This document shows, in pieces, positions 1 through 64,000 of a stretch of 64,000 nt of DNA. The position numbers and the translations under genes are program-made. This DNA is from Craspedostauros australis (Eukaryota; Bacillariophyta; Bacillariophyceae; Mastogloiales; Achnanthaceae), in contig JAMXDE010000010.1 in the NCBI GenBank assembly GCA_026770025.1, forward strand, positions 1,736,001 through 1,800,000, given 5' to 3'. Position 1 is the stretch's first letter; each line of letters begins with the position of its first letter. Under the pieces are notes generated by a model. It was given only the letters and a program-made list of their open reading frames with translations. It searched no databases and was not told the DNA's origin.

Positions 1-27
1 GCGCCCCATCGCAATACAAGACGAATC

Positions 28-759
28 ATGAAGACCAACTGCCTCCTGCGATCCGCCGTTCTCCTTTGCGCCGCTTCGAGCGTCGCTGGACTGAGCGCCC
101 CCGTCCCGACCATCACGGATCCGAACCACCCACTGACGGGTATGGGGATTGATACTGAGGCCGCCTTCGCGCAAAGCACCTTCCCCGTCAAGCCAGACAA
201 TCTCATCAAGAGAGCACAGGAGGTCGTCGGAGTGAAGACCGGACTCGGAACGAGGGATGGTGGCGAATGCTTGGCTGACGACTTCGTCTTCTGTGCCGCT
301 GTCGTCGGACCCCTCAGCAAGAAGGAGTACCTCGGTGCATTGGGATCCTTCCGACTCGAGGACAGCTTCGACATTTCGTCCAACATGTTTGGCTTCACGG
401 TGTCGCCCGTCCAACCCAACCGCGTCTACTTCTTCTCGCACCAGGTTGCCAAGATGACAGCACCATTCTTTGGCGCCAAGCCGGAAACCGTCAAGGAAGA
501 TCTCGTGCTGCCACCGCAATGCTTGCACTTGGATTTCAATGAGGACCTCGAAGTCACTGAAATGGGATTCTACACCGTCGATCGTCAGTACGGAAACACC
601 GGAGGCTTGGGTGGAGCATTCGGATTCTTCTACGGTGCAGGCAAGCCACTCCCATTCCCAGAGGGAAATCCATACAAGAGATCCTTCCGATTCAAGGTCT
701 TCAACTTCGTGGGACAGCTTGCCCAGAAATTCCAGAAGAAAGATGACGGATCCAAGTAG
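28..759 (+). CDS. SnoaL/NTF2-like secreted or plastid protein
   Basis: A 243-aa single-exon protein from an ATG with AATC before it. Residues 1-21 form a signal peptide (basic start, then a Leu/Ala/Val-rich core) ending SVAG, followed by LSAP, so a plastid bipartite presequence is possible but the +1 residue is Leu rather than Phe. The body has the look of a SnoaL/NTF2-like cone fold: an early helix, an LADDFVF strand, a KKEYLGALGSF helix, then alternating hydrophobic strands (FGFTVSPVQPNRVYFF, LHLDFNEDLEVTEMGFYTVDR). No catalytic site can be assigned; stramenopiles have many such plastid proteins of unknown role. The first 27 bases of the window are its leader, so the promoter lies outside. 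Fold is inference; the coding call is firm from length and C-ending codon use. Confidence 0.8.
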   Translation: MKTNCLLRSAVLLCAASSVAGLSAPVPTITDPNHPLTGMGIDTEAAFAQSTFPVKPDNLIKRAQEVVGVKTGLGTRDGGECLADDFVFCAAVVGPLSKKEYLGALGSFRLEDSFDISSNMFGFTVSPVQPNRVYFFSHQVAKMTAPFFGAKPETVKEDLVLPPQCLHLDFNEDLEVTEMGFYTVDRQYGNTGGLGGAFGFFYGAGKPLPFPEGNPYKRSFRFKVFNFVGQLAQKFQKKDDGSK

Positions 760-1251
760 AGATCGTGCCTGAGCCCAAGTAATGGGTTTGCTCGAACATA
801 AACATGAACACGAACTTAGCTGGGCGGAGCAGAGTGGCAAAAGGCGCGGACATCGCCTCCTCGCATCTGCAGCGGAGTGAGAGGATGGGAATGTCTTGGT
901 GCATTCGCAGCTCAAAGTCGAATACATTGGTATGTAGCAGCTTGTACGGAAACACATATGCAGCGCGATGGTACAGCACGAAGGAACGACATGTACATAT
1001 GTAATTCAACGAGCATCCAGGAGATGAATCTATTCACAAAGAAACAAGTCTCTTACTCTGTCATTATCGTGCAAGTGTGAGTGGAATACTGTTTTACAAA
1101 GACCCCAATAACAAAGTATGATACATGAATCAGCTGTACTTCGCCTTCCGCACACAGCTACTCAACACAAGCACGCCAACGATGACCAACTTCAACGCAA
1201 TATCTGAATCTGACAAAAGCTGTGCAGATGGTCTGAAACATGGCCTCCATA
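760..1251. other. Intergenic, convergent gene ends
   Basis: Lies between the 3' ends of two convergent genes and should hold both 3' untranslated regions. Short open frames occur on both strands but none starts well or looks coding. No repeat or RNA gene seen. Confidence 0.6.
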
Positions 1252-4200
1252 TTACAGCGGAGGTGCGCCCTCCATGTAGGACTTGTTGGCCAACTCGTCC
1301 TCCAAATCATCCAGGCGCTCCTCCAGGTCTGTGGTGCCGTTGCTCTCGATTTCCTCCACCTCCGTTTCTGTCGAAGAATCGAATGGCATGGTTGACATCG
1401 GAGTTGGGAAAGACGGCGCACCGAACAGGTTGTCGTAGGATGTGACATCGTCTTGATGCTGCACCGGAAGGTCTTGCGGATCGATGGTCTCAGAGTCATC
1501 CAGTGATGACAGCTTTGCCTCGTTGACGTAGTTGTACGTTGGTCGAGAGGATTGCAACGGTGGGCTGATGTGCGCCACCGGTTTGATCGCTGGCATATCT
1601 CCATCATCATCTTCTTCTTCCTCCTCCACCTCCTCCTCATACTCATATTCATACTCGTTGTCTCCGTACTGCGGTGGTGGCGGCGGAAGCGGTTGGTCCT
1701 GTAGCTCGTCGTCTGACTCCACGCTCTCCGGAAAGCTCTGGATTCCGCCTTGATCGCGGCTCAGCGTGGCGGCGTTTGGACTTCTGTTGTTCTCGTTTCC
1801 GTTGCTTCTGCCATTGTCGTCGTCGTTCCTGGTACTGCCGTTCCGACTATTGACTCCACGTCTTCGATTGTTCCTTCGTTGCTCGGTCATCCTACTGGCT
1901 GGTGATAGCTGTGGTGCTGGTCTTGGTGGCGGATCTGGCGAAACCTGCTGTTGTGGCTGCGCCGCCGGATCTGGTGATGGCTGTGGTAAAGGTTGCGGTG
2001 ACGGCTGTTTTGTGAGTCTACGCACTCTGAGATGGTCTGGAAGCAGCTCGGTGCTGTCATAGCTGGCGAAGCTCTGAGGTTTGGGTTCGAGGAGGGAGTC
2101 GGTGCTTCGGAAACTTAGACCAGCAAAGGTTCCATCATCGCCCAATGTGCTAACGGTGTCATAACTCCTGTAGCTGGTTGGTTGTCGATGGCCATCGTCG
2201 TCCTCGTAGTCTTGATCGTCGTACTCCGCTGCGTTGCTGCCATCGCGCGTATCCGCGTCCTTGTCGCTCTCGTTGTCGACCGAATCGTCGTCGGTCTCCA
2301 CCTCGTACTTCACCCACCCGGCGGCACTGTTGCTATCGCCGAACTCGGGAATTCGTTCGCCGCCGGTGGGCAGCAAATCGATGCTTCGGTTGGAGGTTGG
2401 GACCGTCCTTACCGACTCGTACTGGATTTGCTCCTTGAGACGCAGTCGTCTCTGCGACGGGATACGATCGAGCACCATCGACGGTGCTGGATCTATCGGC
2501 GTTCCCGGTTCATCCGGTGGATCGTTGGAGTCGGGCCGGAACGCTTTCGCGCTTGGATCGCGTTTCGGGGAGGGTTCATCAACTCCTCTGCGTTGACCTG
2601 GGCTATCCGGGCTGACGATGTTTTGTCTGCTTTTGGTGTTCTTCGTCTTCTTTGGTTCGGCTCGGTAGTCACCATCTCTCGTATCCAAGCTGCGGTTTGA
2701 GTACGGAACGGTGCCTTGCCATTCAATGTCCTGATCCACCTGAAGCTTGTGCTCGCTCGGATCCGGCCGGATGGCATTTTCCTGATCGAGCTCGTCGTTG
2801 TAGGATTGAGATTCGGAGGAATCGTCGCGGTAACTCTGCGGCTTGAGGATGGATCTTGGCGACGGTACTTTTTGTTGCAGCGCCTGCTGCCGTCGCCGTT
2901 CTTGCAGTTGCTCGTAGTAGGAACTTGGTTTGGCCGCCTGCGACGTGTCGTCGTCGTCTGGTGCTTGGCGACGCGGCACACGGGCCACGTGCGACAAGCC
3001 TTCTTCGGTGTCATCCGTCGCCACGCTGTCATAGTCGTTGCTGTCCATGCGCTGGTAAGTTTCTGGATTCTTCATCCTTGGTGTCTCGGCAGAAGATCGG
3101 GCACGTGGTAGCGCTTGTGATTGCATCTGCGGATCTTCGTGGATAATATCCATGCGGCCCACCTTTGCCTGTTGCATCGGCTGTGCATTGGAAGGATATC
3201 CCTTGTAGAAGTTCGGATGCTGCGGCTGTTGCGGTTGCCTTGATTGTTGTTGTTGTTGCGGCTGTTGCTGCGGCTGCTGCTGCTGCCGTGGTTGTTGTTG
3301 CATGCGCCTCGCATCAACAGGACTTGTCTGCACAGCATTGGGTGGTGTCCGAGGTGAGGTGTCTGCTCGGGTGGCCTGATCGAAGTAGATATCGTGGTCC
3401 GCTGGACTGCTACTGCGTTGAGGAACAGGAGTATACTGCCTTGCCAGCTGCTGCTGCTGTTGTTGTTGTGGTTGTTGTGGCTGACTCCTAAATTGTCGTG
3501 GATCGTGGTACTGAGGAGATGGTGTTTGATCAGGTCGCTGTTGTTGCATATGATTGATATCATCATCATCATGGTCATCAACATCAGGGTCATTATCACC
3601 ATCATCTGAGTACGGCACAGAATCGCCAGCGCTCTGTTGCTCCGCAAGGTCGGGATACATCCACTGCGACGGTCGCCTCGCCAGCCTATGCTGACGCCTG
3701 TGCCGGCGCATCAACTTCATGTCCTCCTTCGTCGGAAGTGCGTAGAAGCGCGGCGACGGGTTGGTGTGGACCGTCCTCATCTTGAGATCGAGATAGGCCG
3801 GCACCAAGTACAGACCCATGCTCATGGCCACCAACGACGGCAGCTGCGTTTTCAATTGATCGCGCTCGGACACGCCGACCTGCGTGACGTACTGCACGCA
3901 GACGTGAAAGACCCAGGTGACGCCGAGAAAGAACTGAAACTCGTGGCTGGTCTTCTTGATGGGCGCGTAGGCCAGGAAGCGCGCGAGGGCGTAGTATCCC
4001 AGCAGCATCTGACAACCGCCCATGAAGATGGAGAGCTCGGGGTACCGCACGATCATCATGGCCACGCCCACGCTGGGTTCGTAGGGCGAGGTGTTTTCGA
4101 GCTGGTTGATGGAATACGCGCCGAGCAGGAGCTGCGGCATGCCGGCCAGGATGAGGAGGAAGGCGTAGCCCAGGAGGATCCTGCGGTAGTACCGCGAAGT

Positions 4201-5013
4201 GTGGTTGTAGAGCGTCGGGAACGGCTTCGTGCAGGTCGACAGCAGAACGAGCGCCGACACCATCAATCCGCCAAAGAGCGCGATGCCATAAACGAGCACC
4301 CCGAAGATCCCCATGCTCGCGAAGAAGCGCACATCCTGCTTCGTGGGATTGTAGTCGTTGGGGATGAAGGGATTGACGACGAACTCGAGCACGTCGAACG
4401 TGGTCGTCTGCTGGCTCGTCGTGCGGATGACGTCGCGCGTCCCAATCTCGTAGGGACTCGTGGCTTCCTTGCCCAGCGCGACGAGATCCGTGATGAGCGG
4501 CACCCATCCCAGCTGCGCCAAGGCCACGAGCAGCATCGTGCAGGACGCGTTGGCGGCATCGAGCAGCATGGCGCAGGCCCCCAGCACGACGGCCCACAGT
4601 CCCATGGCGAGCTGGCACACGGCGCCGATCCATTCGGACCACTGCATCGATGTGGACGGCGTGACGCGTTGGTCCAGGCCGTCCGTGATGGCCGTCAAGG
4701 GTTCCACGGCAATGCACAGCCCCAGCACGAAGACGACGCCACCGATCTGTCGGCGGAAGGCGTCGATGCGCGCGTTGCCCAGCGCTTTGGAGACCTCGGG
4801 CGGCGGCGGCGGTTGCCATGGTCGTGCTGATTTGCGTCGTCGCATTGTTGGGGCGTTGCTGTGGCCATGGCCGTTACTGTGGCTATGGCTATGACTGTGG
4901 TTGCTGTGGCGGGGCCTTTGTGTTGCGCTTGATCTAGACTGCTGCGCGCGCTCTTGGCCTGTTGCGGAGGCCGGCGCTGAGGGTGACATGTCAGCAACTG
5001 CCACTGCCGCCAT
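1252..5013 (-). CDS. Large polytopic membrane protein with polyQ and acidic tail
   Basis: A 1253-aa single-exon protein. The ATG at 5013 is followed by a His/Ser/Gly-rich stretch (HSNHSHSHSHSNGHGHSN). Residues about 90-410 carry roughly eight hydrophobic segments, e.g. IGGVVFVLGLCIAVEPLTAI, ASMGIFGVLVYGIALFGGLM and LLGYAFLLILAGMPQLLLGAY, so this part is an integral membrane domain. The remaining ~840 residues are predicted disordered: polyQ tracts near 510-525 and 570-600, repeated Ser/Asp/Arg-rich blocks, a Pro-rich block near 1020, and a very acidic run near 1140 (EEEVEEEEEDDDGDMP). I do not recognise the membrane family; the topology is seen, the function is not. The coding strand is clear because the C-rich third positions follow this frame, while the long opposite-strand frame at 3637-4830 is its mirror. 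The polyQ tracts are CAG/CAA mixtures, so they may vary in length between strains. Confidence 0.85.
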   Translation of the reverse strand: MAAVAVADMSPSAPASATGQERAQQSRSSATQRPRHSNHSHSHSHSNGHGHSNAPTMRRRKSARPWQPPPPPEVSKALGNARIDAFRRQIGGVVFVLGLCIAVEPLTAITDGLDQRVTPSTSMQWSEWIGAVCQLAMGLWAVVLGACAMLLDAANASCTMLLVALAQLGWVPLITDLVALGKEATSPYEIGTRDVIRTTSQQTTTFDVLEFVVNPFIPNDYNPTKQDVRFFASMGIFGVLVYGIALFGGLMVSALVLLSTCTKPFPTLYNHTSRYYRRILLGYAFLLILAGMPQLLLGAYSINQLENTSPYEPSVGVAMMIVRYPELSIFMGGCQMLLGYYALARFLAYAPIKKTSHEFQFFLGVTWVFHVCVQYVTQVGVSERDQLKTQLPSLVAMSMGLYLVPAYLDLKMRTVHTNPSPRFYALPTKEDMKLMRRHRRQHRLARRPSQWMYPDLAEQQSAGDSVPYSDDGDNDPDVDDHDDDDINHMQQQRPDQTPSPQYHDPRQFRSQPQQPQQQQQQQLARQYTPVPQRSSSPADHDIYFDQATRADTSPRTPPNAVQTSPVDARRMQQQPRQQQQPQQQPQQQQQSRQPQQPQHPNFYKGYPSNAQPMQQAKVGRMDIIHEDPQMQSQALPRARSSAETPRMKNPETYQRMDSNDYDSVATDDTEEGLSHVARVPRRQAPDDDDTSQAAKPSSYYEQLQERRRQQALQQKVPSPRSILKPQSYRDDSSESQSYNDELDQENAIRPDPSEHKLQVDQDIEWQGTVPYSNRSLDTRDGDYRAEPKKTKNTKSRQNIVSPDSPGQRRGVDEPSPKRDPSAKAFRPDSNDPPDEPGTPIDPAPSMVLDRIPSQRRLRLKEQIQYESVRTVPTSNRSIDLLPTGGERIPEFGDSNSAAGWVKYEVETDDDSVDNESDKDADTRDGSNAAEYDDQDYEDDDGHRQPTSYRSYDTVSTLGDDGTFAGLSFRSTDSLLEPKPQSFASYDSTELLPDHLRVRRLTKQPSPQPLPQPSPDPAAQPQQQVSPDPPPRPAPQLSPASRMTEQRRNNRRRGVNSRNGSTRNDDDNGRSNGNENNRSPNAATLSRDQGGIQSFPESVESDDELQDQPLPPPPPQYGDNEYEYEYEEEVEEEEEDDDGDMPAIKPVAHISPPLQSSRPTYNYVNEAKLSSLDDSETIDPQDLPVQHQDDVTSYDNLFGAPSFPTPMSTMPFDSSTETEVEEIESNGTTDLEERLDDLEDELANKSYMEGAPPL

Positions 5014-5898
5014 GGATGGCTGAGCGAATGGCTGAGGGGAGCGTGGTTTGCGGTGCGCTTGATGGTGATGAACTGGATCTGTGCTCTCCCAATGTCAGCG
5101 AAGCAATGGATGTGAAGGTTCGATGAATCCAATTGCTCTCTTGGTGGAGGTATCAGAGTAAAGGTCGGTGTGAAGTCAATGTCCTTCTCCTCTCTCCAGT
5201 CGTTCTCGCACAAGCTATCTCAATGTCCTCTCAGCACTAGTATTTCTATAGCAGATCGCAGTTGGCACCTCTTTCTTCCTTGCACATGCACGCACACCAT
5301 TCCACTTGCGATGCTTGTCTCATCTGCCATTCGATGCTCTGCATCCACGAAGATGGAACTCTTGGCTCTTTCTTGCTCTGATGCGCATGTGTGCATGTGT
5401 GCATGTGTGAAGGATCCGATGACAGTGGCGACAACAACGACAACACATTCGCCACTTTCGATCTCAGGTCTCTTGTGAACGGAGATCAAGAAAGGACTGC
5501 CGAAAATTCGAGATGAACGGAAAAAGGGTTGTTTTCCTCCTCCAACCCAAAATGACTTTTTTGTGAGTTCGCCAATGTCCCACATCACCAATGTCGCAAG
5601 ATATGTCGTCGATGACGTCTCAGCATGACTGTACAAGGCTTAAGTGACAATCGACCACATCGATCAAATTCTTCACATTCCACTCCACTGGACACATGAC
5701 GTCATGAATTGAAGAAAGAAGTCAAAGGACTCGAGTCGAAACCGACACATCATCAATTTTCAGCCCAACAAACAAGAAATCCATCTGTCACGAAATGTCA
5801 CGAAAGAGGAAGATCTCAGCGTCGCTGCGCCTTGTCACGCGCACAACATCCACAAACGCACAGCAACACAGCCTCACAGCCACAAATCAACAGCCACC
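5014..5898. promoter_or_regulatory. Shared upstream region of two divergent genes
   Basis: Divergent gene starts face away from this 885-bp stretch, so it must hold both promoters. It contains a short GCATGTGT tandem run near 5387-5410. No TATA-like box or known diatom motif could be picked out with confidence. Its open frames are not coding-like. Confidence 0.5.
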
Positions 5899-7366
5899 AT
5901 GAAGCTCTCTGTTTTCGTCACCATCGCGGCCCTCGCCGCCCCAGCCAGCGCCTTCAGCCCATCCGCATCCCTGTCGCGCTCCACCGCCGTGCACAGCAGC
6001 ATCCGATCGCAATGGACCATGATGCCGGATGAGCCAGCACCGGAGGTGAGTGCGCGAAACAACAAACAGTGTTTTGTTCGTCCGTCACACGTGTGCTCCA
6101 TGTGGAGGCCTCCAAATTGACGAAACTGCCCACATCCACATCGACGATGGTGATGTGGATTGCCGTTGTGCTGATTTTGACGCAGGCGATGTGATGATAT
6201 TGCCAGCTATTTGACCTATCATCGGTGACAATGGCCATGGTGGTGGTGGTAATACGACCAGCGATGGACCTCGCACCAACTCCATCTGCATACACCGCCA
6301 TCAGCGTGACAACCAGATCAGATGATCAACTCGGGTGTACTCTATGAGTACAGCAATCCCCTTCGTCCTGTCTCACTCTGTTTCACATTGATTGCGTAAA
6401 CAACACACCAATCGATGCATTCACGAATGCAAACTGTTGATGATGGGCAATTGACGATCAACGACAACCACCCTCGTACCAACCATTGATTCATGTCCAA
6501 CATCCACGTCCGGCGACTCGCTGAATGAATGGATCCATCAATCGACAACGCACCCGCAATGGTCCGTGATGTTGGCTTTATCATCACCGCGGGACGTATC
6601 GCGACACCTTCGTACCAAATTGGCACCGCAACCCAACCCATTCGCAATTGCAACCATAACAACGACAACGTTCAAATGCCAAAATACAACACCATTTTAC
6701 CATACCACGCCGCAGATCGACCCACGCCGAAAGGACCCAGATGAGCGCCCAAACGTCCCACCGGTCCGCATGCCAGTCGTTGACACCGAGAAGGGACAGA
6801 TGGATGTCGTCAGCCGTTTGTTGAAGGACAGAATCCTCCTTTTGGGACAGGGCGTCGATGACGAGGTCGCCAACGTCTTGGTCGCCCAGCTCCTCTACCT
6901 CGCCAACGAGGACCCGGACAAGGACATCACCCTCTACATCAACTCCCCAGGTGGTTCCGTCTCCGCCGGTATGGCCATCTACGACACCATGCAGTACATC
7001 CCGTGCGACGTCTCCACCGTCTGCTTCGGTATGGCCGCCAGCATGGGAGCCTTCTTGCTGGGCGCCGGCACCCAGGGCAAGAGAAGAGCCCTTCCCAACT
7101 CCCGCATCATGATCCACCAGCCTTTGGGAGGTGCCCAGGGACAGGCCGCCGACATCGAGATCCAGGCCAAGGAGATCCTCTTCATCCGCGAGGTTTTGAA
7201 CACGTACATTGCCGATTACTGCGACCAGCCAAAGGACAAGATCGAGCAGGACTGCGACCGCGATTTCTTCATGACCCCGGAGGAGGCCGTCGAGTACGGT
7301 ATCATCGACGAGGTCGTCAAGACCAAGACAAGTCACATTCCAAAGCCACCAATGCCAGCTTTGTAA
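5899..7366 (+). CDS. clpP: Plastid ATP-dependent Clp protease proteolytic subunit
   Basis: Two exons, 5899-6045 and 6716-7366, joined in phase 0 to give 265 aa. Exon 1 (49 codons) is a signal peptide ending in the cleavage motif ASAF, then a Ser/Arg-rich transit peptide, the bipartite presequence that sends proteins into a four-membrane plastid. Exon 2 encodes a full ClpP: the [16 protein letters not shown] segment, catalytic Ser in GMAASMGAF (about residue 158), His in MIHQPLGG (about 183) and Asp in DRDFF (about 232), then the [12 protein letters not shown] helix. All three catalytic residues are present, so this is an active-type ClpP and not the inactive ClpR. It would form the tetradecameric barrel in the plastid stroma and degrade substrates fed by ClpC. 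The donor is GTGAGT and the acceptor CCGCAG. A downstream frame open from 6566 runs through intron sequence and is not the true start. Confidence 0.93.
6046..6715 (+). other. Intron of clpP, separates presequence from mature enzyme
   Basis: A 670-bp spliceosomal intron with donor GTGAGT and acceptor CAG. It is long compared with the 174-bp intron found later in the window. It falls between the plastid-targeting presequence and the mature protease, the arrangement expected if the targeting exon was acquired separately. No gene is seen inside it on either strand. Confidence 0.8.
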
Positions 7367-7877
7367 GTACTCCATGCAGTCATGTCATATCATTCGCACG
7401 GATGCGAGCAGAACAAAGCCCAGCCACATCATGACAGGGAACTACGTTACATACACGAATAGCAGGATCCCTTGAATCACATTGTAATCATGCTGTCGAA
7501 TAGCTGATCAGTTGCACCAGTATGGTACAAATGCGCGTACTCTACTCTAGTAACTCCACGCAACTATAAGATCATCGAGGCATGCGCTGTGAGTGGTTTG
7601 GATCTTTGTGGCCTGAGCATCGTGTGTGTGATTTGTGTTGATTTGGTGGTGGTTGAAGTTTGGGATGTTGATGCCGATCACAGTCAGTGACGTTCTTCGG
7701 CAGCCTTTCTTCAACCTTCCGATCGAGTTTTTTGCGCCGACAAATCCTTCCGCGATGGGGGACGCTTCAAATTGAACTCCTGTTGGATTATCATAGGATA
7801 GCAGAGGAAGACTCGAGTTATCGCAGATCAGCCTGAGTCACCAAACGAGGCTTACTGCGACAATATAACAAAGGAAG
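7367..7877. other. Intergenic between clpP and the oxygenase gene
   Basis: Holds the clpP 3' end and the promoter of the next gene, which is on the same strand. A TG-rich patch lies near 7615-7660. No coding-like frame or RNA gene seen. Confidence 0.5.
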
Positions 7878-8966
7878 ATGGTTGGATTCACACAGTTACT
7901 GGCGCTCCAAGCGACGTTCGCCATTGCAACAGCATTCGCCTTCCATTCCGCAAGCCGCAACGCACATTGGCAGCAAGAAGCAGGAACATCGCATCATGTC
8001 GGCACTGCGACGACGACCTTGTTTGCATCCGGACCAAGATCCAGCGAGCGCAGAACAAGCCGACGCTCGCCACCGCGCGAACGAAGGACACGGCCGGCCG
8101 AAGTATTTGATGGACGGCGCATGACATCGCAACAAGATTCCAACGAAGCATCGCCCATGTTGTTCGATCTATCCTCACAGCAAGACTTGCGTTGCCGCAC
8201 ACACGACGCATTGCAATTCTCTGCACGCAGCGAGGCGTTGCCATACACGTTCGTCTCGTTGGATGACGTGTTCGTGCCAGGCACATCGCATATCTTCAAC
8301 ACCAACGCGACGTTCCGCGATGCGTTGCGCATGTCGATTCGGCAGGATATCTTCGATTCGACGCCGTACTATGCGACGCTGAGCGACAAGGCCAAATCGG
8401 TTCTGCTGATGCCGGACTCTTCGTTGGAAGGATCGTGGAATCCGAAAGCGACGTTCGGTGACGGCGAGGCGCCTTCCACATTGCGCATGAAGAAGACAAC
8501 GACCGTTCTGCACGACGCTGTGACGGCGCACTCCGCGACGACCGACATGGAGCAGCCACTCCCCACCGGCGACGACTTCATGGCCGCCATCGGCGCGCTG
8601 TGCGGCACCGAACCATCGACGCATTGGATCGATATTGTCGGCATCCTCGATCGCAAGATTTCGCATTCATGGCACCAAGACGCCAGCATGAGCAAAGGCA
8701 CGAGCACCGTCCTGCTGGGATTCCCATGTGACGATGCCTACGAGGGTTGCGGCGTGTTTTCGCATATCGTGCCGCTGCAGCAGGCATGTCGCGTCTCGCA
8801 TCCCGCGACGATGGAGCCCGTGCTGTTTGAAGGGACGGTCGATGAGAAACATATCGTGCGGCCGTCGTATGCGCCGGGTAAGGAGCTCATCGTGTATCGC
8901 GACATCGATGTGCTGCATAGTTCGCCGGATGTCGCGTATCGCACGAGTATCATGCGGTTTATGTGA
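7878..8966 (+). CDS. Plastid-targeted 2-oxoglutarate/Fe(II)-dependent oxygenase-like protein
   Basis: A 362-aa single-exon protein. The N-terminus is a signal peptide ending ATAFAFHS, close to the ASAFAP plastid motif with Phe at +1, then an Arg/Ser/Thr-rich transit region. The C-terminal third has the iron-binding facial triad of 2OG oxygenases: HQD at residues 266-268, a distal His at 347 (VLHSSP) and a candidate 2-oxoglutarate-binding Arg at 355 (YRTSIMRFM). The spacing and the GKELIVYRDIDVLHSS strand fit a phytanoyl-CoA-hydroxylase-like double-stranded beta-helix. Residues ~40-110 are low complexity. The substrate cannot be guessed. The ATG at 7878 is chosen because it gives the signal peptide. 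The downstream neighbour is convergent and unrelated. Confidence 0.72.
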   Translation: MVGFTQLLALQATFAIATAFAFHSASRNAHWQQEAGTSHHVGTATTTLFASGPRSSERRTSRRSPPRERRTRPAEVFDGRRMTSQQDSNEASPMLFDLSSQQDLRCRTHDALQFSARSEALPYTFVSLDDVFVPGTSHIFNTNATFRDALRMSIRQDIFDSTPYYATLSDKAKSVLLMPDSSLEGSWNPKATFGDGEAPSTLRMKKTTTVLHDAVTAHSATTDMEQPLPTGDDFMAAIGALCGTEPSTHWIDIVGILDRKISHSWHQDASMSKGTSTVLLGFPCDDAYEGCGVFSHIVPLQQACRVSHPATMEPVLFEGTVDEKHIVRPSYAPGKELIVYRDIDVLHSSPDVAYRTSIMRFM

Positions 8967-9111
8967 CTTGAGTGATTGCGTGAGTGAGGTGGGGTAATAT
9001 GAAACATAATAGGAGTAGATCGCCACACGTTCGATTAATAAACTATGTTTGTTTTACGTCACCAGAGTACTGGTACGACCATGCAAAAACAAAACTCAAT
9101 CCACAAGCGCC

Positions 9112-10119
9112 TCAAAATCGTTCCACCGTTGCGAATTGCGTCGTATTGAGGAGATGAACGAAGTATTGCCGCTGAATATGATCCGGAATGCGCGTACTGC
9201 CGTACGTGTTGCTGTTGTGGATAAATACGGGATAGATATCGTCCGCCGACGTCTCATGCACCAACCGCATATCCCTCCAGTTGGGATAGAGAACGAACTG
9301 CTTCGACATGGCGCGCAATGTGCATTCCCGTGAAGAGAACTTCTTGACCTTGCGCAACAACGACTGATCGCGCGTCGTATGCGGCGACGTATCGAAGAAA
9401 TGCCGCCATGCCTGCAAACAGGGTCGGGCATGGCGACGATGCATTAAGATGATGCCGGAATTGAGAATGTTCTTGGAACACGTGGGACAATCGCGGAAGA
9501 GGAAGAGGCCGGGATCTTGCAGGCGGGGGCGTGTCTGTTGCAGAAAGACGGTGAGCGGCGAGCGCACGACGATATCGACGTCCATGTAGAGGATCGTTTG
9601 GAGGCGGGGCAAGATGTGCGTGCGCAGCAAGGTGGCCTCGGCGTAGTCCACGACGAGCGTCTTGAAGCGCTTGTAAATCATGGTGACGGATTTGAATGGA
9701 ATCTGGGAGGCGTTGGCCGTCGTCGGATGCAGATGCGAGGCGTTGGCGTGCACGACGTGGATGAAGCGTTGCCTCGCAAAGACGCTGTCGTAGTGCTGCC
9801 CGCGATCCGTGATGATGACGATGTGGCCATCGTGCCAGGCTCCTTGATGAGTGAGCGAGTAGACGCATCGCTGCGTCATGCGCGTGTGCGAGACGTTGCC
9901 CATGGCCAGCAGCACGACGGCCGTCTCGGACTTGATGGCGGCGTCGTCGCTGTTGATCGTCTGCTGGTGCGTGATGATCGCATCTTGCGCTTGCGGCATC
10001 ACGTTCTGGACTGCATGCTGATGCAGAACGGCCATGCCCGCAATGCAGAGCCCAACGGCAGCGGCCAGCAGCATCCGGATGAAGCCATGGCGCGATGATG
10101 CCGCGCGAGTCATCGCCAT
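9112..10119 (-). CDS. Golgi type II glycosyltransferase, GT-A fold
   Basis: A 335-aa single-exon protein. Residues 14-33 (IRMLLAAAVGLCIAGMAVLH) are one uncleaved transmembrane segment near the N-terminus, so this is a type II protein with its catalytic domain in the Golgi lumen. The catalytic domain starts about residue 65 with a VVLLAMGN strand, followed by IVIITDRG and TILYMDVDIVVRSP. DVD at residues 180-182 is the metal-binding DxD motif. Later parts NSGIILMHRRHA, TTRDQSLLRKVKKF and YPVFIHNSN match acceptor-site and C-terminal His motifs of GT8/GT77-like nucleotide-diphospho-sugar transferases. Three or more NxS/T sites are present. The donor sugar cannot be told. It ends 145 bp from the convergent oxygenase gene. 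Confidence 0.78.
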   Translation of the reverse strand: MAMTRAASSRHGFIRMLLAAAVGLCIAGMAVLHQHAVQNVMPQAQDAIITHQQTINSDDAAIKSETAVVLLAMGNVSHTRMTQRCVYSLTHQGAWHDGHIVIITDRGQHYDSVFARQRFIHVVHANASHLHPTTANASQIPFKSVTMIYKRFKTLVVDYAEATLLRTHILPRLQTILYMDVDIVVRSPLTVFLQQTRPRLQDPGLFLFRDCPTCSKNILNSGIILMHRRHARPCLQAWRHFFDTSPHTTRDQSLLRKVKKFSSRECTLRAMSKQFVLYPNWRDMRLVHETSADDIYPVFIHNSNTYGSTRIPDHIQRQYFVHLLNTTQFATVERF

Positions 10120-11105
10120 GCTGGCAAACAGCTCCTCTCGACTTCAGATGATCGCCATCGCCGCAGCCATCGCTGTTGGTTTCGTGCAGATCGGACGGCG
10201 CAGCCACTCTAAAGAGTATTGGCTATTGGCTATTGGGTTTAATGGTATGGTGGTATGGTAGTATTATAGTATGGCAGCGTGAGAATGAATCCTCTCGAGA
10301 TTCGTGTGATGAGAAGAATCACAGGATGGCGATGATACCGCTGCCGCTCCGGATGTTGGAAAGAATTGGCAATAGTGCAGTTCGGGACGCTCCCGGAGGC
10401 GGACGTTGTGGCGCTGCCACAAGATCTTTGGTTTCGTTCTTGGCCGATCCCAGGAACAACATCGCCGTCGTGGAGGTTGTTTCTGCTGAAAGAGAAGCGC
10501 GATGAAACAGCCATGTCGTCATTTCAATGATTTCATCCCTGATGGCGCGTTCGACAAAGCGCATAGGGTTCGCAAACATAAGTAACACGACCAACAACCG
10601 AACGATACGTTGAGTCGATGCTCCACGTTCAACATGCCAACGACACAAAATGTACGTGTTCAACAGAAGAAGTCGGAAGCAGTGCAACATGACGTGGGTG
10701 ATCGGGCACGAAACCAAACAAGAACAAGAATGAAGAAACGCTGTGCCCTGCATACCATCAGCAGTCGTCACACCCAGCAATCACATCATCGCCCCGTTGT
10801 TTGCATCATCTTTGGAACAAGAGAGCACCAAGAAGAGCTTCTCCGCTTGCCTTCCTCAACTTTATCGAGTAGGCCGTACTAGACTCACACATCTATTCGC
10901 TCACATGCGTGACAAACAGAGAAACAGTGGACCAAGCACAACATCGGAGCCTGCTGAGGCAGCAGCGCTCGTCTCACAAAGATAAGGAACAGTAGGAACA
11001 GAAGCAATCGAAGCAAGAAAGTGTAAGACCATCATCCGGAGCAACACAGACATCCACAGCCACACTCCGCCAACACCAATAGAATAGGTCGCACCCAGCC
11101 ACACA
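10120..11105. promoter_or_regulatory. Upstream region of two divergent genes
   Basis: A 986-bp gap between divergent starts. It begins with a low-complexity TATGGTGGTATGG-type run near 10238-10277. A minus-strand frame at 10319-10780 is open but has no convincing start and no recognisable domain, so it is not called. Confidence 0.5.
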
Positions 11106-12782
11106 ATGAAGCGAACATCGACATGGACAACGTCGCGGTACGGCGAAGAAATCGCCGGCGACCAGCTGAAGCTGCTGGATGAGACCGACGTCGCCATTGC
11201 CGAATGGGCGCTGGCAGCCGACGTGGATATTGGCCTCCCAGGACCGCCATCGCTGTGCGGCTCAGACTCGGAGGGGCAGTCGGACGACCTCGCGCAGGAT
11301 GAGGAACAGCGCAGCAACAAGATCCCGGCCTACTGCCAGGCCTACGATCCGCAGCAATCCGTCTCGTGGAATCTCTTGCACGGCAACACGCATCCCATGA
11401 TGCAGCGCACCGAAACGGCCAAGGCCCGGACGCCAACCAGCGACGCGGTCCAACCCCTGCGCCCGTGGGATCACTGCGCCGTGCCGGACCGCCACACCAA
11501 CCTCGACGTGCCCACCCGATACCACAACAACAACCTGCCGGAACAGCCCGTCGCCGAGGAACTCCTCAAGCTGGATTCCAGGCAGCGCGAGAAGGTCTAC
11601 GAGGAGATCCACGGCGTCGCGCCGACGACGGTCGAGACGGACGTCTTCGTCGAGAAGTCCATCCTCAAGCTGCAGAGCCAGCTGCGCAAGATGAAGAGCG
11701 CGATGCGAAGGGACTACGACCGCGCCGCCTTTCTCAATCCGACCTACGTCAAGAGCACCAGCTTCCAGCTCATGTTCCTGCGGGCCGAATGCTTCGATGC
11801 GCCCAAGGCGGCCAAGCGCATCGTGCTGCACTTCGCGGAGAAGCGGAAGCTCTTCGGTCCGGGCCTGCTGTCAAAGCACATCACCTTCCAGGATCTCGAT
11901 GAGGAGGCCCAGAAGTCCGTCATGCTCACGGAAGGACCCTTCATGTTCCACAACTGCAGGGACAATTCCGGCCGATCGTTCTTCGTGCAACGGTACGTGC
12001 ATGAGGTCGGCAAGAACCACGAAACGCGCCGCCATCCCAAGGCGCTTTGGTACATGGTCATGTCGTGTCTCAAGCACAACGTCGACACGCAGCGGCGCGG
12101 CGTCAACCTCATCCTCTGCACGTTGGGCACCAACCCCACGGACTTCCTCTTCATGTTCGACGTCCAAAAGCGCAACTCCTCCATCTTCAAGTCCACGCCG
12201 TTCCGCATCACGGCATGCCACTTCTGCGTCGAACATCCCTGCATCAACTCCCTCGCGCGCCTCGTCATCTCCTTCTTCCCCAAGGACTTGCGCGCGCACA
12301 CCAAGATCCACCGCGGCTCAACGATGGAATGCACCTACTCCATGCAAGGCTACGGCATCGGGCGTGGAGCCTTGCCAATGGATAAATGGGGCCGCATTGA
12401 CGCAGATTTCGTCGACTCATGGATCTGCGCCATGCGCGAGTTGGAACGCATCGAGGATCAGAATCAGTTGGCCAATTTACCGCACGGCGCCATTCTCAGT
12501 CCGCACGTGAACGACATCCTCATGGGACGCGGATTGCCGTACCAAACCTACACGGGCAACATGCAGATGGTGCGGCTCGTCGATGCCAAGAAGAAGCAGT
12601 ACATGCGCGGCAATCGCAAGCAGCGGCAGCAAGTCACCAAATCCGTCATTGGGGAACTCATGCATACGTACAAGGCGCGGTTTTTGGAACGGCGAGACGG
12701 GTGCTGGATGCAGGAGCATGACGCCAAGCGCATTCATGAGAAGGTGGCCATGATCTTTCGCAATGCTGTGCGGGATCTGTGA
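11106..12782 (+). CDS. CRAL-TRIO-like protein fused to a DUF6824 domain
   Basis: A 558-aa single-exon protein. Residues 1-150 are acidic and disordered. From ~152 it reads LLKLDSRQREKVYEEIHGV, a signature I associate with a large diatom family, then FQLMFLRAECFDAPKAAKR and LHFAEKRKLFGPGLLSKHI, which fit the N-lobe of a SEC14/CRAL-TRIO-type lipid-binding module, and a lobe containing DNSGRSFFVQRYV, about residues 285-297. The last ~95 residues (from PHVNDILMGRG near 465) match DUF6824, which in other proteins reads DVLCGRGG...HPGN..F...V and ends in a helix like this one (HDAKRIHEKVAMIFRNAVRDL). DUF6824 is expanded in diatoms and thought to be nuclear, but its function is unknown. A lipid-binding module with DUF6824 suggests a lipid-responsive regulator; that is inference. 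The start at the ATG after ACACA gives the full N-terminus. Confidence 0.78.
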   Translation: MKRTSTWTTSRYGEEIAGDQLKLLDETDVAIAEWALAADVDIGLPGPPSLCGSDSEGQSDDLAQDEEQRSNKIPAYCQAYDPQQSVSWNLLHGNTHPMMQRTETAKARTPTSDAVQPLRPWDHCAVPDRHTNLDVPTRYHNNNLPEQPVAEELLKLDSRQREKVYEEIHGVAPTTVETDVFVEKSILKLQSQLRKMKSAMRRDYDRAAFLNPTYVKSTSFQLMFLRAECFDAPKAAKRIVLHFAEKRKLFGPGLLSKHITFQDLDEEAQKSVMLTEGPFMFHNCRDNSGRSFFVQRYVHEVGKNHETRRHPKALWYMVMSCLKHNVDTQRRGVNLILCTLGTNPTDFLFMFDVQKRNSSIFKSTPFRITACHFCVEHPCINSLARLVISFFPKDLRAHTKIHRGSTMECTYSMQGYGIGRGALPMDKWGRIDADFVDSWICAMRELERIEDQNQLANLPHGAILSPHVNDILMGRGLPYQTYTGNMQMVRLVDAKKKQYMRGNRKQRQQVTKSVIGELMHTYKARFLERRDGCWMQEHDAKRIHEKVAMIFRNAVRDL

Positions 12783-13339
12783 GGTGGGAGGAAATTGGGC
12801 CGCGATGGTCGCACGTAGTGATCGAGGGAACGGACGGTGCCAACGATTTAGAAGAGCCGCGACGTAGGAGCAGCACTTCCTTTCAGAGGACAATTTTAGC
12901 TTAGAAACTTGCATGTCTTTGTATCACTACAATACTCGGCATCATGTAGCCAGAGGCACGTAAAGTATGGTACATGGTATGGTGGGTATGGGAGAGCACG
13001 ATAGTCAGTGGAATCCAGACGTGGAGACTGCACATTTAAGTTTTGATATGCTAATTTACCGAATATTTCGAACATGTCAGTCATTGTTTTCCACAGACAG
13101 ACAATACGGACAAGATAAACAGACATGCGATAGAACGCAGTCGTTGTTTGCAAACATCCACGAAACAACAGCCAAGCGTGTCCATATTCGCCGTTTAGGG
13201 TGTGATGGCTATGTGGCACCAAGAACCCCAAGAGCAAACGCCCACACCGGAAAGAAAACCAGCGATTGGTTGGCTCGTCTTCGTGACTGTTTTGGCGTCA
13301 GCGGTACGGCTGGTTGTGACATTTTGAATAGTAGCCTGC
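12783..13339. other. Intergenic before the duplicated unit
   Basis: Contains the 3' end of the DUF6824 gene and a low-complexity TATGGTACATGGTATGGTGG run near 12967. The open frame from 12967 crosses into the duplicated block, is not matched in copy B and is not coding-like. No RNA gene seen. Confidence 0.5.
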
Positions 13340-14703
13340 GGGAGTCACCAAGTGAGGTCTTTGATGCTTTGGATCGCACAAATCCTCTGCATTTCGAGCA
13401 TCGCACAGATGGCACAGAGGCGTCTGTGAGTTTTGATATTTCAGATGGAAACCTTTCGCTTCCTCGTCTCCATCTGGAGCATCGACATTGCAGCCATCAG
13501 ATGATGCTCCCATACCTGGAGTGTGCAATTGCTCCGTTGACCCTGTCCTGCGCTTCACAAGTGCGGGGAGAGTACGGCAGAGTCGTTCAATTTCTTCACT
13601 TGTGGCTCCATCGAACTTTCATTTTAGCGTGCCATACGCTGTGTTGGGAATCGCATCAGCACGTGCATGAGGTCACGGACGGTTCTTCGGCATTTGGGTT
13701 GAAGCTGCTCCTTGATTGTTGTGCCCTTCGTGTTATTATGGACATAGGTATGCGTGAATGAGAGTTCGCCATCGTTCCACATCATGGTACTTATGCCTGC
13801 ACCCGATGTCAGTTTGCAGTTATCTCAAGTGAATGGCTTTTTACGTCGCGAACATGGGACCAAAAAAAGCAGAATTGTGTGGAGAGGTTCAGTTGACAAA
13901 CATCTCTGTCTCGCCATGTTGTTACTGTTTGGTGTTGCGATTTTCTGAAGTCGATAGCGCTTTGGTGTTGTTATAGTAGCCTTCCACTCGTCCGCATTGG
14001 CGACAACCACAAGGAGGTCACTCCATCCATGTCGTATGTTGGTTGCTGCCGTTGTTTGCAAAATAGTTATGGAGTAGATCGTGTCTGTGCTCTCCAACGA
14101 TGCATTTGGACGGTCAACAGGTAATGGCAAATTGTGGACACACGAAACGAGGTTAAAGGCACACCCCACCAGAAGGCAGGAGGAACTTTGCTCCGACGGG
14201 AAGCGACCATCACGTCGGAGATGAGCAGAATCGACTCAGCTCGCTGAGGTGAAACGTCCAGGCCGCGCTATCCGCTCACAGGACCGACCATCATTGCGGC
14301 TCCAAAACGCCACACAACGGAGCGAAAGCCTCGCACACCAACCACCAAGACGCACAAAGTGGTAGCACAGGCGGCAAAGACGCCGCGGTTTCCATCCGCC
14401 AGGGAGCCAAGAACGCACCAGCGTCGTTTGCCGATCCAGTTCCTCCGTTTCCGCAACTCCAACCAACCCACACCATCATACGTACGAGCAGAAGCTGCTC
14501 CGCGCGTGCTCGTATCCCACCACAATTCTCAACATCGAGACCAAAACAGGACCATCAGGAGAGACGGGCAAACCATAGCAGCAGCATTTGTATGGACCTA
14601 AGAGTGCGCAGGTATTACATTACGAATTCTAGAACAATACCATACTGTTGTATTGCATAATACCATACTATTGTACTCCAGCACGAGCGCAGGCGCCATC
14701 AAC
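13340..14703 (-). other. Upstream part of duplicated unit, possible decayed minus-strand gene
   Basis: In both copies the stretch upstream of the ATPase gene carries similar minus-strand peptide pieces: an RCSKCRGFVR segment at 13,209-13,415 and 23,353-23,637, and in another frame RRTVRDLMHVLMRFPTQRMAR (25,680-25,862, and the matching place in copy A). Frames are interrupted in each copy, so if this was a gene it was dead before or soon after the duplication. I do not recognise it; a zinc-finger-bearing transposase remnant is one possibility. The 3' 500 bp, closer to the ATPase start, probably serve as its promoter and leader. A 40-bp TA-rich direct repeat (AATACCATACT..TTGTA, twice) sits just before the ATG in copy A and occurs once in copy B. 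Confidence 0.4.
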
Positions 14704-17700
14704 ATGACCACAATTGCTGAGCACAAGCACAAGGACGCGACCTCCATTCCTGAATTCGAGAGCGCTCGAACCAACATGCAAATCGACAAGGTGGGAGACA
14801 ATGCGCACGGTCCCGAAGATCTGAGTCTATCCCATGATGCCTCCTCCATCGTCAGTGACCTGGATTCGCACCAAGCGGAGCTTCCCTTCGACCAGGTTGG
14901 TCTGATCGGCAGGAGCAAGGAGCTCAGGTTGCTTCGGCATGCATTCAACAAGACTTTCATGGGGACAGCCAAACGTAGCGGTACGTCTCGCGATGCCAAA
15001 GAACCCAACATCTGTGACATCAGCGGTGACAGCAGCATCGGCAAGAGCCTGGATTCTGCAGAGTTTGAAACGGATGATCCGAAGAGCAACCGTAGCATCG
15101 AAAATGACCACAGCAGCGCTTTGCTGCCAGCCGTCCCACCCTCGAGAAGGACGCTCGTGCTCATACCGGGGCACTCGGGCAGTGGAAAGACGGCGCTTGC
15201 CATGCAAGTGAAACAATTCGGGTCTGCCCAAGACACCACCAAACGGCAACCACCCTTCCATGGTTTCTTCGCATGTGGCAAATGCGAGATCTCCGAAATG
15301 AATGCGGAACAACCGTACGCCGGCATCAAATCGGCCTTGATGGATCTGTGCAATCAGATCCTCTGCTTGCCAAGGGACGAGCAGCAGACGGATTTCTTGG
15401 TCACCGTACCGCCGTCGAAGATGGTCAAGAAAGCGGCATCAATGACCGCATCAGAATCCACCGCGGCCTCGTCGTCTTCCGGATCCTCGGCTGCATCGGT
15501 GTCGTCATCGTCGTCATCTCCATCGTCGTTACCAACAGCGAACGTGGCAAATGCAAGGTCTGATGGAGACACGGATCCTTCCTCGCCGCCAGACACCGCG
15601 AACGACCCGCGGCGGCTCTCCATTCTTCGGGAAAAGCTGAAACAAGGAATGACACGAGGCGAGATTCTCGCGCTGTCCAATGTCATCCCCGAACTTCCCC
15701 AAGTCGTTTACGGCGTCGACTTCCTGGAAGTGATCGGCGATTCTGTCAGCACTGGCGCCTCCGCCAAGCAAGTGAGTGACGAATCCTGCGCCATGAGCGT
15801 ATCGACCACGTTCTCAATGAGACAACACAAGGCCAGACCGTGGACCGAGCGCATCGGATACCGCGCCCACGGCGACAGGCTCAAGTTCGCCCTCCAGAAG
15901 CTGATCCAGACTGTGTGCAGCTACTGCCCCCTGGTCTTCGTCGTTGATGATCTGCAGTGGGCGGACAAGGCGTCGCTGGATATTCTCAAATCATGGATGT
16001 TCGACACCCAGAATTCGTCCCTGATGGTGATTGGATGCTACAGATCCAACCTCCTTGAGGAAAATGATTCCCTCAAGGCCACCCTGACGACTCTCGAAGA
16101 ATCCAAGCGAGAGAGGTCGTTGCGGATCGTCAACCTCCCCATCCAAGACCTGGAACTCCATCACATAAATGAGATGCTGTGTCGTTTGCTGGGCTCTCAA
16201 CCATCGAACGCATCCAACACGTTGGATGTCACCGACCAAAGCGTTGGCGGCCACTGCAAGGTCGTGGAAGCTCTTGCCGATGTTGTGCATAAGAAGACAG
16301 GAGGCAACCCTTTGTTCATTCAACGATTCCTGCAATCGTTGGTGCATGACAAGTTGCTGAGATACAACGCCTCGTCGTTCTCGCCAGCACGAACACCAGC
16401 ATCAACATCGAAATCAACATCGAAATCAACAGCGGCACCTGCATGGAAGTGGACATGGGACGATGACGAAATGAAAGCCAGGTCGCCAACCGCCACCACC
16501 GTCCTCACCATCATGAAGAACAAGTTGAAGCAGGTCACGAATGCATGCCAGATCCTCCCCATTGCGGCATGCTTGGGTGCGTCGTTTTCATACTCGACGA
16601 TCTCTATTGTCATGCGCGGCCTCTCGATCCATTCGGCTCATTCGGCCTTCGTGCAGGAGCTGTTCGGAATCGATCGATTCGTTTCGACCAAAGACATCGG
16701 CAAGATGCTGAGAGCATGCGAGCGCGAAGGCCTGCTGGAGAAATCACAAGGCCGTGCAGCTTCTGCGGACGAACGCAACCAGCTGTCTTCGATCACGGAA
16801 TCCAGCAACCTGCAAAGGAAGAAGGCCAGAGGTGGCTCCAAGAAATCCATCATCTACAATTTCAGCCATGACAAGGTCCAAGAAGCGGCTCTGGATTTGG
16901 TGGAGGAAAAGGAGCAGCTTTCAGAGCTCAAGTACCGTGTTGGCGAGATCCTGCTGTTCGGCCTCCCGGAGGAGGAGCTCGATCAGAAGATCTTCATGGT
17001 CACCAACCTCGTCAACTCCAGACTTGATCTCGTGCCTGACGTCAACAAAGGCAACCGCGGCAGGCGCGTGACGATGCTCAATTTCCATGCCGGCACCAAG
17101 GCCGTCAGCTGCTCGGCGTTCCAGCTGGCGTCCATCTACTTCAAGCATTCCATCGATCTCCTCCCCAACAACCACTGGGACGTGATGAGCGACGAGACTT
17201 TGGAGATCTACAGCGCCGCGGCCGAGTGTGCGTTTGTCCTATCAAATCTTGACCAGGCTCGCAGGTACTGCACCGTCATCACGGAATCCAAATGCGATAC
17301 GCTGCTCAAGATCGATGCCTACCAAACCCTCATCGACGTGGCGATGGCTGAGGTCCAAAAAGACACGCAGGAGGCAAGCGCCGTGGGTATCTGCATGGAC
17401 GTTCTCTCCCAGCTGGGGTGCAAGCTTCCGAAACCGGGGTTCCAGCGGATGTTCCACAGCGCCATTGGTTTGATCAAGCTGAAGCACACAGTTTCCAAGA
17501 TCACTCCAAAGGTGATCAATGATCTTCGCGTCATCGACAACGAGAAGGAGGATGCCATTTTACGAATATTGGGGAAACTGACCAAGGTCTGCTACTTCTT
17601 TGATAAAAAGTCCATCACATGCGTAGTGCTGCAGATCATGCGTCGAACTCTCAAGTACGGCGTATCTGAGCACTCTCCCTCGGCTTTCCTCATCCTGAGC

Positions 17701-18725
17701 GTCATGACGGAGTTCGGTTTTGGCAACGCTAAGACCAAGCAGATCCTGGGACAGAGGGCGCTCGATTTGATGGAGAAGATGGACAATCCGTCCACGGCGA
17801 CTAGGATTATTTTCAACAATTACTCGTTGGTCCAGCACTGGAAGCGCCCTCTCGAGGACATGAGGCAGCCATTCCTAGACACGTACCGCATGGGGATGTC
17901 CATCGGCGACGTCGACACCGCAGCATGGAGTGTCGCGGTGTACATCGGAGTCGGCTTTGCCACCGGAACGCCATTGGACCAGATCGATGCCGACTGCGCG
18001 ACGTACTCTAGGGTCTTGCTCGATTTCCACCAGAGCGTACAATACGCATTCTTCATCACCTTTTGGCAGCAGATCCTCAACCTTCGCGGTGCGTCCAAGC
18101 ATCGCATCTTGCTCATCGGCGACGCCTTCGACGAGAGCACCATCACCGCCGGTGGTGATAATGCGACGCAAGGGCTCTACTACAGAGCAACGATGATCTC
18201 AAAAAGGCACTTTGCTACTACTTTGGGAAATACGAAGAAGGCGCCAAACTGTCGGCACCCCACATCGATCTAGTCATGAAAGACTATCCAGGCTCGTATT
18301 CGGTGCCTCCGGTCGTATTCCGGACCGGACTCTGTTGCTTTGTGGCCACACAATCGAAGAAGGGCAACCGCCTTTATCGCAGGACGGCTCAGAAATGCCG
18401 GAAGCAACTGAAGGCATGGAGCAAGCAGGGGCATCCCAACTGCCCGCACTACATCATGCTCCTGGATGCCGAACACAAGTGGCTGCACGGCAACCTCAAG
18501 GCCGCCACAGAACTCTTCACCCGGGCCATTCAAAGTGCTTCCGAGCGTGGGTACATCAATGATCAAGCACTCGCGAATGAGCGGCTGGGAGATTGCTGGA
18601 TGGAACGTGGCCGGGATGATGACGCGAGGTCTCCATACGAAGAGTCCATTCGCTTGTATCAACAATGGGGAGCAACGAGAAAGGTCGAGGATCTGAAGGA
18701 AAAGGTGGATCAGATCTTTCAATGA
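14704..18725 (+). pseudogene. STAND/AAA_16 ATPase, copy A, frameshifted near the C-terminus
   Basis: Same gene as the intact copy at 26,702. It starts at the equivalent ATG (MTTIAEHKHK); an in-frame ATG at 14,653 lies in the extra TA-rich repeat and is not shared. The reading frame keeps Walker A (GHSGSGKTALA), Walker B (LVFVVDDLQWAD) and most of the helical-repeat region, then loses one base near 18,210 (CTCAAAAAGG where copy B has CTCAAAAATGG). It runs 22 foreign codons to a stop ending at 18,273, giving 1189 aa. The lost 158-codon C-terminus is still readable in the next frame at 18,276-18,725 and is nearly identical to copy B, so the break is very recent. It may be expressed as a truncated protein; a sequencing or assembly error in the A-run is the main alternative. 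The Ser-rich linker is ~6 residues shorter than in copy B. Confidence 0.85.
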
Positions 18726-18950
18726 ATAGTGCGGCATGGCATGGCATGTATTGGACATGTTGCGATGGTGTACCAGTACTCAATGGGATCTATCACACTA
18801 CGAGGAGGGGAATGTTTGTTTTCGTATTATCGACTTGGTAATCTTCTTTAATATGGATGCAATAGTACTCTCGAGAGTAGATGTTGTGCTCTTCGGTTGT
18901 GTGGAGCAAGATGGCGTGTCTCTCACAGAGTACTCACGTTCGACTCTGCT

Positions 18951-19832
18951 CATGTTTGCCAGGAATCGAGGGTGCGACTATGTATTAATATCATATATTA
19001 CCGCACCTCCCAAAATACCAAAAATAGACTGACCGATAAATCAAAGTCGGACACACTCGCAAGTCTATTGTGGACCTTCCTCCTCTGTGTCAAGAGTATG
19101 ACGGATGATGGACAGACTAAAGGTGTGACATGGTTGAGATGATTGACGAACCAACATGGCGAACAATGGATGTGAAAGGGAGACTGAAACACCGAAGTGT
19201 TCCAAGCACGATGGTTGACCAGTTGAACCAAACATCTATACGAAAACGCTATCAAGGTTGTGTCACTCAGAACCCAGAACATGATTACGTGACTGAGAGA
19301 GAACCACCAAAGGAGAACAAAGCGCGGACTGGAACATCATCGAAGGATTGGACTGATCGTGCCAGAACACCATGTTCTGAACCAAGTGTGACCACCAGTG
19401 AACATGTGAGAAGAGTGAGTGAACAACACGGAAGAGTGCACTGAATGAGTGATGGATGCCTGATAGGAAGAGAGTGAAATCAGCATTGGTATGCATGCAC
19501 TGTAGGAGTGTAGTAGGAAACCTCAATGGACAAGCATAATGAAATGCACCTATCATGAGCAATGAGATGCGAATGATGGAGGAGGTTTGCTATGATGAAT
19601 GCAGGAGCATCTACAGGGTGCCACTAGCATCATTGTGGGCAAGCGACTTGAGGAAACAAGAAATGAAGATGTTGTTCTCACAGTTCTAAAACGGTACAGT
19701 TTAATAAAGGTTAAACTACAGTGTCAATACCCCGGATTTCCAACACGTTTCGAAACGTTACGATTGAAATCCTACGTTTCAACCACCATCAGCACAGCAA
19801 CACCTGCCAACACCCTTACCACCACCATCATC
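18951..19832. other. Spacer 3' of copy A, leading into the Copia fossil
   Basis: AG-rich on the plus strand from ~19,130 to 19,600. A 104-codon plus-strand frame (19,130-19,444) has no recognisable domain. This could be the decayed leader or terminal repeat of the adjacent Copia fossil, but I found no second copy downstream to prove it. Confidence 0.35.
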
Positions 19833-21434
19833 ATGAGTTCCTTTTTAGGCAAGTCCAATCGTTACCTTATCGTGTTCAACGGAAAGAAGTCCAACTGGAA
19901 TGCATGGAGTGCGAAGTACCTAGGCCGCGCTGATCGCAAAGGCTACGGCAACTTTTACCTCCAAGCTCTTGACACCGTAGTGGTGAAGGATGAGCTACTT
20001 GGACCAACTGATCTCGTCGCCCCACCAGGCGGAGATGCAGGTAAGACAGGTCCCAAGAAGGTGTCAGTCATGTCCTACAAGGAGAAGGCTGAGTACCGAA
20101 AGGCATTGGCAAAGTACACGTTTGAAGAACTGACCATAGCTATCAACCATGAAACTCCGTAAGGCAATGTCGCCTTCATGGTTGTGCTGGGATGCAAGAG
20201 CGGTACCTACGAAAGTGGTGATCCAAGCAAGGCGTGGAAGGCGCTCGAGTGCATCTACGAGCAACGCACTGCACCTGTGAAGGCGCAGTTGTTGGTTCAA
20301 CTCAACGGAATGCGGTTGAAGAAGGGCGAGCGCCCTGATTCGTTCCTCACCAACATGGAGGTGCTCCGCAACCGTTTGGAGAACGCTGGTGTCAAGATGG
20401 ACACCGAGCAATACCACATGCTTGTGCTCAACGCTCTTGGGAGAGACTACGAGATGGACGTGAAGCTCATAGAGCTCAAGTTTGCAGGAAAGGAAGAGAA
20501 GATGACAGTTGAAGACATCCGCGAGGCCGTGAGCCTCACCTACAACCGCCACCATATCAAACATGGTTCTATGCGCAAAGGAGGCAACCATGGCAAGGAG
20601 GAGATGGCCTTGGCTGCAATCGGCGGGTTCAAGGGCTGTCGAAATGTGTGACATCAGTAATTCCCGTTTGTACGGGACTAAACCAGAATAGAGTACAGAA
20701 ACAACAAATTCCCCCTCACCGTCAATGTGGCAAGCGCATGATCGATCATTCCTGAGCATTACAAGAGCATGTTACTTTTGGGACTACGGAGAATTTCGAC
20801 AAAGGGCAACTGTCGCAACTGTGGTGTCTACGGCCACATGAAGATGGACCGTCGCTCCCCAACCAAGAGCGGCAATGGCAAGCAAGGCGGAGGTGCCAAG
20901 AAAAACAGCAACCATGGCAAGAGCAATTCCTGCGCCAGCGGCTTCAATGGCAAGTGCAAGTTCTGTGGCAAGACAGGCCATAAGATCTTGCAGTTCTTCA
21001 AGTTGAGAGCAGTGATGAAGGACGCAGACTCAGTCAATGTGGCTACTGATGGGATGGACAGCATGGACGACGTCGCGCTGGTCACCATCGATGATGTGAT
21101 GATGTGTCACAAAATCGTGAAGGATGGAGAAATCGTGCGCAACATCGAAAATGTGTGTCGAGATGTACATGTGAGTATATGTCAAGATGTACGTGTATAT
21201 GTGCATTGTTCACCCGTTATTCTCAAATACGTACTTGGACAGCACAACTACATTCGTGTCAATAGTATGCTGCAATTCGTCAGAATTACAGTGGAAATGG
21301 AACACAGGAAAACGAGCAGAATTTCTGGAGGAAATTTGCAATCGACGATTTCTGAGAGAATTGGAAATATCGTCCGTCCATCCATCAACGGAAATGTATG
21401 GTACCAAGAGAATCTTGAGGTACCTCCCAACTAA
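19833..21434 (+). mobile_element. Ty1/Copia-type LTR retrotransposon fossil (gag part)
   Basis: A broken relic of a Ty1/Copia-type element. The recognisable part is gag: an N-terminal region reading NWNAWSAKYLGRADRKGYG (UBN2/gag-like), a helical capsid-like region with MRLKKGERPDSFLTNME, and two CCHC-type zinc-knuckle remnants (CRNCGVYGHMK and CKFCGKTGHKI). No protease, integrase, reverse transcriptase or RNase H segment is seen downstream, and no matching terminal repeats were found, so the element is strongly truncated. It has several breaks. It lies between the two copies of the ATPase duplication. Age: moderately old, since gag is still readable but the rest is gone. Confidence 0.75.
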
Positions 21435-23389
21435 ACCTCAGATGACAATATCATCTGACAGACCACTGCATCACCAATGGAACGTGACATCTGGAGAGCA
21501 GAAGGACGCCTACTGACATCAACAGGATGTCATCATGTCACCACGTCGACATCTGTCTCCAAGTCAGAGCAGGAGGCAAAGATCCGATGACCGAAGAGCA
21601 TCAGGATCATGGATACGGGAGATGAACTTCAAATGGTAAGTACTCATGGAGCAGGAGCCAGTACTGAATGAACGGAGTGTTGAATGCAGAGTACGCATTG
21701 AACACGGAGTATTGTGTAACACAATACTCGCAACATTGAGAAGAGAGAGAATAAGTTAGGATTCGGGCGTAGTCGGCACGAATCGGTGGAGGATGCCTCA
21801 TGAATCTGCCGGCTTCAAGATAGCCGTGTAATGCAGTTCAAGAGAGGTGTACTGATTGAAGAGTTGTTACTGTAACGATGAGTAGTAGAGTGCTTTGTAG
21901 CTATTCCTTGTCTTGTTATTATGAGTTAGCTTATAGTGTTGGTAGGGTGAAGAAACGATGCCACACAACTTGGTGAGACCCTGCACTGATGTACTTGGTT
22001 CAGTGCTTGAGGGTAGACGATCATTGCAGTTCCTTGCTCTCCACACACATAGACACACTGTAGTGTAGGTCATAACACCTGATAGTGACGGTCATGAAGT
22101 CAGTGGCTGTGGCTGGAGCTGGTCCTCGGATTCCATTGCTCAAGTTGAAGCAAGTTGGATACACGCGTCAAGACTACGGCAATGTGCAGTAGTCATCAGC
22201 ATGGAGGGAATCGAGATGTGTTGTAGTAAGAAGGATCTGAGGAGCATATAGTTCCCGAGGTGAGGTGTGAGTCAGGTCGGTCATGTCATGTGTCATGATG
22301 GATTCATGAATGGAGGAGAGAAAGGAGGAGAAAAGATTTGGTGGTCGATCGAGTCGGAAGATTTCGCGCCAAAACAAGAATTTCTACCATCGGATTGATA
22401 CCGTGTCCGGAAATAGTCTGTCCCTCGTTGAATCTCAACTGAATACGAATAGCAGCGAGAGAGCATCTTGCGTACCGACTCATAGTCGGAGACCCAATCT
22501 ACGAAACAGGGAGACGCGCCGAGAGCATCGGTCAAGAGAACGGTGACGCCAAGAGGATCGGAGTACCAACGTAATGAAATAGCAAACAGAACAACTATCA
22601 ACCAACACCGTCTTCCACGATCGCAAGGTATCTGTTTACGGAGCTTGCCAACACAGGTTCGCTGGCAAGAACGAGCATCACAGCAGAGATGTAGCTGCAA
22701 ATCGAATCATTACATGTTTTCGGTACACCTGTGATTGGAGTGCCTGTACGCACATTGTCTGCTTGATGACATGGAGGTTGGGATTGTGATGTGTGATGTT
22801 TGGTTTTGTGGCGCGAATCGTTTTTTGTTTTTTCGCGATTGGTCTGTGTTGTCACATGATCAGGGTGTTGTGTTGCAGAGTTGTCACTTTGTGTTGTGGA
22901 ATGGTCCATGTGTGGTGTGGCGCTATTGGCGTGTGCTGCGCAGCCATCGGGTTGTGTTGTGGAGCAAGGGCCACGTGCTGCGAGACGCTTTCACTTCTTG
23001 TGTTGTGAGTGGTTTTGCATCAAGTTAGCACACGCATGGATTGGTATTGAGGGTGGTAAAACCCAAAGATTCAGATTCATGGGTTATCGGGTCATGTAGA
23101 CCTGCCATGTGGTTCCTTGAGCTCTTGTGGTTGGACGATGCCCGTGTTCGCATGTTAACCCCGTGTTAACCGTTTGTCACACATTCCTGCTTGGAATGAC
23201 GTGGAATCCGTCCCCTGTGACGTAGAAGACGGATCGGGAAGAGACATCGCAAAATAGATGTAAATATTCAATCACCGCTTCTCCCAATTGGGAGCAAACC
23301 TGTGGCAACAAGGGGCCAACACTCTACAACTAGTGTTATCGTGGAAACCGTTTTACACTTGGTGCAGGTAGTAGCAACCTGTAGAGTAG
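21435..23389. other. Gene-free spacer with a G/T-rich patch
   Basis: About 2 kb without a defensible gene. It has a short palindrome near 21,702-21,731 (GAGTATTGTGT / ACACAATACTC) and a strand-skewed G/T-rich stretch at ~22,770-23,010 full of GTTGTG and GTGTTG words. The first part may include more of the decayed Copia element. Nothing RNA-like recognised. Confidence 0.4.
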
Positions 23390-23616
23390 GAGTCATCAAG
23401 TGAGGCCTTTGGTGCTTTGAATCGCACAAATCCTCTGCATTTCGAGCATCGCACAGATGGCACAGAGGCGTCTGTGAGTTGTTTCCGATGGAAACCTCTC
23501 GTTGTGTCGTCTCCATCTGGGGCATCGACATTGCAGCTATCAGATGATGCTCCCATACCTGGAGTGTGCAATTGCTGCGTTGACCCTGTCCTGCGCTCCA
23601 CAAGTGCGGGGAGAGT

Positions 23617-23647
23617 GGAGGTGTTTGCGTGGCTCATAATTTCATAA
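23617..23647 (+). repeat. Left terminal inverted repeat
   Basis: 31 bp, exact reverse complement of 25,596-25,626. Preceded by the AGT target duplication. Confidence 0.95.
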
Positions 23648-23764
23648 TATCGGCTTCTAAGCCAATCAGATCACTCCATTATGAACACAAGATACCTTTC
23701 GAACAGGGGGTGACCAGGATGGAAACGATCGTATAACGTCAATCGAAAAAATTATGAAATCCTG

Positions 23765-23810
23765 GAGTTGAGTTATGAACGCCCCAAAAAGACCGTTCAT
23801 AACTCAACTC
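23765..23810. repeat. Subterminal hairpin in the transposon
   Basis: A perfect 17-bp inverted repeat (23,765-23,781 with 23,794-23,810, GAGTTGAGTTATGAACG) separated by 12 nt. The TTATGAA word also occurs in the terminal repeats and nearby (23,680), as expected for transposase-binding subterminal sites; binding is inference. Confidence 0.75.
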
Positions 23811-24383
23811 TCACTTTTCGTCGAGATCTCATCTCGTGCCTTCCTCTCAAATCGCTCCTCCAACGGCAATTTGGGAGTTTTTTGTGATTTCCTCCCTCGC
23901 ATGCGTTGGCATCAGTTTTCATAGCCTCTGTTGTGCATGTATCGTCGTGCTACCCTCTACTTCCTCCCTTGTTTCTACCATCGACATGTGCTATTTGTCC
24001 ATCTTTCATGCACACTGTGCCCTTCCATCATATAGCTTGTTCCAAGAGTTGTAGTATGAATAGCATTTCCTTTTATAGTATTGGCATCTGCCCCATCGTA
24101 ATGGATTGTTCCTCTTGCCTCCAAAGCCACCGCGAGGTAGCCAGCTCTACCATCCTCATCATCATTGCTGAGCAACTCGTGGCACATGCGACCGCCCACC
24201 ACTCCTCCTCCAGTTGCCCAGCTTCTGTGCACAGCGCTCGAACGCATCTCCGCAGGTGGCATCCCCCCTTCTGGCATCCATGATTCGCCCACCAAACATA
24301 TTCAGCTACAGCAGGCAGCAGTAGGGTGAATGGCCATAGTATGGGGTGGATAGGCCTCCCTTTGGCATGAGCATGCGCCTCCC

Positions 24384-24821
24384 ATGGGACAGCAAGCGCG
24401 CCGACAAGCGTCCTGCCTTCTACGTGACTGGCAGGCCAGTGTTTCTAATCTACTCTGGCACACAGCCCTGGAGCAATGGCAAGATCGCCACTCAGCAAAG
24501 GCAGAGCAGACAGCCAAGGACATGATTGCGCTCCTCCAGGAGCAGGCCCTACAACTCCAAGCACTACTGCCTGCGGACGTCCCAGCGGTGCTCCGAACCC
24601 TTTGGGAGCGCCCCCCCCCCTTCACATCAAATGGTGGCACTGTCTGGATGGACCCAAGCTATGAGATCAGGTCTCGGAGACGCCGCCCCCACGCTCCCAT
24701 AGTGCTCGTCAATTGGATGCTCCAGCTGTGCCAGCAAAAGGACGCTGACCCCAGCTCGCAATCGGATCACCTGTCTGCAATGCCAGCCAACAGTCCCACA
24801 ATATCACCTTGCACACACTAG
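24384..24821 (+). CDS. Transposon-internal ORF, 145 aa, unknown
   Basis: Starts at a real ATG and encodes a Gln/Ala-rich, probably helical, N-terminal half (e.g. KDMIALLQEQALQLQALLPA) and a basic patch RSRRRRPHAP. Harbinger elements usually carry a second gene for a Myb/SANT-like DNA-binding partner of the transposase; the position and basic helical character are compatible, but no Myb Trp pattern is visible, so the role is open. Codon use is less C-ending than host genes nearby. Could also be a non-functional frame. Confidence 0.4.
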   Translation: MGQQARRQASCLLRDWQASVSNLLWHTALEQWQDRHSAKAEQTAKDMIALLQEQALQLQALLPADVPAVLRTLWERPPPFTSNGGTVWMDPSYEIRSRRRRPHAPIVLVNWMLQLCQQKDADPSSQSDHLSAMPANSPTISPCTH

Positions 24822-25034
24822 CCATCACTTGGCTTCACTCCGTTTCCGCAGCATGCTATCATGTTGAATAAACGAGGCGGAATCAAAGCCCGTCGGCGCA
24901 TGACTTAATAGTTATAATCATTGTGATGTAAAAATAAATGAGAAACTCATGGCGCTGCAGCGTCTTCTCATGTTCGCTGTTGCTGACTACCTCCACAGTG
25001 GCTTGCCAACTGCTTTGCGCAGAGGCCACTACTA

Positions 25035-25335
25035 GAGCTTGGGATTTTCTCTTGTGACACTAGTACCTTCTGGCAACACATTCTCAAACATGGTGATGCT
25101 ATGGAGTTCTACAACTTCGTTGGTATCACCAGAGAGTCCTTCATCCAACTTGCCGCTGTCTTGAAGCCATCCATCTAGGCTCTTCCTGTCAATCAACGAT
25201 CTGTGACCCCATGTTGATGTGATCTGGCACGTCGCAGATTCACGCATATTGATGTGACTGCAATTGTTTTGAAGTATCTCCAACGCATCCGCACTATGCA
25301 TATTCAGGACGAAGACCAATAATGCATGGAAGATG
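25035..25335 (+). pseudogene. Possible decayed Harbinger transposase N-terminal fragment
   Basis: One frame reads FWQHILKHGDAMEFYNFVGI then TRESFIQLAAVLKPSI before a stop at 25,176-25,178. Further on, RRFTHIDVTAIVLKYLQRI appears after another stop. The pattern of an aromatic helix, then F..L...L.P, then R..R....T.....L..L resembles the helical region ahead of the catalytic core in Harbinger/DDE_Tnp_4 transposases. The DDE core itself is not found. Weak similarity judged by eye. Confidence 0.35.
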
Positions 25336-25595
25336 CAGTGCATAGACTATCAAAAGACACCCTGGCAAATGGGGCACGCCAGCAAGTTGGAAGCATATGA
25401 AGGAACATCCGAAGCAGGTAGGCAAGTATATCAAGAATTGGAGGCTGTACAACCGTAACGAGCAGGATTGCGCAAAAGGGGCAAGATCCAGATCGAAACG
25501 TGGATGGGATACACGACTCATAACGATCCATTGAGTCGATACGCTTAACGGGACTAAGATCGTGACTCGGGATAGGGGCGCGCCAGCCTCGCCAG

Positions 25596-25626
25596 TTATG
25601 AAATTATGAGCCACGCAAACACCTCC
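25596..25626 (-). repeat. Right terminal inverted repeat
   Basis: 31 bp, exact reverse complement of the left end; followed by the second AGT target copy. Confidence 0.95.
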
Positions 25627-26701
25627 AGTACGGCAGAGTCGTTCAATTTCTTCACTTGTGGCTCCATCGAACTTTCATTTTAGCGTGCCATACGCTGTGT
25701 TGGGAATCGCATCAGCACGTGCATGAGGTCACGGACGGTTCTTCGGCATTTGGGTCGACGCGGCTTCTTGATTGTTGTGCCCTTCGTGTTATTCTGGACA
25801 TAGGTATGCAGGAATGAGGGTTCGCCATTCCTCCACATCACGGTACTTGTGCCTGTGACCAATGCCAGTTCGCAGTTATCTCATGTGAACGACTTTTTAC
25901 ACCACGAACACGGCACAAAACAGCAAAATTGTGTGGAGAGGCTCAATTCCTGCTCGTATCCATGACAACCATTGCTCTTTCGCCATTTTGCTCCTGTTTG
26001 GTGTTGCGATTTTCTGGAGTCGATCCTGTTTTGGTGTCGCCAGCCTTCCTGTCATCTGCGTTGGCGGCAACCACAAGGAGGCCATCCATGTCGTCTGTTG
26101 TTTGCAAAATAGTTATGGAGTAGATCGTGTCTGTGCTCTCCAACGATGCATTTGGACGGTCAACAGGTAATGGGGCAAATTGGGATCACATGGAAAGAGG
26201 TTAAAGCCGGGCCGCTAGGAGGCGGAAGGAACTTTGTTCAGAAGGGAAGCAATCATCACGATGGAGGCGAGCGGAATCAACTCAGCCCGCTGGGGTGGAA
26301 CGCCCGGGCTGCGCTATCTGCCCACGCGACCGATCACCATCGCGGCTCCAAAACGCTACGCGATGGAGCGAAGGTCTCGCACACCAACCGCCAAGGGCAC
26401 AAAGTGGGAGCACAGGTGGCAAAAACACCGCGGTTTCCATCTGCCGGGCAGCCAAGGGACACACCAGCGTCGTTTGCCGATCCGGCTCCTCCGTTTCCAC
26501 AACTCCAACCAACCCACACGACCGTACGTACGAGTAGAAGCTGCTCCGCGCGTGCTCGTATCCCACCACAATTCTCAACATCGAGACCAAAACAGGACCA
26601 TCAGGAGAGACAGGCAAACCACAGCAGCAACATTTGTCTGGACCTAAGAGTACGCACGTATCATACTATTGTAATACAGCACGAGCGCAGGCGCCATCAA
26701 C

Positions 26702-29700
26702 ATGACCACAATTGCTGAGCACAAGCACAAGGACGCGACCTCCATTCCTGAATTCGAGAGCGCTCGAACCAACATGCAAATCGACAAGGCGGTTTACAAT
26801 GCGCACGGTCCCGAAGATCCGAGTCTATCCCATGATGCCTCCTCCATCGTCAGTGACCTGGACTCGCACCAAGCGGAGCTTCCCTTCGATCAGGTTGGCC
26901 TGATCGGCAGGAGCAAGGAGCTCAGGTTGCTTCGGCATGCATTCAACAAGACTTTCATGGGGACAGCCCAACGTAGCGATGCGTCTCGCGATGCCAAAGA
27001 ACCCAACAGCTGTGACATCAGCGGTGACAGCAGCATCGGCAAGAGCCTGGATTCTGCAGAGTTTGAAGCGGATGCTCCGAAGAGCAACGGCAGCATCGAA
27101 AACGACCACAGCAGCGCTGTGCTGCCAACCGTCCCACCCTCGAGAAGGACGCTCGTGCTCATACCGGGGCACTCGGGCAGTGGAAAGACGGCGCTTGCCA
27201 TGCAAGTGAAACAATTCGGGTATGCCCAAGACACCACCAAGCGGCAACCACCCTTCCATGGTTTCTTCGCATGTGGCAAATGCGAGATCTCCGAAATGAA
27301 TGCGGAACAACCGTACGCCGGCATCAAATCGGCCTTGAGGGATCTGTGCAATCAGATCCTCTGCTTGCCAAGGGACGAGCAGCAGACTGATTTCTTGAGC
27401 ACCGCACCATTGTCGAAGATGGTCAAGAAAGCGGCATCAATGACCGTATCAGAATCCACCGCGGCTTCGTCGTCTTCCGTATCCTCGTCTGCATCGGTGT
27501 CATCATCGTCGTCATCTCCAACGCCGTCACCGTTGCTGTTGCCGTCACCAACAGCGAATGAGGCGAATGCAAGGTCTGATGGAGAAACGGGTCCTTCCTC
27601 GCCACCAGAAGCCGTGAACGACCCGCGTCGGCTCTCCATTCTTCGGGAGAAGCTGAAACAAGGAATGACACGAGGCGAGATTCTCGCGCTGTCCAATGTC
27701 ATCCCCGAACTTCCTCAAGTCGTTTACGGCGTCGACTTCCTGGAAGTGGTCGGCGATTCTGTCAGCGCCGGCACCTCCGCCAAGCAAGTGAGTGACGAAT
27801 CCTGCGCCATGAGCGTATCGACCGCATTCTCGATGAGACAGCACAAGACCAGACCGTGGACCGAGCGCATCGGATACCGCGCCCACGGCGACAGGCTCAA
27901 GTTCGCCCTCCAGAAGCTGATCCAGATTGTGTGCAGCTACCGCCCCCTGGTCTTCGTCGTCGATGATCTGCAGTGGGCGGACAAGGCGTCGCTGGATATT
28001 CTCAAATCATGGATGTTCGACACCCAGAATTCGTCCCTGATGGTGATTGGATGCTACAGATCCAACCTCCTTGAGGAAAATGATTCCCTCAAGGCCACCC
28101 TGACGACTCTCGAAGAATCCAAGCGAGAGAGGTCGTTGCGGATCGTCAACCTCCCCATCCAAGACCTGGAGCTCCATCACATCAATGAGATGCTGTGTCG
28201 TTTGCTGGGTTCTCAATCATCGAACGCATCCAACACGCTGGATGTCACCGACCACAGTGTTGGCGGCCACTGCAAGGTCGTGGAAGCTCTTGCCGATGTT
28301 GTGCATAAGAAGACAGGAGGCAACCCCTTGTTCATTCAACGATTCCTGCAATCGTTGGTGCATGACAAGTTGCTGAGATACAACGCCTCGTCGTTCTCGC
28401 CAGCACGAACACCAGCATCAACATCGAAATCAACATCGAAATCAACAGCGGCACCTGCATGGAAGTGGACATGGGACGATGACGAAATGAAAGCCAGGTC
28501 GCCAACCGCCACCACCGTCCTCACCATCATGAAGAACAAGTTGAAGCAGGTCACGAATGCATGCCAGATCCTCCCCATTGCGGCATGCTTGGGTGCGTCG
28601 TTTTCATACTCGACGATCTCTATTGTCATGCGCGGCCTCTCGATCCATTCGGCTCATTCGGCCTTCGTGCAGGAGCTGTTCGGAATCGATCGATTCGTTT
28701 CGACCAAAGACATCGGCAAGATGCTGAGAGCATGCGAGCGCGAAGGCCTGCTGGAGAAATCACAAGGCCGTGCAGCTTCTGCGGACGAACGCAACCAGCT
28801 GTCTTCGATCACGGAATCCAGCAACCTGCAAAGGAAGAAGGCCAGAGGTGGCTCCAAGAAATCCATCATCTACAATTTCAGCCATGACAAGGTCCAAGAA
28901 GCGGCTCTGGATTTGGTGGAGGAAAAGGAGCAGCTTTCAGAGCTCAAGTACCGTGTCGGCGAGATCCTGCTGTTCGGCCTCCCGGAGGAGGAGCTCGATC
29001 AGAAGATCTTCATGGTCACCAACCTCGTCAACTCCAGACTTGATCTCGTGCCTGACGTCAACAAAGGCAACCGCGGCAGGCGCGTGACGATGCTCAATTT
29101 CCATGCCGGCACCAAGGCCGTCAGCTGCTCGGCGTTCCAGCTGGCGTCCATCTACTTCAAGCATTCCATCGATCTCCTCCCCAACAACCACTGGGACGTG
29201 ATGAGCGACGAGACTTTGGAGATCTACAGCGCCGCGGCCGAGTGTGCGTTTGTCCTATCAAATCTTGACCAGGCTCGCAGGTACTGCACCGTCATCACGG
29301 AATCCAAATGCGATACGCTGCTCAAGATCGATGCCTACCAAACCCTCATCGACGTGGCGATGGCTGAGGTCCAAAAAGACACGCAGGAGGCAAGCGCCGT
29401 GGGTATCTGCATGGACGTTCTCTCCCAGCTGGGGTGCAAGCTTCCGAAACCGGGGTTCCAGCGGATGTTCCACAGCGCCATTGGTTTGATCAAGCTGAAG
29501 CACACAGTTTCCAAGATCACTCCAAAGGTGATCAATGATCTTCGCGTCATCGACAACGAGAAGGAGGATGCCATTTTACGAATATTGGGGAAACTGACCA
29601 AGGTCTGCTACTTCTTTGATAAAAAGTCCGCCGTATGCGTGATGCTGCAGATCATGCGTCGAACTCTCAAGTACGGCGTATCTGAGCACTCTCCCTCAGC

Positions 29701-30742
29701 TTTCCTCACCCTGAGCGTCATGACGGAGTTCGGTTTTGGCAACGCTAAGACCAAGCAGATCCTGGGACAGAGGGCGCTCGATTTGATGGAGAAGATGGAC
29801 AATCCGTCCACGGCGACTAGGATTATTTTCAACAATTACTCGTTGGTCCAGCACTGGAAGCGCCCTCTCGAGGACATGAGGCAGCCATTCCTAGACACGT
29901 ACCGCATGGGGATGTCTACCGGTGACGTCGACACCGCAGCATGGAGTGTCGCGGTGTACATCGGAGTCGGCTTTGCCACCGGAACGCCATTGGACCAGAT
30001 CGATGCCGACTGCGCGACGTACTCTAGGGTCTTGCTCGATTTCCACCAGAGCGTACAATACGCATTCTTCATCATCTCTTGGCAACAGGTCCTCAACCTT
30101 CGCGGTGCATCCATGCACCGCACCTTGCTCATCGGCGACGCCTTCGACGAGAGCACCATCACCGCCGGTGGCGATAATGCGACGCAAGGGCTCTACTACA
30201 GAGCAACGATGACCTCAAAAATGGCGCTTTGCAGCTACTTTGGGAAATACGAAGAAGGCGCCAAACTGTTGGCACCCCACATCGATCTAGTCATGAAAGA
30301 CTATCCGAGCTCGCATTCGGTGCCTCCGGTCGTATTCCTGACCGGACTCTGTTGCTTGGTGGCCACACAATCGAAGAAGGGCAACCGCCTTTATCGCAGG
30401 ACTGCTCAGAAATGCCGGAAGCAACTGAAGGCATGGAGCAAGCAGGGGCATCCCAACTGCCCGCACTACATCATGCTCCTGGATGCCGAACACAAGTGGC
30501 TGCACGGCAACCTCAAGGCCGCCACAGAACTCTTCACTCAGGCCATTCAAAGTGCTTCCGAGCGTGGGTACATCAATGATCAAGCACTCGCGAATGAGCG
30601 GCTGGGAGATTGCTGGATGGAACGTGGCCGGGATGATGACGCGAGGTCTCCATACGAAGAGTCCATTCGCTTGTATCAACAATGGGGAGCAACGAGAAAG
30701 GTCGAGGATCTGAAGGAAAAGGTGGATCAGATCTTTCAATGA
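26702..30742 (+). CDS. Giant STAND-type AAA_16 ATPase with helical repeats, copy B (intact)
   Basis: A 1346-aa single-exon protein. Order: disordered N-terminus (1-60); VGLIGRSKELRLLRHAF (~65-81), the classic start of AAA_16/ORC-like NTPases; Walker A PGHSGSGKTAL near 155-164; a Ser-rich linker; Walker B LVFVVDDLQWAD near 415-426; a winged-helix-like region with GGNPLFIQRFLQSL; FSHDKVQEAALDLV; then ~500 residues of TPR-like helical repeats to the C-terminus. This matches the predicted-ATPase module (COG3899) found in bacterial and algal multi-domain kinases and cyclases, but no kinase, GAF or cyclase domain is attached here. It is likely a signal-transduction or scaffold ATPase in the cytosol; partner unknown. 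It is the unbroken member of the duplicated pair. The transposon lies ~1.1 kb upstream and could affect its promoter. Confidence 0.88.
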   Translation: MTTIAEHKHKDATSIPEFESARTNMQIDKAVYNAHGPEDPSLSHDASSIVSDLDSHQAELPFDQVGLIGRSKELRLLRHAFNKTFMGTAQRSDASRDAKEPNSCDISGDSSIGKSLDSAEFEADAPKSNGSIENDHSSAVLPTVPPSRRTLVLIPGHSGSGKTALAMQVKQFGYAQDTTKRQPPFHGFFACGKCEISEMNAEQPYAGIKSALRDLCNQILCLPRDEQQTDFLSTAPLSKMVKKAASMTVSESTAASSSSVSSSASVSSSSSSPTPSPLLLPSPTANEANARSDGETGPSSPPEAVNDPRRLSILREKLKQGMTRGEILALSNVIPELPQVVYGVDFLEVVGDSVSAGTSAKQVSDESCAMSVSTAFSMRQHKTRPWTERIGYRAHGDRLKFALQKLIQIVCSYRPLVFVVDDLQWADKASLDILKSWMFDTQNSSLMVIGCYRSNLLEENDSLKATLTTLEESKRERSLRIVNLPIQDLELHHINEMLCRLLGSQSSNASNTLDVTDHSVGGHCKVVEALADVVHKKTGGNPLFIQRFLQSLVHDKLLRYNASSFSPARTPASTSKSTSKSTAAPAWKWTWDDDEMKARSPTATTVLTIMKNKLKQVTNACQILPIAACLGASFSYSTISIVMRGLSIHSAHSAFVQELFGIDRFVSTKDIGKMLRACEREGLLEKSQGRAASADERNQLSSITESSNLQRKKARGGSKKSIIYNFSHDKVQEAALDLVEEKEQLSELKYRVGEILLFGLPEEELDQKIFMVTNLVNSRLDLVPDVNKGNRGRRVTMLNFHAGTKAVSCSAFQLASIYFKHSIDLLPNNHWDVMSDETLEIYSAAAECAFVLSNLDQARRYCTVITESKCDTLLKIDAYQTLIDVAMAEVQKDTQEASAVGICMDVLSQLGCKLPKPGFQRMFHSAIGLIKLKHTVSKITPKVINDLRVIDNEKEDAILRILGKLTKVCYFFDKKSAVCVMLQIMRRTLKYGVSEHSPSAFLTLSVMTEFGFGNAKTKQILGQRALDLMEKMDNPSTATRIIFNNYSLVQHWKRPLEDMRQPFLDTYRMGMSTGDVDTAAWSVAVYIGVGFATGTPLDQIDADCATYSRVLLDFHQSVQYAFFIISWQQVLNLRGASMHRTLLIGDAFDESTITAGGDNATQGLYYRATMTSKMALCSYFGKYEEGAKLLAPHIDLVMKDYPSSHSVPPVVFLTGLCCLVATQSKKGNRLYRRTAQKCRKQLKAWSKQGHPNCPHYIMLLDAEHKWLHGNLKAATELFTQAIQSASERGYINDQALANERLGDCWMERGRDDDARSPYEESIRLYQQWGATRKVEDLKEKVDQIFQ

Positions 30743-31149
30743 ATAGTACGGCATGGCATGGCATGTATTGGACATGTTGCGATGGTGTACCAGTACTCAA
30801 TGGGATCTATCACACTACGAGGAGGGGAATGTTTGTTTTAGTATTATTGACTTGGTAATCTTCTTTAATATGGATGCAATAGTACTCTGGAGAGTAGATG
30901 TTGTGCTCTTCGGTTGTGTGGAGCAAGATGGCGTGTCTCTCACAGAGTACTCACGTTCGACTCTGCCCAGGTTGGTCGTTTGTTCGGTTGGCTGCGCGTT
31001 GGCTGCTACCATCGTCGATGAACCAAACATTTGCGCATGCCATCACTCGTGAGCCATGCCAGCAGAATCGTCTGAGCGATCCCATCACGCAGCTCCAGTA
31101 TCTATCATGCTTTGTTCATCTTCGTTGGGCTGATTGCGACGGACGTACA
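30743..31149. other. 3' end of copy B and following spacer
   Basis: Shares ~220 bp of 3' flank with copy A, then unique sequence. No coding-like frame; short low-complexity GGCATGGCATGG run near 30,751. Confidence 0.5.
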
Positions 31150-33280
31150 GCTCTCACAAGAGGCCAGGGAGGAAACGCCCACCACCGACTGGGTACGGGA
31201 TGTACGGCAGAGAGTTGCTGCCAGGTGGAGATAGTTGGTGTTGTTGTTGTCCGTCGCCAGTCACGGCACAGTACAGATGGTTCTCTCCTCCTTTGTTCTG
31301 AAACAATTCCTTGATCGAGCGAACGCCGCCATTTGATTTCGCAATGTTTCTCCATTTGGGACAGTGCTTCCACCAACCGCTCCTCCTTGGCAAGAGAAGC
31401 CTCGTCGCAACGCTGCGCGGCCAAGTGCTGTCTGCGTCAGCCGGCTGCTTGCAGGGTTTATGCAAGTGCAAGCCTTCCGGTGCAACGTCGTATTCCACCG
31501 AAACGGGGACAACGCCCTCCAGTGCCTTCCACGCACGCTTGGTTTCCTCATCCAGCTGTGGACTTCCATCTTCGCCATCTTTGCCGTCGATATTACTGCC
31601 TGAGGGCATGCCAAGCACATCCGTCAATACGGATTGCACGTCCACACAGGATTTCTCTTCCACGGCCAAGGCGGCGAAAATGGCACAGCTCACAGCCTGT
31701 ATCGCCAGGGCTTCGAATGTGAACGAGGTTGCTACCAACGTCGTCTCGGACTGCCGTTGTAAATTGCGGCCCTGCATGAAGCAGATACAGAGCAGGCAGC
31801 TGCATGACCTCGTTGAGCTCAAATGGCTGCTCCAGAGTTCGGTCTTCTTCACTTTTGGGTGGGAACTCTCTTGGCACCACTATACCCCTCTTTCCAATGA
31901 GGGCCTCCATGAATGTCCAGCTCGGCTCGGAATGCATGCTGTTGACGTCAGGAGCACCATGGTATCGAATGCCGTGAACATATTTTCGTGCAACCCTTGC
32001 CGTTGCTTCGTCATCTTCTGGCACAGTGAGCTTCTGTGGGTATAGATGAGCCGCAAGTGCCTCCGATGCTGTGGATGCCCGACCTCGTGCAGCATTGTTT
32101 CCATAATGATAGTCTGCATGAGGACTAGACCACAACGATCCCATTGCGTCGTTCCGTATGTATCTCTTGAAAGTCAAGGACGCGAGCTTGGCTTCTTCGC
32201 ATGGATCGCTGTACGACAGTCTGGTGCTGTACATTTGAGCGATCAAAAGTGAAGTCATCTTCGCGTTATTGCCCACGATGATCTTGAGGAAAAGAGGCTC
32301 GCTCAGATCGCCGTAGCTTGGGACCTTCCCATTCTCCTTGCGACATTCCTTGACTGAGGAATCAGTGGCAAGCACTTCGTACACCTCCTCCTCTGATTTG
32401 TAGGCGCTGGGTTGCATGCATCGGTAGTTGGCATCGTCGGACGGAATTGTGAGTCTACATGCTCCGATGGCTGCCACGGACAAAAGTACCTGGATTTTCA
32501 AGGTGGTCGTACTGCTGATTTTACCACCAAGTCCACCCGCAATAAACTGTCCCAGCTCTTCGCCAAGACTGTCGTAGCCGTTGATGATCGCCTGCGGCAG
32601 GTTGGGGCTGACTGTTGCTTGGTCGATGGCGAAAACGATTCGAATGGGCTCCTCCTCCCCTGCTTCGACTTCACCCGTTGCTTTGGCTTCTTCCCACTTG
32701 TCTATGGTGTCGATGGCGATGGAGAAAATGGTCCCTGCAGTTGCGGAGATGCGTCTCCAAATCTTTCTTCAGCCAGTACAAGCATTCCTTCTTCTGATCA
32801 CGCGGTGGATTGAACTACCGCATGCCGTCCTTTACTTGATGCACAATGCTGATCATGCCACCTCTCAAGTGCACGCTTGCTACGAGTTCGGTGGTCTTTC
32901 CGCTTCCGCTCGGGGTGGAGTAAACCAACACTTTGTCGCGGTCTTCGCCTAGATTCAGCTTCTTGAGAAAGACGGTGGGATCCAACGGTTGTTGTACTCG
33001 TGGGAACACATGTAGAGATGAGTCCAAACTCGTACAGCAAGCATGCGTATCGTAGTAATATGCTCCAAGAGACATGCTCTTATCGTGTGGTAGGATCGGA
33101 GTGCGCAACACCATTGTGTTTTCTGAATCCATTGGTGGCAACACGAGAAGAGATGTCGAGGTTGCGGAAAACACACAAACAAGGGAGCAGCGGGAGCCAA
33201 CCAAATCGGAGATAGAACTTTCTGGGGAAAGCAGGCTCAGCCAGCACCAAAGAAGAGAGAGAGACGGTCGCGCAGTCAAT
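31150..33280 (-). pseudogene. Broken P-loop NTPase gene, fossil (possibly RHS/Crinkler-like)
   Basis: A minus-strand relic. Its upstream part has a clear P-loop, VLVYSTPSGSGKTTELVASV, preceded by a region ending LNLGEDRDK. Downstream parts include FLKIIVGNNAKMTSLLIAQM and, near the 3' end, helical segments such as ATSFTFEALAIQAVSCAIF. The P-loop placed before a long helical part recalls the NTPase module of retrotransposon-hot-spot and Crinkler-type proteins, which are common in stramenopiles; this is a guess from layout, without a search. It is broken in several places and treated as a fossil. Sequence quality of the remaining parts suggests a fairly recent loss. Confidence 0.45.
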
Positions 33281-33770
33281 AGAACTCTCGGAAAGATATG
33301 GTCCCGTCGTGTTCTTGCTTGCTTCTTGTTTCTATTAGAATAGTATACCGTTTATGTTTTCATCAAGTTAGCGCTGCGTCCGGTCGGCCATTAAAGCAGG
33401 AAGGGAAGTCCTCCTGGTCCATCTCTTGCGTCACATTGCTGTATCGTTCGAGCTCCAGGAGCATGATGGTATACGTATGCACGTACCAATGGATGATGAG
33501 CGAGCGAGCGAGCGTATGGTGTAGTATCTCTACGATATGTGCGAGTATGCGCCAATGCCCCATCCCCGGTTGTTGAATTCGCCGTCATCTGAAAGTGCAA
33601 GTTGTATGGCATGCTCCCTCCATGCCACCCACTGACGGTTTGCTGCATGATGACAAATGATGATCCGCGAACAAGGTTGGTCGATGAATAGTTTCGCGCT
33701 TGCGTATGCGCCTGTGTCTGTGGACTGTATGTTTCCACCAGTAAGTCCGCGTCCAATGCCAGCCCCTCCC
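33281..33770. other. Intergenic
   Basis: About 490 bp with a GAGCGAGCGAGCG run near 33,500. A minus-strand frame (33,530-34,357) crosses it in a frame different from the next gene and is a mirror product. No gene seen. Confidence 0.45.
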
Positions 33771-34697
33771 TCACATAGTACTGTTCCCGATGTTCTTGCA
33801 CCAAAAGAACAGCCAGTACAGCGGCAGAGCGATCGCCATGCCGTTGAGGATGGTGCCGATGGGGTCCTCCTGATATAGGGAATCAGGATCAGTCTTCTTG
33901 ATCTCGTCGTCGTTCTCCACCAGCTTGGATGCGGACGAGACTTTGGTGAAGAGATGACGGCGCGACAATCGCTTGGGTGGTAAGAGGGACACGTTGGGAT
34001 TCTGGCTGAAGTGAAGGCGCTGCCGGCGAGGAGACAGCGGTGGGGACAGGCACGAGAGGGGTGGTCTGCTGTGCAGCATGTCGGCAGGATTCGTGGCAAC
34101 ACGTTCTGATTCCGCAGCATGTTCGTGTCGGTTCGTGGCAGCTGGTGGTAAGGCATGGAATGTGGTCGCATCCGTCTGCGCGTCATGTGCTTGCGTCGCG
34201 GTGATGTCGTACGCGACGGCAGCGGAAGGTGGTGTTGGTTGCGGCACTTGCGATGGCACCGCGATGGAGGACGCGGCGGGTTCGCTGTCTGTGGTCGCGG
34301 ATGTCGAGGTTGAGGTCGCTGTGGCTGTTGCGGTGGAAAGCAAGGAAGAGGCGTCATCAGCGGTGGTCGTCATTTTGGCCTTCTTGGGTTCATGCGTCGC
34401 ATCGTTGTTGGTGGCGATTGCTGCTGCAGCGGGCACAGTGACGCTGACGGTTGCTGCCACCGCAACCACCTCGGGAGCAGGAGCCGTCGTTGGTTTGCTG
34501 GGCACATCGAGCTTGGCCTGATCCGCCTTTCGCTTTCCCTTGTTCAGCGTGGCGGAGGGTCTCCTACCCCGTCTCGCTCCCGTTACTGCTGCGATTGTGA
34601 TCGAAGCTGCTACTGCGGCCTTTCGCGGTCTCCTGGTGCGAGAGGGTGGCGATACGGCCATGGCGGTCGCTTCGGCATCGCTCTTTGATGATGGCAT
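33771..34697 (-). CDS. Low-complexity protein with C-terminal membrane anchor
   Basis: A 308-aa single-exon protein from an ATG. The N-terminal 70 residues are basic with TRRPRKA and GARRGRRPS, which resemble AT-hook or nuclear-localisation patches. Residues 75-200 are Ala/Thr/Ser/Val-rich. Near 215-260 it has SPRRQRLHF and PPKRLSRRHLFTKV. The last ~25 residues (GTILNGMAIALPLYWLFFWC) form one hydrophobic segment, ending five residues later, so it would be tail-anchored with the long basic part in the cytosol or nucleoplasm. Family not recognised. The conserved-looking C-terminal 60 residues are the most likely functional part. Confidence 0.62.
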   Translation of the reverse strand: MPSSKSDAEATAMAVSPPSRTRRPRKAAVAASITIAAVTGARRGRRPSATLNKGKRKADQAKLDVPSKPTTAPAPEVVAVAATVSVTVPAAAAIATNNDATHEPKKAKMTTTADDASSLLSTATATATSTSTSATTDSEPAASSIAVPSQVPQPTPPSAAVAYDITATQAHDAQTDATTFHALPPAATNRHEHAAESERVATNPADMLHSRPPLSCLSPPLSPRRQRLHFSQNPNVSLLPPKRLSRRHLFTKVSSASKLVENDDEIKKTDPDSLYQEDPIGTILNGMAIALPLYWLFFWCKNIGNSTM

Positions 34698-35816
34698 TGT
34701 GTCTGTTCGGATATAATAATATTATCGTATATATGTAATAGATCTGGATATAGATCTGGATGTTGGTGTGGATATTGGTGTGGATGTTCTATGCTTCCCC
34801 GCAAAATCTTCTGCTCGATGTGTGCTGCAGCCTCGTTTCTTTGGTCCAAATGCTTGTATCGTTCGCTTGTATAATGAATTCCTTTTGTTGTTTGTCTATG
34901 ATCACAGGCTGCTCTTCTTCCGGATGCTGTTGTCTCTGGCACTATAGCAATGGATTAAAGTAACCGAGCACTGCGATGCACTTTACTTCGTTAGGAGATC
35001 GCTGATTTCACCCGCTGTTTGTGGAAATGGAGATTAATCGTCGTGCTGTTCGCACTTTGGCGCGGAAACGGAGAGGAGATGGAATAGATCAAAGAGTATC
35101 CGCACTCTCTACATGTACTCGTTTGGTACTTTGATGACAAGAGGCTATCGACGTGGCTGCTCCTGATGGTGCTGATGATGTTACTGATGATGTTAATGAT
35201 AATGGTGATGATGATGATCACTCTCAAGCAAAGATGAGATGTGGTGAGTGACAGATACGCCGTGATGACTGTTGTGGCTTGCAGCAGCGAGAATGTGTGC
35301 GAACAATGTTGTGGTCTGCGCGCTCTCTGGAGAGGTCAGCGCAACGGTGTCTTTCTCGCGCTACTTCGCGTTGTTGCCGCGTCCAACGGTCATCGACACG
35401 GTGTCAACGAAGGACATCGCTGACGCTCATCGCCACAACAGAGCACGCACGATGCGAGGTGATGTGATGTGATCTCTTTCTTCCCAATCCCCTTGTTGCT
35501 CTGGTCGTTCTTTTCCGTCTTCGTTCTGCGGAGCCGTCTGTCCGCATGCCCCCTCATCTTGATCGCTCCAATCGCTTGCGTGGAATTTTGGGGCAATTCT
35601 GATGTGTGGTCGAATTGGTCGTAGATGGAACTGTGTGGCGAGATCGAAGAAACAAGCGATGAGCAACATCCAAGGTGTCTGAAAGATACTGACATAGTCC
35701 ACGATAGAGTTGTCGTACTCTTAACTACTTCACATCAATCTGTTAGCTGTGCTATTACCATGATATGTCATATTATGCCATGCAGTATTTACGACACTTG
35801 TTACGTTCTTCTATCG
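34698..35816. other. Intergenic, 1.1 kb, with short tandem repeats
   Basis: Holds the promoter of the anchored protein and the 3' end of the methyltransferase gene, both minus strand. It has interleaved AGATCTGGAT and GGTGTGGAT repeats at 34,739-34,790 and a (GAT)n-like run at 35,170-35,220. No coding frame or RNA gene supported. Confidence 0.5.
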
Positions 35817-36788
35817 CTACTTGCTTCGTGTGAAGACGAAGACACCCTCTGCCGAAGACGGACACGACCATTCGAATCCTTGTTTCTTGGCTTCGTCGAG
35901 CACCAGATCGATGGGGACATTCCTTCTCGCGTATGCCAGCAGGAACACGCCATCTTCACTCAGAAAAGCATCCACCGTCTTCCACAAAGGCACGATGATC
36001 TCTGTCACGTAGATGATGTCGGCCGCTAGGATGGTGTCGAATGGGGCATCGTAATGCCTTGCAAATGCATCTAATTCGTGGCCCCAGATCAACTGCGGAC
36101 AAGGGAGGATGAGCTGCGATGTCTTGTTGTCGTCGTCGTCGTCGCTGTTGCCAGCCGACACATTATTCGCCACGTTCTCCCTCAGGTTCTCCAACGTCGC
36201 CGTGTCGCCGTCCGTCATGATCACACGCTTGGCATTGAGATGATGTGCCAGGATGCCCACCAAGCCCAATCCAGCACCCAGTTCCAAGCAAGATTTGTTG
36301 TGGATGAACGTCGCTTGTTCTTGCACCATGTAATCGCACAGCAACTCGGCTGCTCGCCACAGCGTAAGTCCTGTGCTGTGGAGCGTCTGTCCATTCTCCT
36401 GTTTCTGGCCATGCAGTGCAATGTGAATCATGCCATCGTTGCCATTGCTGCTGTCCTTCTCTGCGTCGCTCTTGCCAGCCGCACTGCCAGTACCCGCATT
36501 CCTTGGAAAGTCAAACTCGAATGTCTGATACGGATCTGGGTCCGCGAACATTGCGAACATGTCGTCATTCTCATCCGGGTATTCCTCTTCTTCCACTCCT
36601 CCAGTCATGTTAGGGACATCCTTTGTTGCCGCGATCTTGCCCTCATTCTTGTCCTTGTCGTTGTCGTTGTCGCCTGCTGTGCCATGCCCATCCGTCTTGG
36701 ACGCTGCCTTCTCAGTGGCCTCCTTGGCTTGATTCTGATTATGAAACCGGGATTCTTTCCACGGGATATCGGTAGGTGGGTGGCTCAT
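35817..36788 (-). CDS. Lysine methyltransferase-like protein (Methyltransf_16, METTL21 type)
   Basis: 323 aa from the first ATG in the frame (36,788, MSHPPTDIPW); the frame is open further upstream but only to a TTG. Residues ~20-110 are acidic and disordered. The catalytic part has SAM motif I CLELGAGLGLVGILAHH (about 167-182), motif II VIMTDGD, the later ILAADIIYV that carries the D..Y pattern of this family, and a C-terminal strand VFLLAYARRNVP. This layout matches METTL21/FAM86/EEF2KMT-type enzymes, which trimethylate lysines of chaperones and elongation factors in the cytosol; the substrate here is unknown. A different frame overlaps the first 50 bp (see next entry). Confidence 0.8.
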   Translation of the reverse strand: MSHPPTDIPWKESRFHNQNQAKEATEKAASKTDGHGTAGDNDNDKDKNEGKIAATKDVPNMTGGVEEEEYPDENDDMFAMFADPDPYQTFEFDFPRNAGTGSAAGKSDAEKDSSNGNDGMIHIALHGQKQENGQTLHSTGLTLWRAAELLCDYMVQEQATFIHNKSCLELGAGLGLVGILAHHLNAKRVIMTDGDTATLENLRENVANNVSAGNSDDDDDNKTSQLILPCPQLIWGHELDAFARHYDAPFDTILAADIIYVTEIIVPLWKTVDAFLSEDGVFLLAYARRNVPIDLVLDEAKKQGFEWSCPSSAEGVFVFTRSK

Positions 36789-36966
36789 CGTCGAGGTGGA
36801 AGAAGTCCTGCTTGTCCAACGGCGTCGCGTTCGTGTTCCCCTGGCTGGCCAATGAAGCGGGACACAGCTGGCAGCAGCACGGGATGATGGAGCAGGGTGG
36901 CAGGGTACAGCAGATCTTGTCGAAGCAGCACGAGACGGTGAAGTAGATTCCAATGTGATCAATCAT
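36739..36966 (-). CDS. Cys-rich 75-aa ORF overlapping the methyltransferase start
   Basis: Begins at an ATG (MIDHIGIYFTVSCCFDKICC) and continues TLPPCSIIPCCCQLCP, then an acidic-aromatic tail ending YRYPVERIPVS. About ten cysteines lie within 30 residues. Codons are strongly C/G-ending (TTC, TGC, ATC, GAC, AAG), like the genuine genes around it, which argues for real translation. It overlaps the methyltransferase ORF by 50 bp in another frame. It could be a separate small membrane-associated (palmitoylated?) protein, an upstream ORF, or the true first exon of the methyltransferase reached by splicing; I found no clean splice pair joining them. Confidence 0.5.
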   Translation of the reverse strand: MIDHIGIYFTVSCCFDKICCTLPPCSIIPCCCQLCPASLASQGNTNATPLDKQDFFHLDDEPPTYRYPVERIPVS

Positions 36967-37589
36967 ACTCGTAATCTGTTTGTCGTGGAGTGGAGTGGAG
37001 TGGAGTTGAACTTTGGTTGGTGCTGAAACGTCGATGCGATGCGTGAATTGGTTGGCTGGGTGGTTTGTGGTCGATGTCTGTGGTTGACGACTGTGGTTGG
37101 CAGCTGTCCCCAAAGACATGCACACAGAGGCGCGTGACCTGCACCTGCTTGGATGAGTGTCGGAAGATGCGACTTTGTTGGTCTTGTTCTCCTCTCTCGT
37201 TGTGTTCCAACTCTCTCTCTTGATGTTGGTGGGAAAATGTGTGATGGAGTTGTTGGGTGGAGTTGCTTGTGACCGACGGTTAGATTTGCCACACCTGCGT
37301 GCAATAGAGGGGTTTCTCCATGTGAATCGTGTCATTGTGAAGCAATACCATCGCCAAATCCGATCACGAAGTCTGTGCGAAACGTTCTGCGTCAAGTTGC
37401 TGTGAAAAAGGATTGTATCAGTACTATCGCCAGAGGCTACTCTATTGGTTTAGATATAGAGGCCGCAACTTACTCTACTCTATTTGTGCTGTGCCAAGTG
37501 CTCTGCTCTCCTCCACCATTCTATTCTCTATGATACATGTTACAGTGAACCTCCTCAAGACATCATCCATCCATCCATCCATCTATCCA
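36967..37589. other. Intergenic with CATC microsatellite
   Basis: Contains a (CATC)n run at about 37,564-37,592 just 3' of the sulfotransferase gene and a GGAGTGGAGTGGAGTG run near 36,991. The promoter for the Cys-rich ORF/methyltransferase must lie here. No gene seen. Confidence 0.5.
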
Positions 37590-39377
37590 TCATCGTGGAA
37601 CATTCTGCCTGCCCTTGGCCTTCCTCTTTTCTTCCATGTACCAAAGCGGCCACGTCGTGGAGTTGCTATGCCGCAATCGATCAATGACACCATCCCATGT
37701 CTCTAATTGCCTCAGGACGATCTTCGTCCTCGCCCAGCAGTATACCCTGTTGCCAAACGCCGCCTTGCGGAATGTGGCATTGTGCTGATGCTCCATCCTG
37801 GCGGCCACTTCGGCCGATCTGTCGGGAAAGAGACTGCGCTCCATGTCGATCGATTGCTGCAGCAGACGTTCCAGTTGTTCATCGCGTGGACACAGCAACG
37901 GAAGGTCTGCGAAGGACTTGCCGAGCTGCGTCTCGTAGATACGCTGAAACTGATCCGTCGCTTCGATGCGCGTCACGTGGTGGCCGATGGAGTCGGAATG
38001 TGTGCCGGTGGTGTTGAAGAGACCGCGCCTGGAAGCATCGAACAGCAGATGATTGTATGCAAACCAAGCGACGGATCTGACGTTGTGATGATCTTCTGCT
38101 TCTTTCTGATCCAGATGTTGGCAGATATTGGGCACATCCCCGATGATGTCGCAGTATACCATCTGCATCAATGATTTCCTGGGCTTGGCGATACCGCCTG
38201 TACTGAGCTCATTGTCATGTTGTGCATCGCGTCCATCATCTGCTCGCAACGATGGATCATGAAGATCGATGATCGCCGTGGCGAATCCACCATGCCGCCA
38301 CAGTTTCAGAGTGAAGTCGATGTACTTGTAGAACAGCGCCGTCGTGCCTGGCCCATGCAGACGCTTGAAATGCGGACCGAACATCCACTGGTCGATGAGA
38401 TCCCACGAGACGGGAAGGCCAAAGCCACCTTCGTGCGGCCACAGCATAGAGTTCTTCTGCACCTTGCCGTTGACGGTCGCATCGCCGTAGATGGAGATCT
38501 TGGCATGGTGCTCCTTGACTGCGCTCAGTGTCCATTCGGTCAAACGACGATACCCTGCAACGACGGTGACGTTCCATCCATCGAGCACGTGGGACAAATT
38601 CTCAAAGTAGTTCTTGCTAGCGAACGTGCCGTGGCCCATGCTGAACATCTGCGAATACGACAGCGCCTCGTCGCTGATGAAGACGGACTTGCCTTCTGCT
38701 TTCAAAAAGTCGAGCAGCCGCCGCAGCTGGTGCAAGCGGTTGCTGTTGTCGATATGCTTCGGATCTACGCTCTTTGCATTGAGCCTCGCGTAATCCCGGA
38801 ACGTTGCGGAATGGAACAGCACCTCCAGATCTCGCAACGACCGGCCTTTGTACCGCGTGAGCTTTTGGTATCGACCCCAGTACAAAAAGTCGTCCTTTTC
38901 CAGTATCTGCAACTCTTGCAATGCGACGGACTCCTTCTGGATGGTCGTGGTGGCCGTTTTGGATGGACCGATGTGAATGATCATGCGGGGCTGGCGCTTC
39001 TGCGATTGTGATTGTGGCTGCGAGTGTGGTTGTGATGATGGACGCATATCGATTTGTTCGTGCTGCTTTGCTGTAGTCTGTGTGTTGTGCGCAATCTCAT
39101 CGCCGCCACTAGCATTGCGATGGGCACTTTGCTCATGCTGAATGTCGCCATCCTTGCCAACACCCGTACTTCGGTCATTCTTCTCCACGATCGTGGCGCT
39201 GTCCACAACATCATCTACCGTCTCGGCAAATCCGTCCAGTGTGTTCTGGAAGAGGCTGTTGCCTGAGAGGCTGTGGTTCCTTCCAATGATGAAGGAGATG
39301 AGGACCACCTGCAAACATGCAAGGACGATCATCAGCATCGACACGCCAACGAAGGAACGGCATCGTTTCTTTGGCAT
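37590..39377 (-). CDS. Type II membrane sulfotransferase
   Basis: A 595-aa single-exon protein. Residues 9-31 (FVGVSMLMIVLACLQVVLISF) are a signal anchor; 32-130 is a Ser/Gln/His-rich stem. The catalytic domain opens with MIIHIGPSKTATTTIQ (~132-147), the 5'-phosphosulfate-binding loop of PAPS-dependent sulfotransferases. Next come FISDEALSYSQMF and VTVVAGYRRLTEWTLSAVKE, matching the 3'-phosphate-binding strand with its conserved Arg and Ser region. Several NxS/T sites fit a Golgi lumen location. It would transfer sulfate from PAPS to a carbohydrate or protein acceptor; acceptor unknown. A paralogue sits 1.5 kb away in the same orientation, so the two arose by local duplication. Confidence 0.82.
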   Translation of the reverse strand: MPKKRCRSFVGVSMLMIVLACLQVVLISFIIGRNHSLSGNSLFQNTLDGFAETVDDVVDSATIVEKNDRSTGVGKDGDIQHEQSAHRNASGGDEIAHNTQTTAKQHEQIDMRPSSQPHSQPQSQSQKRQPRMIIHIGPSKTATTTIQKESVALQELQILEKDDFLYWGRYQKLTRYKGRSLRDLEVLFHSATFRDYARLNAKSVDPKHIDNSNRLHQLRRLLDFLKAEGKSVFISDEALSYSQMFSMGHGTFASKNYFENLSHVLDGWNVTVVAGYRRLTEWTLSAVKEHHAKISIYGDATVNGKVQKNSMLWPHEGGFGLPVSWDLIDQWMFGPHFKRLHGPGTTALFYKYIDFTLKLWRHGGFATAIIDLHDPSLRADDGRDAQHDNELSTGGIAKPRKSLMQMVYCDIIGDVPNICQHLDQKEAEDHHNVRSVAWFAYNHLLFDASRRGLFNTTGTHSDSIGHHVTRIEATDQFQRIYETQLGKSFADLPLLCPRDEQLERLLQQSIDMERSLFPDRSAEVAARMEHQHNATFRKAAFGNRVYCWARTKIVLRQLETWDGVIDRLRHSNSTTWPLWYMEEKRKAKGRQNVPR

Positions 39378-39975
39378 GCTTCTCCGTCTTGTGCTTGTTA
39401 TGACCGGATCTGCATGCGGCGATGGGACGTTTGCTTGCTTCTCTTCCTTGCTGCCGCACCTGATGTGCTACAATTGGTCCTTGATCTTGAATGGACTCGT
39501 CAGTATAGTATTATGCTCTCTTTCGTCAAGGTGCTTGTTGACTTCTTGGCTCTGACAGTGTCCTTTCGATTTCTGATTGTGTGTTTGATGGATTCGTTGG
39601 CATCGCTTCTGGACCGAAAATGACCACTGTTTCTTCGCACAAAATTGGGCGAAGCGAGTGCAGAGCGAGAGCCATGGGATGAATCGTTAGAAATGCTCTT
39701 CCATACAACTTCACAATCTTACATCCACTGCCATAAGACCACAGCCAGCATCCATTCAGACAAGAGGTTACAGGTATAACATTATCATATAACATTATTG
39801 TATAATACATTATTTGCAGGAACTATTCCATGAATAAAAACCATTTGAAGTTTACAGCAATACATCAATAACTGATATCACACCAATAAGCGTCACTTCC
39901 CACCTCTCAACAAATCCAGTTCGGCATCTGTTGCCCATCCCCCATACTCGCAGTGTGCGTGGCCGAACATCCATC
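39378..39975. other. Intergenic
   Basis: 598 bp upstream of the sulfotransferase. An AT-rich part lies near 39,775-39,815 (ATAACATTAT repeated). No gene seen. Confidence 0.5.
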
Positions 39976-40593
39976 TTACGACAGATCCAGAAGACGGTCC
40001 AAGGCCTCTTTGGCAAGCGTCGCAAGCTCGTCCAGACCTTCATCCTTCAGGCAACGATGAAAGATGGTCATCTTGAGCACGCAGTCCTTGCCAGCCGCTC
40101 GTTCAATCACGTTGACGCGCCGCTTCAACCCCGCGTGCGTCATGGATTGGACCCGCATCAGGCAATGATCGTACGTCGCTGTGGGGTTCTTGGTCTTTGC
40201 CGATGACGGATTCTTTGCGATCTGTCTGCGTCGTTTTTGGACGAATTTTCGGACAGTCGTCTCCTTTCTGGCCGCCGCTTCGTCCGCCTTTAACCCATCC
40301 GGCGTCAGGCCCTGCAACCGCCGTGACTTGCGCTTAGGTCTCGTTACGCGCGTCGTATTCACTGCGCCGTCTTCGTCCGAAGGGTTCTTGCGCTTGCTTC
40401 TCGTCGATTCATGTGCGGCTGCTGTTTGATGTGACAGAAAACCAGCCGCCGGTGTGCCTATCCCCATAATGTCGTGATTCCATTCAACTTCCTGTTGCGA
40501 TGTGATCAATCCCAACGAATGCAATCGTTCATGATTGCGCCGCATCTTCTCGATACGCGCCTTCTCGTAGCTGGACAACTCATGGTCTGGCAT
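39976..40593 (-). CDS. Small basic protein with YEKxR...N...L..LGL motif
   Basis: 205 aa from the ATG at 40,593 (MPDHELSSYEKARIEKMRRN). An upstream in-frame ATG at 40,935 would overlap the neighbouring gene's 3' end and add a non-coding-like stretch, so it is rejected. The motif YEKARIEKMRRNHERLHSLGL resembles the short basic helix at the N-terminus of WDR76/CMR1-type proteins and many plant and algal nuclear proteins. Then comes RPKRKSRRLQGL, another motif of such proteins, but no WD repeats follow. The C-terminal 60 residues (HAGLKRRVNVIERAAGKDCV...) are helical. Probably nuclear and DNA- or chromatin-associated; that is inference. Confidence 0.65.
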   Translation of the reverse strand: MPDHELSSYEKARIEKMRRNHERLHSLGLITSQQEVEWNHDIMGIGTPAAGFLSHQTAAAHESTRSKRKNPSDEDGAVNTTRVTRPKRKSRRLQGLTPDGLKADEAAARKETTVRKFVQKRRRQIAKNPSSAKTKNPTATYDHCLMRVQSMTHAGLKRRVNVIERAAGKDCVLKMTIFHRCLKDEGLDELATLAKEALDRLLDLS

Positions 40594-40907
40594 GTTGGCG
40601 ATTGGAATGGAAGTTGAAGCTGTGGTTGATGTGTTGATGTATTGATGTGGCTGCAGTTGTGAGATGGATTGAAGGATGGGATTGAAACTTGTGTGATGGT
40701 GATGGTGGTTGTTTGCGTTCTCCGTTTTGTGTCTTCCATCACGCCAAACAACATGTGTGTTTGTTTCTGGCGTTTGGAGTGAAGTTTTGCGCAAGGAACG
40801 AAGTTTCCCGTCATTTCTTTTTGGCGCGCAAATTCGAGCATCGAAGTCTACGACATGAAGGCTAGACATATTTGAGCCCCATGAGGACGAATCAATCAAG
40901 CGCAGTC
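40594..40907. promoter_or_regulatory. Short upstream region between same-strand genes
   Basis: 314 bp that must serve as promoter and leader for the small basic protein and as 3' end of the upstream sulfotransferase. No motif identified. Confidence 0.4.
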
Positions 40908-42752
40908 TCATGTTGATGGGTAGGCGGAGGTCCATTTGGAGAATGGCCAGTCGTACCGAATTCCACCCATGCTAACTGAGGAAATGCTCGGATTGCTCAG
41001 GCTCTCGAGGAAGGTATCCCATGACGTCTGATTACCCAGAAGCGTGGCCGTGTCGATGCTGCAGACCTCACGACGATCGAAGAGAGCACGTTGAAATGCC
41101 GCCCGATGAGAACTCTCGTTGTACCTCTCTGGCATCCATTGCAGCTCCTTTCCGAGCGAGAATTTGAGGAATCGCTCCAGGTCGGCATCGTGGGGGCATC
41201 CGAGCGGCAGATCCAGCACCGTCTTGTTGAGCACGTGTTGATGGTAATGCGACAGCTCATCCGTCATCTCGACTCTTGTCTTCGTTGCCTGCGTACCCAC
41301 GTCGATCAGCTTGCGATTGGCGGCGGCGAAAACGATCTGATTGTACACCGCCCAGCTCATGTCGCGGTTGTTGAAGTTGGAGACGCGATGGACGTCACGC
41401 AGATAGGCACACGCATGCGGTGCGTCCGAGATGATGCCACACAACAGCTGCTGCGTGATGTGCTGCTTGTCGTGGATGTCCAAGGATCGCACCGTGAAGT
41501 TGGCATCCTGCCACATCGGAATGGTTCCGTCGATGTACACGTAGCGCGATGTTTGGGTGCCGAACGATTTGGCGCCCGCGTACTTGCTGTTGATGTACCA
41601 GCGCTGCATCAACGGCCATGGCTGATCCAAAGGCTTTCCACCTTGGTCGGGCCATTTCATTTCATTGTTGTCGCTGTACAACGCGATCTTGGCATTGCTC
41701 TCCTTGACGCAGCTTAGCATCCAGTCGAACAATCGACGGTATCCGACGACGATGGTCACGTCCCAACCCTCGAGCAGAGTTTGCAATCCGCGGAAAAAGT
41801 CGTGCCGCTCACTGCGGTACAGCCCTTTGGATTTGTCGAATAGAGCAAGGTACGAGTACGCCTCATCGCTGACGATCAAGGATTGGTTGCCTCGTCGCAG
41901 TTGATCCAACATATCCTTCACTTCCGCAATGCAATCAGGTGGCGACGAAGGAGATTTGCCAGCGCCGTCCTTGGCCCGTTTTTTATTTGGGAACCGATCT
42001 GGGTTCCTGTGAGCTGAGTAGTGCAGCATGCACTTGGCCTGGAAGATGTTGGAAAGGACGCTGAGCCTCATGCCGTGGAATGTGCCAATCCCATGGTACC
42101 GACCCCAATACATGTAGTTGTCCTCTGACAGCACCCCTTCCTTCGCCAGGTGCACCAGGTCCTGTTGCAATGTGGTCGTGGCAGTCTTTGATGGACCGAT
42201 ATGCAGAATGAATCGAGGACGGCCATTCCCAACGCTGGCATCATCCTGCGTACTTTGTGAACGCGTTTCATTTTCATCGGCTTCATCGATTCCTTCGGTC
42301 GCCCCAACCTTAGTAGCAGCTTCAACTCGCCCCAATTCTGCTCCTTCATCTTCTCTCGTGTCTCGTCTTCCTGCATGCTTGATTGTGCTGCGCGTTGCTC
42401 CCGTCGCTGTCGTCACAGCAGCATCGCCATTCTTGCCGGATGATGGTTTTCGCAACTGCATCGCAGGAATGGCATCATCATGATGCACCTGCGAGATGAT
42501 CGCGATTTGCACCAACGTGATGCATCCAGCAAGCACCGCAAAGACGATCGACAGCTTCTTGAGCCGCATCCGTTCGGAGATCGGCCACGCGGTGGGTGGG
42601 TGAGGTCCTTCGTCGCTCCAGAGTTGGGACGACGATTGTGATGCTGGCTGTGTGCATGGTGTGTGCCGGCACGGTGAGGGCTGTGGCGACAGTCGTCGAG
42701 GTGGTGTTCTTTTCGTCTTCGGCGTCTCTCGTGTTTTGGTTGTTTGGGTCAT
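40908..42752 (-). CDS. Type II membrane sulfotransferase, paralogue
   Basis: 614 aa from the first ATG (42,752, MTQTTKTRE); the frame is open to a GTG at 42,887. A later ATG at 42,569 (MRLKKLSIVFAVLAG) would put the transmembrane segment right at the start, as in the paralogue, and is equally plausible. After the anchor and a variable stem comes FILHIGPSKTATTTLQ, the PAPS loop, then YMYWGRYHGIGTFHGMRLS (the paralogue has FLYWGRYQKLTRYKGRSL), LIVSDEAYSYLALF and VTIVVGYRRLFDWMLSCVKE. The two proteins align through their lengths, though only moderately alike, so the duplication is old. A C-terminal pattern GCPHDADLERFLKFS is also shared (CPRDEQLERLLQQS). Golgi sulfation of glycans is the likely role. 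Confidence 0.82.
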   Translation of the reverse strand: MTQTTKTRETPKTKRTPPRRLSPQPSPCRHTPCTQPASQSSSQLWSDEGPHPPTAWPISERMRLKKLSIVFAVLAGCITLVQIAIISQVHHDDAIPAMQLRKPSSGKNGDAAVTTATGATRSTIKHAGRRDTREDEGAELGRVEAATKVGATEGIDEADENETRSQSTQDDASVGNGRPRFILHIGPSKTATTTLQQDLVHLAKEGVLSEDNYMYWGRYHGIGTFHGMRLSVLSNIFQAKCMLHYSAHRNPDRFPNKKRAKDGAGKSPSSPPDCIAEVKDMLDQLRRGNQSLIVSDEAYSYLALFDKSKGLYRSERHDFFRGLQTLLEGWDVTIVVGYRRLFDWMLSCVKESNAKIALYSDNNEMKWPDQGGKPLDQPWPLMQRWYINSKYAGAKSFGTQTSRYVYIDGTIPMWQDANFTVRSLDIHDKQHITQQLLCGIISDAPHACAYLRDVHRVSNFNNRDMSWAVYNQIVFAAANRKLIDVGTQATKTRVEMTDELSHYHQHVLNKTVLDLPLGCPHDADLERFLKFSLGKELQWMPERYNESSHRAAFQRALFDRREVCSIDTATLLGNQTSWDTFLESLSNPSISSVSMGGIRYDWPFSKWTSAYPST

Positions 42753-43381
42753 TTCGGTCACTTTGTGGCGTGGTTGATGATGGCGATGTTGGTGTGGCGG
42801 ACAGACGAAAGGTATCTTTGGTGGGTTTCGCCGTTTCCCAAATCGAAAAAGGAGAAATGGATCGGATACGGCCACGAATTCGCGCACAAGTTGTGGTCAC
42901 GAAATGCCCGCCGTGAATGGTCGCACCCGAGGAAGGGAAAGGGTACCCATGGAGAGGACTGCATTGACTGCGATCATCCCATGCCAGAGAGAGTCGACCG
43001 CGTCGTGTGGACTGGAAAACACGAAGCCGCGAACATCAAACAGTCGCCAACAAAGGCCAGCGTGCTCGCCTGGCAAAGACGTTCAAAAATACTATTTTAT
43101 GCCATGTAATGGGTGCGAGTCTACTTGTTGTTCTAGAGGGACGTGCCTTGGGCCTCGACCCTCGTGCAGTCGATTTTGCTTCGAGATGAAGCGATCCGAA
43201 AGGAGGGCACCATGTCTTGGAGGGGCCGACTTCTATGGAATCCCACAAAAGTTTGCCGCAGACAAACATGGCACGGACGATTGAGATCGGATTATCGGTC
43301 TGCTTTGTTGCTCGCAGGACATCTTGTACTTGCAGGCTTGCCTTGAGGTGCCAAGTCGCTGCAGTGGGCGGAGCTTGGTTC
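42753..43381. other. Intergenic
   Basis: 629 bp. The right end (43,290-43,381) is part of the block that is partly repeated at 44,488-44,705. No gene seen. Confidence 0.45.
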
Positions 43382-43654
43382 TTATGGGGTCGGGGCGCAG
43401 CCGGCGGCGACACATGCGGCCATGCAGGTTCCGAGTGCGGCGTTGCAGGCAAGAGCCGCTGCCGGTGCACCAAGGCCACCAGTGACGGTGCCGAACGTCA
43501 ATCCTGCACCTGCGTAGCATGCAACTACGACGGCGTTGCAGCCGCTTTGGCAGATCATGTAGGCTCCAGGACCGGCGTTGCTCTTGCCGAGAAGCAAGAA
43601 CAAGCAAGCAATCGAGAGGCAGACCTTGAGGGTGGGGACGAAGCTGATGCTCAT
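43382..43654 (-). CDS. Small Cys-rich secreted protein
   Basis: A 90-aa protein. The first 27 residues are a clear signal peptide (CLSIACLFLLLGKSNA). The mature part is Gly/Ala-rich with seven cysteines in paired spacing: CQSGC, then VVVACYAGAGLTFGTVTGG, then ALACNAALGTCMAACVAAGC. I have seen this Cys pattern (CQxGC...ACYxxAG...CNxxLGxCMxxC) in small secreted proteins of algae, fungi and animals, including zygote-specific proteins of Chlamydomonas; function unknown. Extracellular location is inferred from the signal peptide. A decayed partial copy lies 1.2 kb upstream of it. Confidence 0.75.
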   Translation of the reverse strand: MSISFVPTLKVCLSIACLFLLLGKSNAGPGAYMICQSGCNAVVVACYAGAGLTFGTVTGGLGAPAAALACNAALGTCMAACVAAGCAPTP

Positions 43655-45524
43655 GGTTGAAAAGTTGATTGGAATTTGTTGTTCGAAGCTGTTGTTGTGC
43701 TGTTTGGTGTGGGCAGGTCGAGAATCTCGTGATCGTAATTTATGATCTTCAAACTCATTCTCATCCTCGCATCAGATCCTTTCTCAAGGAATGGGTGCAA
43801 TCAACGATATAATACTCACAGGTGCATCTATTGCATGCAGTATGCCACAATCCGTGCCGATAGCCTTGCCCACCATCCGTACCCCTTGTTGCTCATGCCT
43901 GGACCGATTTAGAGGCCAACACCGATTTTTTTTCATTCTGCGTTGACTTCCTACCACAAAAAGTGTGGCACGTCTGGGCGTACTCGCACCGCGCGTCTTG
44001 AGCTTTGGATTTGGAGCAGGAGCGGTTCCCATCTTGTGATTCCACCTCTCTCCTCCCATGGCCTCGCAGAGGCCAAACACCAAAGCACTCTGCCTCACCA
44101 TCGATGGAATTGATCTTCAACGACACAAGAATTCCGAAAGATGTCGCAAAGTTCGGCCTCCTGAGCGAGAAGTGTATCCGTCCAGAGATCTGAGATCAGT
44201 CACGGCTGTGTTGCGGAAGAGGTTAGACTGAATCAGGCGAAACGTAACGGCAACGAAAATAGCCGTAATAAGGCCACAAGTGATCAAGCGGCTGCTGACA
44301 TTTATTCCGCATCGCCTCGCAAGCACACTCAAGCTGTTGGGAGAGACGCAGTGGCGTAATAGGTCGTAGATGGCATTCTCGGATGGTTCGGTCCAATCAT
44401 GTGCAGCAGAAGTCGACGACTCTGGGGGCTGCGAAGGTCAATTGCATGTCCTTGGTGTAGTGTTGCCATTGCATCGGTCTGATCTGCCATCGGTCTGCTT
44501 TGATACTCGGAGGGCATCTTGTATTATATTCTATATTACTTGCAGGCTTGCCTTGAGGTGCCAAGTCGCTGCAGTGGGCGGATCTTGGCAGTTATTTGGT
44601 CGGGACGCGGTTGGCGGCGACACGAGAGACCATGTCGGTGTGAGAACCGCTGCCGGTGACGGTGCCGAACGTCAACCCTGCGCTTGTGTGTTGGCACGCA
44701 GCCGCGAGTGCTCCTTGTTTGATCACCAACAAACAACATTTCTGTTTTGGAAGCTAGTGGTCGTATTAGTCATGCTATCTGGAACGAGAATTCGAAAAGG
44801 TATCGTACCGGAATGGTTTTGACCTTCAATGAGAAACGTCGTGTCAAGAGAGGGAGAGGCGACCAGAACACAACACGAGGCGGCTTCCCTTCCTTCCTTC
44901 CCACAATTTTGGGCATCAGTCTTTGCCTCTCTCTTTCGCCGAGTTGAGAACGGTGGTGGTGATGAGAAGCGAACGGCAGCACGAAACCCCGCCCGTGCGG
45001 ACCACCTGACCATTCTCAAGAGGCAAAGTGAGAGGTATCCGCGCGGTGGCATGGCTTCGTCGCCGTTGTCTGTGACGCGCACGCAATCAGAGAACGACTG
45101 ACAACAAGAGCAACAGTTCCTCCCTTGCTGACACGTTCGTGTTGTGCAGCCGCCCCGGAGAGGCCTCTTGACTGTTCGCCTTCGACCGAGCAGCCAGTCG
45201 GTCGGGTTGGGTGCTTCGGTTCTCGTAGGCAAAGCGATAGCGACAGCGAGAGAGCGAAGGATCCAAACAGAGTCGCAGAAGGGGTGTCAAAGGCAAACAG
45301 CGCTGATCGCATGTCACCCCTCGGCCATCCAGGCAGCACAGAGAGACCACAGCGCTTGCTGTTGTGTTCGCGAAGGTTTGGCAGAGCCCATGTTTCTGCT
45401 CACAATTCATCAACAACAGCAACAACAACCCAAGTGAAAAGACAGCAACGGATCTGAAGCAAGAAGCTCCAGAAACACCAAGCAACAGCAGTAACCAGCC
45501 AAACGAAAACCAAAACCTAACATC
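43655..45524. other. 1.9-kb gap holding a decayed gene copy
   Basis: Contains the promoter of the Cys-rich gene, the pseudogene at 44,488-44,705 and the promoter of the spliced gene at 45,525. Long open frames on the minus strand (44,723-45,232; 45,087-45,800) lack good starts, domains and coding-like codon use. Confidence 0.45.
44488..44705 (-). pseudogene. Decayed partial copy of the small Cys-rich gene
   Basis: A 45-bp block (44,538-44,582) is identical to 43,328-43,372 at the 3' flank of the Cys-rich gene. Similarity continues over the C-terminal coding part, with a ~40-bp deletion and many changes, and ~45 bp on the other side with a ~16-bp insertion. The signal peptide and first half of the gene are not found. 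It is a truncated duplicate in the same orientation, not expected to make protein. Confidence 0.75.
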
Positions 45525-46212
45525 ATGATGGGCGACGACGAGAAGATGATCAGGCACGAGAGAGCAATGAACCTTGCCCGCCGTTACACGGAGCAGAACG
45601 AGAACGACCTTTTGATGGTGAGTGCAGCGTGGTGCGGTGGTACAGTGCAGGGTGGCTCGGTCCCATGCGGCGCGACACTTCATGGTCACGCTGGAGAGTG
45701 GGCAGCGCGTACCCCGTGTCCTCGACTCCTTCCTCGACTGTCTGGCGTCCATCACTAACACTTTGCTTTTTGTATCTTGATTTTCCGTGTCTCTATTCAC
45801 GTCTCTTGCTTCGGTTTGGAATGGGATGCACGAATCCGATGACGCAACACCTCCCTGCCTATGGTATGGAATACGGCATCACAGGAGAACTTGTATGGTG
45901 AGTACGATCGAAGACAAGATGATGCTCTGCTGCTGCTGGCGACATGCCCTTTCGTACCTGCTCGCAATTCGCGATCCCTGCTCACATCTCCTTGTTCGCA
46001 CCGACGACAATTCGCGCGCAACAGAGTCCCACAAGGATACCGATCTCCACATGCAGCCAAAGAACTTCGACCACGACAACTGCCAGAACATCGCCAAGCA
46101 CTTGGTCCATTTCAGCGCGCTTCCTGTGGAATGCCGCAAGTACGCCGACGTCGTCGCCTACACCAAGAGCCATGACAGCGACACCTCCCATCCTACCCAA
46201 TGGTTAGGTTGA
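45525..46212 (+). CDS. Small spliced gene with a probable 13-nt microexon
   Basis: Exon 1 is 45,525-45,617 (31 codons, MMGDDEKMIRHERAMNLARR...), ending at a GTGAGT donor. A 13-nt exon (45,885-45,897, after ACAG and before GTGAGT) and an exon from 46,025 (after CAACAG) to the stop at 46,212 then join in frame, giving about 98 aa. The last exon reads MQPKNFDHDNCQNIAKHLVH then FSALPVECRKYADVVAYTKS. Skipping the microexon is also possible if an AAG acceptor at ~46,034 is used. Two Cys in the last exon are 17 residues apart. I do not recognise the family; the compact size, well-conserved look and acidic start suggest a small cytosolic or mitochondrial protein. Confidence 0.6.
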
Positions 46213-47356
46213 GCTGAAGAAGCACGGATAGTGCCCCACGGGCAGGAAACGAAAGCACTCTGCGCACAGGCAGGACCTGTTTTGTCACAGTACCGATAGT
46301 CAAATGGACACGGCTGCCAAGGGTCAGCGAGTCGCTTAAATTTTTAAAGAGCAAAGATATTCCACTCCTCTTCCAGTATGCCGTGATCCTTCGCTGTTGT
46401 GGTGCGGATCCGTGTTGGTTGGTCTCCTGTCCGTTTCCATACTGCGTTCGCTTCCTCCAACGATAATGTCGGCGCAAGATCATACCGCGCGGGGTACTAT
46501 AGATCCATGCTAGTAAACCAAATGTAGAGAGTAGTGAAGCTGCGGAAGGCATGGAATGCTATTGTATTATGGTATAATTGTGTGTGAGCGTTGTGCTGGT
46601 GTATATCTGTGGGGTGCGGTCACGTATGTGCGGAAGATGCCTGGCAACGTCAATGACAGTAACGATGAGAGCGCAGCTGCGCCTGTTGGTGTCGTCGAAG
46701 ATGGCAGGTTCCGTGACACCGCAGATTATGTGGATGGAGTCAAGGTCATGCAGCGCGTGGCGGCGACGCTTGGCTTCCCTCCGTGAGTGCGCGTGGCACT
46801 TTATGTTCCTGGGGATGTTCATGTATGTATATGGTGGTATGTGCGTATGTGCACATTCGGCTGGTGGATTGTCTGGGTGCCTTCGTGCGCAAAGGACACG
46901 GGGGAGGGCGAAGGATCTTTCTGGCCTTCGTCCTCGACTTGTGGACCCGGTGGCGCATGCATGGGGTATGGGGTAAAGCCATGCAATCTTGTTGCCTGAG
47001 AGGACACCCGGATGTGTACTTGACTCTAGCTGGGACCCCCAACGAGGCGTGAGATCAAGATATTGAGATGCAAGCTGCTGCGGCGGCTGCTTCCAAGCCT
47101 GGCGGAAGGGAGAAACGGCGGCGGCGCAGGAAAGGCGCGCCAGTTTCTTTGCCTTGCACGCTTTTTGCTTGTTCGCGAGATGAGATGCATTGTGAGGCGC
47201 GTCGTGCCAACGCACGATGGGCCATCTCATGGCCTGCGGAAGTGTGTACAAATGTTCATGGATCATGCAACGCATCGCAGTGCAGTTGTGCCCAGCCTTG
47301 TTTGCTGGAGCATGGCGGCGGGAGGTTCGGGAAGAGCGGGTGGCGAACACTCGGGC
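46213..47356. other. 1.1-kb gap with a possible orphan exon
   Basis: At 46,637-46,782 on the plus strand, an ATG-started frame reads VEDGRFRDTADYVDGVKVMQ then RVAATLGFP and runs into GTGAGT, a good donor, two bases into a codon. The peptide looks coding, but no partner exon could be fixed downstream, where GT-rich sequence follows. Otherwise no gene is seen. Confidence 0.35.
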
Positions 47357-49051
47357 TTATGTGCTGCTGGAGGCACTGGTGCTGGACTCGTCGTTGTCTG
47401 CGGCAGCATGCGAAGCGGGCATGACGATGTGTCCCTTCTCCTGAGCGCTCTTCTCGAGATCTTCCTCGGTGAGCAATCCCGCCTTGCGGGCGGCATAGCC
47501 GATGATGATGCCTCGCTTCTTGGCGGACTGGACGTAGGACTTGAAGTAGCAGCGGATCCTGTCTCGGACGGTGACGAAGGAGAAGTCAGCGTCGTCGAAG
47601 ACGTATCCGTGATCGGCGGCGAGCTCCAGGAGCCGCTCCGTGAGGCGGTTGTTGTACTGCTTCTGCTGGACCGTGTAGTTGAGTGCGGAATGGCGGAGGT
47701 ACTCTTCGCGGTTGGCGACCAGGAAGGCCTCAAGTTCTGTGCGCGGAATGAGGTGGGAATGGAATGGAGTGTTGTGACAGGGAAGGGAAGGGGAAACGAA
47801 CGAAAGAACAGAAAGTGGGTGAGATTGCGGACGGTGCGTGCCGATGCTCTGCTAGGGTCGCAAGTGCGAAAGAGGCGCTGTGATAGCTTTCATAGTCGTG
47901 CTGTACGTACCTGGATAGTTCTTCCACGAGAACTTCTTTCGAAGAATCTTCTTGATTGTGATTCCCGTGGCGATGCTGTGTTCCATGGCACGTTTGGCGT
48001 GGTAGCTGACGTCGGTGATGGGTCTTGCGGCCGCTGCCTTCGTGTTGCTGCTGCTGCTGCTGCTTGTGGTGCTGGATGGATGGTGGGCTGTCGATGAGGA
48101 CTTGCCGCTGGACCTCGACTTGGCGGTGGCTTGCCTCTTGCTGGCTGCGGTGCTCTTGGAGGATCGGAGGCTGGCCCTGCGAACCGGTCGCCCGCGCCCA
48201 CCAGTCGGGTTTGGTGACACGATTGGAGGCACATCGAGCGACGTGAGCACCGCCGATCGAGACGTTGGCGTGGAGGGGGCACGGCTCATGATGTGGGCTC
48301 GCTTGGGGGACGGATCCGGGCAGTCCATGGAGACAGCGCGGATGCGCTTCCAGCGCAACCGTTCACCTTGGCTGCTGCTTGCGTGGTGGTTCGAGATCGA
48401 TTGGCGCTGCGCAGTGGGGGACGGCGTCGCGGCGACTCTTGAGGCTGCTGCGTCGGCGCTCCACAACGGCATGGCCGGCAAGCGCGACGAGAGGAAGAGC
48501 GGCGAAGGATCGTGGAGGCCGCTGGCTTGGTGGTCGCCGGACTCGTCGCTGATGCTGTTGTGGGCATCCTCGTGATCGTCAGCGAGGCAGTCGCTGTTGA
48601 CGCGGAACTCCTGCGAGACGATGTTGGAGATGCCAAGGAGCAGCATGGCTGCGGCCTGGTTGTTGCTGGCGGTCTGGCGGAAGGACGGGGCGGTTTGGGC
48701 CACGTTTCGGGCTCTCTTCTTCATGCTGCGTTTCGTGGTGGTCGCGTTGTTGTTGCTGCTGCCGTCGGAGCTGGTGTTCTTGTGATCGATCAGAGACGGG
48801 GCTGGCTTGGCAGATGCCATGGGCGCCGGCGAGGGCGGAAGCACAGATGCGAGAAGCTCGCAGCCGTTGATCTGGGCCTTGTCTCCGATGGAGACGAAGC
48901 CGGCAGAGGCGAGGCGCGGCTGGAGCAGCGAGGGGCTCTGCGACGAGAGCGACTTCATCATGAGCACGCGGCGTCTTGGCATCAGAGGCATGCCTCTTGG
49001 TTGCGCCTGCTTTTGGGAGCGGCTTCCAAGTGCGGAGGACTGGTTCATCAT
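47357..49051 (-). CDS. Ser-rich protein with conserved-looking C-terminal helical domain
   Basis: Two exons on the minus strand, 47,911-49,051 and 47,357-47,736, with a 174-bp intron (donor GTACGT, acceptor CAG, phase 1). Start at the first ATG (MMNQSSALG); the frame is open 43 codons more to a TTG and a 5'-leader intron with GTGAGT may exist near 49,255. About 506 aa. The first 370 residues are Ser/Ala/Pro-rich with basic clusters (KRSMKKRARN, GRGRPVRRASLRSSK). The C-terminal ~150 residues look folded: ITIKKILRKKFSWKNYPELE, then EAFLVANREEYLRHSALNYT, then TERLLELAADHGYVFDDADF, then RIRCYFKSYVQSAKKRG. This may be a protein-interaction or DNA-binding domain; I do not recognise it. Likely nuclear. 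Confidence 0.68.
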
Positions 49052-51613
49052 GGTGGTGCTTCGCTTCTTGATCTTCTTGGGCTTGATCTTGTGCTCGTTT
49101 GGCTTGACGTACGTCAGATCCAGGGACTCTTGTTCGGCTGCGGTGGTGTGGACGCTGGTGCCTTGTTCTGTTGTGTCCAAAGAGACAGGAAAGGAGGAAC
49201 TGTGTCGCCCTTCTGCTCAGTACCGATAAAGTCTGAATCAAGAGCCGAGCACTCACCGGATCAATGAGGCGAAGATGTTGTTGCTGTTGCTGCTGCTCTT
49301 GTTGCTGGTGTCAACGTTTGGATTGCCGATGGCGCTGCTCTATTGCTGCTGTTGCGTTGTGTCGCGCTGTGCTGTGGTATCGAAAATTTGGAGGTGAGGT
49401 TTTGTGTGAACGTTTGGGTTGATGATGCCGATGGTGTTGGCTGGGCGCTTGTTCTTTGTCTCTCGTTTCTTGCTCGGTGTTGTTGGTGGATGTTGACGTT
49501 GATGTTGTGTTTCGACACGGTACAGAAGCGCGCAACGAGGAAATTGTGCGCTTTTCCGATCGTGATGCAGCCAACGCGGCAACAACCAGCACAAAAAACA
49601 CCAACAACAATAACACGCCTTCCCGTCGCGATACCCAGCTTCAACAATCCCAACGTGCCGATCGGCATGCAATTTGTTCTGTGAAAGAACCATCAAAGAC
49701 GCCAGATTTCATCGGCAGTACGGTAGAACTCACGTGGAATCCTACTGCAGAACACCTCAAAGACACGACACCAACGTCACGTCGCGTGATGGGATTCAAC
49801 ACACACACACACACAAGGCCGATCGATGTCGCGCAGTGTCACCACATGTGAACGCTTTCTCACCACAACTTTTCACGGTTGAAGTATGGGTAGACGGGTA
49901 CTCGCATCTCCCACCGAACACGACACAAGCCTCCTGTTCCAGTTCACATTCCTCAACACGAGTACCTCTCCCTCTCTATTACCAATACTCGTGCAATAGC
50001 TATTTTACTCCATTAGATAAAATGCAAAATTAAAGAGCGGCCATACACGCACTCTACTTGACACCGCCAACACACAGAAACACGGCAAGAGGAGGTGTCG
50101 TGATGGATGAGGGGTGTCTGGATGTTGCCGAGAGGCGAAGAGCAACAGCGAGCAAACACGAGAACGAAAGAACAAATAGGGAAGACGCCAAGCGACAAGC
50201 AAACAAGCCAAACAGAATCGTACAGCGGATAAAGCAAAGGCACGCCGCGTTACACGCTCTCTAGACACGCATGCACGACCTATGTATACTTGCATAGATG
50301 CACGCACACACGTGAAGAAAGAATCCCCACACCAACACAGATACTCCACCATGCACCCCCTGCGTCGCCGAAGAAGAAAGAACTGAGAGAGAAAGAAGGA
50401 ACTGACCACCACGGTCGGAATTCATTCCTTTTGCCGCGAGGAAGGAGGAACGATGAATGGTATCTTTTGAACGGTCGTGTCACACGAAGTGTACGCAGTG
50501 TCACCACAGTACTGCTCTGCGTAGAAATGTACGGTGATGGCATGTTGTCACATCGTGTCCGAGCGCTGTCGGAGTTGACATCCGAAGAACGCTGGTCACA
50601 GCCAAAGCACATGGTAAGTTCCACGACTGCATGTGGCATTGTGCTGCAAAACGCTCGTACAACGTGTGTGTGGGACAATTGCTGAAATTGTTTTCTTGTC
50701 GCTGTGCTCCGCCGACAAACGAACAACTCAACGTGGCGAACTGCGGCCCACAGTCGCACGTTTCGAGTCTGGGACTCGTTGTTCAGAGATACTATTGACT
50801 GATAGGATTTGTTGTGATTGGCGGATGTATGTCGCTTCAGAAGGGTGAATCGACTTTGCCAATTGCCCCCGTCTGAGAATTGACACATGAGAACCCTCCT
50901 TGTTCTTACTTGCGGCTCGTTGGCCCCGAGGCTTCTTTTCTTCTTCCTGGATTCTCACCGACTTTCCCGCCACGATCGTCACCCAACCTCGTCTTGTTGT
51001 GGTACAGATGAGTAGTAGTACGATTGCGAGAAAACGTGCAACATCAAGGGCAGAAGAGGCGCGCACCGAATACGATCGACCACACGAGCTGCGGCTTTTC
51101 TTCACACCAATCCGCCCAATGCGCTGTCCCATGCCATGCTGTATCATACTATACTGTACCACACTCTCCCTCTACTTTCGAGAATGGGGTGTACGCATGG
51201 AAGGCATCAGCAGGAAGATCTGAAGCTCTTCTATTTCTGTGGGTGCTGTTTGCGAGATTCCTTGTCTTCTGGAATCTTGCTTGGCGTGGTGGCCCAAAGC
51301 GATGACGATTCTCTGGAGGAGGCGACGATGGAGCAAAGCAGAACACCAGACGGGACTTCCATGTCCTTGAATCCGCTCGGCAGTCCTCCTGCGATCTCCA
51401 TTCTCATCTTCTGCATTCACGAAGAGCGCCAGTGTCCGAGTTCGACTATTGCCGTTTCTCACCGCATTGCGAACGGTCGTGCAAACCACGACAAACACAC
51501 CAGCCCCAAGGAGATGGCCGCTCATGATTGCTTGTATCGGCGACACTCCGTTGTTGCCCAGCCCCAATGATGCCAACTTGATTCACAGCGCCAACATGGG
51601 CGGATCATCGCCG

Positions 51614-51616
<3 letters not shown>

Positions 51617-51646
<30 letters not shown>
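51617..51646. repeat. (AG)15 microsatellite
   Basis: Uninterrupted AG dinucleotides over about 30 bp. Confidence 0.95.
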
Positions 51647-51647
<1 letters not shown>

Positions 51648-54600
51648 AACCACAGTGGTGCTCCCATCACATGGACAAAAGGAACCGCCCGTGCCGAAGA
51701 AAGATTCGTTGGCACTCCCGTTGTAGTGATTCGTGGAAATTCGTGGGATTAGCCGCTGCTATCCAGGAAGCGGAGTGTTGTCTCTGGTGTGTTTGTGTGA
51801 CGTGGGACATCAATGAAACATCTGTTTTGTTGACACCTCCACTTCACGATTGAAAGATTCTCTTTGCGGGACGGTGGCTGATCGCATCGGCGTGTCTCGG
51901 CTGCAATGGCCGATCCTCCTCGCTCATTGTGGAGTACGTGGCGTCGCAACGGCAATACCTTGCGTGGCCTGGTTTGGTTCTTCTTGGCAATTGCCTGTGT
52001 GGGAACAAGGGATGCTGCGTATGCCCATGGACCACTCTGACAAAGATGTGATGGAAGACCATCTCCGGCCGTTTGGTCGGTGGACTCTCCATCGGCCTTT
52101 CTTCGCGCCAACTCCCGTTTCGTCCGACCTGCTCTCAGAATGGCATGATGTGTGATACGGCGCATGCACAGCACGTATGGTATGCTGAGCAACCGACTAC
52201 AAATACCTACAGGTACGTGCCCCTTGTTGTTGTGTGATGAGTGACGAGCGGAGCGAAGGAGTGAAGGAATGAGGGAATGGATCATCATCATCGCCATCGT
52301 TGCCATTGACACATCGCTGTGTTCTTTCAGAAGCCAGAACAGCAACCGATGACAAAGCCAAGATGAAATTGAGAAAGAGGACGTTGGAGTGGAATGGAGA
52401 CGTATTGGCAGAGAGGATCGGATCGGCGCATGTGACAGAGCTGCGTTATTAATAGACTGCGCTGTTTTGTTGTCGAGTTGCAGCTGGTGGTACCAACAAT
52501 GGATCAGTGGTTGTTGCAGCCCTGACTTCTTTACCCAGAGAGTGGTTGGATGCTCGTGTGTCACAATACCGCCGGAGGCGTGTTTCGGGTTCATCTTTGT
52601 GGCATCAACGCATACTATTAGCAACAACGGAGAAAGGAGTATCCCGTGCCCAAGGAAGTTCGGCGGAGCAAACCTATCAGTCGACAGCCGAGGCGGTTGG
52701 ATCTGCACGAACTGCAGATGGATTCTGCCTCACACTTTCAAGCAACGACGATGTCACGCAAACGAAGACATCTCGACGATCACATCAGTCTACTATACGC
52801 AATGCCATTGCGTGTGGCATATGACTATTATAGATCGTCCTCTACACCGTTCCACGACGAGCTATGGCATATAGTTCTACCAGAGACTCGTAGTATAAGT
52901 GTATGATGCTTACCACACCTCTCCTCCTGTTCCTCCACATGAACGAATGCATCGTCATCGTACTCGTGCAACCTACGATCGACAAGGCATCGCTCCGCAT
53001 CTATCATGTGGCCGCTTGCAAATACTCGCGCCCAAACCACGAGCCACAAACACTACGATCTATTTTATGTATAATACATTGCGAACTGCGCTGCCGATGA
53101 TGACATCGGTTCCTGACGCAAATCGTTTGTATGGCAGGACCTATCATCCCGGAAAGTCCGTGGTCCGGGATTTACGGCCTCTCTGGTCGTGAGCGTCGTG
53201 AGTGCGGACAAGGAAGGGGACGTTTCTCCTTGCCCAGCACCACGTCAACACGCCAGTATGACATCGGCAACGGGGAAAAAGAGTCCAAGGGGGAGATGAA
53301 CATCGATGACCGCAGAATGGGCGGAAAAGAAACGGGCATGGATTGCTGGACAGATCGAAACCCCGGAAACGGGAGGAGCAGTTGCATACTGTACATGGTG
53401 CTATACAAATGCAAACATAGACGCGTGGTATTGTGTTGACGATGGCGAGACAGTCCACGAGGAGGAACAAGATGACGATGGCGCTTGCACATTGTTCGTT
53501 CCATCCTCGGTGGTGATGCACACGTCAACGCAAAGTGGAGCGAGATGTGCAGGAGCAGCATTGGTCGAAACCTTCTCTCGTCCAGACCAGAACCAATGCC
53601 GTTCTCTCCCATCGTACCCGTACTCGATGGGTATTCCTTCGCCGTTCGCATCTGCAGCCGTCTCGCCGCATGGCTGCCGATGCGATCAGCCCCCTTTCGA
53701 CACACGCTTCCTTCACAATTTGCGTCCTTTGATGTCATCTGCTGCCTGCGATGGTGCGAAGCACGACATCACCTCTGAGGTTTTTTTCGATACGGACAAG
53801 AGGCGCATCGGAGGACCGTATTCCTCTCTGGTCGCCACCTTCATCAATTCCTTCACAACGGTGTCTCAGATTGGGACTACGCGCATACCAAAGGAAGAAG
53901 AAAGTAAAACACGCCTCCCAATCTGCAGACGTTCCTTCTTGTGAGTTGTATGCACGCGTTTTAGCCATGGTGATGTGTGATGTGCCCATGATGTGTGCAT
54001 ACTCTGTGCGTACACCAACCCTTTGTTCCCAGAAAGTGGCGAGCCGTTTTGCTCTGAATCTGTGGCGGTGCTCCTTTGGGGCGGACGAGATCCGTGAACT
54101 TTGCCTCATGACATCGCACATTCGCAGCTTCTTGCCCGTAGTACTGCTGGGGATGCAAACGCCAACACAGTTGACAAGCCCAATCCCGGGATAGGGGCAA
54201 AACTGTACCCTTGGACACCGAAAGTTGTGGAATGACGCATGGAGAGTATCGTGCTCCCTTGACCCCTTGGGCATCGCTGCGGCAATGCCCGAAAGAAAGA
54301 GCGAACATGAGAACGATGCGCGCGGGATCGCGCAGATCCAGCGGCTGAATACGCGCAGAGATGGTGCACGATGCGCTTACGACCCCGGTGAGCGAAAAGG
54401 TTACGCCCAAGTTGGCGTCGCATCTGCGATCCTGATATAAACTTTAAGAGGCCTTAACATATACTTCCTTTAGATGTATGTAGAGGAACTACATTCTTAA
54501 AACGTATATTGGATGGTTTAGGAGGTCATGAAGGTACCTATTCTGTCGTGTTGTATCGTGCATTAGATTCAGTTTTTGGGATGCGACATGGATGCGACTC

Positions 54601-57444
54601 ATCACTGACACCAAATTTGATGTTGGCGAGCGGCGAAAATGTTCTTTTTTCCTCTCGCAGACGGGCTCACAGCAAGACGCTTGAAGCTGAACTCAGACGT
54701 GTCTACAGTCGTGCGAACGGGCACACATTTCGGTTGTTTTTGGCCCAATTGATTGCACGCAGTTTCTCGGAATGGACTCGGAACAGGTGTGGAGGAGCAA
54801 AACTGCACCAGCATGCGATGGTACGTACGTGCACTGCGCTGTGCCATACGACATTAGGATGGGATGAAGGTGCAGAGCTATCAGCATATTCCACCAGGTA
54901 TAGTGAGATGCTACTTTTGCTGATGCTGATGCTGGTAGTACTTCGTGAGCGCGGGAACTGTGATCACTGCCGGGTTCGTTGCACCATGATCTCGCGCGTT
55001 CCACGTGTGGTCTCTCATTTCATACAAGGGGCACGAGCCTCTGTGACAAGATAGGTGCAGGAGGATAAGGGTCCCGTTCTGCAAAATAAAGTCAGCTGGC
55101 GACTACGGCACATTCCTGATGTACGCTGCTGTGCTCTGCTGTGCTCTTCTCGAGTTGCTGAGTTGCCGAGTCGCCGCGCGTTGCGCCTCTCAGACAGGAT
55201 TTCGGTGTCTCGTTGTTGTTGTGGAAGTTTGTGAGTTCATTTTGCTCTTTTCTTGATCACGTTTCATTCCTTTTCCTGGTTCTTTTCCATGTCGCACCCA
55301 GAGAATCGCTCTGTACTTTTTCAGATGTCGGTGGACAGACAGACGTGAGATGTGGTGTTTTGGTAGAAACATGCGTGGAACAAAACCAAATCAGATACTG
55401 CGCTCGCGAATTCTGGACTGCTTTGTGCCTGTTGATACACATTCCCCACGGAATCGTTTCTGGAGCGCCACAAAACTGCGGAGTGGCTCTGCGACAACAG
55501 AATGATGTACCGCACTGAACACAAGAAGGAGAGTACAGCAGGAGATCATGTAATACATCTGTTTTTATCGTACATGCCCACATTTGTATTATTTGCACGT
55601 CGGAGGCTGATCAGGTTAGATCTTGTGATGGATCGGTTGACTTCCGCAGAATCAACATTCCACCGTCAAATCCAACCGTCAACGATGGTGTTGCATCCAC
55701 AAGGCGCGCTTGGTGGTCAGCGGCGCAGGCAGACTTGGAGCGCGAGGATTGTCAGCATTGTTACCCTCATGAGATAGGTATGACGATCAGTTCCATGGTG
55801 CATTATCGTCTCCAGAGTTGTTGTGGATCAAAGACGAAGAACAACGATGTGCTGACCATCTGGACGCCATATTGTGGATTGAGTTTAGGGTAATTGTATT
55901 GATTTGACAGCAGCGAGGCATAGAATAACAATTCTTCTTGGCGCTGCGGCAATACGATGACAATTTTGCTCCACGCGAAGACATCGATACCATCGTGTGT
56001 CTTTTTTTTTTTTGCGCCCATGGATTTGGTATCATCACTCGCTCTCGCTGATCGTCATCATTCTCCGTTGTCTGCTGGGGCCGTTCGTGGCAGTCTGGGT
56101 GGTCACAGAGCAAGCAACAGCCGGCGCCAACCATGAATGGCACTGGCGGTTGATGATCGGTGAACGCTGTTCCACAGGCGGATGCGATTTGTTGTCTCCC
56201 CCAGCGGTTGTTGGATTAGCGATAGACGAGAAGCTGGTGGTGATCATCTGTACGGAAAGCGTCAGGGCAGATGGGTGGGATGTTCTGAGCAATGAAACAA
56301 TAGTGCCATACTAATGGACGAGGTAGTGTGGATGAGGCTGAGAGCTTGTTCCGATTTCCTCGCAAGCACAAACATTTTCGAATTGATGGCGTGTACTCGT
56401 CCTCTCGCCGCGATTGACTTGTGTCCGCGTGAGAGCAAAATGTGAGCCACTGCTCTGCGCCGAGAACTGGTGTCCATTTGCAAGAGAACCGCGCATCCCG
56501 ATTCACAAGCCGAGCGACAAATCGCGCACACTCCAGAATACATTCGTGACTTTCCGATACGATACGACACGACATGACACGACATGCTACTGATACCAGT
56601 ACCATACGTATTGGATAGATTGACAAATGGATGGATGGAGCGAGCTGTGATCATCCCAAGGATACCGTATCGACACACTTGGCGACGAACCATAGTCGCC
56701 GTATTGGTACCATCGCAGGCAGATACGCGGAGCAAACGCCGGTACGTGCAGCCACAAATTGCTACACGCAACTGTGAAAGCAGCCTGGCGCAAGCCACTG
56801 ATTAGCTCATGGGCAGAAGGCAGCAGTTTTGCTCTTGGAGTCAGTCCATTTGTACCAGACAATGTTACCAGCATCATGGAGATTACATTGTACTTGGAGC
56901 AGAGCATTTGGGATCGATCATTCAAGAATCTTACTCCCTTCGGCATACCGCTTGCTGTCAGCAGCGATGGTGTCCACGTAGCATTCTGTGGCAATGCTGC
57001 AGGTGCCCACCTTGTGCCTACTCTAGCAATTCACTGATTAGATTCTTATCATTGAAAGATAGGTATGGTCATACACTAGACAGTGTACGACAGCAGCATC
57101 ATACCACTCTGGCTTGAACAGGAGTGTGAGAGCCACAACCTGGAGTTGTGCCGTGCCAACTCCTTGTTTGCCTTGGGTCCTCCGTATCCAATTTCTGGTT
57201 CCCCGATTTTCTCCCAAATCAATCTACTGAATTTTTCAATAGTGGTACACGATGTTGTTGCGTGGGTAGCGCATTTGCAAACATTACTGCATTCATCCTT
57301 TGCACGATCCTCTCCGTTGGATGAACTCCATACCTTGATTTCAACGCTGCCGACATACCTACCCACCAATACGATGCATGCGATTCACCCTGTGCTATTT
57401 TTAGTTCGGCACGTTGTGTTGCCGGATTCTCGTTTTCTCTCGTG

Positions 57445-57845
57445 TTATTTCTCACGATAAAGTTGCAATATCTCCCCCTTTCCGCTGCGTTCACGGACTC
57501 CATCGGTTTCGACAGCCACATGCCCGGACTGCCGTCGTCTTCTTCGTCTTGTCGTCTACTTTGTAGTCGTTCAATTTTATTTCGCAATTCCGCCTGGTGC
57601 TATTCCTATGCCAACAAAAGCATACCTATGTCGGGGACCCCGTGTTATTCTTCGCACTAACATTTTTGCACCCTCACCTGAACGTTTCCATCACGCATTC
57701 TATCAGTTTCGACGTCTGGAGGGACGAACCACTCTCATCTCCTCCGCCTCATTGTTTACTTTGTAGTCGTCCAATTTTTATTTCGCAATTCCGTCTGGTG
57801 CTATGTCTATCCGACCAAATCCATACCCATGCAAATTCCTCTCCG
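57445..57845. repeat. 200-bp tandem duplication, two diverged copies
   Basis: The block around TTTGTAGTCGTTCAATTTTA (57,560) recurs at 57,760 as TTTGTAGTCGTCCAATTTTT, both followed by TTTCGCAATTCCG.CTGGTGCTAT and ending near CATACC.ATG. A TCAGTTTCGAC/TCGGTTTCGAC word also repeats 200 bp apart. Copies differ at roughly one base in five, so the duplication is old. No coding role seen. Confidence 0.75.
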
Positions 57846-59016
57846 TCGTCATGCACCTTCTGGAGGGCATCGTCAGTGTCATGCACGATTGCCGCGATTG
57901 AGGTGAGTCTATGCCATTCCAGTTGCATCAACCATTCATATTGCTCAATACTGTATGGTGTTTGGCTGATGGGAAAGGGGAGGTTGGGCCTGAGCGATCT
58001 ACACGCTCCGAATTGATGTTGCTCGCAATCCTCTTGCGAGGGCTCCGGACTCCGGCAGACAGTTTGTTGACTTTCAATTGCTCGCGGATCCGTGTGGTGT
58101 TGGCCTTTTCGAATTCCACCAATGGAAGGAGATGAACATGACATTCATACATCAGGTTGCGCAGGTTTGCGGATGACGCGGATGCTGGAGATGGTGCGGG
58201 GCATGATTTCCTACCGCTTGGCATCACGAGGCCAACGACTCAAGCAACAGAATTGACGATCAGCGACGGCAGTGGACAAATTGCAGCGGCTCCCGAAATA
58301 TGTGAAACTACGGACACGCTCCTGCACCATTGTGAGCGCTGCGCTTTTGTGGTTCCATCATGGTTCGAAGATCGACTTGGCGTCGTCTACTTGTCTCATA
58401 CTCGACAATACACTGCATGCCTTGGTCGATGCCCGATCCAGTTTTGTTGTCTTGATCGAAAATGTGGGTGTGAAATTGGCGCACTTCGGTCGAATCTGAT
58501 TGGATGGGAATCGTCAATGGTTAAGTGCAAATGTCGTTTGTTGCTCACAAGGACAAACTACATTTAACAAACGAACAACGAAGAGCCAAAGTATGTCCGA
58601 AAATCAAGAAAACAACACGACGAGATCACCAATGATGGATTCGTGTACCAACGATCCAGCGTCCCACACCAACCGACAACAACAGGCAGGACAGAACGTC
58701 TGCCGCAGTGAACTCACATCACACATCACACACCCAACGACTATGCTCTTTCCCATTCACTGCGGATGCTTCAATCGTCGCATCTGAGACGATCGGCGCC
58801 GACAGCCAACACAACTCCAAATGGCAGCCAACGAAGAACAGATCGATTGTATTCTACCGTGTTGCGTTCGGCCACCAGGGAAGTAATCATTACACACTCG
58901 ATCGTCTCTCACGATGCCAAGGCAAATGATGAGAAATTGAGGCTACAATCGATGAGAATAAAAAGTAAAAATCAATAGAGAATGAATGGACAGACGGATT
59001 GATGTAGCACTTGTTG

Positions 59017-59034
59017 CTCTCTCTCTCTCTCTCT
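59017..59034. repeat. (CT)9 microsatellite
   Basis: Uninterrupted CT dinucleotides ~180 bp upstream of the large ORF; could be part of its leader or promoter. Confidence 0.9.
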
Positions 59035-59217
59035 TGCACTTGCTCTCTCGTTGTGTTGGCGCTGCGTCACACTCACTCATTCGCCAAAATAAATATCGCA
59101 TACAGTTGCACATACATTCTCCAATCACAACCACGTATGCACCAATGAGCGACCGTTGAGCTGTTGCCGCCGATCTCCGCACAAACACAGCGCCCATGCT
59201 GTTGTGAACAAATAGGC

Positions 59218-62200
59218 ATGTGCTGCTTTGGCTTGTTGAGTGTTGTTGTCGCTGTCTGCTGCATTCTCCTATCTGCAATGTCAGCACAACACTCAGTGCT
59301 CCCCAACATCGAGATCATTCAGAATCATCCGTGCCTTCCCCCCACTCGCATCGTCCATCAGCCACCAAGCCACTACCGCTATCGCATCATGACCCATCCA
59401 CGTGAGGATTCAAGCATCGATCCCAATCCATCCCAATCAAAGGTGCAACGTCGAACAGCAAATGCTGGCACATCCATCCATCACCAACCACCTCATGGGC
59501 ACTACGCATCGTACCAATACTCTGCACCTGTCGGGCCGAACGACCATGGCAGCATCCACAGCCCTCCTCTCCCCATGGTTGCGAATCATCATGTCCCTCC
59601 CAATGCACAACCTCCTTCCTTTTGCATCCCCAGCTACATCAGTACAGGCATGGGTGGTCTACCATACTCAACATTCCACCCCAACAACAGCATAGCAACT
59701 CCCACTTCCAACTACATGGGGCCCAACCGTTTTGGCAATATGCCTTGCAAGCAATGTCTGACCCTGTTCTGCAGTCACTGCAGTAGGCCACCATTTTGCC
59801 CAAACTGTGCGTCATCCATCGGCGGAGGTGCACGTCACGCAGGTGTGAATGCCTTTGTGCCACAGGCAAATTCGTTCTCCGTTGGGACTCGTAGTGATGC
59901 TCCTGTGCCCACACGTCCCAAGCGCAAATCATCAGCAAACAGACGCAGGACACCACATCAACAGGCAGGAGATGATGTGCTCGCGCGACGAGATGTCGCT
60001 GTGTCTATGGAAGAGCGCGAGCCGGATTGTGCAAGTATGAGCAGTGCCGATGACACCGATGTCGAGTACGTTCCAGAAGCAGAGGATGCTGTAAATCGAA
60101 AAGGACTACTCACATCTATCTTCAAATCAGCAGGCATTGACATTCGAGCAATTACGAAATTCCCTGTGAGTGGATTCGGAAGCATCCCACCAAGGGGAGC
60201 CAAGCATCGCTGGAGTGTCATCAAACGAATCTGGAAAGAGCTGTGTAATGGAACATCCGAGCATGCAATCTTCCCTGGCGCGAAACCCCCACCTCAACTT
60301 TGGGAAGCCATGACCTTCGTGCGACATCGCAAACAGCTCCCTCCTGTGTTGCTGGAGCAGACTCTCTGTCATTTAGCCTTCTGGGGGAATAGGGACCTGT
60401 CACTGACTGCTCGTGCGGTTTTGGCAATGACCTGTGACTCCAGGCGCTGCACCCGAATCCTGGCTGTGCACTACAGCAGCCTGTCGAAAGGAGACAAGGC
60501 AAAGGTCATGCCGCAACGCCGAACCATGTCTCGTGCAGCACACAGGAGACTGTCGCACGCTGGTGATGCGATCCTTGCTGGAGGCCAGTTCCCACACACA
60601 GACTACAAGTACCGTGTCAAGGAATCTAGCCTCCAGGGAGTGATCTCATTTCTCACCTCCATGTTCCAGTACCGACCAGGCATCACAAGGAGTGTGAAGT
60701 TGGCTGGTGTTCTGTTCCCAGACCTGCCCATCTTCATTCGCGGATCATCATCTATCGCAGAACTCTTTGCGAAGTACAAGAACGCAACAGATGACCCAGT
60801 TGGTATGCCTGCCTTCAGGAGTATCCTGACATTGCTCACGCGACGTGGCAAGTGTCAAACGGGCCTGTCCTCCTTCTACACAGACACTCTGACTGTATTC
60901 ATGCACTTCCAACACATGATCAGGAGAGTCATGGAACTGCTTCGGACTCAGAACAAGGAACATCAAGACAAAGAGCTCGTGTCTGAGCTTCTCAACGAGG
61001 CACAGGCCATCATCACGGACAGCGATTCTGTTCTTTCATTTGCAAAATGGGAATATGCAAACAAGCACATCCAGGTGAAGCCAACCACGGATACTCTACA
61101 TTCCGCAGAGTTTGCACTGACAAATGGCTCCCTCCCATTTGTGAACCAAGCATGCAAGCAATGTGCAGATGTCATGACATTCTTCCTGATTCGCGTTCGC
61201 AACTTCATGCGAACTGCCACCAACAACATCACTGGCAACACGTTCGAATTGGATCGCATGGCTGCAGCAATTAACCTGTGTGATGACGCACTGCGCCAGT
61301 ACATGGCCCACCAAGTGAGACGAAAGGTACAAGCACAGAAGATCAAGGAGGAAAAGGAGCGCCTCAAGGACCACCCAGATCGCATCATTGCCGTGCTCGA
61401 TCACAAGCAACGCATCCTCCCAACGGAGAATCAGGAAGCTCAGAAAGCGTTCTTTGGCAAGAACGGAATGTCTCTCCTTGGTGTCATGACAATCCAATAC
61501 AAGAATGGCAAGTTCGAGTATCGATTCATTGACATGGTGATGAAGGGGCGGAACAAGCAGGATCATGTCCAAGTTGCTGGTGCGATCAAGATTCTTCATT
61601 CCACCGTGCTTCCGAAGCTTCACAAGGGGGTCAAAGAGGTTGTATTCCAGAGTGACAATGCCAGTTGCTTTGCAAGTCCAGCACTGATGAGGTACATGCA
61701 TGGACTGAACCAAGGAGAGGTTGAAGTTGAATACAAGATGCCAGAGAAGAAGAAGAAGCGGAAGACGACAGCCAAGAACAAGGGCAAGCACAAGGACAAG
61801 GCTAAATCTCCGCCTGCCCCCAAAATCAACACAGAACAGTCATCTTATCATGACGCGAAGGCTGCATCATCCACGAAGGCAAAAGCACAGGAAGACACCG
61901 GAACCCGCCCTCCCAAACCGCGACTCCAAATCATCCAATGGCTGTACACTGAGGCACAAGCTGGCAAGAGTGCTTTGGACGGACACTTCGGTTTCGTCTC
62001 ACGTCAACTCAGGTTGTTTGTGGATAGTGCCAGGGATGCAAAGATTGCCACCGAAGGCGATATTTTCAAAGTGCTACAAGCTGCCAACATCAAGGGGACA
62101 ACAACACTTCTGTTGGATCTGAGCAGATTGGGACATGCCATCATCTGTGGTGTGGACGGAAAGGAAAAAGCATTCGCGACCAACCGAGTTTCCGTTCGCG

Positions 62201-63036
62201 CCACCCATCAAATTGATCTGATCGATGACAAAATCCAGGTCACAGCATCATCGGGCTTGACACATCCAGAGACTATCACTCAGGGCAAGATCGACAAGTT
62301 CGACATTCTCCATCTCGATGTCACTTGCAATGATGAGGACATCACCGAGGTCCCACCGGCATTCGTGATGGATCCACAGAATATCCGCGGCTCACAACCG
62401 ACTGAACGACGACACACATCAACAACAAACAAGAGCACCAACAAGACCGACATGTTCAAGCGCATTCTCACTTCGCGTGTTCTGGAACCAGCAGCGGCAG
62501 CAGCAGAAACGGCAAATTGTGAACGAAATGCCACAGTGGACTTCCCTCAATCCATCAGGCAGGGATGGGCGATCTGTCACCCAGACAAAGCCACCTCACG
62601 AAAGAAGGATCCATCAGCATCTCCAGCAACCAAGGTACCGTCCATGTCGAAACAAGTGGCGCAGATTGTGTGCGATGCTGCGATTGCTTGCAGGAGCCCA
62701 GACACGAGGAGGAGCGCTCATGTGCTTCATGAAGAGCTGATGGCCGGGCCTTTCTTGCTTGATTGGGAGCAGAGGATCAAGGTGGACATCACATACCTCA
62801 AATGCTTCCTGGCAGCTCCTGACGGTCGAGCGGAGAGATACCTGGAGAACAATGGCTTCTTGGATGACGAGGAATGTGAAGAGCACCTGAACGAGATGCA
62901 TGAACTGCGGATCATGGCATCCAAGGAGAACACTCAAAGCGAAGAAGCGCACGAAGAGCAGGTTCTGGATGATCGCCCATACGACGGGCAGGATGCTGAT
63001 GTGATTGCTGGCAATCTGCTGCCTTCCGATGATTGA
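59218..63036 (+). CDS. Intronless 1272-aa DDE/RNase H-like transposase-type protein, family unknown
   Basis: First ATG in the frame is 59,218; later ATGs at 59,278 (MSAQHS) and 59,386 (MTHPRED) are possible and would drop a hydrophobic N-terminus odd for a nuclear protein. Residues ~177-199 form a Cys cluster (CKQCLTLFCSHC then PFCPNC), probably zinc-binding. Next are a basic stretch RPKRKSSANRRR, a long helical region (~300-700), then candidate acidic motifs: VLDHKQRILP with D728, KAFFGKNGMSLLGVMTI, VVFQSDNASCF with D813, a Lys-rich insert (~840-905), and IIQWLYTEAQAGKSALDGHF with E912/D921. This order (D; SDNA; EAQ.GK..D) recalls a group of uncharacterised animal and protist ORFs reading FGKRG.SWH, SDNAGCYH and FSEPQ.GK..CDR. 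That resemblance is from memory. No inverted repeats flank it, so it may be domesticated or its ends lie elsewhere. Confidence 0.75.
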   Translation: MCCFGLLSVVVAVCCILLSAMSAQHSVLPNIEIIQNHPCLPPTRIVHQPPSHYRYRIMTHPREDSSIDPNPSQSKVQRRTANAGTSIHHQPPHGHYASYQYSAPVGPNDHGSIHSPPLPMVANHHVPPNAQPPSFCIPSYISTGMGGLPYSTFHPNNSIATPTSNYMGPNRFGNMPCKQCLTLFCSHCSRPPFCPNCASSIGGGARHAGVNAFVPQANSFSVGTRSDAPVPTRPKRKSSANRRRTPHQQAGDDVLARRDVAVSMEEREPDCASMSSADDTDVEYVPEAEDAVNRKGLLTSIFKSAGIDIRAITKFPVSGFGSIPPRGAKHRWSVIKRIWKELCNGTSEHAIFPGAKPPPQLWEAMTFVRHRKQLPPVLLEQTLCHLAFWGNRDLSLTARAVLAMTCDSRRCTRILAVHYSSLSKGDKAKVMPQRRTMSRAAHRRLSHAGDAILAGGQFPHTDYKYRVKESSLQGVISFLTSMFQYRPGITRSVKLAGVLFPDLPIFIRGSSSIAELFAKYKNATDDPVGMPAFRSILTLLTRRGKCQTGLSSFYTDTLTVFMHFQHMIRRVMELLRTQNKEHQDKELVSELLNEAQAIITDSDSVLSFAKWEYANKHIQVKPTTDTLHSAEFALTNGSLPFVNQACKQCADVMTFFLIRVRNFMRTATNNITGNTFELDRMAAAINLCDDALRQYMAHQVRRKVQAQKIKEEKERLKDHPDRIIAVLDHKQRILPTENQEAQKAFFGKNGMSLLGVMTIQYKNGKFEYRFIDMVMKGRNKQDHVQVAGAIKILHSTVLPKLHKGVKEVVFQSDNASCFASPALMRYMHGLNQGEVEVEYKMPEKKKKRKTTAKNKGKHKDKAKSPPAPKINTEQSSYHDAKAASSTKAKAQEDTGTRPPKPRLQIIQWLYTEAQAGKSALDGHFGFVSRQLRLFVDSARDAKIATEGDIFKVLQAANIKGTTTLLLDLSRLGHAIICGVDGKEKAFATNRVSVRATHQIDLIDDKIQVTASSGLTHPETITQGKIDKFDILHLDVTCNDEDITEVPPAFVMDPQNIRGSQPTERRHTSTTNKSTNKTDMFKRILTSRVLEPAAAAAETANCERNATVDFPQSIRQGWAICHPDKATSRKKDPSASPATKVPSMSKQVAQIVCDAAIACRSPDTRRSAHVLHEELMAGPFLLDWEQRIKVDITYLKCFLAAPDGRAERYLENNGFLDDEECEEHLNEMHELRIMASKENTQSEEAHEEQVLDDRPYDGQDADVIAGNLLPSDD

Positions 63037-63637
63037 TCCTGACGACAACCGCAAGTAAGCCAACACTACTCACATGCATTTCATTGATATAGTATTAGTC
63101 TATGTAACATTGATATCATTAACTCTCATTGTGACGATATCAACTGCAGTAGCCGCATGTCCACAGGGATTCTGAGAGGAAGTTGTTGTTGGTATGTATA
63201 GAGTGGTTCTAATATTATTGGTTGCTACGATCTTGACATGCACTATGGAACCACCATCGCCGTGCATCTACTCAATTTGCACATGTGCTTGCTATGTATG
63301 GTATGATACACGATTAGACCACGGCGTGCATCAATCCAAACCCCGTCCATTACGCGTCAGCTGAATTTTTGGCATTCTTTGACAACGTCATGAACATGAA
63401 AGCGTACGCCAGCGCAGTCATGAAGGCGTCCTGCTTTGGCGTTGCATGCAAATCGTTCCCGCCCTCCACATTCTCATCGTATTATGACAGCCATCGTTTT
63501 CCCTTAACCAGTCTCCACAGCTTCTTCACCATCTTGCGTGCATGCGCTGGGTTATCCGATCATCGTTCGTGCGAAAGCGAATAGGATTGGTAGAAAATTT
63601 GCATCCTATTTGATGTTGTGGTACGGCGAGATCTACT
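63037..63637. other. Downstream region of the large ORF
   Basis: 600 bp, AT-rich around 63,080-63,130 (GATATAGTATTAG, TTGATATCATTAAC). No inverted repeat matching the 5' side of the ORF was found. No gene seen. Confidence 0.4.
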
Positions 63638-63973
63638 TCATGAACACCTCCAATCGGACGCGTCCGGATCCAAATTCGTCGCGCATATCGGTGCATCGTC
63701 CGAATGCAGATCTTTGACCGCTTGATGACATGGGTCGACTGCCCAACGCACCGCGCTGAACAGTTCAGGAGCATCACGAAAGCATCCGCGCCACCAATCC
63801 TCCGCCGGATCTGCCGTGGATGACCAATGTTTTGGCTTTTCATACTTCGACGAAATCAAATGCTCAGCAGCTGCGATGAAGTCTTCGTGTGGTTTGGTAC
63901 GCTTTTCACGCACCGCGGCCTCCAGCAAGACGATATTGCAGCAATTCAGACACATGGTTGGAGTGGAGTCCAT
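63638..63973 (-). CDS. Small protein, unknown, near window edge
   Basis: 111 aa from an ATG at 63,973 (MDSTPTMCLNCCNIVLLEAA). It continues with FIAAAEHLISSKYEKPKHWS, then DPAEDWWRGCFRDAPELFSA. Trp- and acidic-rich with a helical look, and codons are host-like. It could be a complete small gene or the last exon of a gene extending beyond the window. No family recognised. Confidence 0.4.
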   Translation of the reverse strand: MDSTPTMCLNCCNIVLLEAAVREKRTKPHEDFIAAAEHLISSKYEKPKHWSSTADPAEDWWRGCFRDAPELFSAVRWAVDPCHQAVKDLHSDDAPICATNLDPDASDWRCS

Positions 63974-64000
63974 TATTCGGGATGAGAGTGTGTGCGTATA

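Follow-up and report, generated by a model that had tools for sequence, protein, structure and literature searches.

A large open reading frame of the diatom Craspedostauros australis as the probable transposase of a 13.3-kb DNA transposon

A large open reading frame (ORF) of the diatom Craspedostauros australis is very probably the transposase gene of a cut-and-paste DNA transposon, itself large at 13.3 kb. We put the probability of this reading at about 0.88. The ORF lies in the window, a 64,000-nucleotide stretch of contig JAMXDE010000010.1 (positions 1,736,001 to 1,800,000, forward strand). An earlier note, made from the window sequence, had proposed that the ORF may define an undescribed DDE transposase family or a domesticated one. 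We found that a DDE-like transposase is supported and that "undescribed" is plausible, if unproven. Domestication is contradicted by the many copies, with their terminal inverted repeats (TIRs) and target site duplications (TSDs).

Extent, ends and copies of the element

The transposable unit spans 13,280 bp (window positions 54381 to 67660), or ~13.3 kb compared with 3.8 kb for the ORF alone (Table 1). Similarity between copies stops sharply at common points on both sides of the element. The inverted repeats at the termini begin GACCC, and the ends are GA..TC, that is, of the RR..YY type. An LTR origin was ruled out, as these ends are inverted and not direct repeats.

Table 1. Features of the element, in window coordinates
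Feature	Position	Strand	Remarks
Left TSD copy, TTAC	54377..54380		right copy, also TTAC, outside the window at 67661-67664
In-window part of the transposon	54381..64000	+	from sharp ends of cross-copy similarity, TIR and TSD; last 3,660 bp past the window
Left TIR, 42 bp	54381..54422	+	partner at 67619-67660, 40/42 identical
Left 4.7 kb of the element	54423..59148		9 ORFs tested against Pfam
~140-bp unit, two copies	57491-57630 and 57691-57831		within the left 4.7 kb
Transposase ORF (probable)	59218..63036	+	1272 codons from first ATG; frame open from 59149
Cys cluster C177-C197	59746..59808	+	six Cys, three CxxC pairs; invariant in 16/16 aligned sequences
D728, proposed first catalytic acid (LDHKQ)	61399..61401	+	end of predicted strand
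D813, proposed second catalytic acid (QSDNASCFAS)	61654..61656	+	end of predicted strand
Variable, Lys-rich insert separating the second acid from the third	61657..61950	+	98 residues in window copy
E912 and D921 (TEAQAGKSALD)	61951..61980	+	E912 at 61951, D921 at 61978
Captured prolyl-oligopeptidase gene	63239..64000	-	decayed, introns kept; runs on to ~66608, beyond the window

We found that insertion was accompanied by a 4-bp TSD. Exact duplications flanked 24 of the 25 copies with both ends read (18/19, and 6/6 further copies), and 23 of these 24 were of the type TTAN/NTAA. TTAA itself occurred in 4/24 and ATAT in 1/24. The one exception among the 25, copy C13, had the unlike flanking tetramers ATAA and TTAA. 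A TSD of TA, suggested by the window copy alone, was dropped because 24/25 copies give 4 bp.

The element is present in many copies. The earlier note had proposed counting copies and looking for conserved ends around them, and both checks came out positive: at least 37 stretches of the same genome matched the ORF, and copies shared common boundaries and the 4-bp TSD. The TIR of a sister subfamily was found at 55 sites genome-wide, compared with 0 in a reversed control. These sites formed 23 inward-facing pairs (15 pairs 12.9-14.3 kb apart, 8 pairs 20-46 kb apart) and left 9 sites unpaired. Pairs of copies at different sites were 99.33-99.79% identical. Because such copies differ by as little as 0.2-0.7%, movement was recent, which suggests that this protist element was active not long ago and perhaps still is. 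At least 113 further places in the genome matched the protein core, and scored matches to the motif region numbered ~150 altogether; judged by this core, the family is part of a larger transposase group.

The probable transposase ORF and its conserved acids

The coordinates and length of the ORF given in the earlier note were reproduced, and it is the sole frame of more than 250 amino acids within the 13,280-bp element in the window copy. Its frame is common to many genome copies, pS exceeds pN in each block of the alignment, with the largest gap in the core, and its acids are invariant in relatives only 37-46% identical; the ORF is therefore more than a chance open frame. At residues 661-858 and 959-1058, pN/pS was 0.07-0.09 (16 aligned sequences), indicating strong purifying selection on the core. 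The earlier suggestion that the ORF is young or under selection thus agrees on both counts with the near-identical copies and with these ratios. Met58 (59389) is Met in 16/16 aligned sequences and residues 1-57 are poorly conserved, so translation more likely starts at Met58 than at the first ATG.

The acidic residues picked out in the earlier note as DDE-like in order were found at the positions it gave. D728, D813, E912 and D921 are invariant in 5/5 sequences (the window protein and four relatives, 37-46% identical) and unchanged in 16/16 aligned copies. This conservation in the four relatives read bears out the proposal of a DDE-like transposase. The third catalytic acid is probably E912 or D921. 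Across the five sequences the spacing is D-83/84-D-35..187-E. The Lys-rich insert and the six-Cys cluster (residues 177-197) described earlier were likewise present. Lys makes up 25% of residues 837-905, and 98 residues separate the second and third acids in the window protein, compared with only 35-36 in the relatives L075 and L072. The Cys cluster is a possible zinc-binding module. In a crude propensity plot, strands were predicted immediately ahead of D728, D813 and E912, in an order that fits an RNase H fold, and no helix was predicted behind the third acid, where that fold would have one. We infer an RNase H fold for the transposase core.

Two other readings of the ORF were weighed. Another transposase that acts on the same ends might mobilise the element in trans, with the ORF carried along as a passenger. 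In-frame stops were found in 10 of the 37 matched stretches of the genome, and therefore some copies at least would need help. However, no other frame of comparable size is present in the window copy, the ORF core ranks with the most constrained parts, and DDE-like acids are present; we consider a passenger very unlikely. Alternatively, the ORF might be a domesticated host gene of transposase origin, a reading with which an open frame under purifying selection would agree. Arguing against it are the dozens of copies, the presence of TIRs and TSDs around this one ORF and recent near-identical insertions, and we give it almost no weight. The copies, the TIRs and TSDs, recent movement, invariant acids and purifying selection together indicate a TIR/DDE-type transposon and not a domesticated gene. 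From its sequence, the transposon looks autonomous.

In the mechanism that we favor, the Cys cluster and N-terminal half of the transposase would bind the inverted repeats. An RNase H-fold domain, using two Asp together with either a Glu or a third Asp, would release the element and insert it at a TA-centred site cut with a 4-bp stagger. Gap filling by host repair would then produce the target duplication.

Placement among known transposons

We found no match to a known transposase family in Pfam, PHROG, NCBIfam or PDB, in line with the earlier note, which could name no classic family for the ORF. The ORF had no Pfam match, even at E 10, and its four relatives had weak, unrelated matches only. 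None of the five sequences met a transposase model of Pfam, PHROG or NCBIfam; PHROG and NCBIfam gave only weak matches (best E 0.015 and 0.011), whose functions were unrelated or unknown, and these were dismissed. The best PDB match of the ORF, ribosomal protein S27 (residues 167-203, E 0.26), was not significant. The 9 ORFs tested in the left 4.7 kb also had no Pfam match over the curated cut-off (one weak match, E 0.057). No relatives were found in viral contigs or bacterial and archaeal genome contigs (searched by near-exact matching of short words or with a DNA pattern), or by tblastn in phages and plasmids. This absence is weak evidence because these collections hold hardly any eukaryotes. 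The literature consulted, partly as excerpts, names neither this element nor a superfamily that combines TTAN duplications with a known transposase.

The element has the general traits of TIR/DDE cut-and-paste transposons (TIRs, a fixed 4-bp TSD and three conserved acids). It could belong to the Sola superfamily (Sola1, 2 or 3), either as a divergent member or as one already catalogued, of large size and bearing cargo; we regard this as doubtful, if a serious candidate. Sola elements are likewise DNA transposons with TIRs, and Sola2 TSDs are 4 bp and AT-rich (excerpts of PMC3627910). A giant Sola-1 of 21.5 kb, in which an accessory gene and the transposase lie on opposite strands, is reported from the brown alga Ectocarpus (excerpts of PMC12477816), and Sola is listed for the diatom Cyclotella cryptica (excerpts of PMC7466962). 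In contrast, the Sola2 elements described in excerpts of PMC3627910, compared here by that description only, have TIRs of 12-21 bp and TSDs of AWWT type (ATAT, AAAT, ATTT), whereas this element has TTAN/NTAA in 23/24 copies, an AWWT-type TSD (ATAT) in 1/24, and a 42-bp TIR.

A derived Kolobok-like lineage, with a TTAA-type target and RR..YY termini, is improbable. The ends, the 4-bp T/A-rich TSD and TTAA in some copies would fit, and Kolobok is known from a diatom (excerpts of PMC9587614). However, 20/24 TSDs are other than TTAA. The C/DxxH motif between the second D and the last E, common to Kolobok, hAT, P, MuDR and Dada (excerpts of PMC9587614), is not conserved here, because it occurs in only 1/5 aligned sequences, as a lone DKKH in the variable insert of L074, and no invariant column fits it.

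The traits tested argue against Kolobok and also against Zisupton, the CACTA group, piggyBac, Harbinger, IS3EU and Dada. In contrast to the 4 bp found here, the TSD is 8 bp in the KDZ group (stated, in an excerpted source, for Zisupton only), 0-3 bp in PIF/Harbinger-ISL2EU-Spy, and 3 bp in Academ (excerpts of PMC5199201). The CMCT group (EnSpm/CACTA, Plavaka, Transib) has mostly CA..TG ends instead of GA..TC, and its motifs C(2)C and H(3-4)H between the second D and E were each found in 0/5 sequences. PiggyBac duplicates TTAA, found here in 4/24. IS3EU, as known from fungal families, has 6-bp TSDs and TAYGG..CCRTA ends (PMC12730594), compared with 4-bp TSDs and GACCC ends. Dada lacks a TIR, inserts into small-RNA genes with 6-7 bp TSDs and carries DxxH; this element has a TIR and 4-bp TSDs, and DxxH is not conserved in it. 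Fanzor1-bearing elements of insect viruses share 4-bp TTAN TSDs but have 13-bp TIRs and no known transposase, and their authors assigned no superfamily (excerpts of PMC3627910); we treat them as a lead only.

The element may instead represent a superfamily of eukaryotic DNA transposons that has not been named before, a placement that we hold tentatively, at less than even odds. Such a superfamily would have a minimal D-83-D-35-E core into which a Lys-rich insert may be added, 4-bp TSDs centred on TA (mostly TTAN), GACCC ends in the subfamilies read and ~150 scored places in one algal genome, and could capture a host gene with introns.

A probably captured peptidase gene and implications

We found that the element carries a prolyl-oligopeptidase gene with 83% DNA identity to a gene of the same genome, at C12 (L071), which is its likely donor. 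An ancestor element would have taken up a genomic copy, introns included, which then decayed as a passenger. In carrying a gene copied together with its introns between TIRs, the element resembles Pack-MULE type and other gene-capturing transposons. It differs from the Pack-MULE type in apparently encoding its own transposase, in having no MULE match in Pfam and in its 4-bp TSD; MuDR-type elements have 9-bp TSDs (excerpts of PMC3627910). The peptidase gene, whose likely donor lies elsewhere in this genome, makes DNA-level gene capture open to direct study.

Transposases of this kind can escape annotation, as 5/5 sequences tested lacked a transposase model and yet the genome holds ~150 scored matches. 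With a seed alignment and the GACCC/TTAN end rule, the group could be counted across algae and placed among the roughly 20 recognised superfamilies.

Ends and target sites of the element

We found that DNA similarity between copies extends far beyond the transposase frame and ends sharply at both sides. These limits define an element that begins in the window and ends in its continuation, L029, which overlaps the last 467 bases of the window exactly (table). Its terminal inverted repeats (TIRs) are 42 bp long, with 40 positions identical, and TTAC flanks it on both sides. The earlier note had suggested looking for conserved ends around each copy, and these were found: the copies share sharp limits, and those whose ends were read start with GACCC and, in 24 of 25, are bordered by 4-bp duplications.

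Both ends were fetched for 18 other copies. Including the window, an exact 4-bp duplication bordered 18 of 19 copies. Only C13 differed, with ATAA at its left end and TTAA at its right; its left piece may come from a different insertion. Further copies, picked from a TIR scan, all had an exact duplication (6/6). The 24 duplications were TTAT (9), ATAA (7), TTAA (4), TTAC (2), GTAA (1) and ATAT (1). Thus the target was TTAN, on either strand, in 23/24 and TA-centred in 24/24. GACCC began every end read, and the bases that follow vary by subfamily.

We scanned the genome with the 27-base TIR of a sister subfamily, allowing up to 3 mismatches, and found 55 sites, compared with 0 for a reversed control. 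These made 23 inward-facing pairs and 9 unpaired sites. Fifteen pairs were 12.9-14.3 kb apart; the other eight (20-46 kb) look like nested insertions, and three of them (C29, C33 and C36) still have matching target-site duplications (TSDs). Three copies (C2:3708404-3738120, C61:220287-271942 and C6:2664358-2691316) span 27-52 kb from end to end, not ~13 kb, yet have matching TSDs, and so seem to contain nested insertions. At C59:54090-113730 (L076-L078), taken with C49 (L047), two element ends abut, separated by ATAA alone. On its outer sides the C59 stretch is flanked by two inverted copies of one sequence, for which reason its ends were left out of the duplication count, and this flank recurs at C49; the arrangement reflects either duplication as a palindrome or an error of assembly.

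Features of the window and of the transposase frame (nucleotide positions beyond 64,000 continue the window numbering into L029)
Feature	Position	Strand	Observation
Open frame	1252-5094	-	1280 aa; no Pfam match at 0.001; no significant match in transposase tblastn
Open frame	11088-12782	+	DUF6824 domain near C-terminal end, E 2.8e-14
Open frame	14602-18273	+	1223 aa; AAA_16 ATPase domain, Pfam E 2.6e-14
Open frame	26675-30742	+	1355 aa; AAA_16 ATPase domain, Pfam E 6.7e-16
Element	54381-67660		13,280 bp
~140-bp unit, twice	57491-57831		~200 bp apart, left part of element; in many other copies too
Transposase frame	59218-63036	+	1272 aa; open from 59149
Prolyl-oligopeptidase gene in element	63239 to ~66608	-	Pfam and PDB matches
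Transposase	residues 1-460		pN/pS 0.35-0.61
Transposase	residues 461-660		pN/pS 0.20-0.21
Transposase	residues 661-760		pN/pS 0.09
Transposase	residues 761-858		pN/pS 0.07
Transposase	residues 859-958		pN/pS 0.25; includes much of insert
Transposase	residues 959-1058		pN/pS 0.09
Transposase	residues 1059-1153		pN/pS 0.44
Transposase	residues 1154-1253		pN/pS 0.10
Transposase	residues 1254-1272		pN/pS 0.14

The ~140-bp units are perhaps transposase-binding or promoter repeats. The two AAA_16 frames are perhaps related to each other. The DUF6824 domain would fit a diatom as host, the view taken in the earlier note.

The transposase frame and its copies

The large open frame reported in the earlier note has the extent claimed for it, with D728, D813, E912 and D921 in place. 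Met58 was kept in 16/16 aligned sequences and residues 1-57 were poorly conserved, which argues that the natural protein is probably ~1215 aa. The frame is repeated in its own genome (74.8 Mb, 90 contigs), where a protein search gave at least 37 matching stretches, all at E ≤1e-153 and 69-100% identity; this is a lower bound from 36 scored of 477 candidates, and some matched rows are fragments of a single copy. Ten of the 37 rows contained in-frame stops (11 TGA, 1 TAG, 0 TAA). The near-exclusive TGA could stem from C-to-T decay at CpG, that is, from cytosine methylation of the element.

Nearly identical copies occupy different sites. C32 and C37 are 99.79% identical across 9,699 bp and have TTAC and TTAA as TSDs; the window copy and C13 are 99.33% identical across 9,817 bp and have unlike right flanks. 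We compared the window frame with those from the 15 of 20 fetched copies whose ORF exceeds 1180 aa (16 sequences). Each copy gave a dN/dS of 0.19-0.34 against the window, indicating constraint, in line with the suggestion that the frame was young or under selection. We also calculated pN/pS by 100-column blocks over all pairs, which are not independent, so these values are descriptive (table).

Searching the same genome with the 107 residues that surround the third motif gave at least 150 matches (those scored out of 306 candidates). Of these, 37 were 89-100% identical to the query and 113 were 38-46% identical, many lying in open frames of 1180-1300 aa. Four of the 113 distant matches were read and aligned with the window protein, to which they are 37-46% identical. 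All four proposed acids, whose conservation among homologues the earlier note had set as a test, were invariant (5/5), as were QSDNA-CFAS, TEAQ-GK and D-HF. The D-to-D spacing was 83-84 residues in all five. The D-to-E spacing was 35, 36, 80, 98 and 187, and this variation makes the Lys-rich stretch between the second and third acids an insert in a core close to DD35E. E912 and D921 are both invariant, and either may be the third acid. A crude Chou-Fasman plot placed strands immediately before each of D728, D813 and E912, and showed two strands in the interval from D728 to D813. This order, which an RNase H fold would have, is weakly suggestive of one. The plot did not predict the helix that should follow the third acid and is mostly strand there.

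A probably captured peptidase gene

The element's peptidase gene was read with no mending of its sequence, and in the window copy it is scattered across more than one frame. Peptidase_S9_N of Pfam matched 2 of 7 pieces (6.9e-4 and 0.01, both below the curated cut-off), and a prolyl peptidase in PDB matched at 1.2e-3. At C12 (L071) lies a gene that runs colinear with it for 3.2 kb, including the non-coding gaps between exons, with 83% identity in DNA; the 4.5 kb fetched there show no other part of the element. The C12 gene is likely the donor or the donor's close relative. A second peptidase gene, at C3 (L070), has ~53% protein identity. The peptidase gene was present, whole or in part, in 20/20 fetched copies (L009-L028), so the capture is probably older than the subfamilies.

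Relation to known superfamilies

The transposase frame matched no Pfam family even at E 10, and its four relatives gave weak unrelated Pfam matches only. Searches of PHROGs, NCBIfam and PDB gave weak unrelated matches or none. Collections of viral, bacterial, archaeal, phage and plasmid sequences, in which eukaryotes are almost absent, yielded no relative.

We compared the element with known superfamilies through traits described in papers, using the Repbase list of superfamilies (PMC4455052) as well. On these traits, Kolobok (TTAA, RR..YY, C/DxxH; PMC9587614), Dada (PMC3706591), Zisupton, CMCT, IS3EU and Harbinger (PMC12730594), and Academ (3 bp) and piggyBac (TTAA; both PMC5199201) each differ from the element in at least one. 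Of the superfamilies so compared, Sola as a whole (Sola2 described in PMC3627910) was the sole one that did not differ in at least one trait. For Novosib, Zator, Ginger, Merlin, P and hAT, the comparison consists of the absence of a Pfam match. Orphan Fanzor1-bearing elements of insect viruses, which their authors could not assign to a superfamily, are reported to have the same TTAN duplication as this element (PMC3627910); a connection between the two would be a guess.

Taken together, the inverted repeats, the fixed TSD, the many copies, the recent insertions and the constrained DDE-like core indicate that the element is a cut-and-paste DNA transposon, for which we infer the chemistry and fold.
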